Positions 1 through 44,060 of a stretch of DNA of 44,060 bases are shown in pieces. This stretch comes from a virus. The notes below the pieces were generated by a model, which worked only from the letters and a program-made list of their open reading frames with translations, was not told where the DNA came from and ran no database searches. Location of the stretch: the IMG/VR virus record IMGVR_UViG_3300005538_000006, positions 1-44,060 of that record; one strand, written 5' to 3'. The translations under genes and the position numbers were made by a program. Positions within the stretch are counted from its first letter, which is position 1; each line of letters starts with the position of its first letter.

Positions 1-80
1 GCACGTCGTAGATCGCCCCGCTCTCGTCGTAGCCCTTGAACGTCGCTGTAGGCGCTGCTGCGGCGTCCGGCAGCGAGGCG
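1..80. repeat. Terminal direct repeat, left copy
   Basis: These 80 bases are identical to 43981-44060. The reading frame of the giant minus-strand gene runs in phase through the junction, which supports a circular map of 43,980 bp. An 80-base overlap is a usual size for an assembly overlap; a genuine short terminal redundancy is the alternative. Confidence 0.95.
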
Positions 81-2155
81 GCCTCCCCCTCGATCGGCGC
101 GGCGATCGGCTCAGAGGCGGCCACGTCGCCAGCGGCCGCGGGCACCGGCGCGACCTCCGACGTTCCACGTGCCACATCCGGCTCGGCTGCAGCCTGCACG
201 CGGATCCCGCGCTCCGCGTAGACCATCGCCGGGTCGACGCCGGCGTCCGCCGCCATCTGCCCGAAGCCGGCGCGCACGAGCGCCGCGTGATCCTCGGCGA
301 CGTCCGGCGCGAGGCCGGCGGCGGTCTGTGTGTCAACGAGCACCTGGTGCGCCTGCTCGAGCGCGGAGGGCGGAGGGTTCTGGGCTGGAGGCTCGGCGGC
401 CTTCTGCTTCTCCTCCTCGAGCCACGCCGCCGACTCGCGCGCATTCATGGCGGTCGGATCGTTCAGCCGGAGTTCCTGCTGGAAGAACGCATCGTCGGCC
501 GCCGGCAGCCGCGTCAGGTAGTCGGCCGGCGTGATCGGGAGGTCCGTGCTCGTCTGCTGCGCCCGATCGTAGGCGCCGGGATCGCCAGTCAATCGGGCGG
601 CCGCGGCCTTCGGGTCCTCGCCCTTCGATCGCGCGTAGTCCTCCAGGCTGGCGAGCGGGAGGTAGTGCGTCGTGTCGGGCGCGGCTTGCTCGAGGAACGC
701 GCGGAACGCGGTCGGGGACCGGGCGGCGAGCTTCGACTGCTCGGCGCCTTCCCGCAGCGCCTGGAGGACGACGGGGCCGTGCTGGGCCTGCTGCGCCCGC
801 GTCGCGTCGTACTGCTTCGCGGCGCCGAGCGCGCCGACGAGCGCGAAGCTCTGCACGCCCTCGAGCGCCGCCTGTCCCACCTCGGCCGTCGCCGCGCCGA
901 GGGTGGTCGGGACGGTGGGCGCGCTTGAGGCGGACTTCGCCAGCTCGCCGCCCGCGATGCTGACCGTCTTCATCGCGGCATTGAGGCCGGCGCCTTCCGC
1001 GATGGCGCCGGTGAAGCTCAGGCCCGCGTCGGCCAGGGCGCTCACGAAGCTGGGATTGCGCAACGCCGCCGTGATGGCGACGCGCCCCGCCGCGCCGGTC
1101 AACTTCTCCGCGCCGGGGATCGCCATCCGCACGAGCTTTCCGCCGACGACCATGAAGCCCGTGTTGACGACGCCGGTGAGAATGGCCGCCATGCGCGCGG
1201 CGTTCGGGTCGATGGGTCGGCCGGTCGCGTCCGTGATCGCGGCGTACTGGTCGTAGCTCGATCCGATCTCCGTCAGGACCGCCGTCTTGCCGAGGCCGTA
1301 CAGTTCGCCGCCTTCGTACCCCGCTTGCGCGCCTTCGATGGCGCCGGCCGCGGTGCCCGGTCCCGGGACGACGGACCCGATCGCCGCGCCGACCGCCGTC
1401 CCGAGCGCCGCGCCGACCACGGCGTACGGCGACGAGCTGGCCGCGAAGGTGAGGAGTCCCATCCCTTTCGTGAGCGCGCCCTTGAACCACGAGTTGCCGG
1501 CGCCGAGATCGGCGTCGCGATCGGCGGCGATCTTCGTGCTCGCCATCTCATCGCGATCGGCCTGGGTCAGCGGGACGCCGAGCACGTCGTAGGCGCGCAG
1601 CGTGGCGTAGCGTTGCTGGTTGAGGGTGCCGCTGATGGCGCGCGCCGGCATGTCGCGCAACCACTTGGCCTGTTGCAGCGTCCAGTCGAGCGCGCCGAGC
1701 TGCGGGAGATCGTCGTGGGCGACGGCGGCGTTGGCCGGATCGGCGATGAAGCTCGCGACCGCCGGCGTGTCGCGATGAATCTGATCGAACGGCACGGCCT
1801 GGATCGCCGCGCGTTTCTTGATCGCGTCGTAGTTGCGGCCGACGATGTCCGCCGAGATCCCGGTCTGCGTCGAGAGCCGCTGAATGTCGGCGGCGCGATC
1901 GGGCGGCGTGCCGGCGTCGGTCGCCTGCACGACCGAGGTCCGCAGCGCCTGAGTGCGCCCGGCGTCCTGCTCCTGAAACATCTGGTCATAGGCGTTCGGC
2001 GTGGCGGGCGAATTTATACCGGTCGGTGAATTTATACCGGTCGGTATAATTTGTCCCGGTTCCGTCGCGCCTTTGTCAGGTGACAATGCCGGCTGTGGCG
2101 GCGCGGCTTGCTCCGGGTCGAGCTGCTCGACGCCAGGGTCCTCGACGGCGTCCAT
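1..2155 (-). CDS. Giant ejection (internal virion) protein, N-terminal 718 codons
   Basis: This is the 5' part of a gene that continues across the map junction into 38282-43980, giving about 2,617 aa in all. The ATG at 2155 lies just after the TAG stop (2158-2156) of the preceding ejection protein. The N-terminus is acidic and proline-rich and holds a duplicated hexapeptide (PTGINS) coded by an 18-bp tandem repeat. Residues about 240-300 form a glycine/alanine-rich segment (AAIGSVVPGPGTAAGA) of the glycine-zipper type that could insert in a membrane. Residues about 540-718 are low-complexity Ala/Pro/Glu. Large ejection proteins (T7 gp16, epsilon15 gp17) are known to enter the host envelope with the DNA. 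The position after two other ejection-type genes and before the lysis genes fits that role. The function of the N-terminal part itself is inferred. Confidence 0.85.
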   Translation of the reverse strand, partial: MDAVEDPGVEQLDPEQAAPPQPALSPDKGATEPGQIIPTGINSPTGINSPATPNAYDQMFQEQDAGRTQALRTSVVQATDAGTPPDRAADIQRLSTQTGISADIVGRNYDAIKKRAAIQAVPFDQIHRDTPAVASFIADPANAAVAHDDLPQLGALDWTLQQAKWLRDMPARAISGTLNQQRYATLRAYDVLGVPLTQADRDEMASTKIAADRDADLGAGNSWFKGALTKGMGLLTFAASSSPYAVVGAALGTAVGAAIGSVVPGPGTAAGAIEGAQAGYEGGELYGLGKTAVLTEIGSSYDQYAAITDATGRPIDPNAARMAAILTGVVNTGFMVVGGKLVRMAIPGAEKLTGAAGRVAITAALRNPSFVSALADAGLSFTGAIAEGAGLNAAMKTVSIAGGELAKSASSAPTVPTTLGAATAEVGQAALEGVQSFALVGALGAAKQYDATRAQQAQHGPVVLQALREGAEQSKLAARSPTAFRAFLEQAAPDTTHYLPLASLEDYARSKGEDPKAAAARLTGDPGAYDRAQQTSTDLPITPADYLTRLPAADDAFFQQELRLNDPTAMNARESAAWLEEEKQKAAEPPAQNPPPSALEQAHQVLVDTQTAAGLAPDVAEDHAALVRAGFGQMAADAGVDPAMVYAERGIRVQAAAEPDVARGTSEVAPVPAAAGDVAASEPIAAPIEGEAASLPDAAAAPTATFKGYDESGAIYDV
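2010..2045. repeat. 18-bp tandem duplication inside the giant gene
   Basis: Two perfect copies of GAATTTATACCGGTCGGT lie head to tail (2010-2027 and 2028-2045), followed by a degenerate third. The unit is AT-rich compared with its surroundings. Its length is a multiple of three, so each copy adds the hexapeptide PTGINS without breaking the frame. Confidence 0.9.
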
Positions 2156-3892
2156 CTACTTCGGCTTTCGCAGCTGCATCTGCTGGTAGGCATCGAGGAT
2201 CGTGGCGTCGCTCACGGCGCGGCCGCTGCGCTGCAGGGCGCTCGTGATCTGCAGCTTGTCGGCCGCCGGCACGTCGGCGATCGTCAGGTTGATCGTGCTC
2301 GCGGTCTTGTCGCTGAAGCCGGAGAGCGGCACGCCGGAGAACGGCACGACGGCCCACCAGGAGCCGGGTGTCGTGTGCGAGGCCGACAGGATCTTGTCGA
2401 GCTGCGCCTGAATGTCGACGTCCGTCGCTTTCTTCCCGGTGAGCGTTTCGAGGTCCGTCACGTTCTGGCGGAGCATGGTGCGGAGCGTCGCGTTGGCTTT
2501 CCCCTGCGGCGTGTTCGGCTTCGCGGTCGGGTCGAGCCCGAAGCGCACGAGCGAGTCGTTGACCATCTGCGTCGAGACGGTGAACGGCGCGAGCACGCGA
2601 TTCGCCGCCGCGGTGTCGCCCTTGCGCACCGAGAGCTGCAGGTCCGCCAGGTGTTTGAAGTCCGCGTCGTCGAGCTTCCCGCGGTCGGCCAGGAGGTTGC
2701 GCGCCGCGAACGCGGTCGGATCCTTCCCGGCTTCGTCAATGCGTGCGTAGAACGTGGCCGGATCCGTTTCGACCTTGTCGCCCTTACTGAGCGTCTTCGC
2801 GTAGGACGACAGCGCCGGCATGTGCTGCGCGAGCGTCGCCTGCACGGAGGGTGGGATCGTCGTAAGGTCCCCGCCGCTTTTCGTCAGCGCGTCGTACGAT
2901 TGCGTGAGGAGCGTCTCGGTCTGCTGATGCTCGGCCTGGACCTTCAGCCCGTTCGCGTGCTCGATGCGCGACTCGACCACCTCGCGCACCTTGTCGGGGA
3001 ACTGCTTGGCCTGCTCGAGCTGCTCGGCGAGCGTCCCGCCCTTGCCGATGATCGTGTCGGCTTCCTGAATCCCCGTGCTCTTGGCCTGGCCGACCTGGAG
3101 CGCCTTCTCGATGGCGCCGAGCGCGTCGCCCTTGATGAGCGATTTCGTTTCGTCGAAGTACGCCTTCGCGCTGGCCGTCTGCCCGTTGTCGAGCAGCCGC
3201 CCGATCACGCCGGTCAACGTCGCCGTCTGGAAGTTCTCGACCTTCTGCTGTAGCACCTCAGGCGACCAGCCCTGACGCGGCGCCGCCGCCTTGAGCGCGT
3301 CGACGCCTTCGCCCAGCGCCTGGCCGACGCGGCCCGGATCCTGCGCGTTGGCCGCCGCCTCGTTCTGCTTGTTGTCGCTGAAGGCGGCGACCGTCTGCGC
3401 GTCGTACTCCTGGAGTTGGCCGGAGGCGTGCCGCTCGAGGTCGAGGTTCAGCCCTTGCCGTTCGTTGTCGCGGAGTTTCTGGAACGCGAGCTTCTGCTTG
3501 TCGTTGGTCAGGCCGTCCGCGATCGCGTCCGCCGCGTCGTCGAATTGTCCGAGGACGGGATCGACGTTGCCGACCGCGGCCTTCCCTTTCACGTTCAAGG
3601 CGCCGCTCGTCGGATCCCACAGCAGGCCCGTCTTCGCGTCGAGCAGTTGGTTGTGCGCGTCGAGCGTCGCGACCTGATCGGCCTGGGCCGACGCGGTCTG
3701 CATCGCATCGAGCGCGTGCCCCGCGATCGTTGCGCCTTCCTGGCCGAGGCTCGCGATCTCGGTGTCCTGCCGGGCGTTCGCGAGATCGAGGCCTGCGCCT
3801 TCGGAGTCCGGCGTCTCGGCCGCGGATTTGCGCACGCCGGGGATCAGCGTCGCGTCGACTTTGCGGGCGCCGTAGAGGGAGACGGTCGGCAT
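2156..3892 (-). CDS. Ejection / internal virion protein, 578 aa
   Basis: A 578-aa mostly alpha-helical protein rich in Ala, Gln, Asp and Lys, without signal peptide or clear membrane segment. The N-terminus (MPTVSLYGARKVDATLIPGV) resembles the start of many podoviral internal core proteins. It sits between the 183-aa gp14-like protein and the giant ejection protein, the usual place of the second of three ejection proteins (T7 gp15, epsilon15 gp16). A moderately hydrophobic stretch near residues 510-535 (SWWAVVPFSGVPLSG) is the only notable non-helical part. The ATG at 3892 is 4 bases after the upstream gene's coding region. I assign the role from position and composition; no catalytic motif is visible. 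Confidence 0.75.
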   Translation of the reverse strand: MPTVSLYGARKVDATLIPGVRKSAAETPDSEGAGLDLANARQDTEIASLGQEGATIAGHALDAMQTASAQADQVATLDAHNQLLDAKTGLLWDPTSGALNVKGKAAVGNVDPVLGQFDDAADAIADGLTNDKQKLAFQKLRDNERQGLNLDLERHASGQLQEYDAQTVAAFSDNKQNEAAANAQDPGRVGQALGEGVDALKAAAPRQGWSPEVLQQKVENFQTATLTGVIGRLLDNGQTASAKAYFDETKSLIKGDALGAIEKALQVGQAKSTGIQEADTIIGKGGTLAEQLEQAKQFPDKVREVVESRIEHANGLKVQAEHQQTETLLTQSYDALTKSGGDLTTIPPSVQATLAQHMPALSSYAKTLSKGDKVETDPATFYARIDEAGKDPTAFAARNLLADRGKLDDADFKHLADLQLSVRKGDTAAANRVLAPFTVSTQMVNDSLVRFGLDPTAKPNTPQGKANATLRTMLRQNVTDLETLTGKKATDVDIQAQLDKILSASHTTPGSWWAVVPFSGVPLSGFSDKTASTINLTIADVPAADKLQITSALQRSGRAVSDATILDAYQQMQLRKPK

Positions 3893-3895
3893 GAT

Positions 3896-4447
3896 CTACG
3901 TTCCGTATCCGTACTTCTTGCCGAGGATGGAGGCCGCGCCGCCGATGAGCGTCCCGGCTGCAGCGAGGTTCGCGGTCCCGGCCGCGGCCGATCCCGCCGC
4001 TGCGTCATACACACCCGTCTTGCGGGCGATGTCGGCGGAGGTCCGCAGGTCCTGCGCCTGCACCTGAAACCCCCAGGCCGTGCGCGCCGCGTTGTTCTTG
4101 ATCTGCAGCGCGTCGAGCTCGCCCGTGTACGCCGCGTCCGCCTGGACATCGACCGCGGAGCCGAACCCGACGTCGACGTTGTTGGCCGAGATGCCCGCGC
4201 GCTGCGCGCCGATGGCGCCGCGGATCTGGGTCCGGAACGTGTCCGCGTCCTGCTGGCCCTTCTCGACGGCGTCCTTCGCCTGGAGGTCCGCGACGCTCGC
4301 GTTGTAGTCGGCGAGATCCGCCTGGCTGTTCGCGGCGGCCTGCTGCGCGTCGCCGGCCGCCTGTTGCGCCTGGCCGGCCTTGTGTTGGGCGTACGCCGAG
4401 ACAGCCGTCGAGAGGAGCCCCACGCCGATGACGGCGCCTACCGGCAT
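3896..4447 (-). CDS. Internal virion protein, T7 gp14-like, 183 aa
   Basis: The protein begins with a short hydrophobic segment (MPVGAVIGVGLLSTAVSAYA), followed by an Ala/Gln-rich helical region and then a pattern common to gp14-type internal virion proteins: 'RGAIGAQRAGISANNVDVGF' and repeated Ala-rich helices, ending in a Gly/Ala tail. Such proteins are ejected first and form an outer-membrane channel in T7. I chose the ATG at 4447 (AGGTG upstream) rather than an ORF start at 4561, because the extra N-terminal residues are Arg-rich shadow of the upstream gene. It overlaps that gene by 10 bases, in keeping with coupled translation of the ejection genes. Confidence 0.8.
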   Translation of the reverse strand: MPVGAVIGVGLLSTAVSAYAQHKAGQAQQAAGDAQQAAANSQADLADYNASVADLQAKDAVEKGQQDADTFRTQIRGAIGAQRAGISANNVDVGFGSAVDVQADAAYTGELDALQIKNNAARTAWGFQVQAQDLRTSADIARKTGVYDAAAGSAAAGTANLAAAGTLIGGAASILGKKYGYGT

Positions 4448-5211
4448 CGCAGCACCTCGAATCCACCAGCGGAGGCCTCGACGAGCGCGTCCTGCACGTC
4501 GAGCACGATCGGTCGGGTCCGGACGAGGACGATCGGCGCGTACTGCGTGCAGCCCGCCCACACGTTATAAAAACGGACGGCCTTCTCGGGATTGCCAGCC
4601 TGCACCATCAGGACGACGGCGCCGACGATCGCGTCATGGACCGGGTCGTCCGCGTGGGTCGGAAGCGGCGAGCCCGCGGCGGCCTTCGCGTCGGCGAGCT
4701 GCGTATGAAACCACGCGCCGAGCGGCGCGGTCGTCGGCGACTTCAGGGCCCAGCGTTCGATCGGGAGCGCGAAGAACTCCGCCGTGACGGGCGTCCCGCC
4801 GGTCCACGGGATCGCGATCGTGAACCGCGATTCAAACCCGGCCTTGCGCGCGGCGAACGCCGCCGGCCGATGCGCGCACGGGACGGTCGTCCGCCCTTCG
4901 GTGCAGTCGGTCGCGCTGAACATATAGTCGGCGACCGCCTGCATCGCGTCGAACGCCTCGGCGCCGCGGCCCTCGGGGAGAAAGAGCGAATGCACGTCGT
5001 ACCGCCCCGAGCCCAGGGCGAGACACAGGATCCCGCCGTGATCGGTTTCGAAGCAGACGTTGAGCGGATCCTGGATGAGCGGCGTCAGATCGAGCGCGCC
5101 GTCGCCGCCGATCGTCGGGCGCACCTCGGGGTCGTTGACGACGACGGTCAACCGCGCGCCGTCGAGCGTGCGGCGCACCGGGCGCGTGGAGGCGGGCGGG
5201 ACGTGGATCAT
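4438..5211 (-). CDS. Virion-associated protein of unknown fold, 257 aa
   Basis: The start is the ATG at 5211, inside an ATGA overlap with the staple gene; a longer ORF upstream is only Arg-rich shadow. The protein is globular and mixed alpha/beta, with several aromatic and Cys residues (CTEGRTTVPC near the middle, WAGCTQYAPIV near the C-terminus). I do not recognise the family. Its place between the capsid staple and the first ejection protein suggests a structural or internal virion protein. No signal peptide or membrane segment is seen. Confidence 0.75.
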   Translation of the reverse strand: MIHVPPASTRPVRRTLDGARLTVVVNDPEVRPTIGGDGALDLTPLIQDPLNVCFETDHGGILCLALGSGRYDVHSLFLPEGRGAEAFDAMQAVADYMFSATDCTEGRTTVPCAHRPAAFAARKAGFESRFTIAIPWTGGTPVTAEFFALPIERWALKSPTTAPLGAWFHTQLADAKAAAGSPLPTHADDPVHDAIVGAVVLMVQAGNPEKAVRFYNVWAGCTQYAPIVLVRTRPIVLDVQDALVEASAGGFEVLRCR

Positions 5212-5549
5212 TCGCCCTTGTCGTACAGGGCGCTCGCGGCCGACGCCGCTTTCTTCGCGCCGTCCTCGAGGCAGCAGTCGGTGATCTGCAGGCCGACGTT
5301 CTGCCGCGCGTCCTGGCCCTGGCTCTCGTTGCTCGAGAGCGACGTCACTTCCACCTTCGCGATCAGCGTCAACGTCGCGCCGACCGTGAAGTCCTTGATG
5401 TCCCAGCCGAGTTTCTCGAGCGCGTCGTCGTCGAGGGAAATCGCCATCCCCCACGGGTACAGCGGGCCCTCGGTCGCGAACGTCGACGGCTGATCCAGCT
5501 TGGCGTCGCGGTCGCCCTTCGCGATTTTCATGCTCACGAGCTTCGCCAT
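5208..5549 (-). CDS. Capsid staple protein, epsilon15 gp10-like
   Basis: At 113 aa this is close to the roughly 111 aa of epsilon15 gp10, which is known to staple neighbouring gp7 capsomers. The order of motifs fits the annotated 'capsid staple' family: an N-terminal 'MAKLVSMKIAKGD', then 'YPWGMAISLDDDALEKLG', then a beta-rich part (VGATLTLIAKVEVTSLSSNE) and 'VGLQITDCCLE'. GGAGG lies 7 bases before the ATG at 5549. It lies downstream of the nozzle gene rather than next to the capsid gene. The family call rests on remembered sequence resemblance and length, not on an alignment. Confidence 0.8.
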   Translation of the reverse strand: MAKLVSMKIAKGDRDAKLDQPSTFATEGPLYPWGMAISLDDDALEKLGWDIKDFTVGATLTLIAKVEVTSLSSNESQGQDARQNVGLQITDCCLEDGAKKAASAASALYDKGE

Positions 5550-5552
5550 CGG

Positions 5553-7850
5553 TCAGCCTCCGAGTTCCACGTTGGGCATCAAGCCGAGCACCGTCAACGG
5601 CAGCGGATCGGTCTGCCGGATGAAGACATGGCCGTAGTCGTTGTAGCTGGCCGGGATCGTGATCTCCTGCTGCCCGGTGTAGGACACGCCCGCCTGGCCG
5701 ACCTCGTAGGGCTTGAGCTTGTGCGGCACGAGGCGCGTCGAATCCGGTCCCGCCGAGAACGTCCGCACGGAGTGCTCGAGCAACAGCGACACGGACCCGA
5801 CGCGCTTCTTCTTGTCGCGCACGGCGGCCCCCGCGACGTCGAGGTCGAGCGTCTCAATCTCCGCAAAGCGAATCGGGAGCCCGGCATGCACGATCGTCGA
5901 GGCCGGCAGCACCGCGGCGATCGTCCCGCCGAGGACCGTGAAGCTCGGGGCCTGGAGACTGGCGGGATCGCCATTGAAGACGACGACCCCGTCGCAGACG
6001 ACCGCGACGACCTGACCCTCGAGATGATCGAGCCCGGCGATCGTCGTGACGGTGGGCGGCCCGGTGTAGGTGAGGCCGGCGTCGAGGAAGAAACTGTCGG
6101 CGTTGAAATCGACGATGAGGCGCGGGGCGAGCCGCTCAATATAACGCACGAACGCCCCGCCGATCGTGCGACGCACCAGAACATAGAGCGCGTCCTCCGT
6201 GAACTCCGGCACCACGCAGACGTCTTCGAACAAGCCGCCGGCGCCGGTGTCATGGCGCGACCAGCCCCACACGTCCTGCTCGGGGATGTAGGAGAGGCCG
6301 AGCAGCGTCCCGTCCGATCGGATCGTCCAGATGATCGAGTGCGGCGTTTGCTGGAAGTCGACGCGGTCGATCGTGAAGCCGTCGAAGAGATGCGCCGCAA
6401 AGAGCGTCAGGTCCTTGCCGCTCAGGCCGGCGGTGCCGCCCGCTTGCGCTTGATCGAACCCGAGGTCGCGCAGGATCGTTTGCCGCGCCTGGACGTACAG
6501 GATCTTGTCGCCGACGATCACGTGACGGATGGTGCTCACGCCGGCGTAACCCTGTTGCTGCGCGTCGATGCTGTTCGGGCTCAAGGGCACATTCACCGGC
6601 CCGTTGAGCGTCGGCGCGCCCGCGACGGTCCACTCGCCGCCGCCGGTCAGGACGACCAGGGCGCGCAGCCCGATCAGGTGCCGGACCGGGTTGTGCTGGT
6701 TGCCGGCCATCCGGAACGTAATCGCGTCGTCGTCCTGGAGCGGGCTCGAGATGTTGAAATTGCTCACGAGCCCGATGCGCGAGCCCCAGACGCCATCACT
6801 GACGCTCGGCGTGTTCGCGAAGAACCGGCGTTGCTGGTAGTAGCCGGCGGTTGCCGGGTAGTCGTTCGCGCCGAACGCGTCCTTGAACATCACGCGCGGG
6901 ATCGGCGGCGTGCGCGTGAAGTCGGGATCGTCGCCGACGTCGTTGAAGGTCACGCCGCCGGTCGTCGTGCCGAGGTACCCGAAGACGCCGTTGCCGAACG
7001 GGTCGACATACACGTCGTACGTCGTCGGGATCGCGCCGCCGGGCAGCAGGCCAATGTCGACGGGCGCCGTCCACGTCAGGACGTTGGGCGCAGTCGGTGT
7101 CGGGGCCAGGATGTTCGTGACCTGCGCGATGGCGGAGGGCCCGGACTCTTCGCCGGTCGCATCATCGCGGGACGTGACGATGTAGGTGTAGCTAAGCGTG
7201 CCCGCCGCGCCCGGCGTGATCAGGATGCCGGTCGGCGGTCCAATCATCGGGACGGTCGGCACCTGGCGAATCACCCACGAGACCAACGTGCCATCGACCA
7301 GGTTGATCAGCTCGTAGGGCGCGACGAGCTGTGACGTCATGGTGATCGTCGTCCCGCTCTGGACCCAGGCGAACCCGGCATTCCCGAACGGCGTCGGGAG
7401 CTCGAGGATGTCGTCGGGCATCGCGTACCAGTACGTCGCGTTGGGCGGCGCCGTCGCCGTGTTGCGCTTGATGGCGTAGTAGTTCACGCCGCCGCTCGAG
7501 ACGATGTCGCCCGGGTTGTTGAAGATCGCCCCGTCGTACGCGACGACGCCGGTCAGCCGCACGAGCGCGCCGTTGTGGTAGAAGCGCAGGTAGTGCGGGC
7601 CCGCCTCGATCAGGCACGAGGCGCCGTCGACCGCCGAGACGTAGCGCAGGAGGAACGTGTCGGTCGCGCTGGTCTTCGTCGTCGCGACGTAGCGGAAGCC
7701 GGGCCGGTTCGCCACGCCGCCGTGCCGGAGGATGAGGAAGTTGCGACAGGTCCGCAGGCCGGTCTGATACTTCGCCTCGTCGGCGCGCGCGGCCAGGGCG
7801 GGCGCCAGCTCGCCGCCCGAAAACGCCCGCTGAATGGTCGTCTGGCCCAT
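5553..7850 (-). CDS. Tail tubular protein B / nozzle (gp12-like), 765 aa
   Basis: The N-terminus (TIQRAFSGGELAPALAARAD, then LRTCRNFLILRHGGVANRPG) is the hallmark of the podoviral nozzle family, which caps the short tail below the adaptor ring (T7 gp12). The rest is beta-rich, with a fibronectin-like stretch around residues 200-290 (Thr/Pro-rich, SYTYIVTSRDDATGEESGP), typical of long versions of this family. The start ATG at 7850 directly follows the stop of the 66-aa gene. It belongs to the tail block together with the adaptor fusion upstream. Confidence 0.88.
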   Translation of the reverse strand: MGQTTIQRAFSGGELAPALAARADEAKYQTGLRTCRNFLILRHGGVANRPGFRYVATTKTSATDTFLLRYVSAVDGASCLIEAGPHYLRFYHNGALVRLTGVVAYDGAIFNNPGDIVSSGGVNYYAIKRNTATAPPNATYWYAMPDDILELPTPFGNAGFAWVQSGTTITMTSQLVAPYELINLVDGTLVSWVIRQVPTVPMIGPPTGILITPGAAGTLSYTYIVTSRDDATGEESGPSAIAQVTNILAPTPTAPNVLTWTAPVDIGLLPGGAIPTTYDVYVDPFGNGVFGYLGTTTGGVTFNDVGDDPDFTRTPPIPRVMFKDAFGANDYPATAGYYQQRRFFANTPSVSDGVWGSRIGLVSNFNISSPLQDDDAITFRMAGNQHNPVRHLIGLRALVVLTGGGEWTVAGAPTLNGPVNVPLSPNSIDAQQQGYAGVSTIRHVIVGDKILYVQARQTILRDLGFDQAQAGGTAGLSGKDLTLFAAHLFDGFTIDRVDFQQTPHSIIWTIRSDGTLLGLSYIPEQDVWGWSRHDTGAGGLFEDVCVVPEFTEDALYVLVRRTIGGAFVRYIERLAPRLIVDFNADSFFLDAGLTYTGPPTVTTIAGLDHLEGQVVAVVCDGVVVFNGDPASLQAPSFTVLGGTIAAVLPASTIVHAGLPIRFAEIETLDLDVAGAAVRDKKKRVGSVSLLLEHSVRTFSAGPDSTRLVPHKLKPYEVGQAGVSYTGQQEITIPASYNDYGHVFIRQTDPLPLTVLGLMPNVELGG

Positions 7851-8051
7851 TTAGTTCGCGCCCCGCGTCTCGTCGGTCAGGATCGCGAGCTCGCGCAGCG
7901 TCAGGTCGTCGAGTGGCGAGCCGGCCTCGAGCGAGAAGCCCAGCGCTTCGCAGCGGTCGAGAATGTCGGCGATGCGTTCGCTGCTGAACAGCTCGACGTC
8001 GCGCAGCACGAGCTCCGGAATGATCTTGAGCGTCGGCAGTTCGCCGTTCAT
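7851..8051 (-). CDS. Small protein between adaptor and nozzle, 66 aa
   Basis: ATG at 8051 overlaps the stop of the adaptor fusion gene as ATGA, and the TAA stop touches the nozzle start, so the three genes are probably coupled. The protein is acidic and helical (SERIADILDRCEALGFSLE). Codon use is normal for the genome, and the larger frame upstream of this ATG is shadow. The function is unknown; a minor tail or chaperone role is possible from position only. Confidence 0.75.
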   Translation of the reverse strand: MNGELPTLKIIPELVLRDVELFSSERIADILDRCEALGFSLEAGSPLDDLTLRELAILTDETRGAN

Positions 8052-11000
8052 TCCCGGCCTCGGATCCAGTCCGGCGATCCGTCGCGGCCGTCGAGCCAGT
8101 CCGGGCCGCCGGTCTTCTCCTGCTGGACTTCCGCCGACGCTTTCGTCGCGGCCACGCTGAGGACCTGCAGGAACATCGACCAGCAGTACTGCACCTTCTT
8201 CTCGTCCTTCGAGAGCACGGGCGCGAAGCTGTGCGCGAGCTTCCACGCCAGCGCGGCGCGGAAGAGACTGTCGCCCGTCGACGCCGCGCAGACCGGCCGG
8301 CGCGTGTACTCGAGCGTCGCCGTGAGGCCGTCCGCGTTGACCGTGTCCGTGTAGAGGAGCGGCCCGACGTCGTCCGAGCTGAGGCGGAATGTCGGCGGCC
8401 GCGGATCGTAGCTGCGGCGCGTCCCGGCCGGGCTCACGAGGCGTCGCGCAAAGAGGAAGTCCGCCGGCGTCCGGTAGGCGTACGTCCAGTCCCCATTGAC
8501 CGGGACGGCCGGCGTCCCCGCCACGAGCACCAGGTCGGCGTAGCGCGTGGCGAACGGCCAGGGGAACGCGCGGAGCGTCGCATCGACATCGTCCGCGTAG
8601 TGCAGGCGCGCGCACGTCGCCGCCTCCGTCAATTCGTTGACGACGTCGTCGACCTGAATCGACACGCCCAGGTGTGAGAGCGCCGTGTTGATGATCTGTT
8701 GCGAGGCGCCCTGACACGTCCCCGTGAAGTCGGTCCCGCCGCCGGATCCGCCGCCGCCGGTGTCCCCGCTCCCGTCGCCGCCATCGGCCGGCGCGTTGTT
8801 TTCTTCCGGCGTCGCCGGTGTCGGATCGAACTGCGTCCCGGTGCCCGCAGTCGGTTCGACCGGGATGAATTCGCCGTTGATCGAGAAGCCGTTATTGCCG
8901 GCGACCGTGTCGCCCGGGATCACGAAGACGTCGTACGCGACGGCGTTCTGGTTGAGCGCGCTCCCGACCGAGATGCTATCGAGGCCGCCGGCCGTGATGC
9001 CCGTCGCGGCGTTCGGCGTCGACGGGAACGTCGTCGAGGTCGTGCCGGTGTGCGAGGCGTCCCGGTAGACGGCGACGTCGGTGTGCGGGACGACGATCGC
9101 CCAGAGCGGATACCGGCCGCTCACGGGCGCCAGGCTGATCGTGCGCGCCGCGGCGCCGTCGCCGACGTAGCTCGCGAGCGCGAGCACGCGCGGGATCCCC
9201 GGATCCTGACTGCCATCGTTGCGGCGGAAGGCGAGGTACCCGATCTCGTCGTCGCTGGCGTTCATCAGGCCGACGCTCGAGGTCAGCGTGCCGTTGCTGA
9301 ACTTGAGGCCGGTCCCGATCGAGGAGCCCTGCAGCTGCGTGATCGCCGTCGCCGGATGGCCGGGCCCTTTGTAGAACAGATGGACGGTCTGCGAGGTGCC
9401 GTTGCGCTCCTGGAAGACGAAGGCCGCCTCCGGCGTGAACGTCGAGTCGTCGAGCGCGCTCACGATGTCGATCGTCTGGTTCGTGACCTTCAGCGCGCCG
9501 GCCGCCAGGAACCGCTCGCCGGGATCCGAGATCGCGAGGTACTGGTAGGTGACGCCGTTCGCGTTGCTGTTCGCATTCGCGCCGGCGATCCGCAGCAGCG
9601 TCTGCTGCTGCTGCGCGTCGAGCGAGAGCCCGCCGTTGAAGCTCGGATCGATCAGCGCCTGCAGCACGCCGTCCGGGTCCGGGCCTTCGCCGCCGCCGGC
9701 GTGCCCGACCGTGAGCGAGCTCCACCATTGCACGCCGCCGGACCCGCCGGTGAGCGGCCGGACCCAGAAGAAATGCACGGGCACCTTGAACGGCAGATCC
9801 TGGAAGGTCCCGTTGCCGATGTAGGTCCCGCCGACGACGACGACCGGACTAAGCGGCGGCAGCCCCTTCTTCGCCCACGGCGAATGCGGATACGGCGCGT
9901 TGTGACTGCCGATGTCCGGCGCGATGGTCGGGGCGTTCGTGGCATTGCCCGCCGGCGGGACGTCCTCGGGCCCGAAGATGCCGATGAGCTCGACTTCCGC
10001 GGCGAGCGTCTGCAGCGACTCGCTGGTGCCGGAGTTGTGAATCAGCTCGAGCGGCTGCGTCGGGAACGTCGCCGGCGTGACCGGCTGCAGCGACACGAAA
10101 CTGTAGAGCACCCGGTTCCATTGCAGCGCGAGCCCCTGCACGATCGCGACGACGGAGGTCAGCGCGCCCAGGCGGAAGCCGAGCGTCCCGTCGACGCCGG
10201 CCGTGCGCATCTGGTACGCCGCAACGCTGACCGCGGCCATGCCGAGCGAGTTCGGCACGGCGTCGACTTCGCGCGCGGCGTCGGTCGACAGCGTGAGCCG
10301 GACGTTGTTCGCGGCGACCGTCAGCAACTGCGGCGTCGCGTTCCCGATCGGCCGTTGCAGCGCCAGGCGCCAGTCGCCCGCCCACGTCCCCGCGTTATCC
10401 GACCCGAACCCCGTCGCGCCGACCAGCGCGATCCGGCTCCCGTTCAGCCAGTCGAGGCCGCCGGGCGGGTACGCGATCGGATCGAACATATGCGCCGTCT
10501 GGCCGCCGGTCGGGTACCCCGCGCCCATCCAGTCGTCCACGTCCCAGCAGAGGCCATTCGCCGGGCCGCCGCCGAGCTCCGACGTACCGATGCGTTGATT
10601 CGAGAGATGCCCGTTCCCCTGGTCGACCACCGTCAGGAGGTGCGAGCCGTCGAGGAAGACCTGCAGATACGCCGAGTCGTTGTACTGCGTCGGCATGTCC
10701 GGCTCGCCCGGGAAGAACTGGTAGACCAGGTCGAGCTTGTGCCAGACGTTGACGAGGATCTTCGTGCCCTGCCCGGCGACGCCGAGCTGCGTCTCGACGT
10801 TGCCCGCGTCGATGAACGCATTCAGGATCGTGCCGTCCGGCAGCAGGTCGAGCGCGGCGCCGGCGTTGTTGCTCGAGAGGCCGCGCACGCGCCACAGCCG
10901 CGACTTGCCGCCGACCGGCAGCACACGCACACGGAAATAGAACCGCTCCCACTGTTGATGCAGCGCGTTGTGATCGCCGCCGCTGTAATCGCCGTTTTCG

Positions 11001-11515
11001 ATCGGGCTGTGCGTCGTCGAGATCGCCGTCGTGTTATCGAACTTCAGGCCGTAGCCGCCGAGATGCCGCGACGCATCGCGCGAGCAGTTCCCGCCGGCCG
11101 CCGGCAGCTCGAAGCCGTCGAGCCAATGCCGCTGCGCCATCGGCGTGACCGGGACGACGCCGGTCCCTGCCTTGTTCGGCGCGAGCGCGAACGAGCCGCG
11201 CCAGATGAAATGTGTCGTGGTGCCGGCGAGCCAGCCGAACCAGCCGCCGGGATCGCGGTCGAAGCTCGCCAGGTCGTACGGGTAATTGACCGCGGCCGAG
11301 GTGATGTATTGCGAGCGCGTGCACGGGTAGCTCGCGGGAAAGCTGTCCGGCTGAATCGGCGCGCCATACAAGATCGACGCCTGTTGCGGCGCCATGTTGA
11401 TCTTGGCGATCACGTTCGGGCCCGCCGAGTTGATCAACGCCTTCACGCGCACCGGGTCCGTCAGGTACACGGTGTAGTCGAGGTACTGCGTCTGGACGGA
11501 TCCGAACAGGCTCAT
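8048..11515 (-). CDS. Lectin-like virion protein fused to gp11-like head-tail adaptor, 1155 aa
   Basis: Residues 1 to about 900 form a long beta-rich appendage-type protein. A region near residues 150-400 has the look of a LamG/concanavalin-like beta sandwich (QQWERFYFRVRVLPVGGKS, then LVNVWHKLDLVYQFFPGEP). Residues about 905-930 are a Gly/Ser/Asp linker with runs of GGGGSGGG. The last roughly 225 residues match tail tubular protein A (T7 gp11-like adaptor): SQQIINTALSHLGVSI, CARLHYADDVDATLRAFPWP, WTYAYRTPADFLFARRL. Adaptors bind the portal and are normally separate proteins of about 200 aa. No in-frame ATG or GTG is present at the boundary, so a single fused chain is the simplest reading. 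The downstream gene starts by ATGA overlap. Confidence 0.85.
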   Translation of the reverse strand: MSLFGSVQTQYLDYTVYLTDPVRVKALINSAGPNVIAKINMAPQQASILYGAPIQPDSFPASYPCTRSQYITSAAVNYPYDLASFDRDPGGWFGWLAGTTTHFIWRGSFALAPNKAGTGVVPVTPMAQRHWLDGFELPAAGGNCSRDASRHLGGYGLKFDNTTAISTTHSPIENGDYSGGDHNALHQQWERFYFRVRVLPVGGKSRLWRVRGLSSNNAGAALDLLPDGTILNAFIDAGNVETQLGVAGQGTKILVNVWHKLDLVYQFFPGEPDMPTQYNDSAYLQVFLDGSHLLTVVDQGNGHLSNQRIGTSELGGGPANGLCWDVDDWMGAGYPTGGQTAHMFDPIAYPPGGLDWLNGSRIALVGATGFGSDNAGTWAGDWRLALQRPIGNATPQLLTVAANNVRLTLSTDAAREVDAVPNSLGMAAVSVAAYQMRTAGVDGTLGFRLGALTSVVAIVQGLALQWNRVLYSFVSLQPVTPATFPTQPLELIHNSGTSESLQTLAAEVELIGIFGPEDVPPAGNATNAPTIAPDIGSHNAPYPHSPWAKKGLPPLSPVVVVGGTYIGNGTFQDLPFKVPVHFFWVRPLTGGSGGVQWWSSLTVGHAGGGEGPDPDGVLQALIDPSFNGGLSLDAQQQQTLLRIAGANANSNANGVTYQYLAISDPGERFLAAGALKVTNQTIDIVSALDDSTFTPEAAFVFQERNGTSQTVHLFYKGPGHPATAITQLQGSSIGTGLKFSNGTLTSSVGLMNASDDEIGYLAFRRNDGSQDPGIPRVLALASYVGDGAAARTISLAPVSGRYPLWAIVVPHTDVAVYRDASHTGTTSTTFPSTPNAATGITAGGLDSISVGSALNQNAVAYDVFVIPGDTVAGNNGFSINGEFIPVEPTAGTGTQFDPTPATPEENNAPADGGDGSGDTGGGGSGGGTDFTGTCQGASQQIINTALSHLGVSIQVDDVVNELTEAATCARLHYADDVDATLRAFPWPFATRYADLVLVAGTPAVPVNGDWTYAYRTPADFLFARRLVSPAGTRRSYDPRPPTFRLSSDDVGPLLYTDTVNADGLTATLEYTRRPVCAASTGDSLFRAALAWKLAHSFAPVLSKDEKKVQYCWSMFLQVLSVAATKASAEVQQEKTGGPDWLDGRDGSPDWIRGRE

Positions 11516-11594
11516 CGGCGATCAGGTCCTTCGGGAAATGAGTCCGGACGGCCCGGCACCAGCACCGCCCGGGAATTCGGGCGCGTGTCGTGAC

Positions 11595-11622
11595 CTAGCT
11601 CCGCGCCGTCCGGGGGAGCTAG
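11595..11622 (-). other. Hairpin at the end of the 133-aa gene
   Basis: CTAGCTCC (11595-11602) and GGAGCTAG (11615-11622) form an 8-bp stem with a 12-base loop, overlapping the stop codon of the upstream gene. No U-run follows on the minus strand, so it is not a standard terminator; it may stabilise mRNA ends between head and tail genes. Apart from this, 11516-11618 contains only GC-rich sequence without a credible gene. Confidence 0.45.
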
Positions 11623-12020
11623 TCGTCGTCGCCGAGCGGGTTGCCGGCGCCGGTCGGGTCGCGCGCCTCGAGGCCCGCGGCTTCGCGCCGGAGGCGATCG
11701 TGGTCCGCGCTCAGGGCGGCCTGCCCGGCGCCGGTGATCTTCTCCGGCGTGCGCGCATCGACCCGCTCCATCCACTTGTCGGAAAAGTGCGCGGGGCCGC
11801 TGATCGTGAACACGTCGTCGGTGCGGCGATAGACGTTGGCGTAGTAGCCGTCCGCCGTCGCGCGGACTTTCATCGGCGGCCCTTTCGGCGCCGGCGTCGG
11901 CGGCGCGGCTTTCGCGGCGGCCGGCGAGCCGGGGACGATCGGTTTCAGAACGGGCGCGGCGGCTTTCGCGGGATCCGGCTTCGCGCCGAGGGCGGCGGGT
12001 TTCGGAGTGGCTGCGGCCAT
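11619..12020 (-). CDS. Small head-associated protein, 133 aa
   Basis: The first 50 residues are Ala/Pro/Lys-rich and flexible. They are followed by a compact domain (KVRATADGYYANVYRRTDDV, FTISGPAHFSDKWMERVD) of a type often found in short phage proteins next to capsid genes. The last third is acidic and helical. It lies between the cement protein gene and the adaptor fusion. I know no defined function; a minor capsid or head-completion role is an inference from position. Confidence 0.75.
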   Translation of the reverse strand: MAAATPKPAALGAKPDPAKAAAPVLKPIVPGSPAAAKAAPPTPAPKGPPMKVRATADGYYANVYRRTDDVFTISGPAHFSDKWMERVDARTPEKITGAGQAALSADHDRLRREAAGLEARDPTGAGNPLGDDD

Positions 12021-12085
12021 GCGTGGGACTCCTCAGGAAAAGACAGCCGACGCGGAGGCGATCCCCGCGCCGGCCGCCGACCGTG

Positions 12086-12544
12086 TTAGTCGACCAGATA
12101 CGCCTTCGCGTAGCTGACCGGCACGAGCGAGAACATCGAGTGCGTCGTGAGCCACGCCGTCGCGCTGATCGTGCCGCCGGCCGTGGTGATCCGGATGCCG
12201 AGGAAGCGCTGCGTCGGGGTCCCCTGCGGGAGCGGCGCGAAGAAGAGCGCGCCGAGGAGCGCCGCGGCGAGCTTGATCGTGTACGTCGCGTGGACGATCA
12301 GGCCCGCCGTGAGCGCGGCGTCGGTCGTCGAGATGATGTCGACGACGGAATCGGCGACGGTGCCGGCCGTCGTGATCCCGATGCCGAACCCCAGCGGCTC
12401 GCCGGTGCCGATCTGGCGGTTGACCTTGGTCCCGCCGGCCGGTGCCAGGCCGCCGGGGACGCCGAGGTCGATCGAGCTGGTCGAGACGGCCCCGGCGCCG
12501 AACGCCTGGGCGTTGCTGACTTCGAGAAGTGCGTCTATGAACAT
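12086..12544 (-). CDS. Capsid cement protein, Bbp16 family, 152 aa
   Basis: AGGAGA stands 6 bases before the ATG at 12544, so this start is preferred over the ORF start at 12586. The beginning (MFIDALLEVSNAQAF, then VSTSSIDLGVPG) and the phrase 'RQIGTGEPLGFGIGI' match what I recall of the Bbp16 cement proteins, which trimerise on the outer capsid surface of BPP-1. The remainder is beta-rich, as expected. It directly follows the major capsid gene in the transcript, the same order as in BPP-1 (Bbp17 then Bbp16). Confidence 0.82.
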   Translation of the reverse strand: MFIDALLEVSNAQAFGAGAVSTSSIDLGVPGGLAPAGGTKVNRQIGTGEPLGFGIGITTAGTVADSVVDIISTTDAALTAGLIVHATYTIKLAAALLGALFFAPLPQGTPTQRFLGIRITTAGGTISATAWLTTHSMFSLVPVSYAKAYLVD

Positions 12545-12601
12545 GTGGGTTCTCCTGGTAGCGAGGGTGATCGGACCCGGGAACACTCGGGCCAGAACGG
12601 C

Positions 12602-13744
12602 CTACGCGACGAGGGCCTCCGTTTCGAGGAGCTGATCCACGGTGCGGATCGGGATGCCGCGGAACTCGTACTTGCGCTGGCCGTCGACGTTCGCGAACGT
12701 GATGCCGGCGCCGACCGACACGGCGGCGGTCGTCTGGATGTCGAGGAACTCGAGCACGGTCCGGTTCGCGTAGAACACGGGCCGGCCGACTTGGAGCGAC
12801 GGTGGCCGATGCACCGCCTTCGCCATGAGCGTCAGGAGCGCCGCCTGCGCGCCCGCGTTCGCGATCAGGTCGGAGACGTCGATGTTGCAGATGCGCACGA
12901 CGTAGCGCCAGTCCTTGAGACTGATGCCACCCTTCCACTGCCAGCGATCGATGAGCGCGACCATCTTGTTGCCCGCGACGCCGCCCGCGCTCTGCAGCAG
13001 CACTTCGCCCTTGTCCTCGTGGATGAGGCCCGCCTTGCTGCCCTTCGGGAAGATGCCGCTGATCGTGTTCGGCCCCCAGACGACCAGCCACATCGAGGCG
13101 TTGTCGGCGCCCGCGCCGCCCGCCTTGAGCACGTTCGCGCCGTTGCCCGCCGTCGAGAGCGAATAGCGCGTCGAGAGCCCCGTGAACTGCTCGGGGTTCA
13201 CGCCGCCGTTGCCGTAGAAGAGGACGCGCACGAACTCCTGATTCATCGCCTCGAGGAACGACGACGCCTCCGACAAGCGGAACGCACTCGTGTTGCCGTT
13301 CAGCATCGCGAGATCCTTGTCGACTTCGCTGTAGCCCTCGAGCATCCCGCACTGCTCATCGATCTGCGCGGTCGTCGACTTGCTGCTCGGCACGCCCTGG
13401 TTGAGGAGGCGCCAGAACACGGTCGGGAGCCCGGTGCGGACGGTCGTGCGATCGCCGGTCGGGAGATTGCCTTCCTTCCAGGCCATGTCGATCAGGACTT
13501 CGTTCATCTGCGCGAGGAGCTCGACGATCACGGGGACTTTCCCGTCCGGGTCGAGGCGCTTCGCCCAATCGGCGAGGGTGAGGTCGGTCGCGGAGAGCGC
13601 GGCGCCGAACACCAGGCCGCCGCCGGCCAAGGTGTAGTAGAGCCAGCCGTGCGTCGCGACGTGCTGGGTGGCGAGACTGGCGGCGCCGACGTCGACGGCG
13701 AAGATCGCCACGACGGCGGCGAGAATCAAGGTGACGAATTTCAT
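12602..13744 (-). CDS. Major capsid protein, GP7/Bbp17-like, with hydrophobic N-terminal leader
   Basis: The start at 13744 has GGAG about 7 bases upstream; an ORF start at 13834 is shadow. The protein is 380 aa. From about residue 51 it follows the epsilon15/BPP-1 capsid family (SATDLTLADWAKRLDPDG, LPTGDRTTVRTGLPTVFWRL, SFLEAMNQEFVRVLFYGNG, and a C-terminal 'LEFLDIQTTAAVSVGAGITF'). Residues 1-50 are unusual: a Lys plus a hydrophobic stretch (MKFVTLILAAVVAIFAVDVG) with a signal-peptidase-like VGA/A site near residue 21, then a second hydrophobic stretch (GWLYYTLAGGGLVFGAAL). A GTG at codon 45 (13612) could start a normal-length capsid protein but has only a weak ribosome site. This leader is discussed under findings. 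Confidence 0.9.
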   Translation of the reverse strand: MKFVTLILAAVVAIFAVDVGAASLATQHVATHGWLYYTLAGGGLVFGAALSATDLTLADWAKRLDPDGKVPVIVELLAQMNEVLIDMAWKEGNLPTGDRTTVRTGLPTVFWRLLNQGVPSSKSTTAQIDEQCGMLEGYSEVDKDLAMLNGNTSAFRLSEASSFLEAMNQEFVRVLFYGNGGVNPEQFTGLSTRYSLSTAGNGANVLKAGGAGADNASMWLVVWGPNTISGIFPKGSKAGLIHEDKGEVLLQSAGGVAGNKMVALIDRWQWKGGISLKDWRYVVRICNIDVSDLIANAGAQAALLTLMAKAVHRPPSLQVGRPVFYANRTVLEFLDIQTTAAVSVGAGITFANVDGQRKYEFRGIPIRTVDQLLETEALVA

Positions 13745-13760
13745 CGGGTGTCTCCTGCGA

Positions 13761-14453
13761 TCAGGCGGATTTCTCTTCGCCGTAGAGCACGGTCGCTGCG
13801 TCCCGTTTCGCGGGGACGGAGCCGCCGGATCCACGCGCGGGCGAGTCTTCCGCCATCAGTCGGCCGAGGCGCGCGAGCGCGGCGACGACCGACAACTTGT
13901 TGCCAAAGCCGGATTTCACCAGGTCACGACGCAGCGCGTCGCCCAGGGGATCGCCGACCGGTGCCATGCGTTCGAGTGCGAGCGCGGCGAGACGCTGGGT
14001 TTCCTTCAAGTGCTCGCCGCCGTAGATCGGATCCGCTTCCGTCTCCGCGCGGAACGTCGCGCTTTGTTCCGCGATCGCGGTCGCGCGTTCGACGACCGCC
14101 GCCTGGAGCTGCTCGTTGCTGAGGCCCTGCTTGCGGCCGATCGCTTCGAGTTGCTTGAGGTCGGCCGCATCGACGTACGCCGTCGCGTCCTCCGGGATCG
14201 TCAGGGTGTACTTCTCGGGAGCCTTCGGTGTGTCGTCGGTGACGACGCCGTCCTTGCTCGCGGGTTCGCCCTTCGCCTCGGCGGGTGTCTCCGCTGGCTT
14301 CTCGCCAGCCTTGTCCGCCGGCTTCTCGGCCGGCTTCTGCTCCGCAGGTTTCTGCTCGGCGGGTTTCTGTTCCGCCGGCTTCTGCTCTGCGGGTTTTTCT
14401 GCGCCGCCGGCTTCGGGGGTGCCTGCGCCCGCGGCTTTGTCATCGGTTGCCAT
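13761..14453 (-). CDS. Scaffolding protein, 230 aa
   Basis: Highly charged, Ala/Glu/Lys-rich and helical, and directly upstream of the capsid gene, as scaffolds are. Residues about 20-45 are four KPAEQ repeats followed by KPAEK-type variants. The C-terminal half carries a longer helix (LSNEQLQAAVVERATAIAEQ) and ends with a basic/acidic tail (VPAKRDAATVLYGEEKSA). GGAGAGGA precedes the ATG at 14453. The start overlaps the 3' end of the Bbp19-like gene by 14 bases. The role is inferred from composition and gene order. Confidence 0.78.
   Translation of the reverse strand: MATDDKAAGAGTPEAGGAEKPAEQKPAEQKPAEQKPAEQKPAEKPADKAGEKPAETPAEAKGEPASKDGVVTDDTPKAPEKYTLTIPEDATAYVDAADLKQLEAIGRKQGLSNEQLQAAVVERATAIAEQSATFRAETEADPIYGGEHLKETQRLAALALERMAPVGDPLGDALRRDLVKSGFGNKLSVVAALARLGRLMAEDSPARGSGGSVPAKRDAATVLYGEEKSA
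14334..14393. repeat. Four 15-bp repeats coding KPAEQ in the scaffold gene
   Basis: Four consecutive 15-bp units encode KPAEQ on the minus strand. They differ at third codon positions, so the array is old or under protein-level selection rather than a fresh slippage product. Confidence 0.85.
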
Positions 14454-14826
14454 CGGTCGTCCTCTCCTCGGTCGCGGCGGCGGTGTGCGCGGCGTCCGTC
14501 GCGGTGTTGTCGCGTTTCAGCCGCGCCCGCGCTTCGGTTTCCATCTGCTGATACAGCCCCTCGTCCGCGGCGAGCAGCTTCGCCATCAGCTCGTGTCCGT
14601 AGTCTTGCCGTCCGGCGCGGTAATGAATCTCGGCACTCGGCGACCAGATCGAGCGGTAGACGCCGGCCATGTCGAGCAGGTCCCAGCAGAACGCCCGGCC
14701 GTCGTAACTCTCGAGCACGCGCTGGCAGCGGATCTGCTGCTGCGCCAAGGTGTTGCGCTCGACGCGCGCGGCCCGCTTGATCTGCTGCGGGTCGGCGGCG
14801 TTCTTCACCAGGGCGCGCTCGGCCAT
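14440..14826 (-). CDS. Bbp19-like protein, 128 aa
   Basis: The middle part (CWDLLDMAGVYRSIWSPSAE, then FREG-like HYRAGRQDYGHELMAKLLAA) matches the pattern I know for the Bbp19 family: a Leu-rich helix, 'aGv.rs', then an aromatic/Arg/Gly turn. The family occurs between portal and scaffold genes of BPP-1-like phages; its function is not established. The ATG at 14826 shares one base with the upstream stop (TGATG). A longer ORF to 15012 is shadow of the tailspike gene. Confidence 0.8.
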   Translation of the reverse strand: MAERALVKNAADPQQIKRAARVERNTLAQQQIRCQRVLESYDGRAFCWDLLDMAGVYRSIWSPSAEIHYRAGRQDYGHELMAKLLAADEGLYQQMETEARARLKRDNTATDAAHTAAATEERTTDGNR

Positions 14827-16157
14827 CAGAGCGCCCCTTCGCTGACCCAGGTCCCCGGCGTGCCGGCGACGGTGCAGACCCAGCCCTTCGGCTGCCCCAC
14901 TGCGGGCGCACTGTTCTTCACTATCTCGCCCTGCTGGTGCGCGCCGCTCGCCGGCGCGCTCGAGGCCGCCGTGACCAGCGTCGCGTCGCCGAGCACGAGC
15001 CCGTTCGCACAACGAAACGTATTCGGGCGCGTCGGGTGCAGGTTCGTCAGCAGCTCCGCGAGAATCACGCCGCCGACCATGAGGAACGTCCAGCAGTTGC
15101 GCGTCGCGTCATACCGCAGGCGCAGGTTCGTGTCCGCGACGCCGTTCGCCTCGACCATGAACGCCGTCCGGGTCGTGTCCGGCGGGCAGAAGGTGCCGAC
15201 GACGACGCCGTCGACGCCCTCGATCGTCAGGCTCGGGACGTGCACGCCGCCGCCGTTGCCGAGGAGCCAGGTGTCCTGCTTGTCGGGATGCGCCACGCGC
15301 ACGCCGACAAAGAGCGTCGCGTAGCCGACATGGTCGACCGGCCCGTTGCCTTCGGTGAGGTTGCCGCCGAGGAACAGGATCCGCGCGACGTCGAACGCGA
15401 TCGCGACGGCGCCCTTGGTGTTGCCCTCGGCGAGACAGTTCACGTAGGTCGTCGAGATGGAGCACTGATCGAAGAAGGCCCAGCCGCCGTTCGCATTCGA
15501 CGTCACGCTGAGCGCGAGCCCGTTGTTGCTGTCGGAGCCGACGACGTGCAGGCCGTCGCCGCCATGCGACTCCGTCGTGACGTTCGCGATAAACCAGCCG
15601 TTGGTGCCGCCGAGCGTGCCGTCCTCGAGCGTGAAGAACTGCGCGCCGACCTGGTCGCCCCACGCCGGCGGCCCGACCGACGTCTCCGACTGGATATAGA
15701 TCCCGTGCGTCTTGAAGCCGGTCACGAGGCAGTCGCGCAGGGTCGCCGTCACGAGAAACGTCACGCCGCACGCCGGCGCACTCTGGCCGGCCGCCGAGAT
15801 TTGCAGGTGCTCGATCACGCTCCCGACGCCGTTGCAATGCGGGTCGCCCAGGACGCCGGTCCCGGTGCGCGTGACGATGATGCCGTGCACGCCGGTATCG
15901 AAGAGCAGGACGGACGACAAGCCGACGCCCCAGGCGCCGCCGGCGCCGCGGAGGTGAATGTTGCGATTCAGCACGATCGGCGCGCTGCAGCGGTAGACGC
16001 CTGGCGGGACGTTGAGCACGCCGGCGCGGTAGCGTTCCGTCGCCAGGTCCTCGAGGCCGGCGACGTGGAACTGCGCGAACGCCGCGATCGCCGCCGCGAA
16101 CGCGGGCGCGTCATCGTGCACGCCGTCGCCGACCGCCCCGAAGTCTCGCACGTTCAT
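14826..16157 (-). CDS. Tailspike with pectate-lyase-like beta-helix, 443 aa
   Basis: The N-terminus (MNVRDFGAVGDGVHDDAPAF) is the classic opening of the pectate-lyase-superfamily/tailspike beta-helix (Pfam Pectate_lyase_3 type). It is followed by 'VLNVPPGVYRCSAPIVLNRN' and rung-like repeats rich in Gly, Asn and Val through about residue 330. The C-terminus ends with a small domain (QPKGWVCTVAGTPGTWVSEG) seen at the ends of many phage spikes. Tailspikes bind and often cleave surface polysaccharide. The start at 16157 is chosen because the upstream extension is Arg-rich shadow. The gene lies between the portal and Bbp19-like genes, not at the end of the tail block. Confidence 0.88.
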   Translation of the reverse strand: MNVRDFGAVGDGVHDDAPAFAAAIAAFAQFHVAGLEDLATERYRAGVLNVPPGVYRCSAPIVLNRNIHLRGAGGAWGVGLSSVLLFDTGVHGIIVTRTGTGVLGDPHCNGVGSVIEHLQISAAGQSAPACGVTFLVTATLRDCLVTGFKTHGIYIQSETSVGPPAWGDQVGAQFFTLEDGTLGGTNGWFIANVTTESHGGDGLHVVGSDSNNGLALSVTSNANGGWAFFDQCSISTTYVNCLAEGNTKGAVAIAFDVARILFLGGNLTEGNGPVDHVGYATLFVGVRVAHPDKQDTWLLGNGGGVHVPSLTIEGVDGVVVGTFCPPDTTRTAFMVEANGVADTNLRLRYDATRNCWTFLMVGGVILAELLTNLHPTRPNTFRCANGLVLGDATLVTAASSAPASGAHQQGEIVKNSAPAVGQPKGWVCTVAGTPGTWVSEGAL

Positions 16158-16159
16158 GG

Positions 16160-16762
16160 TTAGGTCCCCGAGCAGGCCGAGGCCGACGAGGTGACGACGC
16201 CGGCCGTCGAGATGCACAGGAAGCGCGTGCCGGTCGTCGCCGGCGTGACGGCGGTCGTCCCAAGCTTCAGCGCGCCCGAGGACGAGTCGATCGTCGGGTT
16301 CGTGCCGTCGTGCGTGAGGATCAGGTACTTCGCGCCGGTCGCGTTGCCGTACACGCGGAAGGTCTGCGCGGTCGTCCCGTTCCGCAGCGCGAGCACGGCG
16401 GCGGCGTCCCGGTACAGCAGCACGTCGGGGTTCGCCGCGCCCGAGCGCCACGAGAGCGGCATCGCACTGTCGATGTAGAAGCCGAGAGCCGAGTTCGGAT
16501 ACCAGCCCGCGATGCGGGAACTGTTGGCGAAGATTTCGCCGCCGAGCAGGTCCGCGCCGAGGTTGAACCCGACATTGGTATTGGCGGCGAACGCCGCGCC
16601 CGGCGCCGCCGCCGTCCCGTTCGCAAACAGCGTCTGTCCGCTCGCGACGCCGCCGCTCGAGAAGAACGGCGTCCCGCCGGCGCCGCGGTAATACTCCTGC
16701 GCGTGCGCCGTGAGCACGGCGAGGCCGAGCGCAATGGTGAGCGCGAGAAGCCAGCGCCTCAT
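16160..16762 (-). CDS. Signal-peptide-bearing fiber-like protein, 200 aa
   Basis: The start has two Arg and a hydrophobic core, ending in AHA before Gln22, a textbook Sec signal peptide (MRRWLLALTIALGLAVLTAH). The rest is Gly/Ala/Ser/Thr-rich and beta-like, with a C-terminal 'FLCISTAGVVTSSASACSGT', a pattern common at the ends of phage or metagenomic fiber proteins, and internal phrases such as 'YLILTHDGTNPTIDSSSG'. It is just before the tailspike gene and overlaps the 110-aa gene as ATGA. A signal peptide on a protein of this type is odd. It may be a secreted or periplasmic partner of the spike. Confidence 0.78.
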   Translation of the reverse strand: MRRWLLALTIALGLAVLTAHAQEYYRGAGGTPFFSSGGVASGQTLFANGTAAAPGAAFAANTNVGFNLGADLLGGEIFANSSRIAGWYPNSALGFYIDSAMPLSWRSGAANPDVLLYRDAAAVLALRNGTTAQTFRVYGNATGAKYLILTHDGTNPTIDSSSGALKLGTTAVTPATTGTRFLCISTAGVVTSSASACSGT

Positions 16763-17091
16763 TGCGGGTTCGCCGCCTGGATGGTGTGCACGACCTGCGT
16801 CCCGGTCGCGACAATCCCGTAGAGCGTGTCCGCCGGGACGACGTTGATCCCGAGCGCGTCGCCGGCCGCGATTTCAAAGCCGGTCGTCGTTGTCACGGAC
16901 GCCGAGCCGACGTAGACCGACACGGCGGACGGATTGCGGACCAGGACGCGCCCGGTAAAGCCCGGCGGCGCCGTGTAGATGAGCGTCGCCGTCGACGCCA
17001 CGGTGACGCGGACGGCCGTCACGACGGCGGCGTGCGCCTCGAGGGCGACGAGCGCCAGGAGCAGCGCGAGATACAGAGCCCGTGTCTTCAT
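16759..17091 (-). CDS. Small signal-peptide-bearing beta protein, 110 aa
   Basis: Residues 1-21 (MKTRALYLALLLALVALEAH plus A) form a Sec signal peptide with an AHA cleavage site at the same position as in the next gene. The mature 89 residues are beta-rich (FTGRVLVRNPSAVSVYVGSA, GDALGINVVPADTLYGIV), similar in style to small head- or tail-fiber domains. Together with its neighbour it forms a pair of exported-looking proteins inside the structural operon. The function is unknown. Confidence 0.75.
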   Translation of the reverse strand: MKTRALYLALLLALVALEAHAAVVTAVRVTVASTATLIYTAPPGFTGRVLVRNPSAVSVYVGSASVTTTTGFEIAAGDALGINVVPADTLYGIVATGTQVVHTIQAANPQ

Positions 17092-17104
17092 GCGAGTCCT
17101 CCCC

Positions 17105-17197
17105 TTACGGCCGGCGCGTGGTGATCAGGAACCAGGTGACGCAGTAGATGAGCGTCGAGAGCACGAGCGCGTCGGGAATCCCGAGTTGGTTCAACAT
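17105..17197 (-). CDS. Tiny single-span membrane protein, 30 aa
   Basis: ATG at 17197 shares a base with the portal stop (TGATG), and the frame ends at TAA (17107-17105). The product has one hydrophobic span (ALVLSTLIYCVTWFLITT) and a basic RRP tail, so the C-terminus probably faces the cytoplasm. Coupling to the portal and typical codon use support a real gene. It is too short for family assignment. Confidence 0.6.
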   Translation of the reverse strand: MLNQLGIPDALVLSTLIYCVTWFLITTRRP

Positions 17198-18993
17198 CAG
17201 TGCACTCCTGGGACGACTTGCGAGGGCGCGACCGATCCCGCGGCCGCGGCGCCCGGGGCGGCCTGGGACGCGAGCGAGCTCAGGACGCTGTCGCCGGTCA
17301 GTGGCGACGCACTCGCCGCCTTCGCCGCCTGCGCGACCTTCAACGCCTGATCGGACGAGGCCGCCGCCTGCTGCGCGTCGGCTTCCGCCTTCGCCATCGC
17401 CTGCGCATCGGCGGTTGGGCGGATGATCCGCGGGTCGACGCCGAGCATGTCGCCGTAGTTGTCGATCGCCTGGAACGCGTCGAGCTTGTGCCGCGCTTCG
17501 GGGTTCGTCGCGGCGATCCCCGCGACCGACGTCAGGAAGCGGTCCTGGCCGACGACGCCGAGGAGCTTCTGCGCCTGGCTGAGGATCGAGATGTACTCGA
17601 CCTTCAGGTTCACGCCGAGGAGCGCGCGCGGCGCCGGCGGAATCAGGTTCGCCTTCTCCATCAGCTTGTAGACGCGGTCGACGATCGGGTCGAGCAGCTC
17701 GTCGCCCGTGCGCTCGACGACGGGCCCGAGCGCGAGGTACTTCTCTTCGTGGCGCTCGTCGACTTCGCGCGCCGTCAACGGCTGCGCGCCGCGGCTGTCG
17801 TCGCTGCGCTGCAGCATCAGGAACAGGTCCTCGTAGAAGGCGCGCTGGATCCGGTACTCCACCGCACTTTGCGACCGGAGGAAGTCGCCGAGGTCCAGAT
17901 GAATTTCATGAATCGACTTCAGCCCCTGCTGCCCCTGGCCGACGTCGAGATACGTGATGTCGCCCGGGAGGAGCGAGGTCTTCTGCGAGCGGAGGCTGTT
18001 CGGGCCGGTCAGCGGCGGGTCGATCTGTTTCTTGATCGCGCGGCCCTTGTCGCGCTCCATGATCTGGAGCTGGCGCACGTCGCCGAGCGCCGTCATGCCC
18101 GGGCAGTCGGTGCCGTACGTGTCTTCGCCGGTGATGTCCCAGCGCGGCGCCATGATCGGGAACGTCTCGAAGCCCGACTCGCGCAGGAATTTGCGCTCGG
18201 GTCCGCCGGCTTCGAAGTGGCACGAGGACCAGGGCAGGAACTTCGCGCCGAGCTTCTTCCGATCGGCGTACTCGTTCGGCGTGACAATCCAGGTCAACTT
18301 GACCGGCTGCTCGTAGTCGCCGCGGTCCCACTGGTTTTTGACGCTGAGCGAGATCGGGGACCAGTCGATGTCGCGGCCGTTCTCCTGCACGCCGAACGAC
18401 TTGACGATCTGCCGGACGGTCAGCTCGTAGTCGCGCACGAAGGTCGTGACCAGGCCGCGCTCATCTTGCCCGAGGGCGTAGCTGCCGAGCGGGTAGCTGT
18501 AGCAGCGAAAGAGATCGCGCGTGTCGTCGAGGATGCTCATCACGCCGGTCGCGAAGCACCCCATGTCCATGTACACGAGCGGCAGCACGTTGTAGAGGTT
18601 CGTCGTCGCGAACATCGTCAACATGCGCTGGCTCACGAGGTAGAGCCACGCCTTCACGTCGGCCTTCTCGGCGAGGCTCGCGTCGTGCGTCGTGAGCTTC
18701 ATCCACGGCCGCGCGGGACTGGTCAGGCCGGCGTGCAGGCCCGAGGCGAGCGTGCGCGCGGCGAAGCGGCCGGTCGAGTTGATGATGTGCTGGTTGCGCT
18801 TGTCGCCCCGGTTGCGGTCGCTGGTCCAGAAGCGCGTGCGCCGCGGCATCAGGAAATCGCCGAGATCGCGCCAGTGCGCGTCGAAGCCCGATTGCCGCTC
18901 CGACCACAGCGACGCGCGCAGCGTCTCGTACCGGCGGAACTTCTCCGCCGGGTCCGTGTAGTCGTCGTACCTGCGCGCGGCAGTCGCGGCCAT
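17197..18993 (-). CDS. Portal (head-tail connector) protein, 598 aa
   Basis: The protein follows the Pfam Head-tail_con pattern: N-terminal 'RYETLRASLWSERQSGFDAH' and 'LGDFLMPRR', then 'STGRFAARTLASGLHAGLTS', 'PWMKLTT', and 'LYNVLPLVYMDMGCFATGVM'. The wing/stem region (EHDKGRAIKKQIDPPL-type phrase) and a C-terminal Ala/Gln-rich helix follow. Portals of this family form the dodecameric DNA channel of T7-, epsilon15- and BPP-1-like podoviruses and are 500-600 aa long, so this one is full length. The ATG at 18993 directly touches the stop of the preceding small gene. Confidence 0.92.
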   Translation of the reverse strand: MAATAARRYDDYTDPAEKFRRYETLRASLWSERQSGFDAHWRDLGDFLMPRRTRFWTSDRNRGDKRNQHIINSTGRFAARTLASGLHAGLTSPARPWMKLTTHDASLAEKADVKAWLYLVSQRMLTMFATTNLYNVLPLVYMDMGCFATGVMSILDDTRDLFRCYSYPLGSYALGQDERGLVTTFVRDYELTVRQIVKSFGVQENGRDIDWSPISLSVKNQWDRGDYEQPVKLTWIVTPNEYADRKKLGAKFLPWSSCHFEAGGPERKFLRESGFETFPIMAPRWDITGEDTYGTDCPGMTALGDVRQLQIMERDKGRAIKKQIDPPLTGPNSLRSQKTSLLPGDITYLDVGQGQQGLKSIHEIHLDLGDFLRSQSAVEYRIQRAFYEDLFLMLQRSDDSRGAQPLTAREVDERHEEKYLALGPVVERTGDELLDPIVDRVYKLMEKANLIPPAPRALLGVNLKVEYISILSQAQKLLGVVGQDRFLTSVAGIAATNPEARHKLDAFQAIDNYGDMLGVDPRIIRPTADAQAMAKAEADAQQAAASSDQALKVAQAAKAASASPLTGDSVLSSLASQAAPGAAAAGSVAPSQVVPGVH

Positions 18994-19281
18994 TTACTTC
19001 GTCGTGCCGCCGTACAACGTCTTGGCCTGGAACGTCGCGGTCGGCATATTGAGCGGGATCGGCGTGCCGCCGACGAGCGGATTGCCCGCGGCGGCCAGGA
19101 GCCGTTGCTTCGCGGCGGCCGACTGCGCGGCCAGCGTGCCGGCGGAGGTCGTCGCGGCGATCGAGGGCGGCGGCGTCGGGCCACTGGCGAGCGTCGTCGC
19201 GCCGGTGGGTGCAGGGGCGAGCGAGCCGACGCGCGGCACAGCCGGTGTGCCGGCGGGCGCTGAGGAGCCGAACAAGGACAC
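18994..19281 (-). CDS. Small Ala/Pro/Thr-rich protein before the portal, 95 aa
   Basis: AGGAGG lies 8 bases before the GTG at 19281 and would overlap the first possible GTG at 19290, so 19281 is the better start. The N-terminus then reads MSLFGSSAP, like the 'MSLFGS' start of the 1155-aa virion protein. The rest is low-complexity Ala/Pro/Thr with a central helix (SAAAKQRLLAAAGNPLVGGT). Small genes of this kind precede the portal in related phages. The function is not known. Confidence 0.65.
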   Translation of the reverse strand: MSLFGSSAPAGTPAVPRVGSLAPAPTGATTLASGPTPPPSIAATTSAGTLAAQSAAAKQRLLAAAGNPLVGGTPIPLNMPTATFQAKTLYGGTTK

Positions 19282-19307
19282 GGGCGGCACCTCCTGAAAA
19301 CATTCGA

Positions 19308-19374
19308 CCCAACGACAAAGGCCCGCGTCCTGCTCTCGAGAGCAAGATCACGGGCCTTTGAAAAGCTCGTTGGG
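19308..19374 (-). terminator. Nested triple hairpin, probable terminator or structured leader
   Basis: Three concentric inverted repeats occur: CCCAACGA (19308-19315) with TCGTTGGG (19367-19374); AAAGGCCCG (19317-19325) with CGGGCCTTT (19351-19359); and the perfect palindrome TGCTCTCGAGAGCA (19331-19344) at the tip. The middle stem ends in CCTTT on both strands, so it could terminate either way, but no longer U-run follows. On the minus strand it stands after the TerL gene group and before the portal group. The remainder of 19282-19447 holds the ribosome site for the next gene and no other credible coding sequence. Confidence 0.55.
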
Positions 19375-19447
19375 GCGACCAGCCGCTAGCTAGGCGGGAT
19401 CACGTCCGGGAAAACGAAGTGGCTTCAGGATAGCGGTTCACCGCGCA

Positions 19448-19630
19448 CTATGTAAGTTTTTCGCGATCGGCGGCTACCGCCCGCGTGTGCGGCGTGTCGC
19501 TGGTATCGCGGACCGCCTCGACGATGGCGTCGACGACGCGCAGGGCATCGGCGGGCGTCATGGCGCCGCTGTCGTCCGCGTCGAACAACGCGAACAGCAT
19601 CCGGCCGGCTTTCTCTCTCGTGGTCTCCAT
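19448..19630 (-). CDS. Small EF-hand-like protein, 60 aa
   Basis: Residues about 15-35 (LFALFDADDSGAMTPADALR) have the spacing of an EF-hand calcium loop: Asp at 1, Asp at 3, Ser at 5, Gly at 6, Thr at 9 and an acidic residue at 12, flanked by helices. The 12th residue is Asp rather than the usual Glu, so calcium binding may be weak. It follows the 43-aa membrane protein gene by one base. A phage role is not known to me; regulatory or structural calcium binding is conjecture. Confidence 0.65.
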   Translation of the reverse strand: METTREKAGRMLFALFDADDSGAMTPADALRVVDAIVEAVRDTSDTPHTRAVAADREKLT

Positions 19631-19631
19631 G

Positions 19632-19763
19632 TCAGAACTCCAAGAAGTCGATCAGTTTGCAAAGCAGAAAGATGAATAGCACGAGCGCGAAGAAGAAGCC
19701 GGCGATCGCCGCCCCGACCGCGGCGCCGTACGAGAACCACTCGAAGATGAGAGTCCAGTTCAT
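19632..19763 (-). CDS. Small membrane protein, 43 aa
   Basis: ATG at 19763 overlaps the TerL stop as ATGA. The product has a short amphipathic start, one long hydrophobic span (AIAGFFFALVLFIFLLCKLI), and an acidic end. Tight packing (stop, one base, next ATG) supports expression. It could be a small holin-like or membrane-anchoring protein. It is far from the lysis genes, so I do not assign lysis. Confidence 0.6.
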   Translation of the reverse strand: MNWTLIFEWFSYGAAVGAAIAGFFFALVLFIFLLCKLIDFLEF

Positions 19764-21232
19764 CGCGGCCACGCGTACGGGTCCCGGTCCGTCTCGGCCT
19801 GCGGCGACGCGTACGGGTCAAATTCCGTGGTCGCGTGCGCCCGGCCCTTGAGTTTCTCGACCAGGTCCCCGGGCATGTCCTCGAGGGCGTAGGTCTGCAT
19901 GTAGGCGTCGGCTAGGTCGGGCGAGCGCCCGAGCCGCGCCTTGATCTGATCCTTCTCCTCGAGGAGGAAGGTCCCGTTCAGGAACGTGTACGTCGGTTCG
20001 GTGAGCTCGCCGACCATCTCGGGGATCGGCGGCAGCGCGGCGCCGGCCTTGATCGCCTCGGCGCCCTTCATCCAGAATTCGGCGCGGCGATTGCGGTACC
20101 GCGGGTTGATCGCTTTCGCCGCGTAGTTGATGCCGAGGCAGGGCACGCCGGCCGTGATGAGGTTGTCGATCACGCCGTGGCCCCAATGCCCGGTATCGTC
20201 GACGAGGATGAGCTCGGCGCCCCAGCGGGTCGTCGCCATCATCACGCGCGCCGCGATCGCCGTCGTGCGCTGGCTCCGCATCACGATCGGCCGGAAGGCC
20301 GCCATCCCCTGTCGCGGGAAGATCACGGTGCGGTCGTCGCCGAAGCGCGCGACGTCGACGCCGAGCCGCTTCTGCATGTGGCTGTATTCGTCGTCGCGCA
20401 GATGCCGCTTCATCGCGGCCTCGACGTCCTCGAGCCCGAGGAGCGCGTTGATGCTCGCCGGCGGGAACTGCCCGAGCACGTTGACCATGACCCAGGGGTT
20501 GTCGCGGCCGTAGCGCGCGATCTCGTCCTTCGCCCATTGCAGGTTGATGCGCGGCGACCGCTGCGGGTCGTCCGGGTCGCCGTTGATTGTGACCAGGCGC
20601 CAGAGATGCCGGTCGATCGTGCATGCCCGGTAGAGCGGGCCCGTCGTGTGCGTCGGGTTGCCCGCCTGCAGCACCTTGCCCTCGACGCAGCTCGAGAGCA
20701 CCGCCTCGAGCGTCGTCATCACGGCCTGCGGGTAGCCGCCGCTCTCGTCGGCGACGGCCATCACATGATCGGCGTGCACGCCGGCGAGCGCGTTGGCCTG
20801 GGCGTCGGCGTCGGCCTTCTTCGGCCAGGAGCGCGCGACCGCAAACCAGTTGTCCGGGTCCTCCCGGTTCGCGACGCGCGTCTTCGTCCACTCGAACGCC
20901 GCGCGGAAGTACTCGGAGCGGGCGATCCACTTGGAGAGCTCCGGCCAGAGGTTCGTGTCGAGGTTGCCCTCGGTGATCGACGTGCAGATCACTTTCGGGC
21001 TCGGGCGGGTGCCCAGGAAATTCAGGATGCACCAGGCGAGGACGGCCGTCTTCCCGGGCCCCTTGCAGGACTTGAGCGCGAGCCGCTGCGTCGACGGCTC
21101 CGCGAACAGCTTGAGCGTCTCGGCTTGCCAGACGTCCGGCTCGACGCCGAACTGTTCGCGGACCATCTCGATCGGCCGCGCCTTCCAGCGCAGGAGCGTC
21201 GCCCGCGCCCGCTCGAGGAGTGCGCGGCCCAT
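19760..21232 (-). CDS. terL: Terminase large subunit, 490 aa
   Basis: The packaging motor ATPase/nuclease. Walker A is at residues 53-62 (LKSCKGPGKT, with Lys61 and Thr62). Walker B is near 157-163 (VMAVADE). The nuclease half has GVDVARFGDD with Asp293, 'LILVDDTG' near 341-348, and 'SPDLADAYMQ' near 450, giving the metal-binding acidic residues. Length and motif order fit the family. It is separated from TerS by six small or medium genes, which is unusual. ATG at 21232 lies 3 bases after the upstream stop. Confidence 0.95.
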   Translation of the reverse strand: MGRALLERARATLLRWKARPIEMVREQFGVEPDVWQAETLKLFAEPSTQRLALKSCKGPGKTAVLAWCILNFLGTRPSPKVICTSITEGNLDTNLWPELSKWIARSEYFRAAFEWTKTRVANREDPDNWFAVARSWPKKADADAQANALAGVHADHVMAVADESGGYPQAVMTTLEAVLSSCVEGKVLQAGNPTHTTGPLYRACTIDRHLWRLVTINGDPDDPQRSPRINLQWAKDEIARYGRDNPWVMVNVLGQFPPASINALLGLEDVEAAMKRHLRDDEYSHMQKRLGVDVARFGDDRTVIFPRQGMAAFRPIVMRSQRTTAIAARVMMATTRWGAELILVDDTGHWGHGVIDNLITAGVPCLGINYAAKAINPRYRNRRAEFWMKGAEAIKAGAALPPIPEMVGELTEPTYTFLNGTFLLEEKDQIKARLGRSPDLADAYMQTYALEDMPGDLVEKLKGRAHATTEFDPYASPQAETDRDPYAWPR

Positions 21233-21235
21233 CGC

Positions 21236-21595
21236 CTAGACGGCCGGCGCCGGCGCCGCCGGCGGAAGACTCGCCGGGTCAATCGGCACGAGCACCTGGT
21301 CGCGCACGTAGTTCGTGACCTGGATCGCCGTGTCGATCGCCGAGCTCGCCGCCGCGGTCAGCACGTCGGGTGCCGGCACGAGGTCCGGCTTCACGGCCGC
21401 GATGCCGGTCAGCGTGTCGGTGACGAGCGTCATGACGGACGCCTTCTTCTGATCGTTGGTCGCGCCGGGGATCTGCTGCGCCGCGATCATGCCGTCCGTG
21501 GCGACGGTTGCGAGGATGGCGCCGACGCGCTTATCGGGGATCGCGGCCTCCAAGATGATCGGCGCGAGCAGTCGAATGAGTCCAAACCAATCCAT
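21236..21595 (-). CDS. Unknown 119-aa protein upstream of TerL
   Basis: GGAGG stands 8 bases before the ATG at 21595. The N-terminus is an amphipathic/hydrophobic helix (MDWFGLIRLLAPIILEAAIP), followed by Ala-rich helices (SAIDTAIQVTNYVRDQVLVP) and a Pro/Ala tail. It has no family I recognise. The first helix could contact membrane. The position beside TerL and a glycosidase-like gene suggests a minor virion or packaging role, which is only inference. Confidence 0.65.
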   Translation of the reverse strand: MDWFGLIRLLAPIILEAAIPDKRVGAILATVATDGMIAAQQIPGATNDQKKASVMTLVTDTLTGIAAVKPDLVPAPDVLTAAASSAIDTAIQVTNYVRDQVLVPIDPASLPPAAPAPAV

Positions 21596-21613
21596 GATGT
21601 CTGCCTCCTGTGG

Positions 21614-22600
21614 TTACAAGGGTGAGCCGTCCCGACGGCGCCCGCCGCCGGCATAACCCCACACGCGCGCCGGGCCTGCCGTGCAACAGGCGAGATAGCC
21701 ACGCAGATCGCCGTCGTCCTCGTTGGGATGCTCGGCGCCGATCGGGTTGCCGTCGAATTGGTACGCCGCCTGGTCCTCGCCGAGGCGCAGCTTGTGGCCG
21801 AGGCCCTGGTTGGCGAACTGGATCAACGTGTCGACGAGCCGCGCCTGCACGTCGCCGATCGACCACGACGGAATCGTCTGGTACAGCAGGCCGTCGACGT
21901 CCGCGCCGAGGTCCGCCCAGAACCCATAGCGGCCGCGGCTGTCGTCGGGCGCGAACCACGATGTTTTCTCCGACGAGAAATGCAGCCAGCACGATTTGCC
22001 GGCGGCGTGGACTTTCTGCCCGACGTACTTGCAGACCTCGACGGTGATCGGCCCCGGGACGTTGAAGAGATCCCATTCCCAGCCGGGCACGAACTCGTCG
22101 ACGACGTCGGCCGACAGATACGCGTCGAGGAGCGGATCCAGATAGGCCTTCCACTGTGCGACGCTCTGGTCGCGCGGCTGCGACACCTTCGACGAGAGCA
22201 GCAGCGTGACGTAGGGGAGGACCTGCTTCGCCCGCCGGCAGGCGGCGATCGACGACGCGAGATCGACCGGGTCCACCGCGCCTAGCGCCGGCGCCGATTG
22301 CCAGAGGTGCGTGTAGCTGTCGCCGGCGTGCGTCGCGAGAATGCGGTCCTGCCAGGCCGGCGACCAGTAGCGCAGGAACCACGTCAGGCAGCGCTCGGGA
22401 TGCACGCTCGAGGTGAGCCCCGGCAGAAACGGCAGGCCGGGGATCGTGACGGCCCACGCGTTCGCGCGCATGAAATCGCGCGTGGTCGGCGGCGTCCACG
22501 GCAGGACCTGGTCGTACGCCCCGGGCGGGAGCGGCGGCAGCGGCGGCCGCGCCAGCACCACCGGGCGCCGAGCCGTGGATCCGAAGAGGGCCGGATTCAA
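21614..22600 (-). CDS. Putative glycosidase-like (TIM barrel type) virion protein, 328 aa
   Basis: The gene starts at a TTG (22600) within a TTGA overlap, with GGAG 8 bases upstream. The protein is globular, with many Trp/Tyr and a barrel-like succession: 'CLTWFLRYWSPAWQDRILAT', 'VLPYVTLLLSSKVS', 'VVDEFVPGWEWDLFNVPG' (acidic residues at strand ends), 'GKSCWLHFSSEKTSWFAPDD', 'VDGLLYQTIPSW'. This resembles glycoside-hydrolase-like TIM barrels found in phage tail or decoration proteins. No signal peptide. The catalytic pair cannot be fixed by eye. It is placed between TerS and TerL, which is unusual. Confidence 0.6.
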   Translation of the reverse strand: MNPALFGSTARRPVVLARPPLPPLPPGAYDQVLPWTPPTTRDFMRANAWAVTIPGLPFLPGLTSSVHPERCLTWFLRYWSPAWQDRILATHAGDSYTHLWQSAPALGAVDPVDLASSIAACRRAKQVLPYVTLLLSSKVSQPRDQSVAQWKAYLDPLLDAYLSADVVDEFVPGWEWDLFNVPGPITVEVCKYVGQKVHAAGKSCWLHFSSEKTSWFAPDDSRGRYGFWADLGADVDGLLYQTIPSWSIGDVQARLVDTLIQFANQGLGHKLRLGEDQAAYQFDGNPIGAEHPNEDDGDLRGYLACCTAGPARVWGYAGGGRRRDGSPL

Positions 22601-22869
22601 TTCGGGAGCTCCACCCAGGCGTACACGAACGGGGGATCCTGCGGCCGGGTCCAGAACGCCACGAGCTGCCCGTTGATGCGCGCCTGCTGGTAGGCGCCGG
22701 CCGGGACCGGCGAAAACCCGAACACGCCGTACTGGTTCGGTTGCTGATAGGCGAACGTGCCATCGGGCATGAGGAGGCTCATCGTGCCGTCCGGGTTGGT
22801 CTGCCAGTTCGCGAACAGCAGGAGCGGCGCTTCCTTCGGATCGGTGACGTCGCGCTTGAGGATGATCAC
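22597..22869 (-). CDS. Small beta-rich protein, 90 aa
   Basis: GTG start at 22869 lies in a GTGA overlap with the upstream gene. The protein is rich in Tyr, Gln, Pro and Phe (FAYQQPNQYGVFGFSPVPAG) and ends with 'VAFWTRPQDPPFVYAWVELP'. It looks like a small virion or carbohydrate-binding accessory of the adjacent barrel protein. I do not recognise the family. Confidence 0.65.
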   Translation of the reverse strand: MIILKRDVTDPKEAPLLLFANWQTNPDGTMSLLMPDGTFAYQQPNQYGVFGFSPVPAGAYQQARINGQLVAFWTRPQDPPFVYAWVELPN

Positions 22870-23036
22870 GACGGCTCGCCGCCGTTCGTTGGGGCCGGCG
22901 ACGCCACAGGCGCAGGGGTATCAGCCGTATCAGGGGTATCGGGCGTCGGCGCGGCCGCCGGCTTCGCGGCTTCCTTGGCTTCGCGATGCTTCGTCTGTCG
23001 GCGGGTTTCCGCCGGTCGCTTCTTCGGCTTCGTCAT
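22866..23036 (-). CDS. Small basic then Pro/Thr/Ala-rich protein, 56 aa
   Basis: GGAGG stands 6 bases before the ATG at 23036. The first 20 residues are strongly basic (TKPKKRPAETRRQTKHREAK) and the rest repeats Asp-Thr-Pro/Ala units, so the product is probably disordered. The stop overlaps the next start. It may bind nucleic acid through the basic end; no further evidence exists. Confidence 0.6.
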   Translation of the reverse strand: MTKPKKRPAETRRQTKHREAKEAAKPAAAPTPDTPDTADTPAPVASPAPTNGGEPS

Positions 23037-23255
23037 TCAGACCCTCCGTAAATGCGGAACGTTTGGGTACTCCCAGGAATGCAGACCACCATGCGCCGCG
23101 GCGCGGTCGCAGCGCAGAATCGCGGGCGCCGGCGACGCCTGCCAGCACAGGCGCGCGAGCGGCGCCTCGAGGTCGGCGACGTGCACGATCCGCCGCGGCT
23201 GATTCGTTTCCGCGGTGCACTCGACGGTCGGCGGGATCGGGACGACGGGCGTCAC
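23037..23255 (-). CDS. Small protein after TerS, 72 aa
   Basis: GTG at 23255 is coupled to the TerS stop (GTGA). The protein contains two Cys and several His (VECTAETNQPRRIVHVADLE, LRCDRAAAHGGLHSWEYPNV). There is no recognised domain. A longer ORF to 23435 in the same frame is shadow of TerS. Confidence 0.6.
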   Translation of the reverse strand: MTPVVPIPPTVECTAETNQPRRIVHVADLEAPLARLCWQASPAPAILRCDRAAAHGGLHSWEYPNVPHLRRV

Positions 23256-23905
23256 TCGCCGTCGTCCTCGTCGCTGAAGTTGCCGGCGAGAATCTTCGCG
23301 ATCGAGGCGGCGGCGCCGACGATCGGATTCTTGAGGGCGCCGGTCTGCTCGAGGATCAGCCGGCGCGCCGCGTGTGGGTCGGTCAGGACGATCGTCGTGC
23401 CGAAGGGACCCGGGCGGATCGCCTTCACGCAGCAAGCGACACTATCAGGCCAGGCGCAGACCGGCAGCAGTTCCCCCTTCTCATCGAACAGCTCGCGCAG
23501 GTCAACACGGGCCTCGAGCGCGACCAGAGCCAGGGCCTCGTCGCCGCTCATCGCGAGGCGCTTCCACCGGGCCGCGCGCAGGGCCGCGAGGGAGTCGCGC
23601 ACCTTCTCATTTCTCAACAGCCGCCAGGCGCTCGAGGCGGCGACGGCGGCGCTCGTCATTTCCGGGTACGCCGCGAGATACGCACGCGTGCCGTTGCCGC
23701 CGTTGCTGTCGTATTCGTGCACGAAGGTTTCCTGTTCGGAGGTCAGGCCCGACGCCGCCGGCGGGCTCGCAGCAGCGCCAGGACGACATTCTGGGCGTGA
23801 CGGCCGCTCATCCCCAGGTCGAGCAAGTACTGCAGCAGTGCTGCGAGATCGAGTGGCTTGGGTCGTTTTCGAGCGCGCGGGCGCGGCATGTTTCTTGGTC
23901 CCCAC
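23252..23905 (-). CDS. terS: Terminase small subunit, 217 aa
   Basis: From about residue 53, 'GLTSEQETFVHEY' and 'GTRAYLAAYPEMTSAAVAAS' are the Terminase_2 family opening, followed by the helical 'RLLRNEKVRDSL' and a C-terminal acidic tail (NFSDEDDGE). TerS recognises packaging sites and recruits TerL. The first 50 residues are low-complexity Arg/Ala/Pro. The only in-frame start seen is GTG at 23905 with a weak AGGGTGG-like site. A different frame across that stretch encodes a more convincing helix (see findings), so the true TerS start is uncertain. Confidence 0.85.
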   Translation of the reverse strand: MGTKKHAAPARSKTTQATRSRSTAAVLARPGDERPSRPECRPGAAASPPAASGLTSEQETFVHEYDSNGGNGTRAYLAAYPEMTSAAVAASSAWRLLRNEKVRDSLAALRAARWKRLAMSGDEALALVALEARVDLRELFDEKGELLPVCAWPDSVACCVKAIRPGPFGTTIVLTDPHAARRLILEQTGALKNPIVGAAASIAKILAGNFSDEDDGE

Positions 23906-23913
23906 GATCCACC

Positions 23914-24105
23914 CTAGCGGTTCACCGCGTCCGGCGTGTCATTAGCCGAATGGGTCGCCGCGCGCCGCTCGAGTAGCTCGTTGACGGCGTACACGATCAG
24001 CCGCGCGTCTAGCGCCGTCTGACACTGGCACACGGGCCGGTCGCCGTCGTACACGTTGATCGGAATCTTGGTTCCGACGCGCCAGTACTTCTGTTGCTCG
24101 TCCAT
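23914..24105 (-). CDS. Small unknown protein, 63 aa
   Basis: GGGAG/AAGGGA precedes the ATG at 24105. The product (EQQKYWRVGTKIPINVYDGD, then CQCQTALDARLIVYAVNELL) matches a common kind of small phage protein of unknown function. The 3' end contains a 15-base sequence repeated at 19431-19445. The longer ORF to 24327 is shadow. Confidence 0.7.
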   Translation of the reverse strand: MDEQQKYWRVGTKIPINVYDGDRPVCQCQTALDARLIVYAVNELLERRAATHSANDTPDAVNR

Positions 24106-24110
24106 GTCCC

Positions 24111-24377
24111 TTAGCTCCCGTCCCACGTGATCACGAACCGCTCGCGCCCGATGCAGATCTCGCGCTCGACGAACGGCGCCGGCGGCGGTTTCCGCAGCGC
24201 GGCGATCCGCGCTTGCCGTGCCGTCAGCCGGGCCTGCTCCTCGGCGAACCGGCTCGAGGCGAGGACGTGCATGTCCCGGTCGCACAGCCGACACAGCCCG
24301 CGCGCCTGCGCCCAGCGGTCGTGACACCGTTCACAGCGGCGGCCACGGTGCGTCGCCGTCGCGGCGAGCGGCTTCAC
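24111..24377 (-). CDS. Zinc-ribbon-like small protein, 88 aa
   Basis: GTG at 24377 is in a GTGA overlap. Two CxxC pairs (RRCERCHDRW and GLCRLCDRD) 11 residues apart suggest one zinc site, followed by a basic Arg/Ala helix and 'FVEREICIGRERFVITWDG'. It may bind nucleic acid. It sits in a run of small overlapping genes between the replication and packaging blocks. Confidence 0.65.
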   Translation of the reverse strand: MKPLAATATHRGRRCERCHDRWAQARGLCRLCDRDMHVLASSRFAEEQARLTARQARIAALRKPPPAPFVEREICIGRERFVITWDGS

Positions 24378-24451
24378 GAGGCCCGGTCCTTCATCCGCGC
24401 GGCGAACTCGTCGCGGGACAGCCCCTCCCACCACGAGCGCGACGTCTTCAC
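24374..24451 (-). CDS. Tiny coupled ORF, 25 aa
   Basis: A 26-codon frame starts at GTG 24451 in a GTGA overlap and ends in another GTGA overlap at 24374. The peptide contains 'SWWEGLSRDEFAARMKDR', a phrase of a kind seen in very short phage genes. The same frame is continuous with the 3'-unterminated frame of the gene starting at 25078 (see findings). Confidence 0.5.
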   Translation of the reverse strand: MKTSRSWWEGLSRDEFAARMKDRAS

Positions 24452-24879
24452 TTGGAGTCCTCGGACGCCGCCGCCAGCTGCTTCGGCATCTTGCCGCTCT
24501 TGTACGACTCCGCGATCTGCGGCTTGACGATCTGGGCGACCGTCTGATCGTTCGGCATCACGATGTTCGCGAGGAACGCCTCCTCGAACGTCTCGATCTG
24601 GCTCTCGACCGATTCGAGCTTCGCCTTGATCACGAGCAGCAGCGCCCGCCACTTCTGGCGCTCCGCCTGGTCCAGGCGCGCCCCGTTCCCCAGCTTCTTC
24701 GGATCGGGCAACGCGACCGTGAACCGGACGACCCGGTCGTGCAGGCGGAACTGCACCCGCGCCTCGAGCTTCTCGTAGTCCGTCGCCGTCCCGAACTGCT
24801 TGGCTTTGCGGCTCTCGAGCAGCCGCTCGATCTCGGCCCGGGATTTCGACACGGGGACGTCGGTGCGTTGGGCGTACAT
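24448..24879 (-). CDS. Coiled-coil protein of unknown function, 143 aa
   Basis: AAGGAG lies 4 bases before the ATG at 24879. The protein is helical and charged (SKSRAEIERLLESRKAKQFG), with a beta-like middle (RVQFRLHDRVVRFTVALPDP) and a long helix (WRALLLVIKAKLESVESQIE), ending in 'VAQIVKPQIAESYKSGKMP'. This composition is found in small conserved phage proteins near replication or recombination genes. I cannot name the family with confidence. Confidence 0.75.
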   Translation of the reverse strand: MYAQRTDVPVSKSRAEIERLLESRKAKQFGTATDYEKLEARVQFRLHDRVVRFTVALPDPKKLGNGARLDQAERQKWRALLLVIKAKLESVESQIETFEEAFLANIVMPNDQTVAQIVKPQIAESYKSGKMPKQLAAASEDSK

Positions 24880-25078
24880 CAGACTCCTTCGCGGCTTGCC
24901 GGCAGCGCGCGCAGTGCACGCCCACTGTGCAGAGCGAGACGCAATCCGAGACGACGGCGTAGCTCGGCGACCCCATCAGCAGCGCGAAGCGATGGCCGCA
25001 CGCGAGCGTGACGTCCCACCAGCCAGGGCGCAGTGGTGTCGGGCCAATGGCGACGGCCAACGAGTGAAAACGCTTCAT
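24879..25078 (-). CDS. Small Cys/His protein with missing in-frame stop
   Basis: ATG at 25078 is in an ATGA overlap. The product begins 'MKRFHSLAVAIGPTPLRPGW' and contains CGH and CARC groups, as in small zinc proteins, with good third-position GC. Its frame does not stop before the next gene: the TGA that would form a TGATG overlap at 24881-24879 lies in the -1 frame, and this frame stays open to 24374. I give the end at the point where coding character moves to the next gene. A second ATG (25082) has a better-spaced AGAGG and reaches that TGA, but its translation looks like shadow. Confidence 0.5.
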
Positions 25079-25374
25079 ACATTTGATCGCCTCTTCGGCT
25101 TCGGGACCGGCCGCGCCGCGCGCCGCCGGTCCTGGTCCTGCCAGTCGAGCATCGTCCGCACCTGGGCGACGACGACGAGCGGGACGCACCCGCTCGCCAG
25201 ATCGACCGCCTGCGCTTCGTTCACCAGCACATAGAACTCGCCCTCGTGGTCGGCGTTGCGGGTCAGCAGCGCCGCGCGGACTTCGGCGAGGCTAAGCTTC
25301 GGCGCCTTCGTCCGCCCCGATGACGGTGTCCTCGAGGTCGGGCGCGTCTTCCGGCTCGGTGTGCGGCTCGACAT
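25075..25374 (-). CDS. Small helical protein, 99 aa (start uncertain)
   Basis: The convincing part is the last 70 residues (KLSLAEVRAALLTRNADHEG, then EFYVLVNEAQAVDLASGCVP), ending in a basic tail (PVPKPKRRSNV). The only in-frame ATG near is 25374, which overlaps the upstream gene by 83 bases and adds a Ser/Arg/Thr-rich shadow-like N-terminus. The true start may be a rarer codon nearer 25300. No family recognised. Confidence 0.55.
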   Translation of the reverse strand: MSSRTPSRKTRPTSRTPSSGRTKAPKLSLAEVRAALLTRNADHEGEFYVLVNEAQAVDLASGCVPLVVVAQVRTMLDWQDQDRRRAARPVPKPKRRSNV

Positions 25375-25903
25375 CCGGTTCTTCCTCGCTCTCCGCGGTC
25401 GCCGTGCGTTCGCGCGCCGTCCGCACGCGCAGCTTCTCTTCGCCGGGCACGCGCACGAGCTCGACGCCGGCATGGCGCCAGGAGGTTTTCTGATGCTTCC
25501 GCATCAGCTTCAGCGCGTTCGATTCAAGGCCCGTCTCCTCAGCGCGCAGGCCGTTCATCTGTTCGCGGGTTTCCGCGATCGAGGTGCAGATGTCGTCGAG
25601 GCCGCGGATGCGCGCGTTCTCCATGCCGGGCAATGGGCGCGGGCGCGGTTGTTTCTTCAGCGGGCCGGCGAGCGTCTGCTCAACCTGCTGCTTCGATTGC
25701 TTGCCGCCGCGCCGGCCGCCGTGCAGCGTCGCGCGCTTCGCGTCGTGTCGGTTCAGCGATTGCCTACCTCGGGGGACGCCGCCGTTCGGTTTCTTCGCCA
25801 TCGTCTCGAGTCCTTTCGCAGAGTGCGGGCAGCCGCACGGTTGCACGTGAAGACAGGTCAGGCAGCGCCACACGCCGACGCCGTCCGTGTAGGAGTCCGG
25901 CAT
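25292..25903 (-). CDS. Zinc-knuckle plus coiled-coil protein, 203 aa
   Basis: ATG at 25903 shares a base with the upstream stop (TGATG). Residues 1-35 hold a Cys-rich motif (WRCLTCLHVQPCGCPHSAKG). From residue 35 an in-frame ATG (25801, AAAGGA upstream) starts a basic stretch (MAKKPNGGVPRGRQSLNRHD), then a helical region (LDDICTSIAETREQMNGLRA) and a very acidic tail. Either two genes have merged or the second ATG is the only start. The basic part may bind DNA. Confidence 0.6.
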   Translation of the reverse strand: MPDSYTDGVGVWRCLTCLHVQPCGCPHSAKGLETMAKKPNGGVPRGRQSLNRHDAKRATLHGGRRGGKQSKQQVEQTLAGPLKKQPRPRPLPGMENARIRGLDDICTSIAETREQMNGLRAEETGLESNALKLMRKHQKTSWRHAGVELVRVPGEEKLRVRTARERTATAESEEEPDVEPHTEPEDAPDLEDTVIGADEGAEA

Positions 25904-26379
25904 CAGCGCGCGACCTCGAAGAGCGGTTGGTCGGCCGGCATCGGCACGTGGAGCGCCAGGCGCCGGCCGTACTCGGCGAGCAGCAGCGCGTCGCCGATCG
26001 CGTGCGTCACATAGAGCTTCGGGAACAGACATTGCGCCCGGTCCCGCGAGATGTTCTTGTCGCCGTGCGTTCGGCACTTCATCGCCTTCTGCCAGACGAG
26101 CGGGTGCACGAGCTCGAAGGGAATCGCCGCGGCGCGCAGGCCCAGACGGAGCCGCCCGAAGCCGACGCCGAAGGTGAACGCCGACACGACGCCCATTTGC
26201 GGCGACGCGCTCACCCGCTCGAGGACGGCCGTTGACTCGCGACCGCCGTACGCCGCGAGCGTGTCACACAGGTCCTCGTCGCTCGCCGGCATTCGACACA
26301 CGTCCTGGACGCCGCCGGTCGGATTCAGGATCGCAATGCCGCCGCTCACGCCGGGATCGACGCCAAGGAACAAGCGCAT
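25903..26379 (-). CDS. RuvC-like Holliday junction resolvase, 158 aa
   Basis: The RNase H fold signature is clear: 'FLGVDPGVSGGIAIL' with Asp8, 'TAVLERV' with Glu54, and 'THAIGDALLLAEYG' with Asp130 near the end. These match the catalytic acidic residues of RuvC-type resolvases. In phages such enzymes resolve branched recombination or replication DNA before packaging. The start at 26379 is fixed by TGATG coupling; the longer frame to 27117 is shadow. Confidence 0.85.
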   Translation of the reverse strand: MRLFLGVDPGVSGGIAILNPTGGVQDVCRMPASDEDLCDTLAAYGGRESTAVLERVSASPQMGVVSAFTFGVGFGRLRLGLRAAAIPFELVHPLVWQKAMKCRTHGDKNISRDRAQCLFPKLYVTHAIGDALLLAEYGRRLALHVPMPADQPLFEVAR

Positions 26380-27011
26380 CAGCCCTCCTCGCCGGGTTCG
26401 CGCTCGACGACCGGCGTCGCCTGCGCCTTCCAGAAAATCTTGTCTTTCCGTTCCTTGACCGAGATGCGCTTCGGTTTCGGCGTCAGGGGATCGCCGCGCA
26501 GCTCGAGCTTCTGGCAGCGGGCGTAGAACGCGTCCTTCGCGGCGTACCACACCAGGAGCTCGACGCCGTGCGCCCAATGTCCAGACGTCACCAGCCGGCC
26601 GCTCGGATCGACGACGTGCCGATCGCGACCATCCTCGTCGACTTCCGGCACGAACCGCAGCGGCCGATCGATGCCGGCCGCGAGACACGCGACACACGCG
26701 CACGGCAGATCTTCCCAGCGCAGCCGCTCCGCGCGCGTCCACTCGGCGGCCTCGGCCTTCCCCATGAGGGGCCGATCCAATACGCCCGCGCGCGGCATCG
26801 CGGCGATCCACTCGGCCGGCTTCGGGAACCGGCCGCCCTTCTCGATCCAGGCCTCGGCGCCCGCGACGACAACCGGGAGCGGCCGGCCCTTGAACGCCTT
26901 GAAGTAGGCCTGCGTGATCTGCTTGAGCTCGATCGGGGACGCGCGGAAGCGGAAGATCGTCGCCACGCGCGCCGCCTCGACCGCGAACGCGTCGAAGTCC
27001 TGGTCGACCAC
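26379..27011 (-). CDS. Replication-associated protein (possible helicase-loader type), 210 aa
   Basis: The N-terminal half is helical, with 'LKQITQAYFKAFKGRPLPVV' and 'GRFPKPAEWIAAMP', a pattern like the short loader-type proteins (G39P and relatives) in which a helical bundle precedes 'W..G..FP...E'. The middle holds a CACVAC motif that could bind zinc, and the C-terminus is basic (KPKRISVKERKDKIFWKAQA). It follows the initiator gene with a GTG start in a TAGTG overlap. The loader role is inferred from pattern and position. Confidence 0.6.
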   Translation of the reverse strand: MVDQDFDAFAVEAARVATIFRFRASPIELKQITQAYFKAFKGRPLPVVVAGAEAWIEKGGRFPKPAEWIAAMPRAGVLDRPLMGKAEAAEWTRAERLRWEDLPCACVACLAAGIDRPLRFVPEVDEDGRDRHVVDPSGRLVTSGHWAHGVELLVWYAAKDAFYARCQKLELRGDPLTPKPKRISVKERKDKIFWKAQATPVVEREPGEEG

Positions 27012-27808
27012 TAGCCCGGCCCCGCTTTTCGGATCTCGTCCCAGACTTTGTCGTCGGCCACCGCGTTGTAAAACCGATCGGTTTCGGCGATGACCAGGCC
27101 GCGGCGCCGAGCCTCATTCAGCGTCTGGGCGAGCAACCACTGACCGCCGTCGCGCGGCGGAATGACGACATCGGTCCGCCCGACGAGCTCGTCGAGCTCA
27201 ACGAACCACTCGTCGAGGCCGAAGCCATCCGTGTAATTCCCGAGCATTTTCATGAGGTCCTCGAGCATGAACTCGAAGACGACGAGGCGGCGTCCTTTGA
27301 AGACCGGATGGCGCGACCGCGCGGACGGCGGCGGCAAGAGTTTTTCCCCAGACCCCTTTTCAGAATCAGATCCCGGATCCTGACCCGTACCCGTACCCGG
27401 AACATCGGGCGCACGTGCGCCCTGATGTTCGGCGTCCTGTTCGCCCGAACGCGCACCGTCACGCTTGCCCTTGCGGAGCCGACGCATCCGGAGGACGGCC
27501 GCGTCGCGGTCCTTCGCCTCTTCGTCCTTGCTGAGGTTCCACTCCACGTAGTCGTGCACGCGCACCCCGAATCCCTCGACCGGGTGCCAGAGCGGTTCGG
27601 CGCCTGGGTGCCAGGGCGTCATCAGTTCGCGCTGCCGTTTCGCGGTGTAGGCCTTGAACTTGCGGACGGTCGCGGTGGGGACCCGACCATCGGTCTGAAA
27701 TTTCCGGCAGAAGCCCATCGCCTGATGCCACAGGCGGAAGGCCCCGTCCGACAGGTTGTCGAACTTCGGGTGGTCGTTGTAGTCATCGCTCAGGCGGATC
27801 CAGGCCAT
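27011..27808 (-). CDS. Replication initiator-like protein with winged-helix N-terminus, 265 aa
   Basis: The start 'MAWIRLSDDYNDHPKFDNLS' followed by 'GAFRLWHQAMGFCRKFQTDG' and 'YVEWNLSKDE' is typical of phage replisome organisers with a DnaD/O-like winged helix. A Ser/Gly/Glu-rich linker separates it from a C-terminal helical domain (MLEDLMKMLGNYTDGFGLDE). Such proteins bind the phage origin, often inside their own gene. The upstream site is weak. It is preceded by a hairpin with a short T-run. Confidence 0.75.
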   Translation of the reverse strand: MAWIRLSDDYNDHPKFDNLSDGAFRLWHQAMGFCRKFQTDGRVPTATVRKFKAYTAKRQRELMTPWHPGAEPLWHPVEGFGVRVHDYVEWNLSKDEEAKDRDAAVLRMRRLRKGKRDGARSGEQDAEHQGARAPDVPGTGTGQDPGSDSEKGSGEKLLPPPSARSRHPVFKGRRLVVFEFMLEDLMKMLGNYTDGFGLDEWFVELDELVGRTDVVIPPRDGGQWLLAQTLNEARRRGLVIAETDRFYNAVADDKVWDEIRKAGPG

Positions 27809-27853
27809 CGACGATCAGCTCTCGCGGTTGCTGAAGTTCCGGACGTGCAAAGA

Positions 27854-27880
27854 CCCGCAGAGAAGGTCGGCGTCTGCGGG
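27854..27880 (-). terminator. Hairpin with short U-tract before the initiator gene
   Basis: CCCGCAGA (27854-27861) and TCTGCGGG (27873-27880) make an 8-bp stem with an 11-base loop. On the minus strand the stem is followed by TCTTTG. It could attenuate transcription leaving the recombination block. The U-tract is weak, so partial termination or antitermination control is more likely than a full stop. Confidence 0.5.
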
Positions 27881-27910
27881 CGAGCGCGGCCCCGACCGGC
27901 CGTGGTTCTG

Positions 27911-28252
27911 TTACGCCGAGGCCGGCGGCGCGAGCGGCGTCAACGTCGCGACGATGCCGTCCGCCTCGGCCGCGAGCGCGTCGAGCTGGTCCTGCGTCAC
28001 CGGACTGCCGGCCGCGACCTGTGCTTGCAGGTCCTTGATCGTTTGCGCGTTGGCCGTCGCCGCCGTGAGGAGCGACGCGACGCCGTCCCGAATCGTGTCG
28101 AGATCGGTTTGCAGGTCTGATTCTTTCTTCGCCATGAGATCCGCCTTTCCGTTGAGGAGTGCGAGCTGCGCGAGGATCTGATCGACGGGCAGGGTCGCGC
28201 AGCCCCCGGCGTCGAGATGGAGATAGATATGGACGTCGAGGCGATCGGGCAT
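27911..28252 (-). CDS. Small coiled-coil protein, 113 aa
   Basis: ATG at 28252 is coupled (TGATG). The first 39 residues (MPDRLDVHIYLHLDAGGCAT) are followed by an in-frame ATG (28135) and a heptad-like helix (KKESDLQTDLDTIRDGVASL, TANAQTIKDLQAQVAAGSPV). Proteins with this second half are common in phages and lack a known role. The start may be internal. Confidence 0.65.
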   Translation of the reverse strand: MPDRLDVHIYLHLDAGGCATLPVDQILAQLALLNGKADLMAKKESDLQTDLDTIRDGVASLLTAATANAQTIKDLQAQVAAGSPVTQDQLDALAAEADGIVATLTPLAPPASA

Positions 28253-28422
28253 CAGGCGATCCCTTCCGTGTCGATCTGTTCTCGGAGGTCGGCGAGCGCG
28301 TCCTCAATGGCTTCCCGGAGTCGGTCGACGTCGTCGACGGTGGCCCGCTCGAAGGCATCGGCGCCGGGGAAGGCGGCGTCGCACTCCGCGAGAATTCGCT
28401 GCACGACGGCTGCACGTGTCAT
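28252..28422 (-). CDS. Small acidic helical protein, 56 aa
   Basis: ATG at 28422 overlaps the upstream stop (ATGA). The peptide is helical and acidic (TRAAVVQRILAECDAAFPGA, DDVDRLREAIEDALADLREQ). No family recognised. Confidence 0.6.
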   Translation of the reverse strand: MTRAAVVQRILAECDAAFPGADAFERATVDDVDRLREAIEDALADLREQIDTEGIA

Positions 28423-28511
28423 CGCCAGCGCTCCTTCACCTGGGTCACGATGTCGCGCTCGTCCGGCGGCTCGAACCATTCGAGGCAGAGCCGACAGAGC
28501 TGCGCGAGCAT
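28419..28511 (-). CDS. Tiny CxxC protein, 30 aa
   Basis: An ATG at 28511 opens a 30-codon frame that ends in the ATGA overlap at 28419. It holds a single CRLC motif and a Glu/Trp-rich helix (CLEWFEPPDERDIVTQVKER). One CxxC would need a partner for zinc binding. The packing is the main evidence that it is real. Confidence 0.5.
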   Translation of the reverse strand: MLAQLCRLCLEWFEPPDERDIVTQVKERWR

Positions 28512-28516
28512 CCGTC

Positions 28517-28747
28517 TCACCCGACGATCTCCGGCGTGACGGGCGCCTCGGCCTCGTCCTTCGCGTACCACGGCTCGAGCTGCGCGATCGCCCACTCCAG
28601 CGCCGACGCTTCCGCGCGGTCGTGATGCATCGCGCCTTCGGAGGGATAGCCGCCGGCCTTCAGCCGCGCTCGTAGGTAGGCGGCCCGACGCCGCAGGCGC
28701 TCAATCCGTTCGCGGTAGTGCGCCGCGGACCCCTTCGCCTTCGTCAT
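28517..28747 (-). CDS. Small basic helical protein, 76 aa
   Basis: ATG at 28747 overlaps the upstream stop (ATGA). The first half is an Arg-rich helix (AHYRERIERLRRRAAYLRAR), then 'GAMHHDRAEASALEWAIAQL' and an acidic end. It could be a nucleic-acid-binding accessory of the recombination block. No named family. Confidence 0.65.
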   Translation of the reverse strand: MTKAKGSAAHYRERIERLRRRAAYLRARLKAGGYPSEGAMHHDRAEASALEWAIAQLEPWYAKDEAEAPVTPEIVG

Positions 28748-28953
28748 CGCATGTCCGCGCAGAGACGACAGAGCCGGGTGCGATGCACGAGGCCCGGTGT
28801 CGCCGTCTCGTCTTTCCAGGTGTAGCCACAGTCCGGGCAGGTGTTCCACGTCTCGAGCTGCGCGTCGACGCGTGCGTTGTCGTCGAGCATCGCGTCGAGC
28901 CGTGGGCCCGTAGTCGGGTCGCCGAGAAACTTACGGAACTGTTCGCGCGTCAC
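28744..28953 (-). CDS. Zinc-ribbon protein, 69 aa
   Basis: GTG at 28953 in a GTGA overlap. Two CxxC pairs (NTCPDCGYTW and RLCRLCADMR) about 21 residues apart form a classical zinc ribbon. The N-terminal half is a helix (REQFRKFLGDPTTGPRLDAM). Likely nucleic-acid or protein binding; position suggests a part in recombination or replication. Confidence 0.7.
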   Translation of the reverse strand: MTREQFRKFLGDPTTGPRLDAMLDDNARVDAQLETWNTCPDCGYTWKDETATPGLVHRTRLCRLCADMR

Positions 28954-29405
28954 GCGGCCTCCGTCTGATTGAGGCGCCAGGCCGGATCTGGGTCGGGAAT
29001 CTCGAGCGCGTAGAACCGACGCGCGTAGCCGCGCACGTTGTTGACGTAGTCCCAGAACGCATCGCCCTCGAGCGTCGACGACCGTCGCGGCGCCTGCACC
29101 GTATCGCTCTCGCCGGTCTGCGGATTGACGATCGTGATCGGCCGCGCGAGAAACAGCGTCGAGAAGAACTCGTGGAGCTCGTCGACATCGATCGGCTCCG
29201 CGTTGGCGGCGCGGATCATCTTCAGGACAACGCCGTAGTAGTAGCGCTTCGCGCGCGAGCCGCGGATGCCCTTCGGCGTCGCGTGCGTGACCGTGAGCAC
29301 GATCGAGCCGTCCTCGACCAGCGTCAGGTCGTCGGCGAACCCGACCTTATCGTCGAGGCGCAGCTTGCCGGCGTGCAGCAGGCCGGTCGCGGTCGCTTCC
29401 TTCAT
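28950..29405 (-). CDS. Conserved phage protein of the recombination block, 151 aa
   Basis: The ATG at 29405 lies in an ATGA overlap with the exonuclease gene. Features: 'SRAKRYYYGVVLKMIRAA', 'DVDELHEFFSTLFLARPITI', 'FWDYVNNVRGYARRFYALEI' and 'PDPDP' near the end. This order (an aromatic YY helix, HE-type helix, a segment before a Trp/Tyr helix, IPDP end) is seen in phage proteins next to exonuclease/annealing genes, including NinB-like ones. The exact activity is not known; ssDNA-binding is possible. Confidence 0.65.
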   Translation of the reverse strand: MKEATATGLLHAGKLRLDDKVGFADDLTLVEDGSIVLTVTHATPKGIRGSRAKRYYYGVVLKMIRAANAEPIDVDELHEFFSTLFLARPITIVNPQTGESDTVQAPRRSSTLEGDAFWDYVNNVRGYARRFYALEIPDPDPAWRLNQTEAA

Positions 29406-30061
29406 GCCGCCGCTCCTTCCGGCACGCCGGCGATCAGGCCCTGCACCTCGAGGCGCTCGCGCTCGACTTCGCTCAGGAACAGGCAGACCATCAACTCGTA
29501 GGCGCGGCGCTGCGCCTCGTCCATCGTGATGCGCGTGATCTTCAGCCGCAGCTCCTCGGGGAACCGCGGATCGAACGAGACGAAATCGCACCAGGCCGCG
29601 CCGGTGATCCAGAGGTTGTGCTGACACTGCTTCAAGTAGTCGCCCGGCACGCCGCCGCGCAGGTACTCGAGGTGCGTCGCCGACTTCGGGACCTTGACTT
29701 CGACAATGCCGGCGAACGAGCCGACGACGCCGTCCGGCGAACAGCCGGCCATGAGCGTCGGATGGGCGAGAAAGCCGACCGGGCGCACGACGCGGCCCGT
29801 CTCGACTTCGTACGCGAGCAGCGCCGTGGGCTCGAGCTCGATGCCGCGCTGCATGTCGCGGGAGATCCAGAGGTCTTCCTGCGACTGCCCGGTGAGCTGC
29901 TCGAGCACCAGGCGGACGCGCAGGTTGCGTCGGCCGGCCGCTTCGCCCTTCGAGGCGTTCTTGCTGAGCATGTCCGCCGCGCAGGAGCCGGTGACGCGTC
30001 CGAGCCGGGCGGCGCGCCAGGCGTCGGAGCGTTGATCGGTGGTGAGCGGGATGAACGTCAC
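29402..30061 (-). CDS. YqaJ-type phage exonuclease, 219 aa
   Basis: Lambda-exonuclease-fold nuclease: 'WRAARLGRVTGS' at the start, 'GIELEPTALLAYE' with Glu75, 'CSPDGVV' with Asp110, and 'GIVEVKVPK' giving Glu121-x-Lys123. These are the YqaJ family active-site residues. It resects double-stranded ends to give 3' single strands for the annealing protein coded just upstream. The GTG start at 30061 is coupled to that gene's stop (GTGA). Confidence 0.92.
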   Translation of the reverse strand: MTFIPLTTDQRSDAWRAARLGRVTGSCAADMLSKNASKGEAAGRRNLRVRLVLEQLTGQSQEDLWISRDMQRGIELEPTALLAYEVETGRVVRPVGFLAHPTLMAGCSPDGVVGSFAGIVEVKVPKSATHLEYLRGGVPGDYLKQCQHNLWITGAAWCDFVSFDPRFPEELRLKITRITMDEAQRRAYELMVCLFLSEVERERLEVQGLIAGVPEGAAA

Positions 30062-30927
30062 GAGAGGAGATCTCCCGTCGCGTCCTTCGTGGCGTCGACG
30101 CGCTCCGCGCGCGCCTTGAACAGCGGGAGCGCCTCAGGCTCCGTCGCCATCAGGTACTGGCGGCTCTCCTTCTTGGACGCTTCCCAGGCCGCATCGAAGC
30201 GCGCCGCGCCCTCGTCGGCCGCGGCGGTCAAGTCGGTGATCCAGTCGTCGTACCCGTCCGGTTTCACGAGCGCCGCAGAGCTGACGACGACGGCCGGCGG
30301 CGCGTCGCTCGCGCGCTGGCCGTCCATTTCTTCCGCGGTGGACTCGCCCCCGATTTCGTCGGGGCACGTCTCGCGCAGCCCCTTCGCCTCGGTACACTTC
30401 TCGAGCATTTGAATCGGCGCGCGCGCCCATCGCGCGTTAGCCTTGCCGCCTTGCTTGGTCGCGACGACCTCCCGGAAGTAGACCCGCACCGGGAACTCGA
30501 TGCGCTGCTGCGCGACGCCGTTCCAGCGATAGAACGTCATCTCGCACCACTCGGGCGCCGTGACGCCGGCGTACTCCGCGGCCGGCCCGTACTCCGGCTT
30601 GCTGTGTCCGAGGTAGGACCCGGTGCGCTGGGCCGTCGTACGGAGCTCGTAGATGCCGGGCATGACGACGTCGCGCCACTCGTAGCGATCGGTGCCGGCG
30701 ACTTTCACTTCCATCGGCACGATGTGGCAGGGCTTCTTCATCGGGTCGAGGCCGCGGCTCTTGCAGTAGTCGAGAACCATCAGCACGGACTCGGCGCGCG
30801 CGCCCGGATAGAGCGAGCCCATCAGCGTCCGCCACTGCGCCTCGTTGATGCCGCGACGCGCGACGGGCTCCGGGAGATCCAGCTTCGCGAGCGCGGTCGG
30901 GGCGGGCGTGCCGGGAGGCGTCGCCAT
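30058..30927 (-). CDS. bet: RecT/Bet-family ssDNA annealing protein, 289 aa
   Basis: The phrases 'VLDYCKSRGLDPMKKPCHIV', 'GIYELRTTAQRTGSYLGHSK', 'APIQMLEKCTEAKGLRETCP' and 'DEIGGESTAEEM' are diagnostic of the phage Bet (RecT superfamily) annealing proteins. It pairs complementary single strands and works with the YqaJ exonuclease in the next gene. AGGGGG is 6 bases before the ATG at 30927; a GTG one codon earlier is less well spaced. The C-terminal 80 residues are a variable helical tail. Confidence 0.93.
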   Translation of the reverse strand: MATPPGTPAPTALAKLDLPEPVARRGINEAQWRTLMGSLYPGARAESVLMVLDYCKSRGLDPMKKPCHIVPMEVKVAGTDRYEWRDVVMPGIYELRTTAQRTGSYLGHSKPEYGPAAEYAGVTAPEWCEMTFYRWNGVAQQRIEFPVRVYFREVVATKQGGKANARWARAPIQMLEKCTEAKGLRETCPDEIGGESTAEEMDGQRASDAPPAVVVSSAALVKPDGYDDWITDLTAAADEGAARFDAAWEASKKESRQYLMATEPEALPLFKARAERVDATKDATGDLLS

Positions 30928-31241
30928 CACTTGCCCCCTTTCGCGCGCGGCGTGTCATACGCGCGGTCGTACCGCGGGTTGTGACCGGGAACCGACGACA
31001 GGCCCTCGTTGCCGAAGACCTCCTCAGTCGTTTCCGCGAGCGCGGCGACGCAGGCCGGGCAGGTGGGGGCAGCGCGGCCCTCCGTCCGTTCGTTCGCGTG
31101 GACGCGCTGGCCGCAGACGGCGACGGCCCAGGCGCTCGAGTCGTCCCAGGGGACGAAGTGGGTCGGCGCCGGGATCAGGGTGACGCTGGCGTAGGGGACG
31201 CGCTCGGGGGCGAGAAACTCTGGTATCTTCTGCTCAGGCAT
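30927..31241 (-). CDS. Unknown early protein with CxxC, 104 aa
   Basis: AAGGAAG stands about 8 bases before the ATG at 31241. The protein has a Pro/Val-rich start (EFLAPERVPYASVTLIPAPT), a single CPAC group (APTCPACVAALAETTEEVFG), with a further Cys at 'VAVCGQRVH', and a basic end (RYDRAYDTPRAKGGK). Three Cys and a His could bind zinc. It is the first gene of the recombination block. Confidence 0.65.
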   Translation of the reverse strand: MPEQKIPEFLAPERVPYASVTLIPAPTHFVPWDDSSAWAVAVCGQRVHANERTEGRAAPTCPACVAALAETTEEVFGNEGLSSVPGHNPRYDRAYDTPRAKGGK

Positions 31242-31275
31242 GGTTCGCGCTTCCTTTCAAAGCGCGGGCGGTGCG

Positions 31276-31304
31276 GGCTCGGCGGTGACTCGCCGAGCCT
31301 TTTT
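31276..31304 (+). terminator. Strong rho-independent terminator on the plus strand
   Basis: GGCTCGGCG (31276-31284) and CGCCGAGCC (31291-31299) form a perfect 9-bp GC stem with a 6-base loop followed by TTTTT. The T-run is on the plus strand, opposite to every gene in this area. It lies in the gap between the two early minus-strand genes. Confidence 0.8.
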
Positions 31305-31309
31305 CATGT

Positions 31310-31534
31310 TCACGCGCTCCGCCGATGGGAGCTGAACGCGCGCGGCTGACCGAACTGGCCGGCGACGTAGCGATCGATGAGGTCGGCCCGAAAGCGCGGC
31401 CGACGCCCGAGCCGCGGCGTGCACTCGACGACGCACGGCAGCAACCCTTTCTTCTTCAGCTTGTAGAACGTCCGCCGCGGCATCTGGAGGACACGCAGCG
31501 CCTCCTCCAGCAGGTAGCAGCGATCCGCGCTCAC
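31310..31534 (-). CDS. AlpA/MerR-like HTH protein, possible excisionase, 74 aa
   Basis: The N-terminal 50 residues form a winged HTH of the excisionase/MerR class (YLLEEALRVLQMPRRTFYKL, KKKGLLPCVVECTPRLGRRP, FRADLIDRYV). Proteins of this size act as Xis or AlpA-type regulators. It is coupled to the preceding HTH gene (GTGA). It is far from int in sequence but is the second gene from the lytic promoter, a sensible position for excision control. Confidence 0.75.
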   Translation of the reverse strand: MSADRCYLLEEALRVLQMPRRTFYKLKKKGLLPCVVECTPRLGRRPRFRADLIDRYVAGQFGQPRAFSSHRRSA

Positions 31535-31749
31535 GCGACCCTCTGCTCGTCGTTCATGTCGATCGGGAAGAGTTCCTGCGGCTCGACATGGAGCGCGCGG
31601 CTGATCCGCACGATGATCTCGTAGGCGGTCGTGCGGTAGTCGCGCTTGCCGTTTTCGAGGAGCGAGATCGTCGAGTCGTCGACCCCGGCCTGGTCGGCCA
31701 GTTCCTTCTGATTGATCTGCGCGATGCGGCGGGCGGTCTTGAGTTCCAT
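31531..31749 (-). CDS. Cro-like HTH (XRE) regulator, 72 aa
   Basis: A compact XRE domain: 'KTARRIAQINQKELADQAGV' and 'DDSTISLLENGKRDYRTTAY', 'IVRISRALHVEPQELFP'. It is the first gene from the leftward promoter, like Cro. Longer frames upstream include the operator sequences, translated as repeated RLTI, so the ATG at 31749 is preferred although no Shine-Dalgarno site is seen. Confidence 0.85.
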   Translation of the reverse strand: MELKTARRIAQINQKELADQAGVDDSTISLLENGKRDYRTTAYEIIVRISRALHVEPQELFPIDMNDEQRVA

Positions 31750-31750
31750 G

Positions 31751-31880
31751 ATGGTTAGTCGTTCTGCGTAGCCAGCACAGTGGCGAGTGGCTAATCGCAC
31801 GCTCATTATGGTTAGTCGATTGTGCATTGTCAAGCCATATGACATACTCCGATGCTCAGAACGGTTATGGCACTAACCAT
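31751..31880. promoter_or_regulatory. Operator array of the lysis-lysogeny switch
   Basis: Copies of ATGGTTAGTCG lie at 31751-31761 and 31808-31818, a variant GTGGCTAATCG at 31787-31797, and an inverted ATGGTTAGT at 31880-31872. Two flank the Cro-like start, one covers the leftward promoter and the inverted copy covers the 5' end of the repressor gene. They are the natural candidates for CI/Cro binding half-sites or sites. The stretch 31750-31851 holds no gene. Confidence 0.75.
31805..31833 (-). promoter_or_regulatory. Leftward early promoter (PR-like)
   Basis: On the minus strand TTGACA (31833-31828), a 17-base spacer and CATAAT (31810-31805) make a near-perfect sigma-70 promoter. Transcription should begin near 31798 and run into the Cro-like gene. 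One operator copy lies across the -10 box and spacer. Confidence 0.85.
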
Positions 31881-32481
31881 TGCGCACCCGCCCACACCCC
31901 GCGCCGTTCCGCAAGTTGACCGGAATCACGGGCGATCAAAGAATGTGGCCGTGGATCTGGACCCCAAACGCCTGGCGGCGTTCGCCGAACGGGTGCGCCT
32001 CGGCCGGCAGCGGCTCTTTCCGACCCGGCTCGCCTTCTGCCGCGAGGCCCGCATCACGCGCACGACGCTCCGGCATCTCGAGAGCGGGAGCCAGCAGCCG
32101 ACCCAGGAGACGATCGAGAAACTCGCCAAAGCGCTCCAGATCACGCCGCGCGATCTGGTCGGCGAGGACCGGATCGATCCCGACAGTCCGCTGTTGAAGG
32201 ATCTCCGCGAGGAGGACTTTGAGGTCGCCCAACTCTTTCACCACGCGTCGACCGACCTGCGGCTGCGCGTCCGGGCGCTCTTGCGGGGCACGCCTGTCCC
32301 CGTGAGCGACCCGAGCGATCCGTTCGCGCCGCTGCTCGATCGGCTGCGGCGGCGCCTGGCCGTCGTGCCCGGCGACGCCCGGGCGATCATGGAATACCTC
32401 GACACGCTCGAGACGTTCGGCACGCCGAGCGCGACCGTCGCCAAGAAGACCAAATCGTCGGCCCCGCCGCGGCGGGCTTAA
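31852..32481 (+). CDS. CI-like repressor with XRE HTH domain, up to 209 aa
   Basis: The HTH lies at about residues 40-95 (RLAAFAERVRLGRQRLFPTR, 'ITRTTLRHLESGSQQPTQET', 'LAKALQITPRDLVGED'). A helical C-terminal part follows (DDFEVAQLFHHASTDLRLR-type) and a Lys/Ser/Pro tail; no LexA-type peptidase motif is visible, so induction may not go through self-cleavage. The first 31 residues contain an operator copy and look non-coding; GTG at 31945 or 31951 may be the true start. It points away from the Cro-like gene across the operator array. Confidence 0.8.
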   Translation: MLRTVMALTIAHPPTPRAVPQVDRNHGRSKNVAVDLDPKRLAAFAERVRLGRQRLFPTRLAFCREARITRTTLRHLESGSQQPTQETIEKLAKALQITPRDLVGEDRIDPDSPLLKDLREEDFEVAQLFHHASTDLRLRVRALLRGTPVPVSDPSDPFAPLLDRLRRRLAVVPGDARAIMEYLDTLETFGTPSATVAKKTKSSAPPRRA

Positions 32482-32515
32482 TCCCAGGCCCACCGCCCCG
32501 AGAGAGAGGACGCAC

Positions 32516-32839
32516 GTGCACGCTATGGCTGTTGATCGACCGACCGTCGTTGTCGCTCGTTTTCCGCTCGTCGTGAAACCGTCGCCCGCGAAGGCCTCCC
32601 TCGACGCCACGCACGCAAGTGCCCTGCGGATCATCGATCACGTGCAAGTCCTCGAGCACATCTCGCCGCGCGCGATCCGCTGTCTCGAGGTCAACGCGGA
32701 AACGCTCCGGGCGCACGCCGAGTCGGCCGCCTCGCTCAGCCGGGAGCAGCGCGCGCGCCTGACGCAGATGGCAGAGGCGAACCGGCGCGCCCGCGCGTAC
32801 GTCAACGACCTGCGCGAGGCGCTCCGCGAGGCCCGGTGA
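32516..32839 (+). CDS. Unknown protein, 107 aa
   Basis: GAGG precedes the GTG at 32516 by 6 bases. The N-terminus is hydrophobic/beta-like (VDRPTVVVARFPLVVKPSPA), followed by long helices (ALRIIDHVQVLEHISPRAIR, REQRARLTQMAEANRRARAY). First gene of the cassette between repressor and integrase. No family recognised. Confidence 0.65.
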   Translation: MHAMAVDRPTVVVARFPLVVKPSPAKASLDATHASALRIIDHVQVLEHISPRAIRCLEVNAETLRAHAESAASLSREQRARLTQMAEANRRARAYVNDLREALREAR

Positions 32840-32840
32840 G

Positions 32841-33164
32841 ATGGCTCGGCTCGCGCTCGTCCGATCGGCCCCTGCGCGCGCGTTCCCCGGTGAAGAGGAT
32901 CCCCCCGATATGGCAGATGCGGACGCCGCGGTGCAGGCCAGCGTACGGCGGTTGGTCGATCTGATTCAGGTCATCGTGCCGACGCTGCGGCCGGCCGCCG
33001 TGCGCGCGATCGAGACGTGCGTGTCGGCGTTGGTCGTCGATGCGACGCGCCAACGCATCACGGACCGGATCGCGGGGTTCAGCGCCGAGGATCTCGCGAC
33101 GGTCGATCTCCTGACGGCGTCCCTCGCACAGCCCCCGGGCGAGGAGCCCGATGCTCCCGCCTGA
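32841..33164 (+). CDS. Unknown helical protein, 107 aa
   Basis: ATG two bases after the previous stop. Mostly helical (VQASVRRLVDLIQVIVPTLR, IETCVSALVVDATRQRITDR) with an acidic Pro-rich end. No membrane span clear enough to call. The internal ATG at codon 24 could be an alternative start. Confidence 0.65.
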   Translation: MARLALVRSAPARAFPGEEDPPDMADADAAVQASVRRLVDLIQVIVPTLRPAAVRAIETCVSALVVDATRQRITDRIAGFSAEDLATVDLLTASLAQPPGEEPDAPA

Positions 33165-33363
33165 TCGCGACCGGCCGCCGATCGCCCTGCGCCTGCGCTA
33201 CCGACAGCTCGGCGGGCACATGCACTGCCGGGTCTTCAGCGCGCGCGCGACGGATCACACGTTTGGGACGGCGGGCGATCTCGTCTTCGCGGTCGAGGAG
33301 TGGCCGGCCGTGCGCGCCGTGCTCGAGCGCGTGATCGAAATTCTGCCCATCGAGGAGTCGTGA
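33151..33363 (+). CDS. Small unknown protein, 70 aa
   Basis: Overlaps the upstream gene by 14 bases. The protein is a small alpha/beta domain (IALRLRYRQLGGHMHCRVFS, FAVEEWPAVRAVLERVIEIL). The pattern of a beta hairpin followed by a helix recurs in many small phage proteins of unknown role. Confidence 0.65.
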   Translation: MLPPDRDRPPIALRLRYRQLGGHMHCRVFSARATDHTFGTAGDLVFAVEEWPAVRAVLERVIEILPIEES

Positions 33364-33367
33364 CGTT

Positions 33368-33799
33368 GTGTCGACGATCTATCCGACCTTTACGTGTTTC
33401 GACGACGCGCTCGAGTTCATCAATGTCCGCGTGAAACAGGACCAGCGGCTCGCGTTCGATCGCACGTTGACTCTCGTTCACGGGATCGCGTTGGCGCACA
33501 CGGCCCCGAACGAGCCGTACGCGCACGCCTGGGTCGAGGAAGGCGATCGCTGCTGGGATGCCGGTCTGGTCGACGGGCAGAAGGTGTACTACGCCGTCGC
33601 GCGAGACGAGTTCTACGCGGCGCGACGTATCCAGAAAACGACCTGCTACACGGTCCGACAGGCGTGTCTCGAGAACTTCCGCACCAAGCACTACGGGCCG
33701 TGGCGAGCGGAGTACGCCGCGCTCTGCGGGTCTGGCCGTCGCGTGCTGGGGAAGATCGACGCGACCGTCGCCCTCGACGCCCTGGAGCACGAACGATGA
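33368..33799 (+). CDS. Unknown globular protein, 143 aa
   Basis: GTG start at 33368. The middle reads 'LVHGIALAHTAPNEPYAHAW', then 'EEGDRCWDAGLVDGQKVYYA', an arrangement of His, Asp/Glu and Cys that resembles small papain- or transglutaminase-like folds, though a catalytic Cys cannot be fixed. The end is helical (YTVRQACLENFRTKHYGPWR). Coupled to the next gene (ATGA). The function is unknown. Confidence 0.65.
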   Translation: MSTIYPTFTCFDDALEFINVRVKQDQRLAFDRTLTLVHGIALAHTAPNEPYAHAWVEEGDRCWDAGLVDGQKVYYAVARDEFYAARRIQKTTCYTVRQACLENFRTKHYGPWRAEYAALCGSGRRVLGKIDATVALDALEHER

Positions 33800-34284
33800 G
33801 ACTCGAAACCGTCGCCGAATCGTTCGCCACGTACCGCGCGAAGGTGCTCCCGACGGAGGCGCCCTCGATCCAGATCATCGAGTGCCAACGCGCGTTTTAT
33901 GCAGGCGTGTATTTCACCCTGATGAACCTGGCCTACAACATCGGCGACGACTCGACCTCCGAGGAGCAGGGCATCGAGCAACTCGAACAGCTGAAGGCCG
34001 AGTGCGAAGCGTTCGCCGCAGCCGGCGGGATGCCACTCCCGACGCCGGCGCCGCCCGCGCCCTCGACGCCGGACGTCAACTACACGATTCCGGACCCGGC
34101 GGAAATCCGTCCGCTCCTGCAGGAGCTCGGCGACCGCATCGGCTCGGAGCTTCCGAACGGCTGGGGCTTCAATCTGCTGCTGTTCGAATTCGGCCAGGGC
34201 GGCGGCTTGTTCTACATCTCGAGCGCCAACCGCGAGGACGTGATCGCGACCATGCGGGAGTTCATCCGAAGGCAGACGCAATGA
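33796..34284 (+). CDS. Unknown protein, 162 aa
   Basis: ATGA overlap at both ends. The first part (IQIIECQRAFYAGVYFTLMN, NIGDDSTSEEQGIEQLEQLK) is a type often annotated as conserved small phage protein. After a Pro/Ala linker the second part (LPNGWGFNLLLFEFGQGGGL, FYISSANREDVIATMREFIR) looks like a separate small beta/alpha domain. A possible natural fusion of two small phage domains. Confidence 0.7.
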   Translation: MRLETVAESFATYRAKVLPTEAPSIQIIECQRAFYAGVYFTLMNLAYNIGDDSTSEEQGIEQLEQLKAECEAFAAAGGMPLPTPAPPAPSTPDVNYTIPDPAEIRPLLQELGDRIGSELPNGWGFNLLLFEFGQGGGLFYISSANREDVIATMREFIRRQTQ

Positions 34285-34550
34285 AGATGAAGCCCGGCAC
34301 GTACTACGGCATCACGCACGACGGGCGCATGGTGCCCGCGGGCGACGTCGATCGACTACCGGACAAGGTGATCTGCCGGCGTGTTGCTGACTATCCGCAC
34401 GCCGTCCCGCCCGGCGCCGCCGTCACGGGTCCGTGCGCCGACTGCGGCGCGCGCATCGCCTGGAATCCGAAGGGTCCGCACCAGGACCGACCGCACGTCT
34501 GTATGCAGTGCGCGAGCATTCAGCCGTTGCCTATCGAAGGTGAGTCATGA
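34281..34550 (+). CDS. Zinc-ribbon protein, 89 aa
   Basis: ATG at 34281 inside ATGA. Two CxxC pairs (TGPCADCGARIAW and VCMQCASIQP) about 26 residues apart form a zinc ribbon in the C-terminal half. The N-terminal half is 'KPGTYYGITHDGRMVPAGDV'. Likely nucleic-acid or protein binding; unknown target. Confidence 0.7.
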   Translation: MKMKPGTYYGITHDGRMVPAGDVDRLPDKVICRRVADYPHAVPPGAAVTGPCADCGARIAWNPKGPHQDRPHVCMQCASIQPLPIEGES

Positions 34551-34780
34551 AGATCAAGGATTTCAAGCTCGGCGCGACGGGCCGCTTTCCACGGGGCAAA
34601 GCCGACCCGGACGACGAAGGCGAATTGCAGTTGGCGATCGCGGCCGACTATCAACAGGCCATCGTGCGGATCGCCTTCGGGAAGCCGATCGGCTGGCTGG
34701 GGCTGCCGTCCCGCGAAGCGCGCCAGTTCGCGGCGCTGATCCTCGAGAAGGCCGACGACCTCGACAAGCGGCGGACATGA
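34547..34780 (+). CDS. Small conserved-type phage protein, 77 aa
   Basis: ATGA overlaps at both ends. The sequence (KDFKLGATGRFPRGKADPDD, LAIAADYQQAIVRIAFGKPI, GWLGLPSREARQFAALILEK) has a pattern found in short phage and prophage proteins of unknown function. Confidence 0.7.
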   Translation: MKIKDFKLGATGRFPRGKADPDDEGELQLAIAADYQQAIVRIAFGKPIGWLGLPSREARQFAALILEKADDLDKRRT

Positions 34781-35070
34781 GCACGAACCGCGACGACGAG
34801 GCCGCGCTGGTGGATCAGATGGCCCGCGAAGTCGCCAGTCGCGAGGCGCCGCTCGAGTTCGTCCTGCGGCCCGTCTCCGCGTTGCACCTGGCCGGCCTGC
34901 TGCAGCTCGCGCTGCGCCATCCCGGCACGGCGACGTCGGACTCGCACACACGGATCGCCCTGACGTTCATCGAACACGTCCGCGCGTACTTCGCCGACTG
35001 CCCGGCGACGCTCGAGGTCCTGCGCCGCGGCGACGATCCGAGCGAAGACTTCCCGATGAAGGAGTCGTGA
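34777..35070 (+). CDS. Small conserved-type phage protein, 97 aa
   Basis: ATGA overlap with the previous gene; its stop precedes the integrase ATG by 3 bases. Helical, with 'LEFVLRPVSALHLAGLLQLA' and 'DSHTRIALTFIEHVRAYFAD'. Similar short proteins occur in many phages near early genes. Function unknown. Confidence 0.7.
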   Translation: MSTNRDDEAALVDQMAREVASREAPLEFVLRPVSALHLAGLLQLALRHPGTATSDSHTRIALTFIEHVRAYFADCPATLEVLRRGDDPSEDFPMKES

Positions 35071-35073
35071 TCG

Positions 35074-36219
35074 ATGGGACGGAACCGCGCGTGGGTCGGG
35101 ATCGAACGGCGCCGCCGGGCGAAGGGCGACAAGTGGCGGGCGTGGGTGCGCGTGCACCCCGGCAAGGGCGGCCTCAAGAGCAAGACGTACGACCTCGACA
35201 CCGCCCCGAGCGTCATGCAGGCGTGGCGCACGCAACAGGTCGAACTCTTCGGCGGCCCGACCGAGGGCGGGCTCGCCGCCGAAATCGCGACGTTTCTCGC
35301 CAAGCCCGAGATCGCCGCGCAGCCCTACGTCCACCAGACGGCGCGGATGCTCGGGGTGTGGCTCGACGAGCTCGGCGACGTGCCGCGGGACTCGCTCACC
35401 AAGGATCAGTTTGAAACCGTCATTCAGAAGTGGCTGAAGGTCTACGCCGAGCCGACCGTCTACCATCGCCGGTCGGTGCTCGTATCGCTCTACACCGTGC
35501 TCGACGGCGAGGAGGCCGCCAATCCGGCGAAGGCGACGACCTGCCCGAAGTCGTGGATCCCGGCCGATCATTCGGTCCCGTTCGCGACCCTCACGGCGAT
35601 TGTCGACGCGATGCCGGACTGGCGCTACGTGAAGAAGGGGATTCGCGTGCCCTCGGTCGCCAAGCTCGTGGCGCGCGTGATGATTGCGACTGGCCTGCGC
35701 CCCGTCGACCTCTCGCGCGTGCGCCGGCATCATCTGGCCTGGCTCGCCGAGTCGTTCCTCTGGCCGGCGAGCAAGAAGGGCGAAGGCGTGGACGCGCATG
35801 ACTGCGAGATGTCGGAGGAGGCCTTGATCGCCTTCCGCGCGTTCGACGCGGCCGACGCGTACAACCGCTTCAGCCCCGCCGCCGTGAGCCATTCGTTCAA
35901 GCGCGCCGCGCGCCAGGTCTGCGGCCAAGACACGCCGATTCACCTCTACACGCTACGCCACGGCGTCGGCGCGGATCTCTATCGGGTGACGCGCGATCTC
36001 GCCACGGTCGGCCGCCTGTTGGGCCACGCCGAGGGCTCGCGCGCGACGCCGCAGTACGCGCGGGGCGCGAACGCGGAGGTCAACCGGGCCGCCGTGCAGG
36101 CGCTCAGCGCGGCGCGGGCGCAGATGCTGGCGCCGGCCGCCTCACCGAATAAGTCACCCGAAAAGTCACCCAGGCCGAAGAAGGCCAGTCGCATCAAGCA
36201 GTTACGTAAGCGTGCCTAG
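35074..36219 (+). CDS. int: Tyrosine recombinase integrase, 381 aa
   Basis: Integrates the phage DNA at attP/attB. The catalytic domain shows Arg209 (ATGLRPVDLS), candidate Lys234/235, Arg295 in 'YTLRHG', His318 in 'LLGHAEG' and the nucleophile Tyr328 in 'ATPQYAR'. The usual first His of the HxxR box is a Tyr here (YTLR). The N-terminus is basic, in line with arm-site binding. The stop codon TAG (36217-36219) is already part of the attachment core, and the last codons carry the left arm repeats, coding the Lys/Ser/Pro-rich tail (NKSPEKSPRPKK). Confidence 0.95.
   Translation: MGRNRAWVGIERRRRAKGDKWRAWVRVHPGKGGLKSKTYDLDTAPSVMQAWRTQQVELFGGPTEGGLAAEIATFLAKPEIAAQPYVHQTARMLGVWLDELGDVPRDSLTKDQFETVIQKWLKVYAEPTVYHRRSVLVSLYTVLDGEEAANPAKATTCPKSWIPADHSVPFATLTAIVDAMPDWRYVKKGIRVPSVAKLVARVMIATGLRPVDLSRVRRHHLAWLAESFLWPASKKGEGVDAHDCEMSEEALIAFRAFDAADAYNRFSPAAVSHSFKRAARQVCGQDTPIHLYTLRHGVGADLYRVTRDLATVGRLLGHAEGSRATPQYARGANAEVNRAAVQALSAARAQMLAPAASPNKSPEKSPRPKKASRIKQLRKRA
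36151..36171. other. Left pair of putative integrase arm sites
   Basis: AAGTCACCC occurs at 36151-36159 and 36163-36171, a direct repeat with 12-base period. It lies inside the 3' end of int, 46 bases before the attachment core. Confidence 0.55.
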
Positions 36220-36265
36220 GCTTCCCAAGCCTCGGACACGGGTTCGATCCCCGTAGCCCGCTCCA
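36217..36265 (+). other. attP: attP core: 3' end of tRNA-Gly(CCC)
   Basis: The 49 bases match the 3' part of a bacterial tRNA-Gly: half the anticodon stem, loop TTCCCAA with anticodon CCC, T-arm ACGGG-TTCGATC-CCCGT, acceptor strand AGCCCGC, then TCCA. No 5' half is present, so this is an attachment core that rebuilds the host tRNA on integration, not a tRNA gene. The crossover is probably in the anticodon loop, as is common for tyrosine integrases. Confidence 0.93.
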
Positions 36266-36380
36266 CTAAAAAAGCCCCAGAAACATTGACGATTTATTCG
36301 AAAAACAACGGATTCTGACGATCACGGGCCGGTGACCGAACGTGCCCTAAAGTGCCCGAAAACGCCCCTCTGGACGCCCC

Positions 36381-36400
36381 AAGTTACCCGAAAGTCACCC
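36381..36400. other. Right pair of putative integrase arm sites
   Basis: AAGTTACCC (36381-36389) and AAGTCACCC (36392-36400) repeat the left-arm motif, with 11-base period, 115 bases after the core. A looser copy, AAGTGCCC, is at 36350-36357. The region 36266-36464 is otherwise non-coding and its first 70 bases are AT-rich, as expected for an attP arm. Confidence 0.55.
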
Positions 36401-36464
36401 GATCGTCGGCGTGCGCCCGCGCCCGTTGGCCCCGCACGGTGTGCAGGGAGTAGGCTCAGGCACC

Positions 36465-36878
36465 ATGAAAGTCCTCCTGCTCGTGTTCGCGCTCGCGGCG
36501 TCCGCCTGTTCGAACGGCGGGGTGCCGACGACTGCCCCGTCGCCTGGCGTCCTGTCTGGCGCCTGGTCCGGCGAATCGGCGCCGAATTACACGATCGTCG
36601 GCAACAGCCTCGTGACGGCGTTCATCGGCCAACGGACCGACGGTCTGTTCGCGGGCACCTTCGAGGCGCACTTTGCGAATCCGATCCATGACTACAGCGG
36701 CTCGGTGCTCGGTGGGGTGGATGGCGCGCAGGTCACGTTGACGTTCACGCCGAGCGTCGCGGGCCACTGTCCCGAGCAGTATCTCGGCACGCTCACGGGC
36801 TCAGTGATCACGGGGACCACGCTCATGTTCAACTGCAGCCCGGACCAAACGGGGACGTTCATGCTGACCAAGCAATGA
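36465..36878 (+). CDS. Putative lipoprotein, possible lysogenic-conversion gene, 137 aa
   Basis: Starts with a lipoprotein signal (MKVLLLVFALAASACSNGG) with lipobox ASAC and Cys15. The mature part is beta-rich (LSGAWSGESAPNYTIVGNSL, FAGTFEAHFANPIHDYSGSV) with later Cys residues, like many small outer-membrane lipoproteins of soil bacteria. In the prophage this gene would lie at the end opposite to int, the classic place for lysogeny-expressed accessory genes. Superinfection exclusion is one possible role. The ATG at 36465 is chosen because the 18 codons before it look non-coding. Confidence 0.75.
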   Translation: MKVLLLVFALAASACSNGGVPTTAPSPGVLSGAWSGESAPNYTIVGNSLVTAFIGQRTDGLFAGTFEAHFANPIHDYSGSVLGGVDGAQVTLTFTPSVAGHCPEQYLGTLTGSVITGTTLMFNCSPDQTGTFMLTKQ

Positions 36879-37060
36879 GCCGGCTGCCCTGGCGGGAAGC
36901 CGTGATCGTTGTCGGCATCTGTCTCGTGGCGTACGGCGCGGCCTCATACGCGACGGAGTCGGAGGGCGTCTACGGTCCCATCGCGCGCGCGCAGATCACG
37001 ATCGGCGCGGGCCTGTCCGTCGTCGGCGTGTTGCTGCTCCGGTGCCGGAAACCCGGCTAG
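36875..37060 (+). CDS. Small two-span membrane protein, 61 aa
   Basis: Coupled to the lipoprotein gene (ATGA). Two hydrophobic spans (AVIVVGICLVAYGAASYA and IGAGLSVVGVLLLRC) separated by a short loop, with basic residues at both ends. It could accompany the lipoprotein or act in lysis. Its TAG shares CTAG with the stop of the converging gene. Confidence 0.7.
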   Translation: MSRLPWREAVIVVGICLVAYGAASYATESEGVYGPIARAQITIGAGLSVVGVLLLRCRKPG

Positions 37061-37236
37061 CGAATGGCGACCGGATGGCCGCCGCCCAGGTAGCCCAGGA
37101 AGAACAGGATCAGCAGCACGATCAGCACGAGCCCGATCCCGCCGCCGCCGTAGTAGTGGCCGTTCTCCGGGCCGCCGTAGTAGTACCCGCCGCCGCCGAA
37201 CACGAGCAACAGCACGATCAGTAGAATGAGAATCAT
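37057..37236 (-). CDS. DUF3309-like small membrane protein, 59 aa
   Basis: Two very hydrophobic spans (MILILLIVLLLVFGGGGYYY and GIGLVLIVLLILFFLGYL) flank a Gly/Tyr-rich loop. This resembles small bacterial membrane proteins of the DUF3309 type. As the last gene of the lysis group it could be a holin. The start at 37236 is coupled to the upstream gene (ATGA). Confidence 0.7.
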   Translation of the reverse strand: MILILLIVLLLVFGGGGYYYGGPENGHYYGGGGIGLVLIVLLILFFLGYLGGGHPVAIR

Positions 37237-37853
37237 TTCGGTCCTCCGGTGTCCCCGTTGGTTTTCACGCGCAGCAGCTCGGCGTTCAGGTCGCTGATCT
37301 TGTTGTTGACGTGGTTCGCTTCCTGATACGCGGCGTCCGCCTTGTCGCCGACCTGGTCGATGGCGGCCTTGATGTCGACGACGGCGGCCGTCGCGGAGAT
37401 TTCGGCCGACCGCACCGTCGTCGCGAGGAGCGTCTGCTCGTGGCGGGTCTGCAGCGCGAGCTCGGCGGCGTGCGCGCGCGTGACGGCGTCCCGTTCGTTC
37501 GCGTCGATCGCGACCTTGACGGCGAGCGTGTCGGCCGTCGCCTGCACCTTCGCGGCGAGCTCCGACGCCAACGCCCGGCGATCTTCGACCAGCCATTTCC
37601 GATCGCGCTCCGCGCGGTCGTCGACCAGCTTGGCCGCGGCGGCGATGGCGTCGGCCGACGCTTTCGCCACGGCGGCAGCGGCGGCCGTATTCGTCTCCGC
37701 CAGGTCGCGCTCGCGCGTGCGCGCGCCTCTCGCCGTCACCCATTGGCCGACGAGCACGGCAAGCTGACCGATCGCGACAGCCGCCAGCCCGTACAGAACC
37801 GTCGTCGATTGCGTGACGGGCGTCGGCGGCGCCGTGGCAAGTTCCTGGAACAT
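37233..37853 (-). CDS. Membrane-anchored coiled-coil protein, spanin- or holin-associated, 206 aa
   Basis: Residues about 18-40 form one membrane span (TVLYGLAAVAIGQLAVLVGQ). The rest is a long charged Ala-rich helix (ERDLAETNTAAAAAVAKASA, RKWLVEDRRALASELAAKVQ) ending in a Lys/Gly tail. This layout is like i-spanin proteins, which link the inner membrane to the outer membrane. It sits directly after the endolysin gene. No o-spanin lipoprotein is nested, so the exact lysis role is open. Confidence 0.7.
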   Translation of the reverse strand: MFQELATAPPTPVTQSTTVLYGLAAVAIGQLAVLVGQWVTARGARTRERDLAETNTAAAAAVAKASADAIAAAAKLVDDRAERDRKWLVEDRRALASELAAKVQATADTLAVKVAIDANERDAVTRAHAAELALQTRHEQTLLATTVRSAEISATAAVVDIKAAIDQVGDKADAAYQEANHVNNKISDLNAELLRVKTNGDTGGPK

Positions 37854-38285
37854 TCAGCGGATCCCCGAGAAGAAACTGTGTGACTCAATCACGGCGACGG
37901 GCGACTGCCCGACCGCCCAGGCCGGCATCGGCGACCGGGTGACGTAGTAGAAGGTCGCGTTGTCGACGTTGTCGCGGCAGACGCCCGACTGAATCCCCTG
38001 CGCGACCCAGTAGAGCTCGGCGAGGACCGGGTCGATCGGCGGATGGCCGGCCATGATGTTCGCGGCGAGCCGCTGCAGCGCGGCGTAGTTGCTGGCGCCG
38101 CCGGCCGGCGACCAGCACGAGAACTGGAGATGCGCGAGACAAACGCTCTCGTACGACGCGCCCCAGCGGTTCGTCCGCAGGCGATTGCGGATCACGTTCC
38201 CGACCGCGATCTTCCCTTCGACCGGTTCGCCGCGCGCTTCGCCGTAGATCGTGAGGGCGAGGACGTCGAGCTGAGAAAGCGTCAC
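37854..38285 (-). CDS. SleB-type cell wall hydrolase (endolysin), 143 aa
   Basis: The N-terminus 'DVLALTIYGEARGEPVEGKI' followed by 'AVGNVIRNRLRTNRWG' is the Hydrolase_2 (SleB/CwlJ) family signature, with Glu in the GEARGE motif as likely catalytic residue. Later motifs: 'CLAHLQFSCWSP' and 'VDNATFYYVTRSPMPAW'. Such enzymes cut peptidoglycan glycan strands. No signal peptide, so release needs a holin. ATGA overlap with the giant ejection gene. Confidence 0.92.
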   Translation of the reverse strand: MTLSQLDVLALTIYGEARGEPVEGKIAVGNVIRNRLRTNRWGASYESVCLAHLQFSCWSPAGGASNYAALQRLAANIMAGHPPIDPVLAELYWVAQGIQSGVCRDNVDNATFYYVTRSPMPAWAVGQSPVAVIESHSFFSGIR

Positions 38286-41200
38286 CGGACGCCTGTCAGT
38301 TGGTCGCGGGCGACGTTGATGCCCTGGCCGACCGGGCGCAGCGGCAGGTTTGACGCCATCCCCAGCAGCGTAAAGAGGTCGATGATCGTCTTCGCGTTCT
38401 GCGCGTGCGTGCGATTGGCGTCGGTGAGGCTGTGATACAGCTCGCCCGGCAGATGCACGGCGTTCACGACGGCGTCGACCGCCGGGGCATTGAGCACGCT
38501 GCGCGCTTGCCCCTTCCCGAACGCGTACGCCGCCGTCTCGACCAGCGCGCCGCCGAAGGGAATCATCCGCGCGCCCATCTTCAGTTGGCTCTCGCCCCAG
38601 AAGCGCAGGAAGGCCGACGCCGCCTCGTCGTCGTCGCCCTGGCCGATCACTTTGCCCGGCGCCACGGACCCGGCATGCATCGCGTTCTTGATGCCCTCGC
38701 CGAGCATGGCGGGAATCATGAAGCCCATCGCGTAGATCCCGAACGCGCGCGCGAAGCCGCGGCGCAGACCCATGCGGGAGGCGAGCACGGCCTCCGTGCC
38801 GAGCATGTTCAGCTTCGTATTGAAGAAGCCGTAAAACTGATTGAGCAGCGCCAGCGTTTGCGGGCCGCCCTCGAGCGCCGACCGATCCTGCGGCCGATAG
38901 GTCCCCAGCGCCTGGCGCACGGCCGAGTCCGCGCGTGCGACGGCCTGGTCGTGCGTCATCCCGTCTTCCGCCGCGACCTTGTCGTACACCGCGCTCCAGG
39001 TCACGTTGTCCATCGCCGACTGAATGCCGCGCATCAGGACCGACGTGTGCGCCTGAACCCAGGCCGCCCCGCGCTGCAGCGGGTTCGGGTCGACCAGGAT
39101 GTGGTCGATGTCCTCGTGCGCTTTGTCCAGGCCGGCCGATTCGCGGGTCGCCATGTAGGGTGACGCCTCGTGAATCTCCTCCGCCATCGCCCGCGGTTCA
39201 CGCGACAAGCGCCACAGCGCCGCAATCATCTTGGTCCCGTCGACGTCGGGGTGAATCGCGACGGATGGGAAATGCGTGAACTGCTCGGCCAGGACCGTGC
39301 CGTTCAAGGCAATGATCTGCATCGCGCCGCGGGTCCGGACTTCGCGCGCGACCGTGTCGGCGAGGCGACCGGCTTTGCCGTCCATCCGGCGGAACATCTG
39401 CTGACTGGCCGCGCGCTCGAGGTACGGCCGCAGGAGATCGCTGACGACGGCCGGATCGACGGCGTCCATCGGCGTGCGAAACGCGGGATGCAGCACCAGG
39501 CGCGCGACCTCGTGGACCGGCTGCGAGAGGTGCGTGAACTTCAGCACGCTGTTGACGTGGGTGAGGACCTGCGAGGCGTCCATGATGAGCGGCTTCGCGT
39601 AGCCGTCGACGCGCGTTTGCGTGAACCCGCGCGCGACCGAGGGAAACATCGCACTGCCGCCCGTGCCGCTGTCGAGGCCCTTCAGCTCGCCGGCCGCCGG
39701 CGTGATGAACGGATCCACGATCGCCGGATAGTACCCGCCGTCGTAGGACCCGAACGGCGTCTCGATTGGGACCGCGGTCACTTCGTCGAAGTAGCGGCCG
39801 AAGCGCGCCTTGTGGGTGCGCTGCGCGTCGGGCTTCAGCGAATCGTTGAGATCCCACACGGCCTGGACGTAGTCGTAGTCCGCCTTCGTGAGGACGCCCT
39901 CGCGCTGCATCCGGCTGATGAAGGTGTCCCACGGGCGCGTGTCGACCCGGCCATCGGCGCCCACCGTCCCCCATTCGCGGCCCCGCAGGAGTTTGTCGCC
40001 GTTGCTCCCCGGCTCGAAGCCGTTGCCGGTGTGCAGCAGCGCGCCGAGCAGTTCCTGATGCTTGTCGGCAAAGGTGTAGTGGAGCTCGGGCGCCTCGATC
40101 TTCGTCGCGCGCGGCGAGTCGGCGAGCGGTTCCACGATCGCGGCGTACTGTTTCGCCAGGTCGACGCGCGCCGTGTCGTAGGCGATCGCCCCGACGTTGA
40201 TGGGATCGTAGATGCCGCGCCGGGCCGGCCCTTCGCGCCCGTTGTCGACGACGGTCACCCAGTCCTCAACGCGGCGCCCGCTCGCGCGGAAACCCAGCAG
40301 GCCCACCTTCACCCGCTCCCAGCCGGTCACCGCCTGGTGCCTCCCCGCCTGGGCGCGCGGCTCGCTGAACGTCCGGACCTGGTCGAGGACCTGCGCGCGG
40401 ACTTCGGTCAGCAGCCGCTTCTCGCCGCCGATCGTGATCTGCTCGGTCGTGCGCGCCAGATCCCAGAGCGCCGTCACGGCGTCGCTCATCGTCCGGAATT
40501 CTCCGACCGACATCTGCTTGTAGTCGCGGACGCTCGGCGTGAGGCTGTCGACGAGGTCCTGAATCTGCGCGCCGGCTTCCGGGTCGTACGTCGTGAGCTG
40601 CTTCAGGTACGTGTCGGCGCGACCGGCCGCGGTGCCGAGCCCGACCTGGCCGAGGATCGCGCGGCCGGCGTTCACGAGGTCGAGATCACGCGTCTCGGCA
40701 ATCTTCGCGTCGGGGCGGCCGAGTTTCTTGAACGCCGTCAGCGACTCGTCCACCTCCCCTTTCACGCGCTCGGCTTCGCGGTAGAGGGCGAGTGTCAGGA
40801 GCTCCTGCGTCTTCGCGGTGATCGCGCTCGTGAAGTCCTGCCGGGCGGCGTGGTCGATCGCCTGCTGCGCGGCGCGCCTCGAGGCCGACCAGAATTCGGC
40901 TGGCTTCAGATCGCGGATCGTCGTCGCGTTGACGCGCGTGCGCGCGGCGGTCTGCATCGTCTCGGCGGAGGGAATGCCGGCGCGGATGGTCGCGGCGCCG
41001 CCGCGGGCCTGGCGCTTCAGGCTGGCGACCTCCGTGGTGAGCGCGTCAATCTCGCTTTGCTTCCGGCCCTCGGCGATGGCGATGCGCAGTTTCGTCTCGG
41101 CCTCGGTCCAGCGGCGTTCGTACTCGCGCTCCTTCTGCTCGGCCTTGAGCGCGTCCTCGCCGCCCTGCACGAACGGCCGCACCTCGCGTTCCTTCGCGCG

Positions 41201-44060
41201 AAGCGCCGCGATCTCGGCGCGGATTACTTTCTCCCGATCGTCGTTGGCGACGGCGACGTCGGCCTTCTCCGGCAGCGTGCCATCGAGCAGCAGCGAGCCG
41301 TGCTGCTGCAGCATCCGGCGCTGCGTCTCGGTGTCGACGGCCGTCTTGAGATCGGGCGCCGTCTCGATGGCCTTCAGGAGCGCGTCGCCGCTGCTGAACC
41401 CGAGCGCTTCCGCCGCCGCGTCTGGACTGAGGCCACCGTCGCGCGTCGTCAGGCCGTTCGGTAAGCCCTTCGCGCGCTCGTCGCCAACGTCCTTGCGCGA
41501 GAGCTTCAGCGGCCCTTCCACGCCTTCGAGAGGTTCGCCGCTCGGATGCGTGCCGTCGCGGATCGCTGACACCGCGCGATAGACCGGCTGCTGTTGCAGC
41601 TCCGTTTCGACCTGCGCCCGCGTCGTGTCCCGTTGTTGCTTCCACTGCTTGGTCTGCTCGCGGCGCACCTCGGCGAGAAGCTGCTGATCGAGCGTTTGCT
41701 GGGCGGTCGCGTGCGCGCGCTCGATGTCCTCCCGGTAGAGCGCGAAGCGCGCGGGCGTCATGCCCGCGGCCTCGGCGGTGAGGAACATCGCCGGCTGGCC
41801 GCGGCGCGCTTCCGCGTCCGCGATCGCCTGGTCGGAGGCGAGCATCCGATCGAAGACGCCGCGCACTTCGTCCGTCAGCGGGGCGCCGTGATCGCGCAGC
41901 GCCTTGTAGACGCCGAGGAACCACGCGCGGAAACGGGAGAACAGCGGCTGGAGCTCGAGGCTCGGCGCCTTCCCTTCGGCCAGATATCGCTCGAACCATT
42001 CGGCGACCTGTTCGTGTTGCGCGGTCCGCTCCGGCGTCCCCTTCTCGGCGAGCTGTTCGATCCCGAGTTCGCGCAGCAGCGTCTGATGGTTCTCGAGTAG
42101 CCGGCTCTGCCCAGGCGTCAACGTCGCCGGGTCGAGGGTCTGGACGTGCTCGACGAGATCGCGCTGGACCTCGAGGAACAGATGCGCGCCTTCGTGCAAG
42201 AACGAGGTGAGGTCCTTGTCCTTGAAGAGATCGATCGTGACCTGCTTGTCGGGGCCGATGGTGATCGAGGCGCGCGGCGGCGTGGCCTCGGCGCCTGGCT
42301 GGAATTGCTCGGTCGTCTGACGGGCCTCGTTGACAAACCCCAGCAGGTCCGATGTACTAAGAGACGTCCCGCCGCCGAGCGGCCCACCTGCAGCATCGGA
42401 TGTATAGTTCGAACTAAGGTTGGCGGGCGCCTCGACCTTCTGCGCGTGGAGCGCGTAGAAGGCTCTGTCGCTCCCCTCCTGGCCCTTCCGCAGCGTGATC
42501 TTCGCGACGTACCAATCGCTGTCCACCCTCAAGGGCGTGTACAGATAGTCGTACGGTACGCCGCCGGGACTGTTGCGATCCGGCGCGCTCCGTAGATAGA
42601 CCCCCTGATCGATGACTTGATCGAGATGCGCGAGCCCGATCACTTGCTCGGGCCGTACCGCTTCATGGACGGCTTTCTTCAGGGCTTCCCTTGCGACCCG
42701 CACCTCCCAGCCGGTGTGGGCATTCGTCGTGACGACCGGTGGGTCGAGCGCGGTCACAATGTCAGCGGCCCGCGCCTTCAGCTCGGTGCGAGTCATCCCC
42801 ACCAGGGACTTGTCAACTGGCAAGTCGACGACCGGCACTGTGTCCGGGATCGGGACCGTCTGCTGGAGCTCGTCCTCGATCTTGCGCGGTTGAAAGAGCG
42901 TCTCCTGTCGGTCCTTTGTGGGCTTCGCGACCTCTGAGGTCAGTGCGAAGGGCGCCTCGAGCTGCGGCGTGGCGACGTCCTGATCCCGCACGGCGCCGGC
43001 GTCGCCGGGGAGCCGCGGCTGCACTTCGCCCGTGTCGAGCAGGTCCCCAGGAATCTTTTGTATTCCCGGCTGATCGAAGCGATCGATGTCGAAGCTGTCA
43101 TCGACCGGGCCCGCCGGCTCCGCGGCGTCGCTGGCCTCGGCCGGCGTCGGCCGCCACGAGTCCGCCCACCAGTTCACGTTCGGATCGATCTGCGCCAGCG
43201 GCCCGAGCTCGTCGGTCCCCGGGAGCACGTCGGCGAGCGGCTGCGGATGGCGCTGGACTTCATCGATCGCGGTGAGCAGATCGCTCGCCGTTTCGATCCA
43301 CTGATACTTCTGGTCCTGCCGGAGCTGCGTCACCATGTCGTCGAGCGACACGCCGTCGCGCGTGAGGACGTTGATCCCGGCGATGCGCCCGAACTTGACG
43401 CCGTCCTTCAGCCAGTTGACTTCGCCGGGGAACGTCGAGTCGACGGTATTGATCCCGCCCAACTTCGCGACGTCGCGCAGCAGCTCTTTCGGATCGGGCG
43501 CGCCTTCGTCCCGGTCGCGGATCGCGTCGAGGCGGAAGTCGAATTCGGCCTTTAGTGCACCGAGGTCGACGGCGGGGTCGACGGTGCGAGCGGCATCGGC
43601 GAGGTCGGCGAAGACGGCGGCGTAGTGCCGAGCGGTGCGCTGGGCACGCTGGCCGGGTGACTCGCGTTCTCGAGGATAGCTTTGCGAAACGCCCAGCGTG
43701 TCGGCGCGCCGCGTTTCATCAGTTCGTCCACGCGCTTCAAGATCGGGTGCATCGGGACCTTCAGTCTGGGCGTCGGCTCCTGTGGTGTCAAGTCCGTGGT
43801 TGAACGCGTCGACGATCGCCTGGCCGAGGGGTGACTCCGGTCGCCGCGCTTCGATCGCCCGGCGCCGGAGCTCGGCTCCGCTGACTTTCTCGCCGGTATC
43901 GGGCGGCGTCTCCGGCGTCGCGATCCCGAGCGCCTCGAGGCCGGCCGCGTGCGTCGTCGAGCCGTCTGACGGACCGCCCTGCACGTCGTAGATCGCCCCG
44001 CTCTCGTCGTAGCCCTTGAACGTCGCTGTAGGCGCTGCTGCGGCGTCCGGCAGCGAGGCG
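38282..44060 (-). CDS. Giant ejection (polyvalent) protein, residues 718-2617
   Basis: Continues the gene beginning at 2155 across the junction; the in-frame GTG at 43984 is not a start but codon 718. Visible modules (full-protein numbering): about 1110-1240, a probable LPD3/BECR-type nuclease-like domain (TNAHTGWEVRVAREAL, LHLDQVI-like helix, 'DSDWYVAKITLRKGQ'); 1314-1318 HEGAH within 'TSFLHEGAHLFLEVQRDL', a zincin motif with a downstream 'EQVAEWFERYL' helix; 1640-1710 a coiled coil (LRAKEREVRP... EQKEREYERRW); the C-terminal 900 residues resemble the large polyvalent/ejection proteins, with a hydrophobic stretch near 2430-2470 (FGIYAMGFMIPAMLGEGI). It is longer than typical ejection proteins (about 1,000-1,500 aa). 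Its place before the endolysin gene fits a late virion protein. Confidence 0.85.
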   Translation of the reverse strand, partial: ASLPDAAAAPTATFKGYDESGAIYDVQGGPSDGSTTHAAGLEALGIATPETPPDTGEKVSGAELRRRAIEARRPESPLGQAIVDAFNHGLDTTGADAQTEGPDAPDLEARGRTDETRRADTLGVSQSYPRERESPGQRAQRTARHYAAVFADLADAARTVDPAVDLGALKAEFDFRLDAIRDRDEGAPDPKELLRDVAKLGGINTVDSTFPGEVNWLKDGVKFGRIAGINVLTRDGVSLDDMVTQLRQDQKYQWIETASDLLTAIDEVQRHPQPLADVLPGTDELGPLAQIDPNVNWWADSWRPTPAEASDAAEPAGPVDDSFDIDRFDQPGIQKIPGDLLDTGEVQPRLPGDAGAVRDQDVATPQLEAPFALTSEVAKPTKDRQETLFQPRKIEDELQQTVPIPDTVPVVDLPVDKSLVGMTRTELKARAADIVTALDPPVVTTNAHTGWEVRVAREALKKAVHEAVRPEQVIGLAHLDQVIDQGVYLRSAPDRNSPGGVPYDYLYTPLRVDSDWYVAKITLRKGQEGSDRAFYALHAQKVEAPANLSSNYTSDAAGGPLGGGTSLSTSDLLGFVNEARQTTEQFQPGAEATPPRASITIGPDKQVTIDLFKDKDLTSFLHEGAHLFLEVQRDLVEHVQTLDPATLTPGQSRLLENHQTLLRELGIEQLAEKGTPERTAQHEQVAEWFERYLAEGKAPSLELQPLFSRFRAWFLGVYKALRDHGAPLTDEVRGVFDRMLASDQAIADAEARRGQPAMFLTAEAAGMTPARFALYREDIERAHATAQQTLDQQLLAEVRREQTKQWKQQRDTTRAQVETELQQQPVYRAVSAIRDGTHPSGEPLEGVEGPLKLSRKDVGDERAKGLPNGLTTRDGGLSPDAAAEALGFSSGDALLKAIETAPDLKTAVDTETQRRMLQQHGSLLLDGTLPEKADVAVANDDREKVIRAEIAALRAKEREVRPFVQGGEDALKAEQKEREYERRWTEAETKLRIAIAEGRKQSEIDALTTEVASLKRQARGGAATIRAGIPSAETMQTAARTRVNATTIRDLKPAEFWSASRRAAQQAIDHAARQDFTSAITAKTQELLTLALYREAERVKGEVDESLTAFKKLGRPDAKIAETRDLDLVNAGRAILGQVGLGTAAGRADTYLKQLTTYDPEAGAQIQDLVDSLTPSVRDYKQMSVGEFRTMSDAVTALWDLARTTEQITIGGEKRLLTEVRAQVLDQVRTFSEPRAQAGRHQAVTGWERVKVGLLGFRASGRRVEDWVTVVDNGREGPARRGIYDPINVGAIAYDTARVDLAKQYAAIVEPLADSPRATKIEAPELHYTFADKHQELLGALLHTGNGFEPGSNGDKLLRGREWGTVGADGRVDTRPWDTFISRMQREGVLTKADYDYVQAVWDLNDSLKPDAQRTHKARFGRYFDEVTAVPIETPFGSYDGGYYPAIVDPFITPAAGELKGLDSGTGGSAMFPSVARGFTQTRVDGYAKPLIMDASQVLTHVNSVLKFTHLSQPVHEVARLVLHPAFRTPMDAVDPAVVSDLLRPYLERAASQQMFRRMDGKAGRLADTVAREVRTRGAMQIIALNGTVLAEQFTHFPSVAIHPDVDGTKMIAALWRLSREPRAMAEEIHEASPYMATRESAGLDKAHEDIDHILVDPNPLQRGAAWVQAHTSVLMRGIQSAMDNVTWSAVYDKVAAEDGMTHDQAVARADSAVRQALGTYRPQDRSALEGGPQTLALLNQFYGFFNTKLNMLGTEAVLASRMGLRRGFARAFGIYAMGFMIPAMLGEGIKNAMHAGSVAPGKVIGQGDDDEAASAFLRFWGESQLKMGARMIPFGGALVETAAYAFGKGQARSVLNAPAVDAVVNAVHLPGELYHSLTDANRTHAQNAKTIIDLFTLLGMASNLPLRPVGQGINVARDQLTGVR
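43981..44060. repeat. Terminal direct repeat, right copy
   Basis: Exact second copy of bases 1-80. It should be counted once when the molecule is treated as a circle. Confidence 0.95.

Follow-up and report, generated by a model that had tools for sequence, protein, structure and literature searches.

A giant ejection-type protein of a BPP-1-like phage with a slot for exchangeable domains ahead of a predicted zincin

The viral record IMGVR_UViG_3300005538_000006 of the IMG/VR collection is analyzed here over its whole length of 44,060 nucleotides (the window). It encodes a 2,617-residue protein in which the region before a predicted zincin-type metallopeptidase is a slot for exchangeable effector domains, while the roughly 1,270 residues that start with the zincin are constant. 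The joint explanation proposed for this layout is a constant chassis, an exchangeable cargo, and a zincin that would process its own polypeptide; its probability is put at roughly 0.55. Both the kinds of domain involved and the way injected phage proteins combine them are already known (PMC5512222). The slot layout, which includes a linker, an empty form in one relative, and a short glutamine motif at the module borders, looks undescribed and is testable.

A continuous frame in a late virion module

The two ends of the window carry copies of one 80-bp repeat, and removal of one copy closes a circle of 43,980 bp. With that copy removed, an open frame of 2,617 codons runs uninterrupted along the minus strand, from 2155 to 1 and then from 43980 to 38282. 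The frame, the repeat, and the neighboring genes are as follows:

1..80, identical to 43981..44060, no strand: terminal repeat, 80 bp, exact copy
1..2155, minus: predicted ejection protein, N-terminal 718 residues; PHROG_9880 match over residues 52-679
1664..1915, minus: LPD22 domain, residues 81-164 (PF18834, 58 bits)
38282..43980, minus: predicted ejection protein, residues 719-2617 and stop codon; PHROG_9880 match over residues 1697-2607, E 6.5e-246
2156..3892, minus: neighboring lysozyme-like virion protein, 578 aa (PHROG 10475 / 1044)
3896..4561, minus: neighboring internal virion protein (PHROG 418)
5553..7850, minus: neighboring tail protein of the same late module (PHROG 376, E 7e-150)

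That the frame is an artifact of the circular join is ruled out. Two relatives align in one piece straight across residue 719, where the junction falls (L018 over residues 434-1090 and L019 over residues 48-1083), so the frame is genuine. An earlier reading of the letters (the sequence-only reading) had described this 2,617-codon continuous frame, and both the repeat removal and the two alignments bear it out. The coordinates it gave, 38282-44060, hold for residues from about 719 to 2617; the N-terminal 718 residues lie elsewhere, at window positions 2155 to 1.

The giant gene comes immediately after the lysozyme-like gene. Pseudomonas phages AF and UFJF_PfDIW6, Acinetobacter phage Ab9, and others share this adjacency, and the order of lysozyme, internal virion proteins, and giant protein is that of AF and UFJF_PfDIW6. 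In phage vir555, two genes come directly before the giant PHROG_9880 gene, one for an internal virion protein and one unnamed. PHROG profiles place tail proteins, a portal-type connector, a large terminase subunit, and an integrase near the giant gene, and the window also encodes a GP7-type major capsid protein (Pfam). The giant gene occupies the BPP-1-type ejection-protein position, and the ejection-protein setting proposed earlier is supported by this order among lysozyme-like and internal-virion-protein genes. From its position, the product is probably a packaged and ejected (internal) protein of a BPP-1-like podovirus. The label “epsilon15/BPP-1-type” used earlier fits only loosely: BPP-1-like phages make up the relatives recovered, and the tblastn matches do not include epsilon15.

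The giant protein belongs to the polyvalent-protein kind, defined by combinations of zincins with LPD3, PBECR, and ART domains (Iyer et al. 2017, PMC5512222). Its gene stands among virion genes (PHROGs 10475, 418, 376, and 332), and its single chain of 2,617 residues joins several unrelated effector-type domains, namely LPD22, LPD3, and the zincin.

The zincin module and the slot before it

The slot and the regions on either side of it are laid out on the minus strand as follows:

42887..43045, minus: conserved linker, residues 1031-1083, left edge of the slot; shared by 10 of the 86 relatives, with 55-73% identity
42470..42733, minus: LPD3 domain, residues 1135-1222, the cargo of the window's phage (PF18798, 43.4 bits, cut-off 27)
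41795..42280, minus: predicted zincin module, residues 1286-1447, with an invariant HExxH and ExxA..FExYLxEG; two-domain model with pLDDT 81
42182..42196, minus: HEGAH, residues 1314-1318, the sole HExxH of the protein
42011..42013, minus: Glu1375, the residue predicted as third zinc ligand and invariant across 59 relatives
38285..41794, minus: constant C-terminal core, residues 1448-2617; coverage of residues 1451-2450 ranges from 35 to 84 of the 86 relatives and is mostly at least 70

From the composition of the protein, about 0.045 HExxH motifs would be expected by chance, and one is observed. In an AlphaFold2 model HEGAH lies within a helix (residues 1310-1332), and Glu1375 lies 60 residues past it in the next long helix but one (residues 1368-1387); the block around these two helices has a pLDDT of at least 88. 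The two-domain model runs from a helix through short strands to the HExxH helix and then the Glu helix, an order that fits a zincin. Both histidines and the glutamate of HExxH, together with E1375 and its A, E, Y, and G neighbors, are invariant, first among 14 and then among 59 aligned sequences, and the zinc ligands are also kept in phages that are 28-51% identical. With residues 1100-1500 as the tblastn query, the module was recovered from 43 phage records, the best match being Bbp10 of Bordetella phage BPP-1 (44% identity, E 1e-35), and at least 537 stretches of the viral collection encode it.

The module is thus supported as a predicted zincin-type metallopeptidase by its HExxH helix, its third-ligand glutamate, and its homology to an accepted member. 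The assignment of the fold rests on the conserved ligands, the model, and the homology to Bbp10, because fold comparison of the two-domain model gave no solved zincin among the 50 PDB matches listed. The only yield of the sequence profile was a weak match to FtsH at the HExxH, and PDB sequence searches with the zincin returned nothing useful. Three elements of the sequence-only reading (a zincin motif, HEGAH 1314-1318 in a helix, and a glutamate-containing helix about 60 residues on) therefore stand. The zincin of this protein family is not new, residues 700-1000 of Bbp10 having been used in 2013 as a seed of the CLCA_X zincin family (PMC3650047).

The part of the protein ahead of the zincin is variable. 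BLAST matches to window residues 1301-2450 occur in most of the 86 relatives, whereas residues 651-1250 are matched mostly in 2-9 of them; the last 120 or so residues of the C-terminal core are likewise covered in few. In relatives with complete ends, the length from HExxH to the stop codon is 1271 ± 76 residues, and that from the frame start to HExxH is 1165 ± 432 residues. Within the 595 residues before HExxH of 62 relatives, Pfam identifies ART-PolyVal (19), LPD3 (9), PBECR5 (5), and GNAT (3), and more rarely GGDEF (2), PBECR1 (2), PBECR3 (1), and zeta toxin (1).

The left edge of the slot is marked by the linker of about 52 residues, whose consensus (DTGExQPRLPG..GAVR...ATP..EAPFALTSE.AK...RQETLFQP) ends in LFQ. 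LPD3 follows the linker in the window's protein, ART follows it in L017, L018, L026, and L053, and a partial ART and then PBECR5 follow it in L019. In L034 the linker directly abuts the zincin, with 29 residues between linker and HExxH, and the slot is empty.

The LPD3 domain of the window's protein begins 179 and ends 92 residues ahead of HEGAH. Used as a query against phages, viral contigs, and genome contigs, this segment recovered no relatives, which probably reflects its high divergence; its relatives were reached via Pfam and via relatives of the zincin. By Pfam, LPD3 exceeds the cut-off in none of the records of the 14 first relatives and in 12 of 80 records of viral relatives, and it lies directly before the zincin in all placed relatives except L077.

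The glutamine motif and the proposed self-processing

A hydrophobic-x-Gln motif recurs at the borders of the modules. Of 78 sequences, 74 have it where the zincin module begins, 18-45 residues ahead of HExxH (38% of control stretches taken from the same proteins), and its narrower form [LF][FYN]Q occurs there in 42 of 78 (2.6% of controls). Before the cargo domains it is present in 24 of 31 cases, as compared to 21% of controls (ART 10/16, LPD3 9/9, PBECR5 5/6). The window's protein has these copies:

42890..42898, minus: LFQ, residues 1080-1082, a hydrophobic-x-Gln motif inside the end of the linker
42299..42310, minus: EQFQ, residues 1276-1279, before the zincin; atypical, as QFQ fails the strict hydrophobic-x-Gln pattern

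The first is followed by proline (LFQ-P, 1080-1083) and by LQQ at 1090-1092. The copy before the zincin (EQFQ-P, 1276-1280) is an imperfect match to the motif.

Because the motif had been noticed first and counted afterwards, the count was repeated under the same fixed rule, at the zincin border only, on loci that a second scan had supplied. Near-copies make up most of the 70 new loci, so 14 representatives with less than 60% identity were used, one of which (L210) looks like a different HExxH protein. The motif was found before the zincin in 13 of the 14 (39% of controls, P 4e-5) and its narrow form in 3 of the 14 (2.5% of controls, P 0.005), both P values being optimistic because the sequences are related.

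In the explanation favored here, phages would exchange effector domains in the cargo region before the zincin, the window's phage carrying LPD3, which might act on the host. The C-terminal 1,300 or so residues (the zincin and the long conserved region) would presumably form the constant chassis for packaging and ejection. The zincin is most likely a processing protease that would cut its own polypeptide, probably at the short hydrophobic-x-Gln motifs ahead of the modules, and cutting would free the cargo either during assembly or after injection. In sequence, a zincin that stays constant, with cargo that is exchanged on one side, an equally constant core on the other, and a short motif shared by the module borders, resembles a self-processing polyprotein. 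Autoprocessing by zincins has been proposed for polyvalent proteins, and DdrB of phage P1 is cleaved before packaging (PMC5512222). Counting against self-cleavage, the virion RNA polymerase of coliphage N4 (gp50), in which an HExxH domain likewise precedes a long C-terminal domain, is packaged without being cut (PMC5512222). A broader form of the proposal, that BPP-1-type ejection proteins are self-processing polyproteins whose zincin cuts at hydrophobic-x-Gln before each module, so that any effector in the slot would be injected and freed as from an interchangeable delivery cassette, is tentative and rather doubtful.

Two other roles for the zincin are each unlikely. The first, put forward in the sequence-only reading, is that the zincin serves as an effector in its own right, which would be injected, cut host proteins, and disable host defense. 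Effector roles for HExxH zincins do exist in other conflict systems, and this alternative is listed for polyvalent proteins (PMC5512222). However, the effectors of this family swap, whereas the zincin is fused to the constant core and occupies the same place in every recovered relative, its presence in each being partly by construction because it served as the bait with which relatives were fetched. Since its position is fixed while effector domains are exchanged, the zincin behaves as a part of the chassis; beside a variable cargo this fits self-processing better and leaves the idea of a defense-disabling protease effector unsupported.

The second is that the zincin fold is a zinc-stabilized part for structure or assembly that cuts nothing, with the glutamine motif as a linker or a recombination joint, either of which the motif could equally be. 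In N4, the region of the HExxH domain is needed for encapsidation of a protein that is packaged uncut (PMC5512222; layout in PMC12633501). All aligned relatives keep the general-base glutamate of HExxH, however, and this speaks against a structural zinc because a purely structural site would not need it.

The remaining question concerns the cargo. The sequence-only reading had seen the motif order of LPD3/PBECR domains 80-200 residues before HEGAH, taken the segment for a nuclease-like BECR module, and named structure prediction or profile comparison against PBECR as the check. LPD3 is indeed there, 92-179 residues ahead, and it does not belong to the PBECR families, none of which the Pfam scan of the protein matched. 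A separate AlphaFold2 run gave a confident model of LPD3 (pLDDT 90, pTM 0.81), with helices followed by a run of strands in a loosely BECR-like order. Its best PDB matches are NTF2/cystatin-like, weak, and poorly superposed, and no BECR nuclease is among the 50 matches listed. Profile comparison of LPD3 with PBECR5 (hhalign) found no similarity, and the YYNH motif common to the best-conserved related LPD3s is lost in the window's copy; for these three reasons the nuclease reading of LPD3 is unsupported. That the segment is an injected BECR-type RNase cutting host RNA is thus very improbable, even though PBECR families do occur ahead of the zincin in relatives and LPD3 shares its context with PBECR domains in Helicobacter prophages, and it is further disfavored by the place of LPD3 outside the 2017 list of probable enzymes (PMC5512222).

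Comparison with known systems

The sequence-only reading had held such domains to be undescribed on a protein of this type, which does not stand given the CLCA_X seed of 2013 (PMC3650047) and the combinations of zincins with LPD, PBECR, and ART domains reported in 2017 (PMC5512222). For the slot, the linker, the empty form, and the glutamine motif in the window's family, no description was found in the open-licence papers searched. Should the slot model hold, the family would serve as a catalogue of domains delivered by phages at the very onset of infection, with the cargo readable as whatever stands between linker and zincin. The model would also give a specific cleavage motif for phage-particle proteases whose role was only predicted. 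PHROG_9880, the family that the full-length protein matches, is without functional annotation.

The window's protein shares with the polyvalent proteins of PMC5512222 its large size, its link to the virion, and an MPTase-type zincin with LPD22 and LPD3, and the ART, PBECR, GNAT, GGDEF, and zeta toxin domains described there also occur in its relatives. The main text of that paper does not mention Bordetella or epsilon15, and the word “linker” is absent from it; the fixed slot, the linker, and the glutamine motif were not found there. Bbp10 of BPP-1 is encoded by the same kind of gene in the late region and has a 44% identical zincin module. In contrast to the window's protein, Bbp10 is shorter (2,052 aa versus 2,617), and the BPP-1 genome has no LPD3 match.

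Homology between the C-terminal half of the window's protein and N4 gp50 was tested with hhalign and is unsupported (P 0.021, aligned only around HExxH). In layout, N4 gp50 (PMC12633501) is nevertheless similar: it is a giant, ejected protein with a cargo enzyme, an HExxH domain (C1), and a long helical domain (C2), and it differs from the window's protein in that its cargo is an RNA polymerase.

Cargo slot in relatives

Among the viral relatives recovered by the zincin module of the giant putative ejection protein, L034 is naturally cargo-less: at 7812-8080, its conserved linker, which ends in KLFQ, is fused straight to the zincin with nothing between. At the slot start in L019 (5358-5486), L022, L023, and L029 lie short N-terminal pieces (HGSP...) of the ART-PolyVal (ART) domain, possibly degraded or divergent ART domains.

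Other virion-type genes and lifestyle

14826-16877, minus strand: pectate-lyase-like protein (PF12708), flanked by capsid and portal genes
8048-11515, minus strand: 1,155-aa frame, PHROG 394 tail protein match
35074-36219, plus strand: integrase-like gene (PHROG 1)

The PF12708 protein is probably a tail spike or depolymerase. The location of its gene, between capsid and portal genes, is unusual. The PHROG 394 match lies in the final ~200 residues of the 1,155-aa frame (the profile has 190 positions). Either the frame has been wrongly extended upstream, or the tail protein carries a large fusion at its N terminus. The integrase-like gene suggests that the phage is temperate.

LPD22 near the N terminus

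1664-1915, minus strand: LPD22 domain, residues 81-164 of the giant protein, 58 bits

LPD22 may be a second effector in the giant protein, since it is listed among the potentially enzymatic domains of polyvalent proteins (Iyer et al. 2017, PMC5512222).
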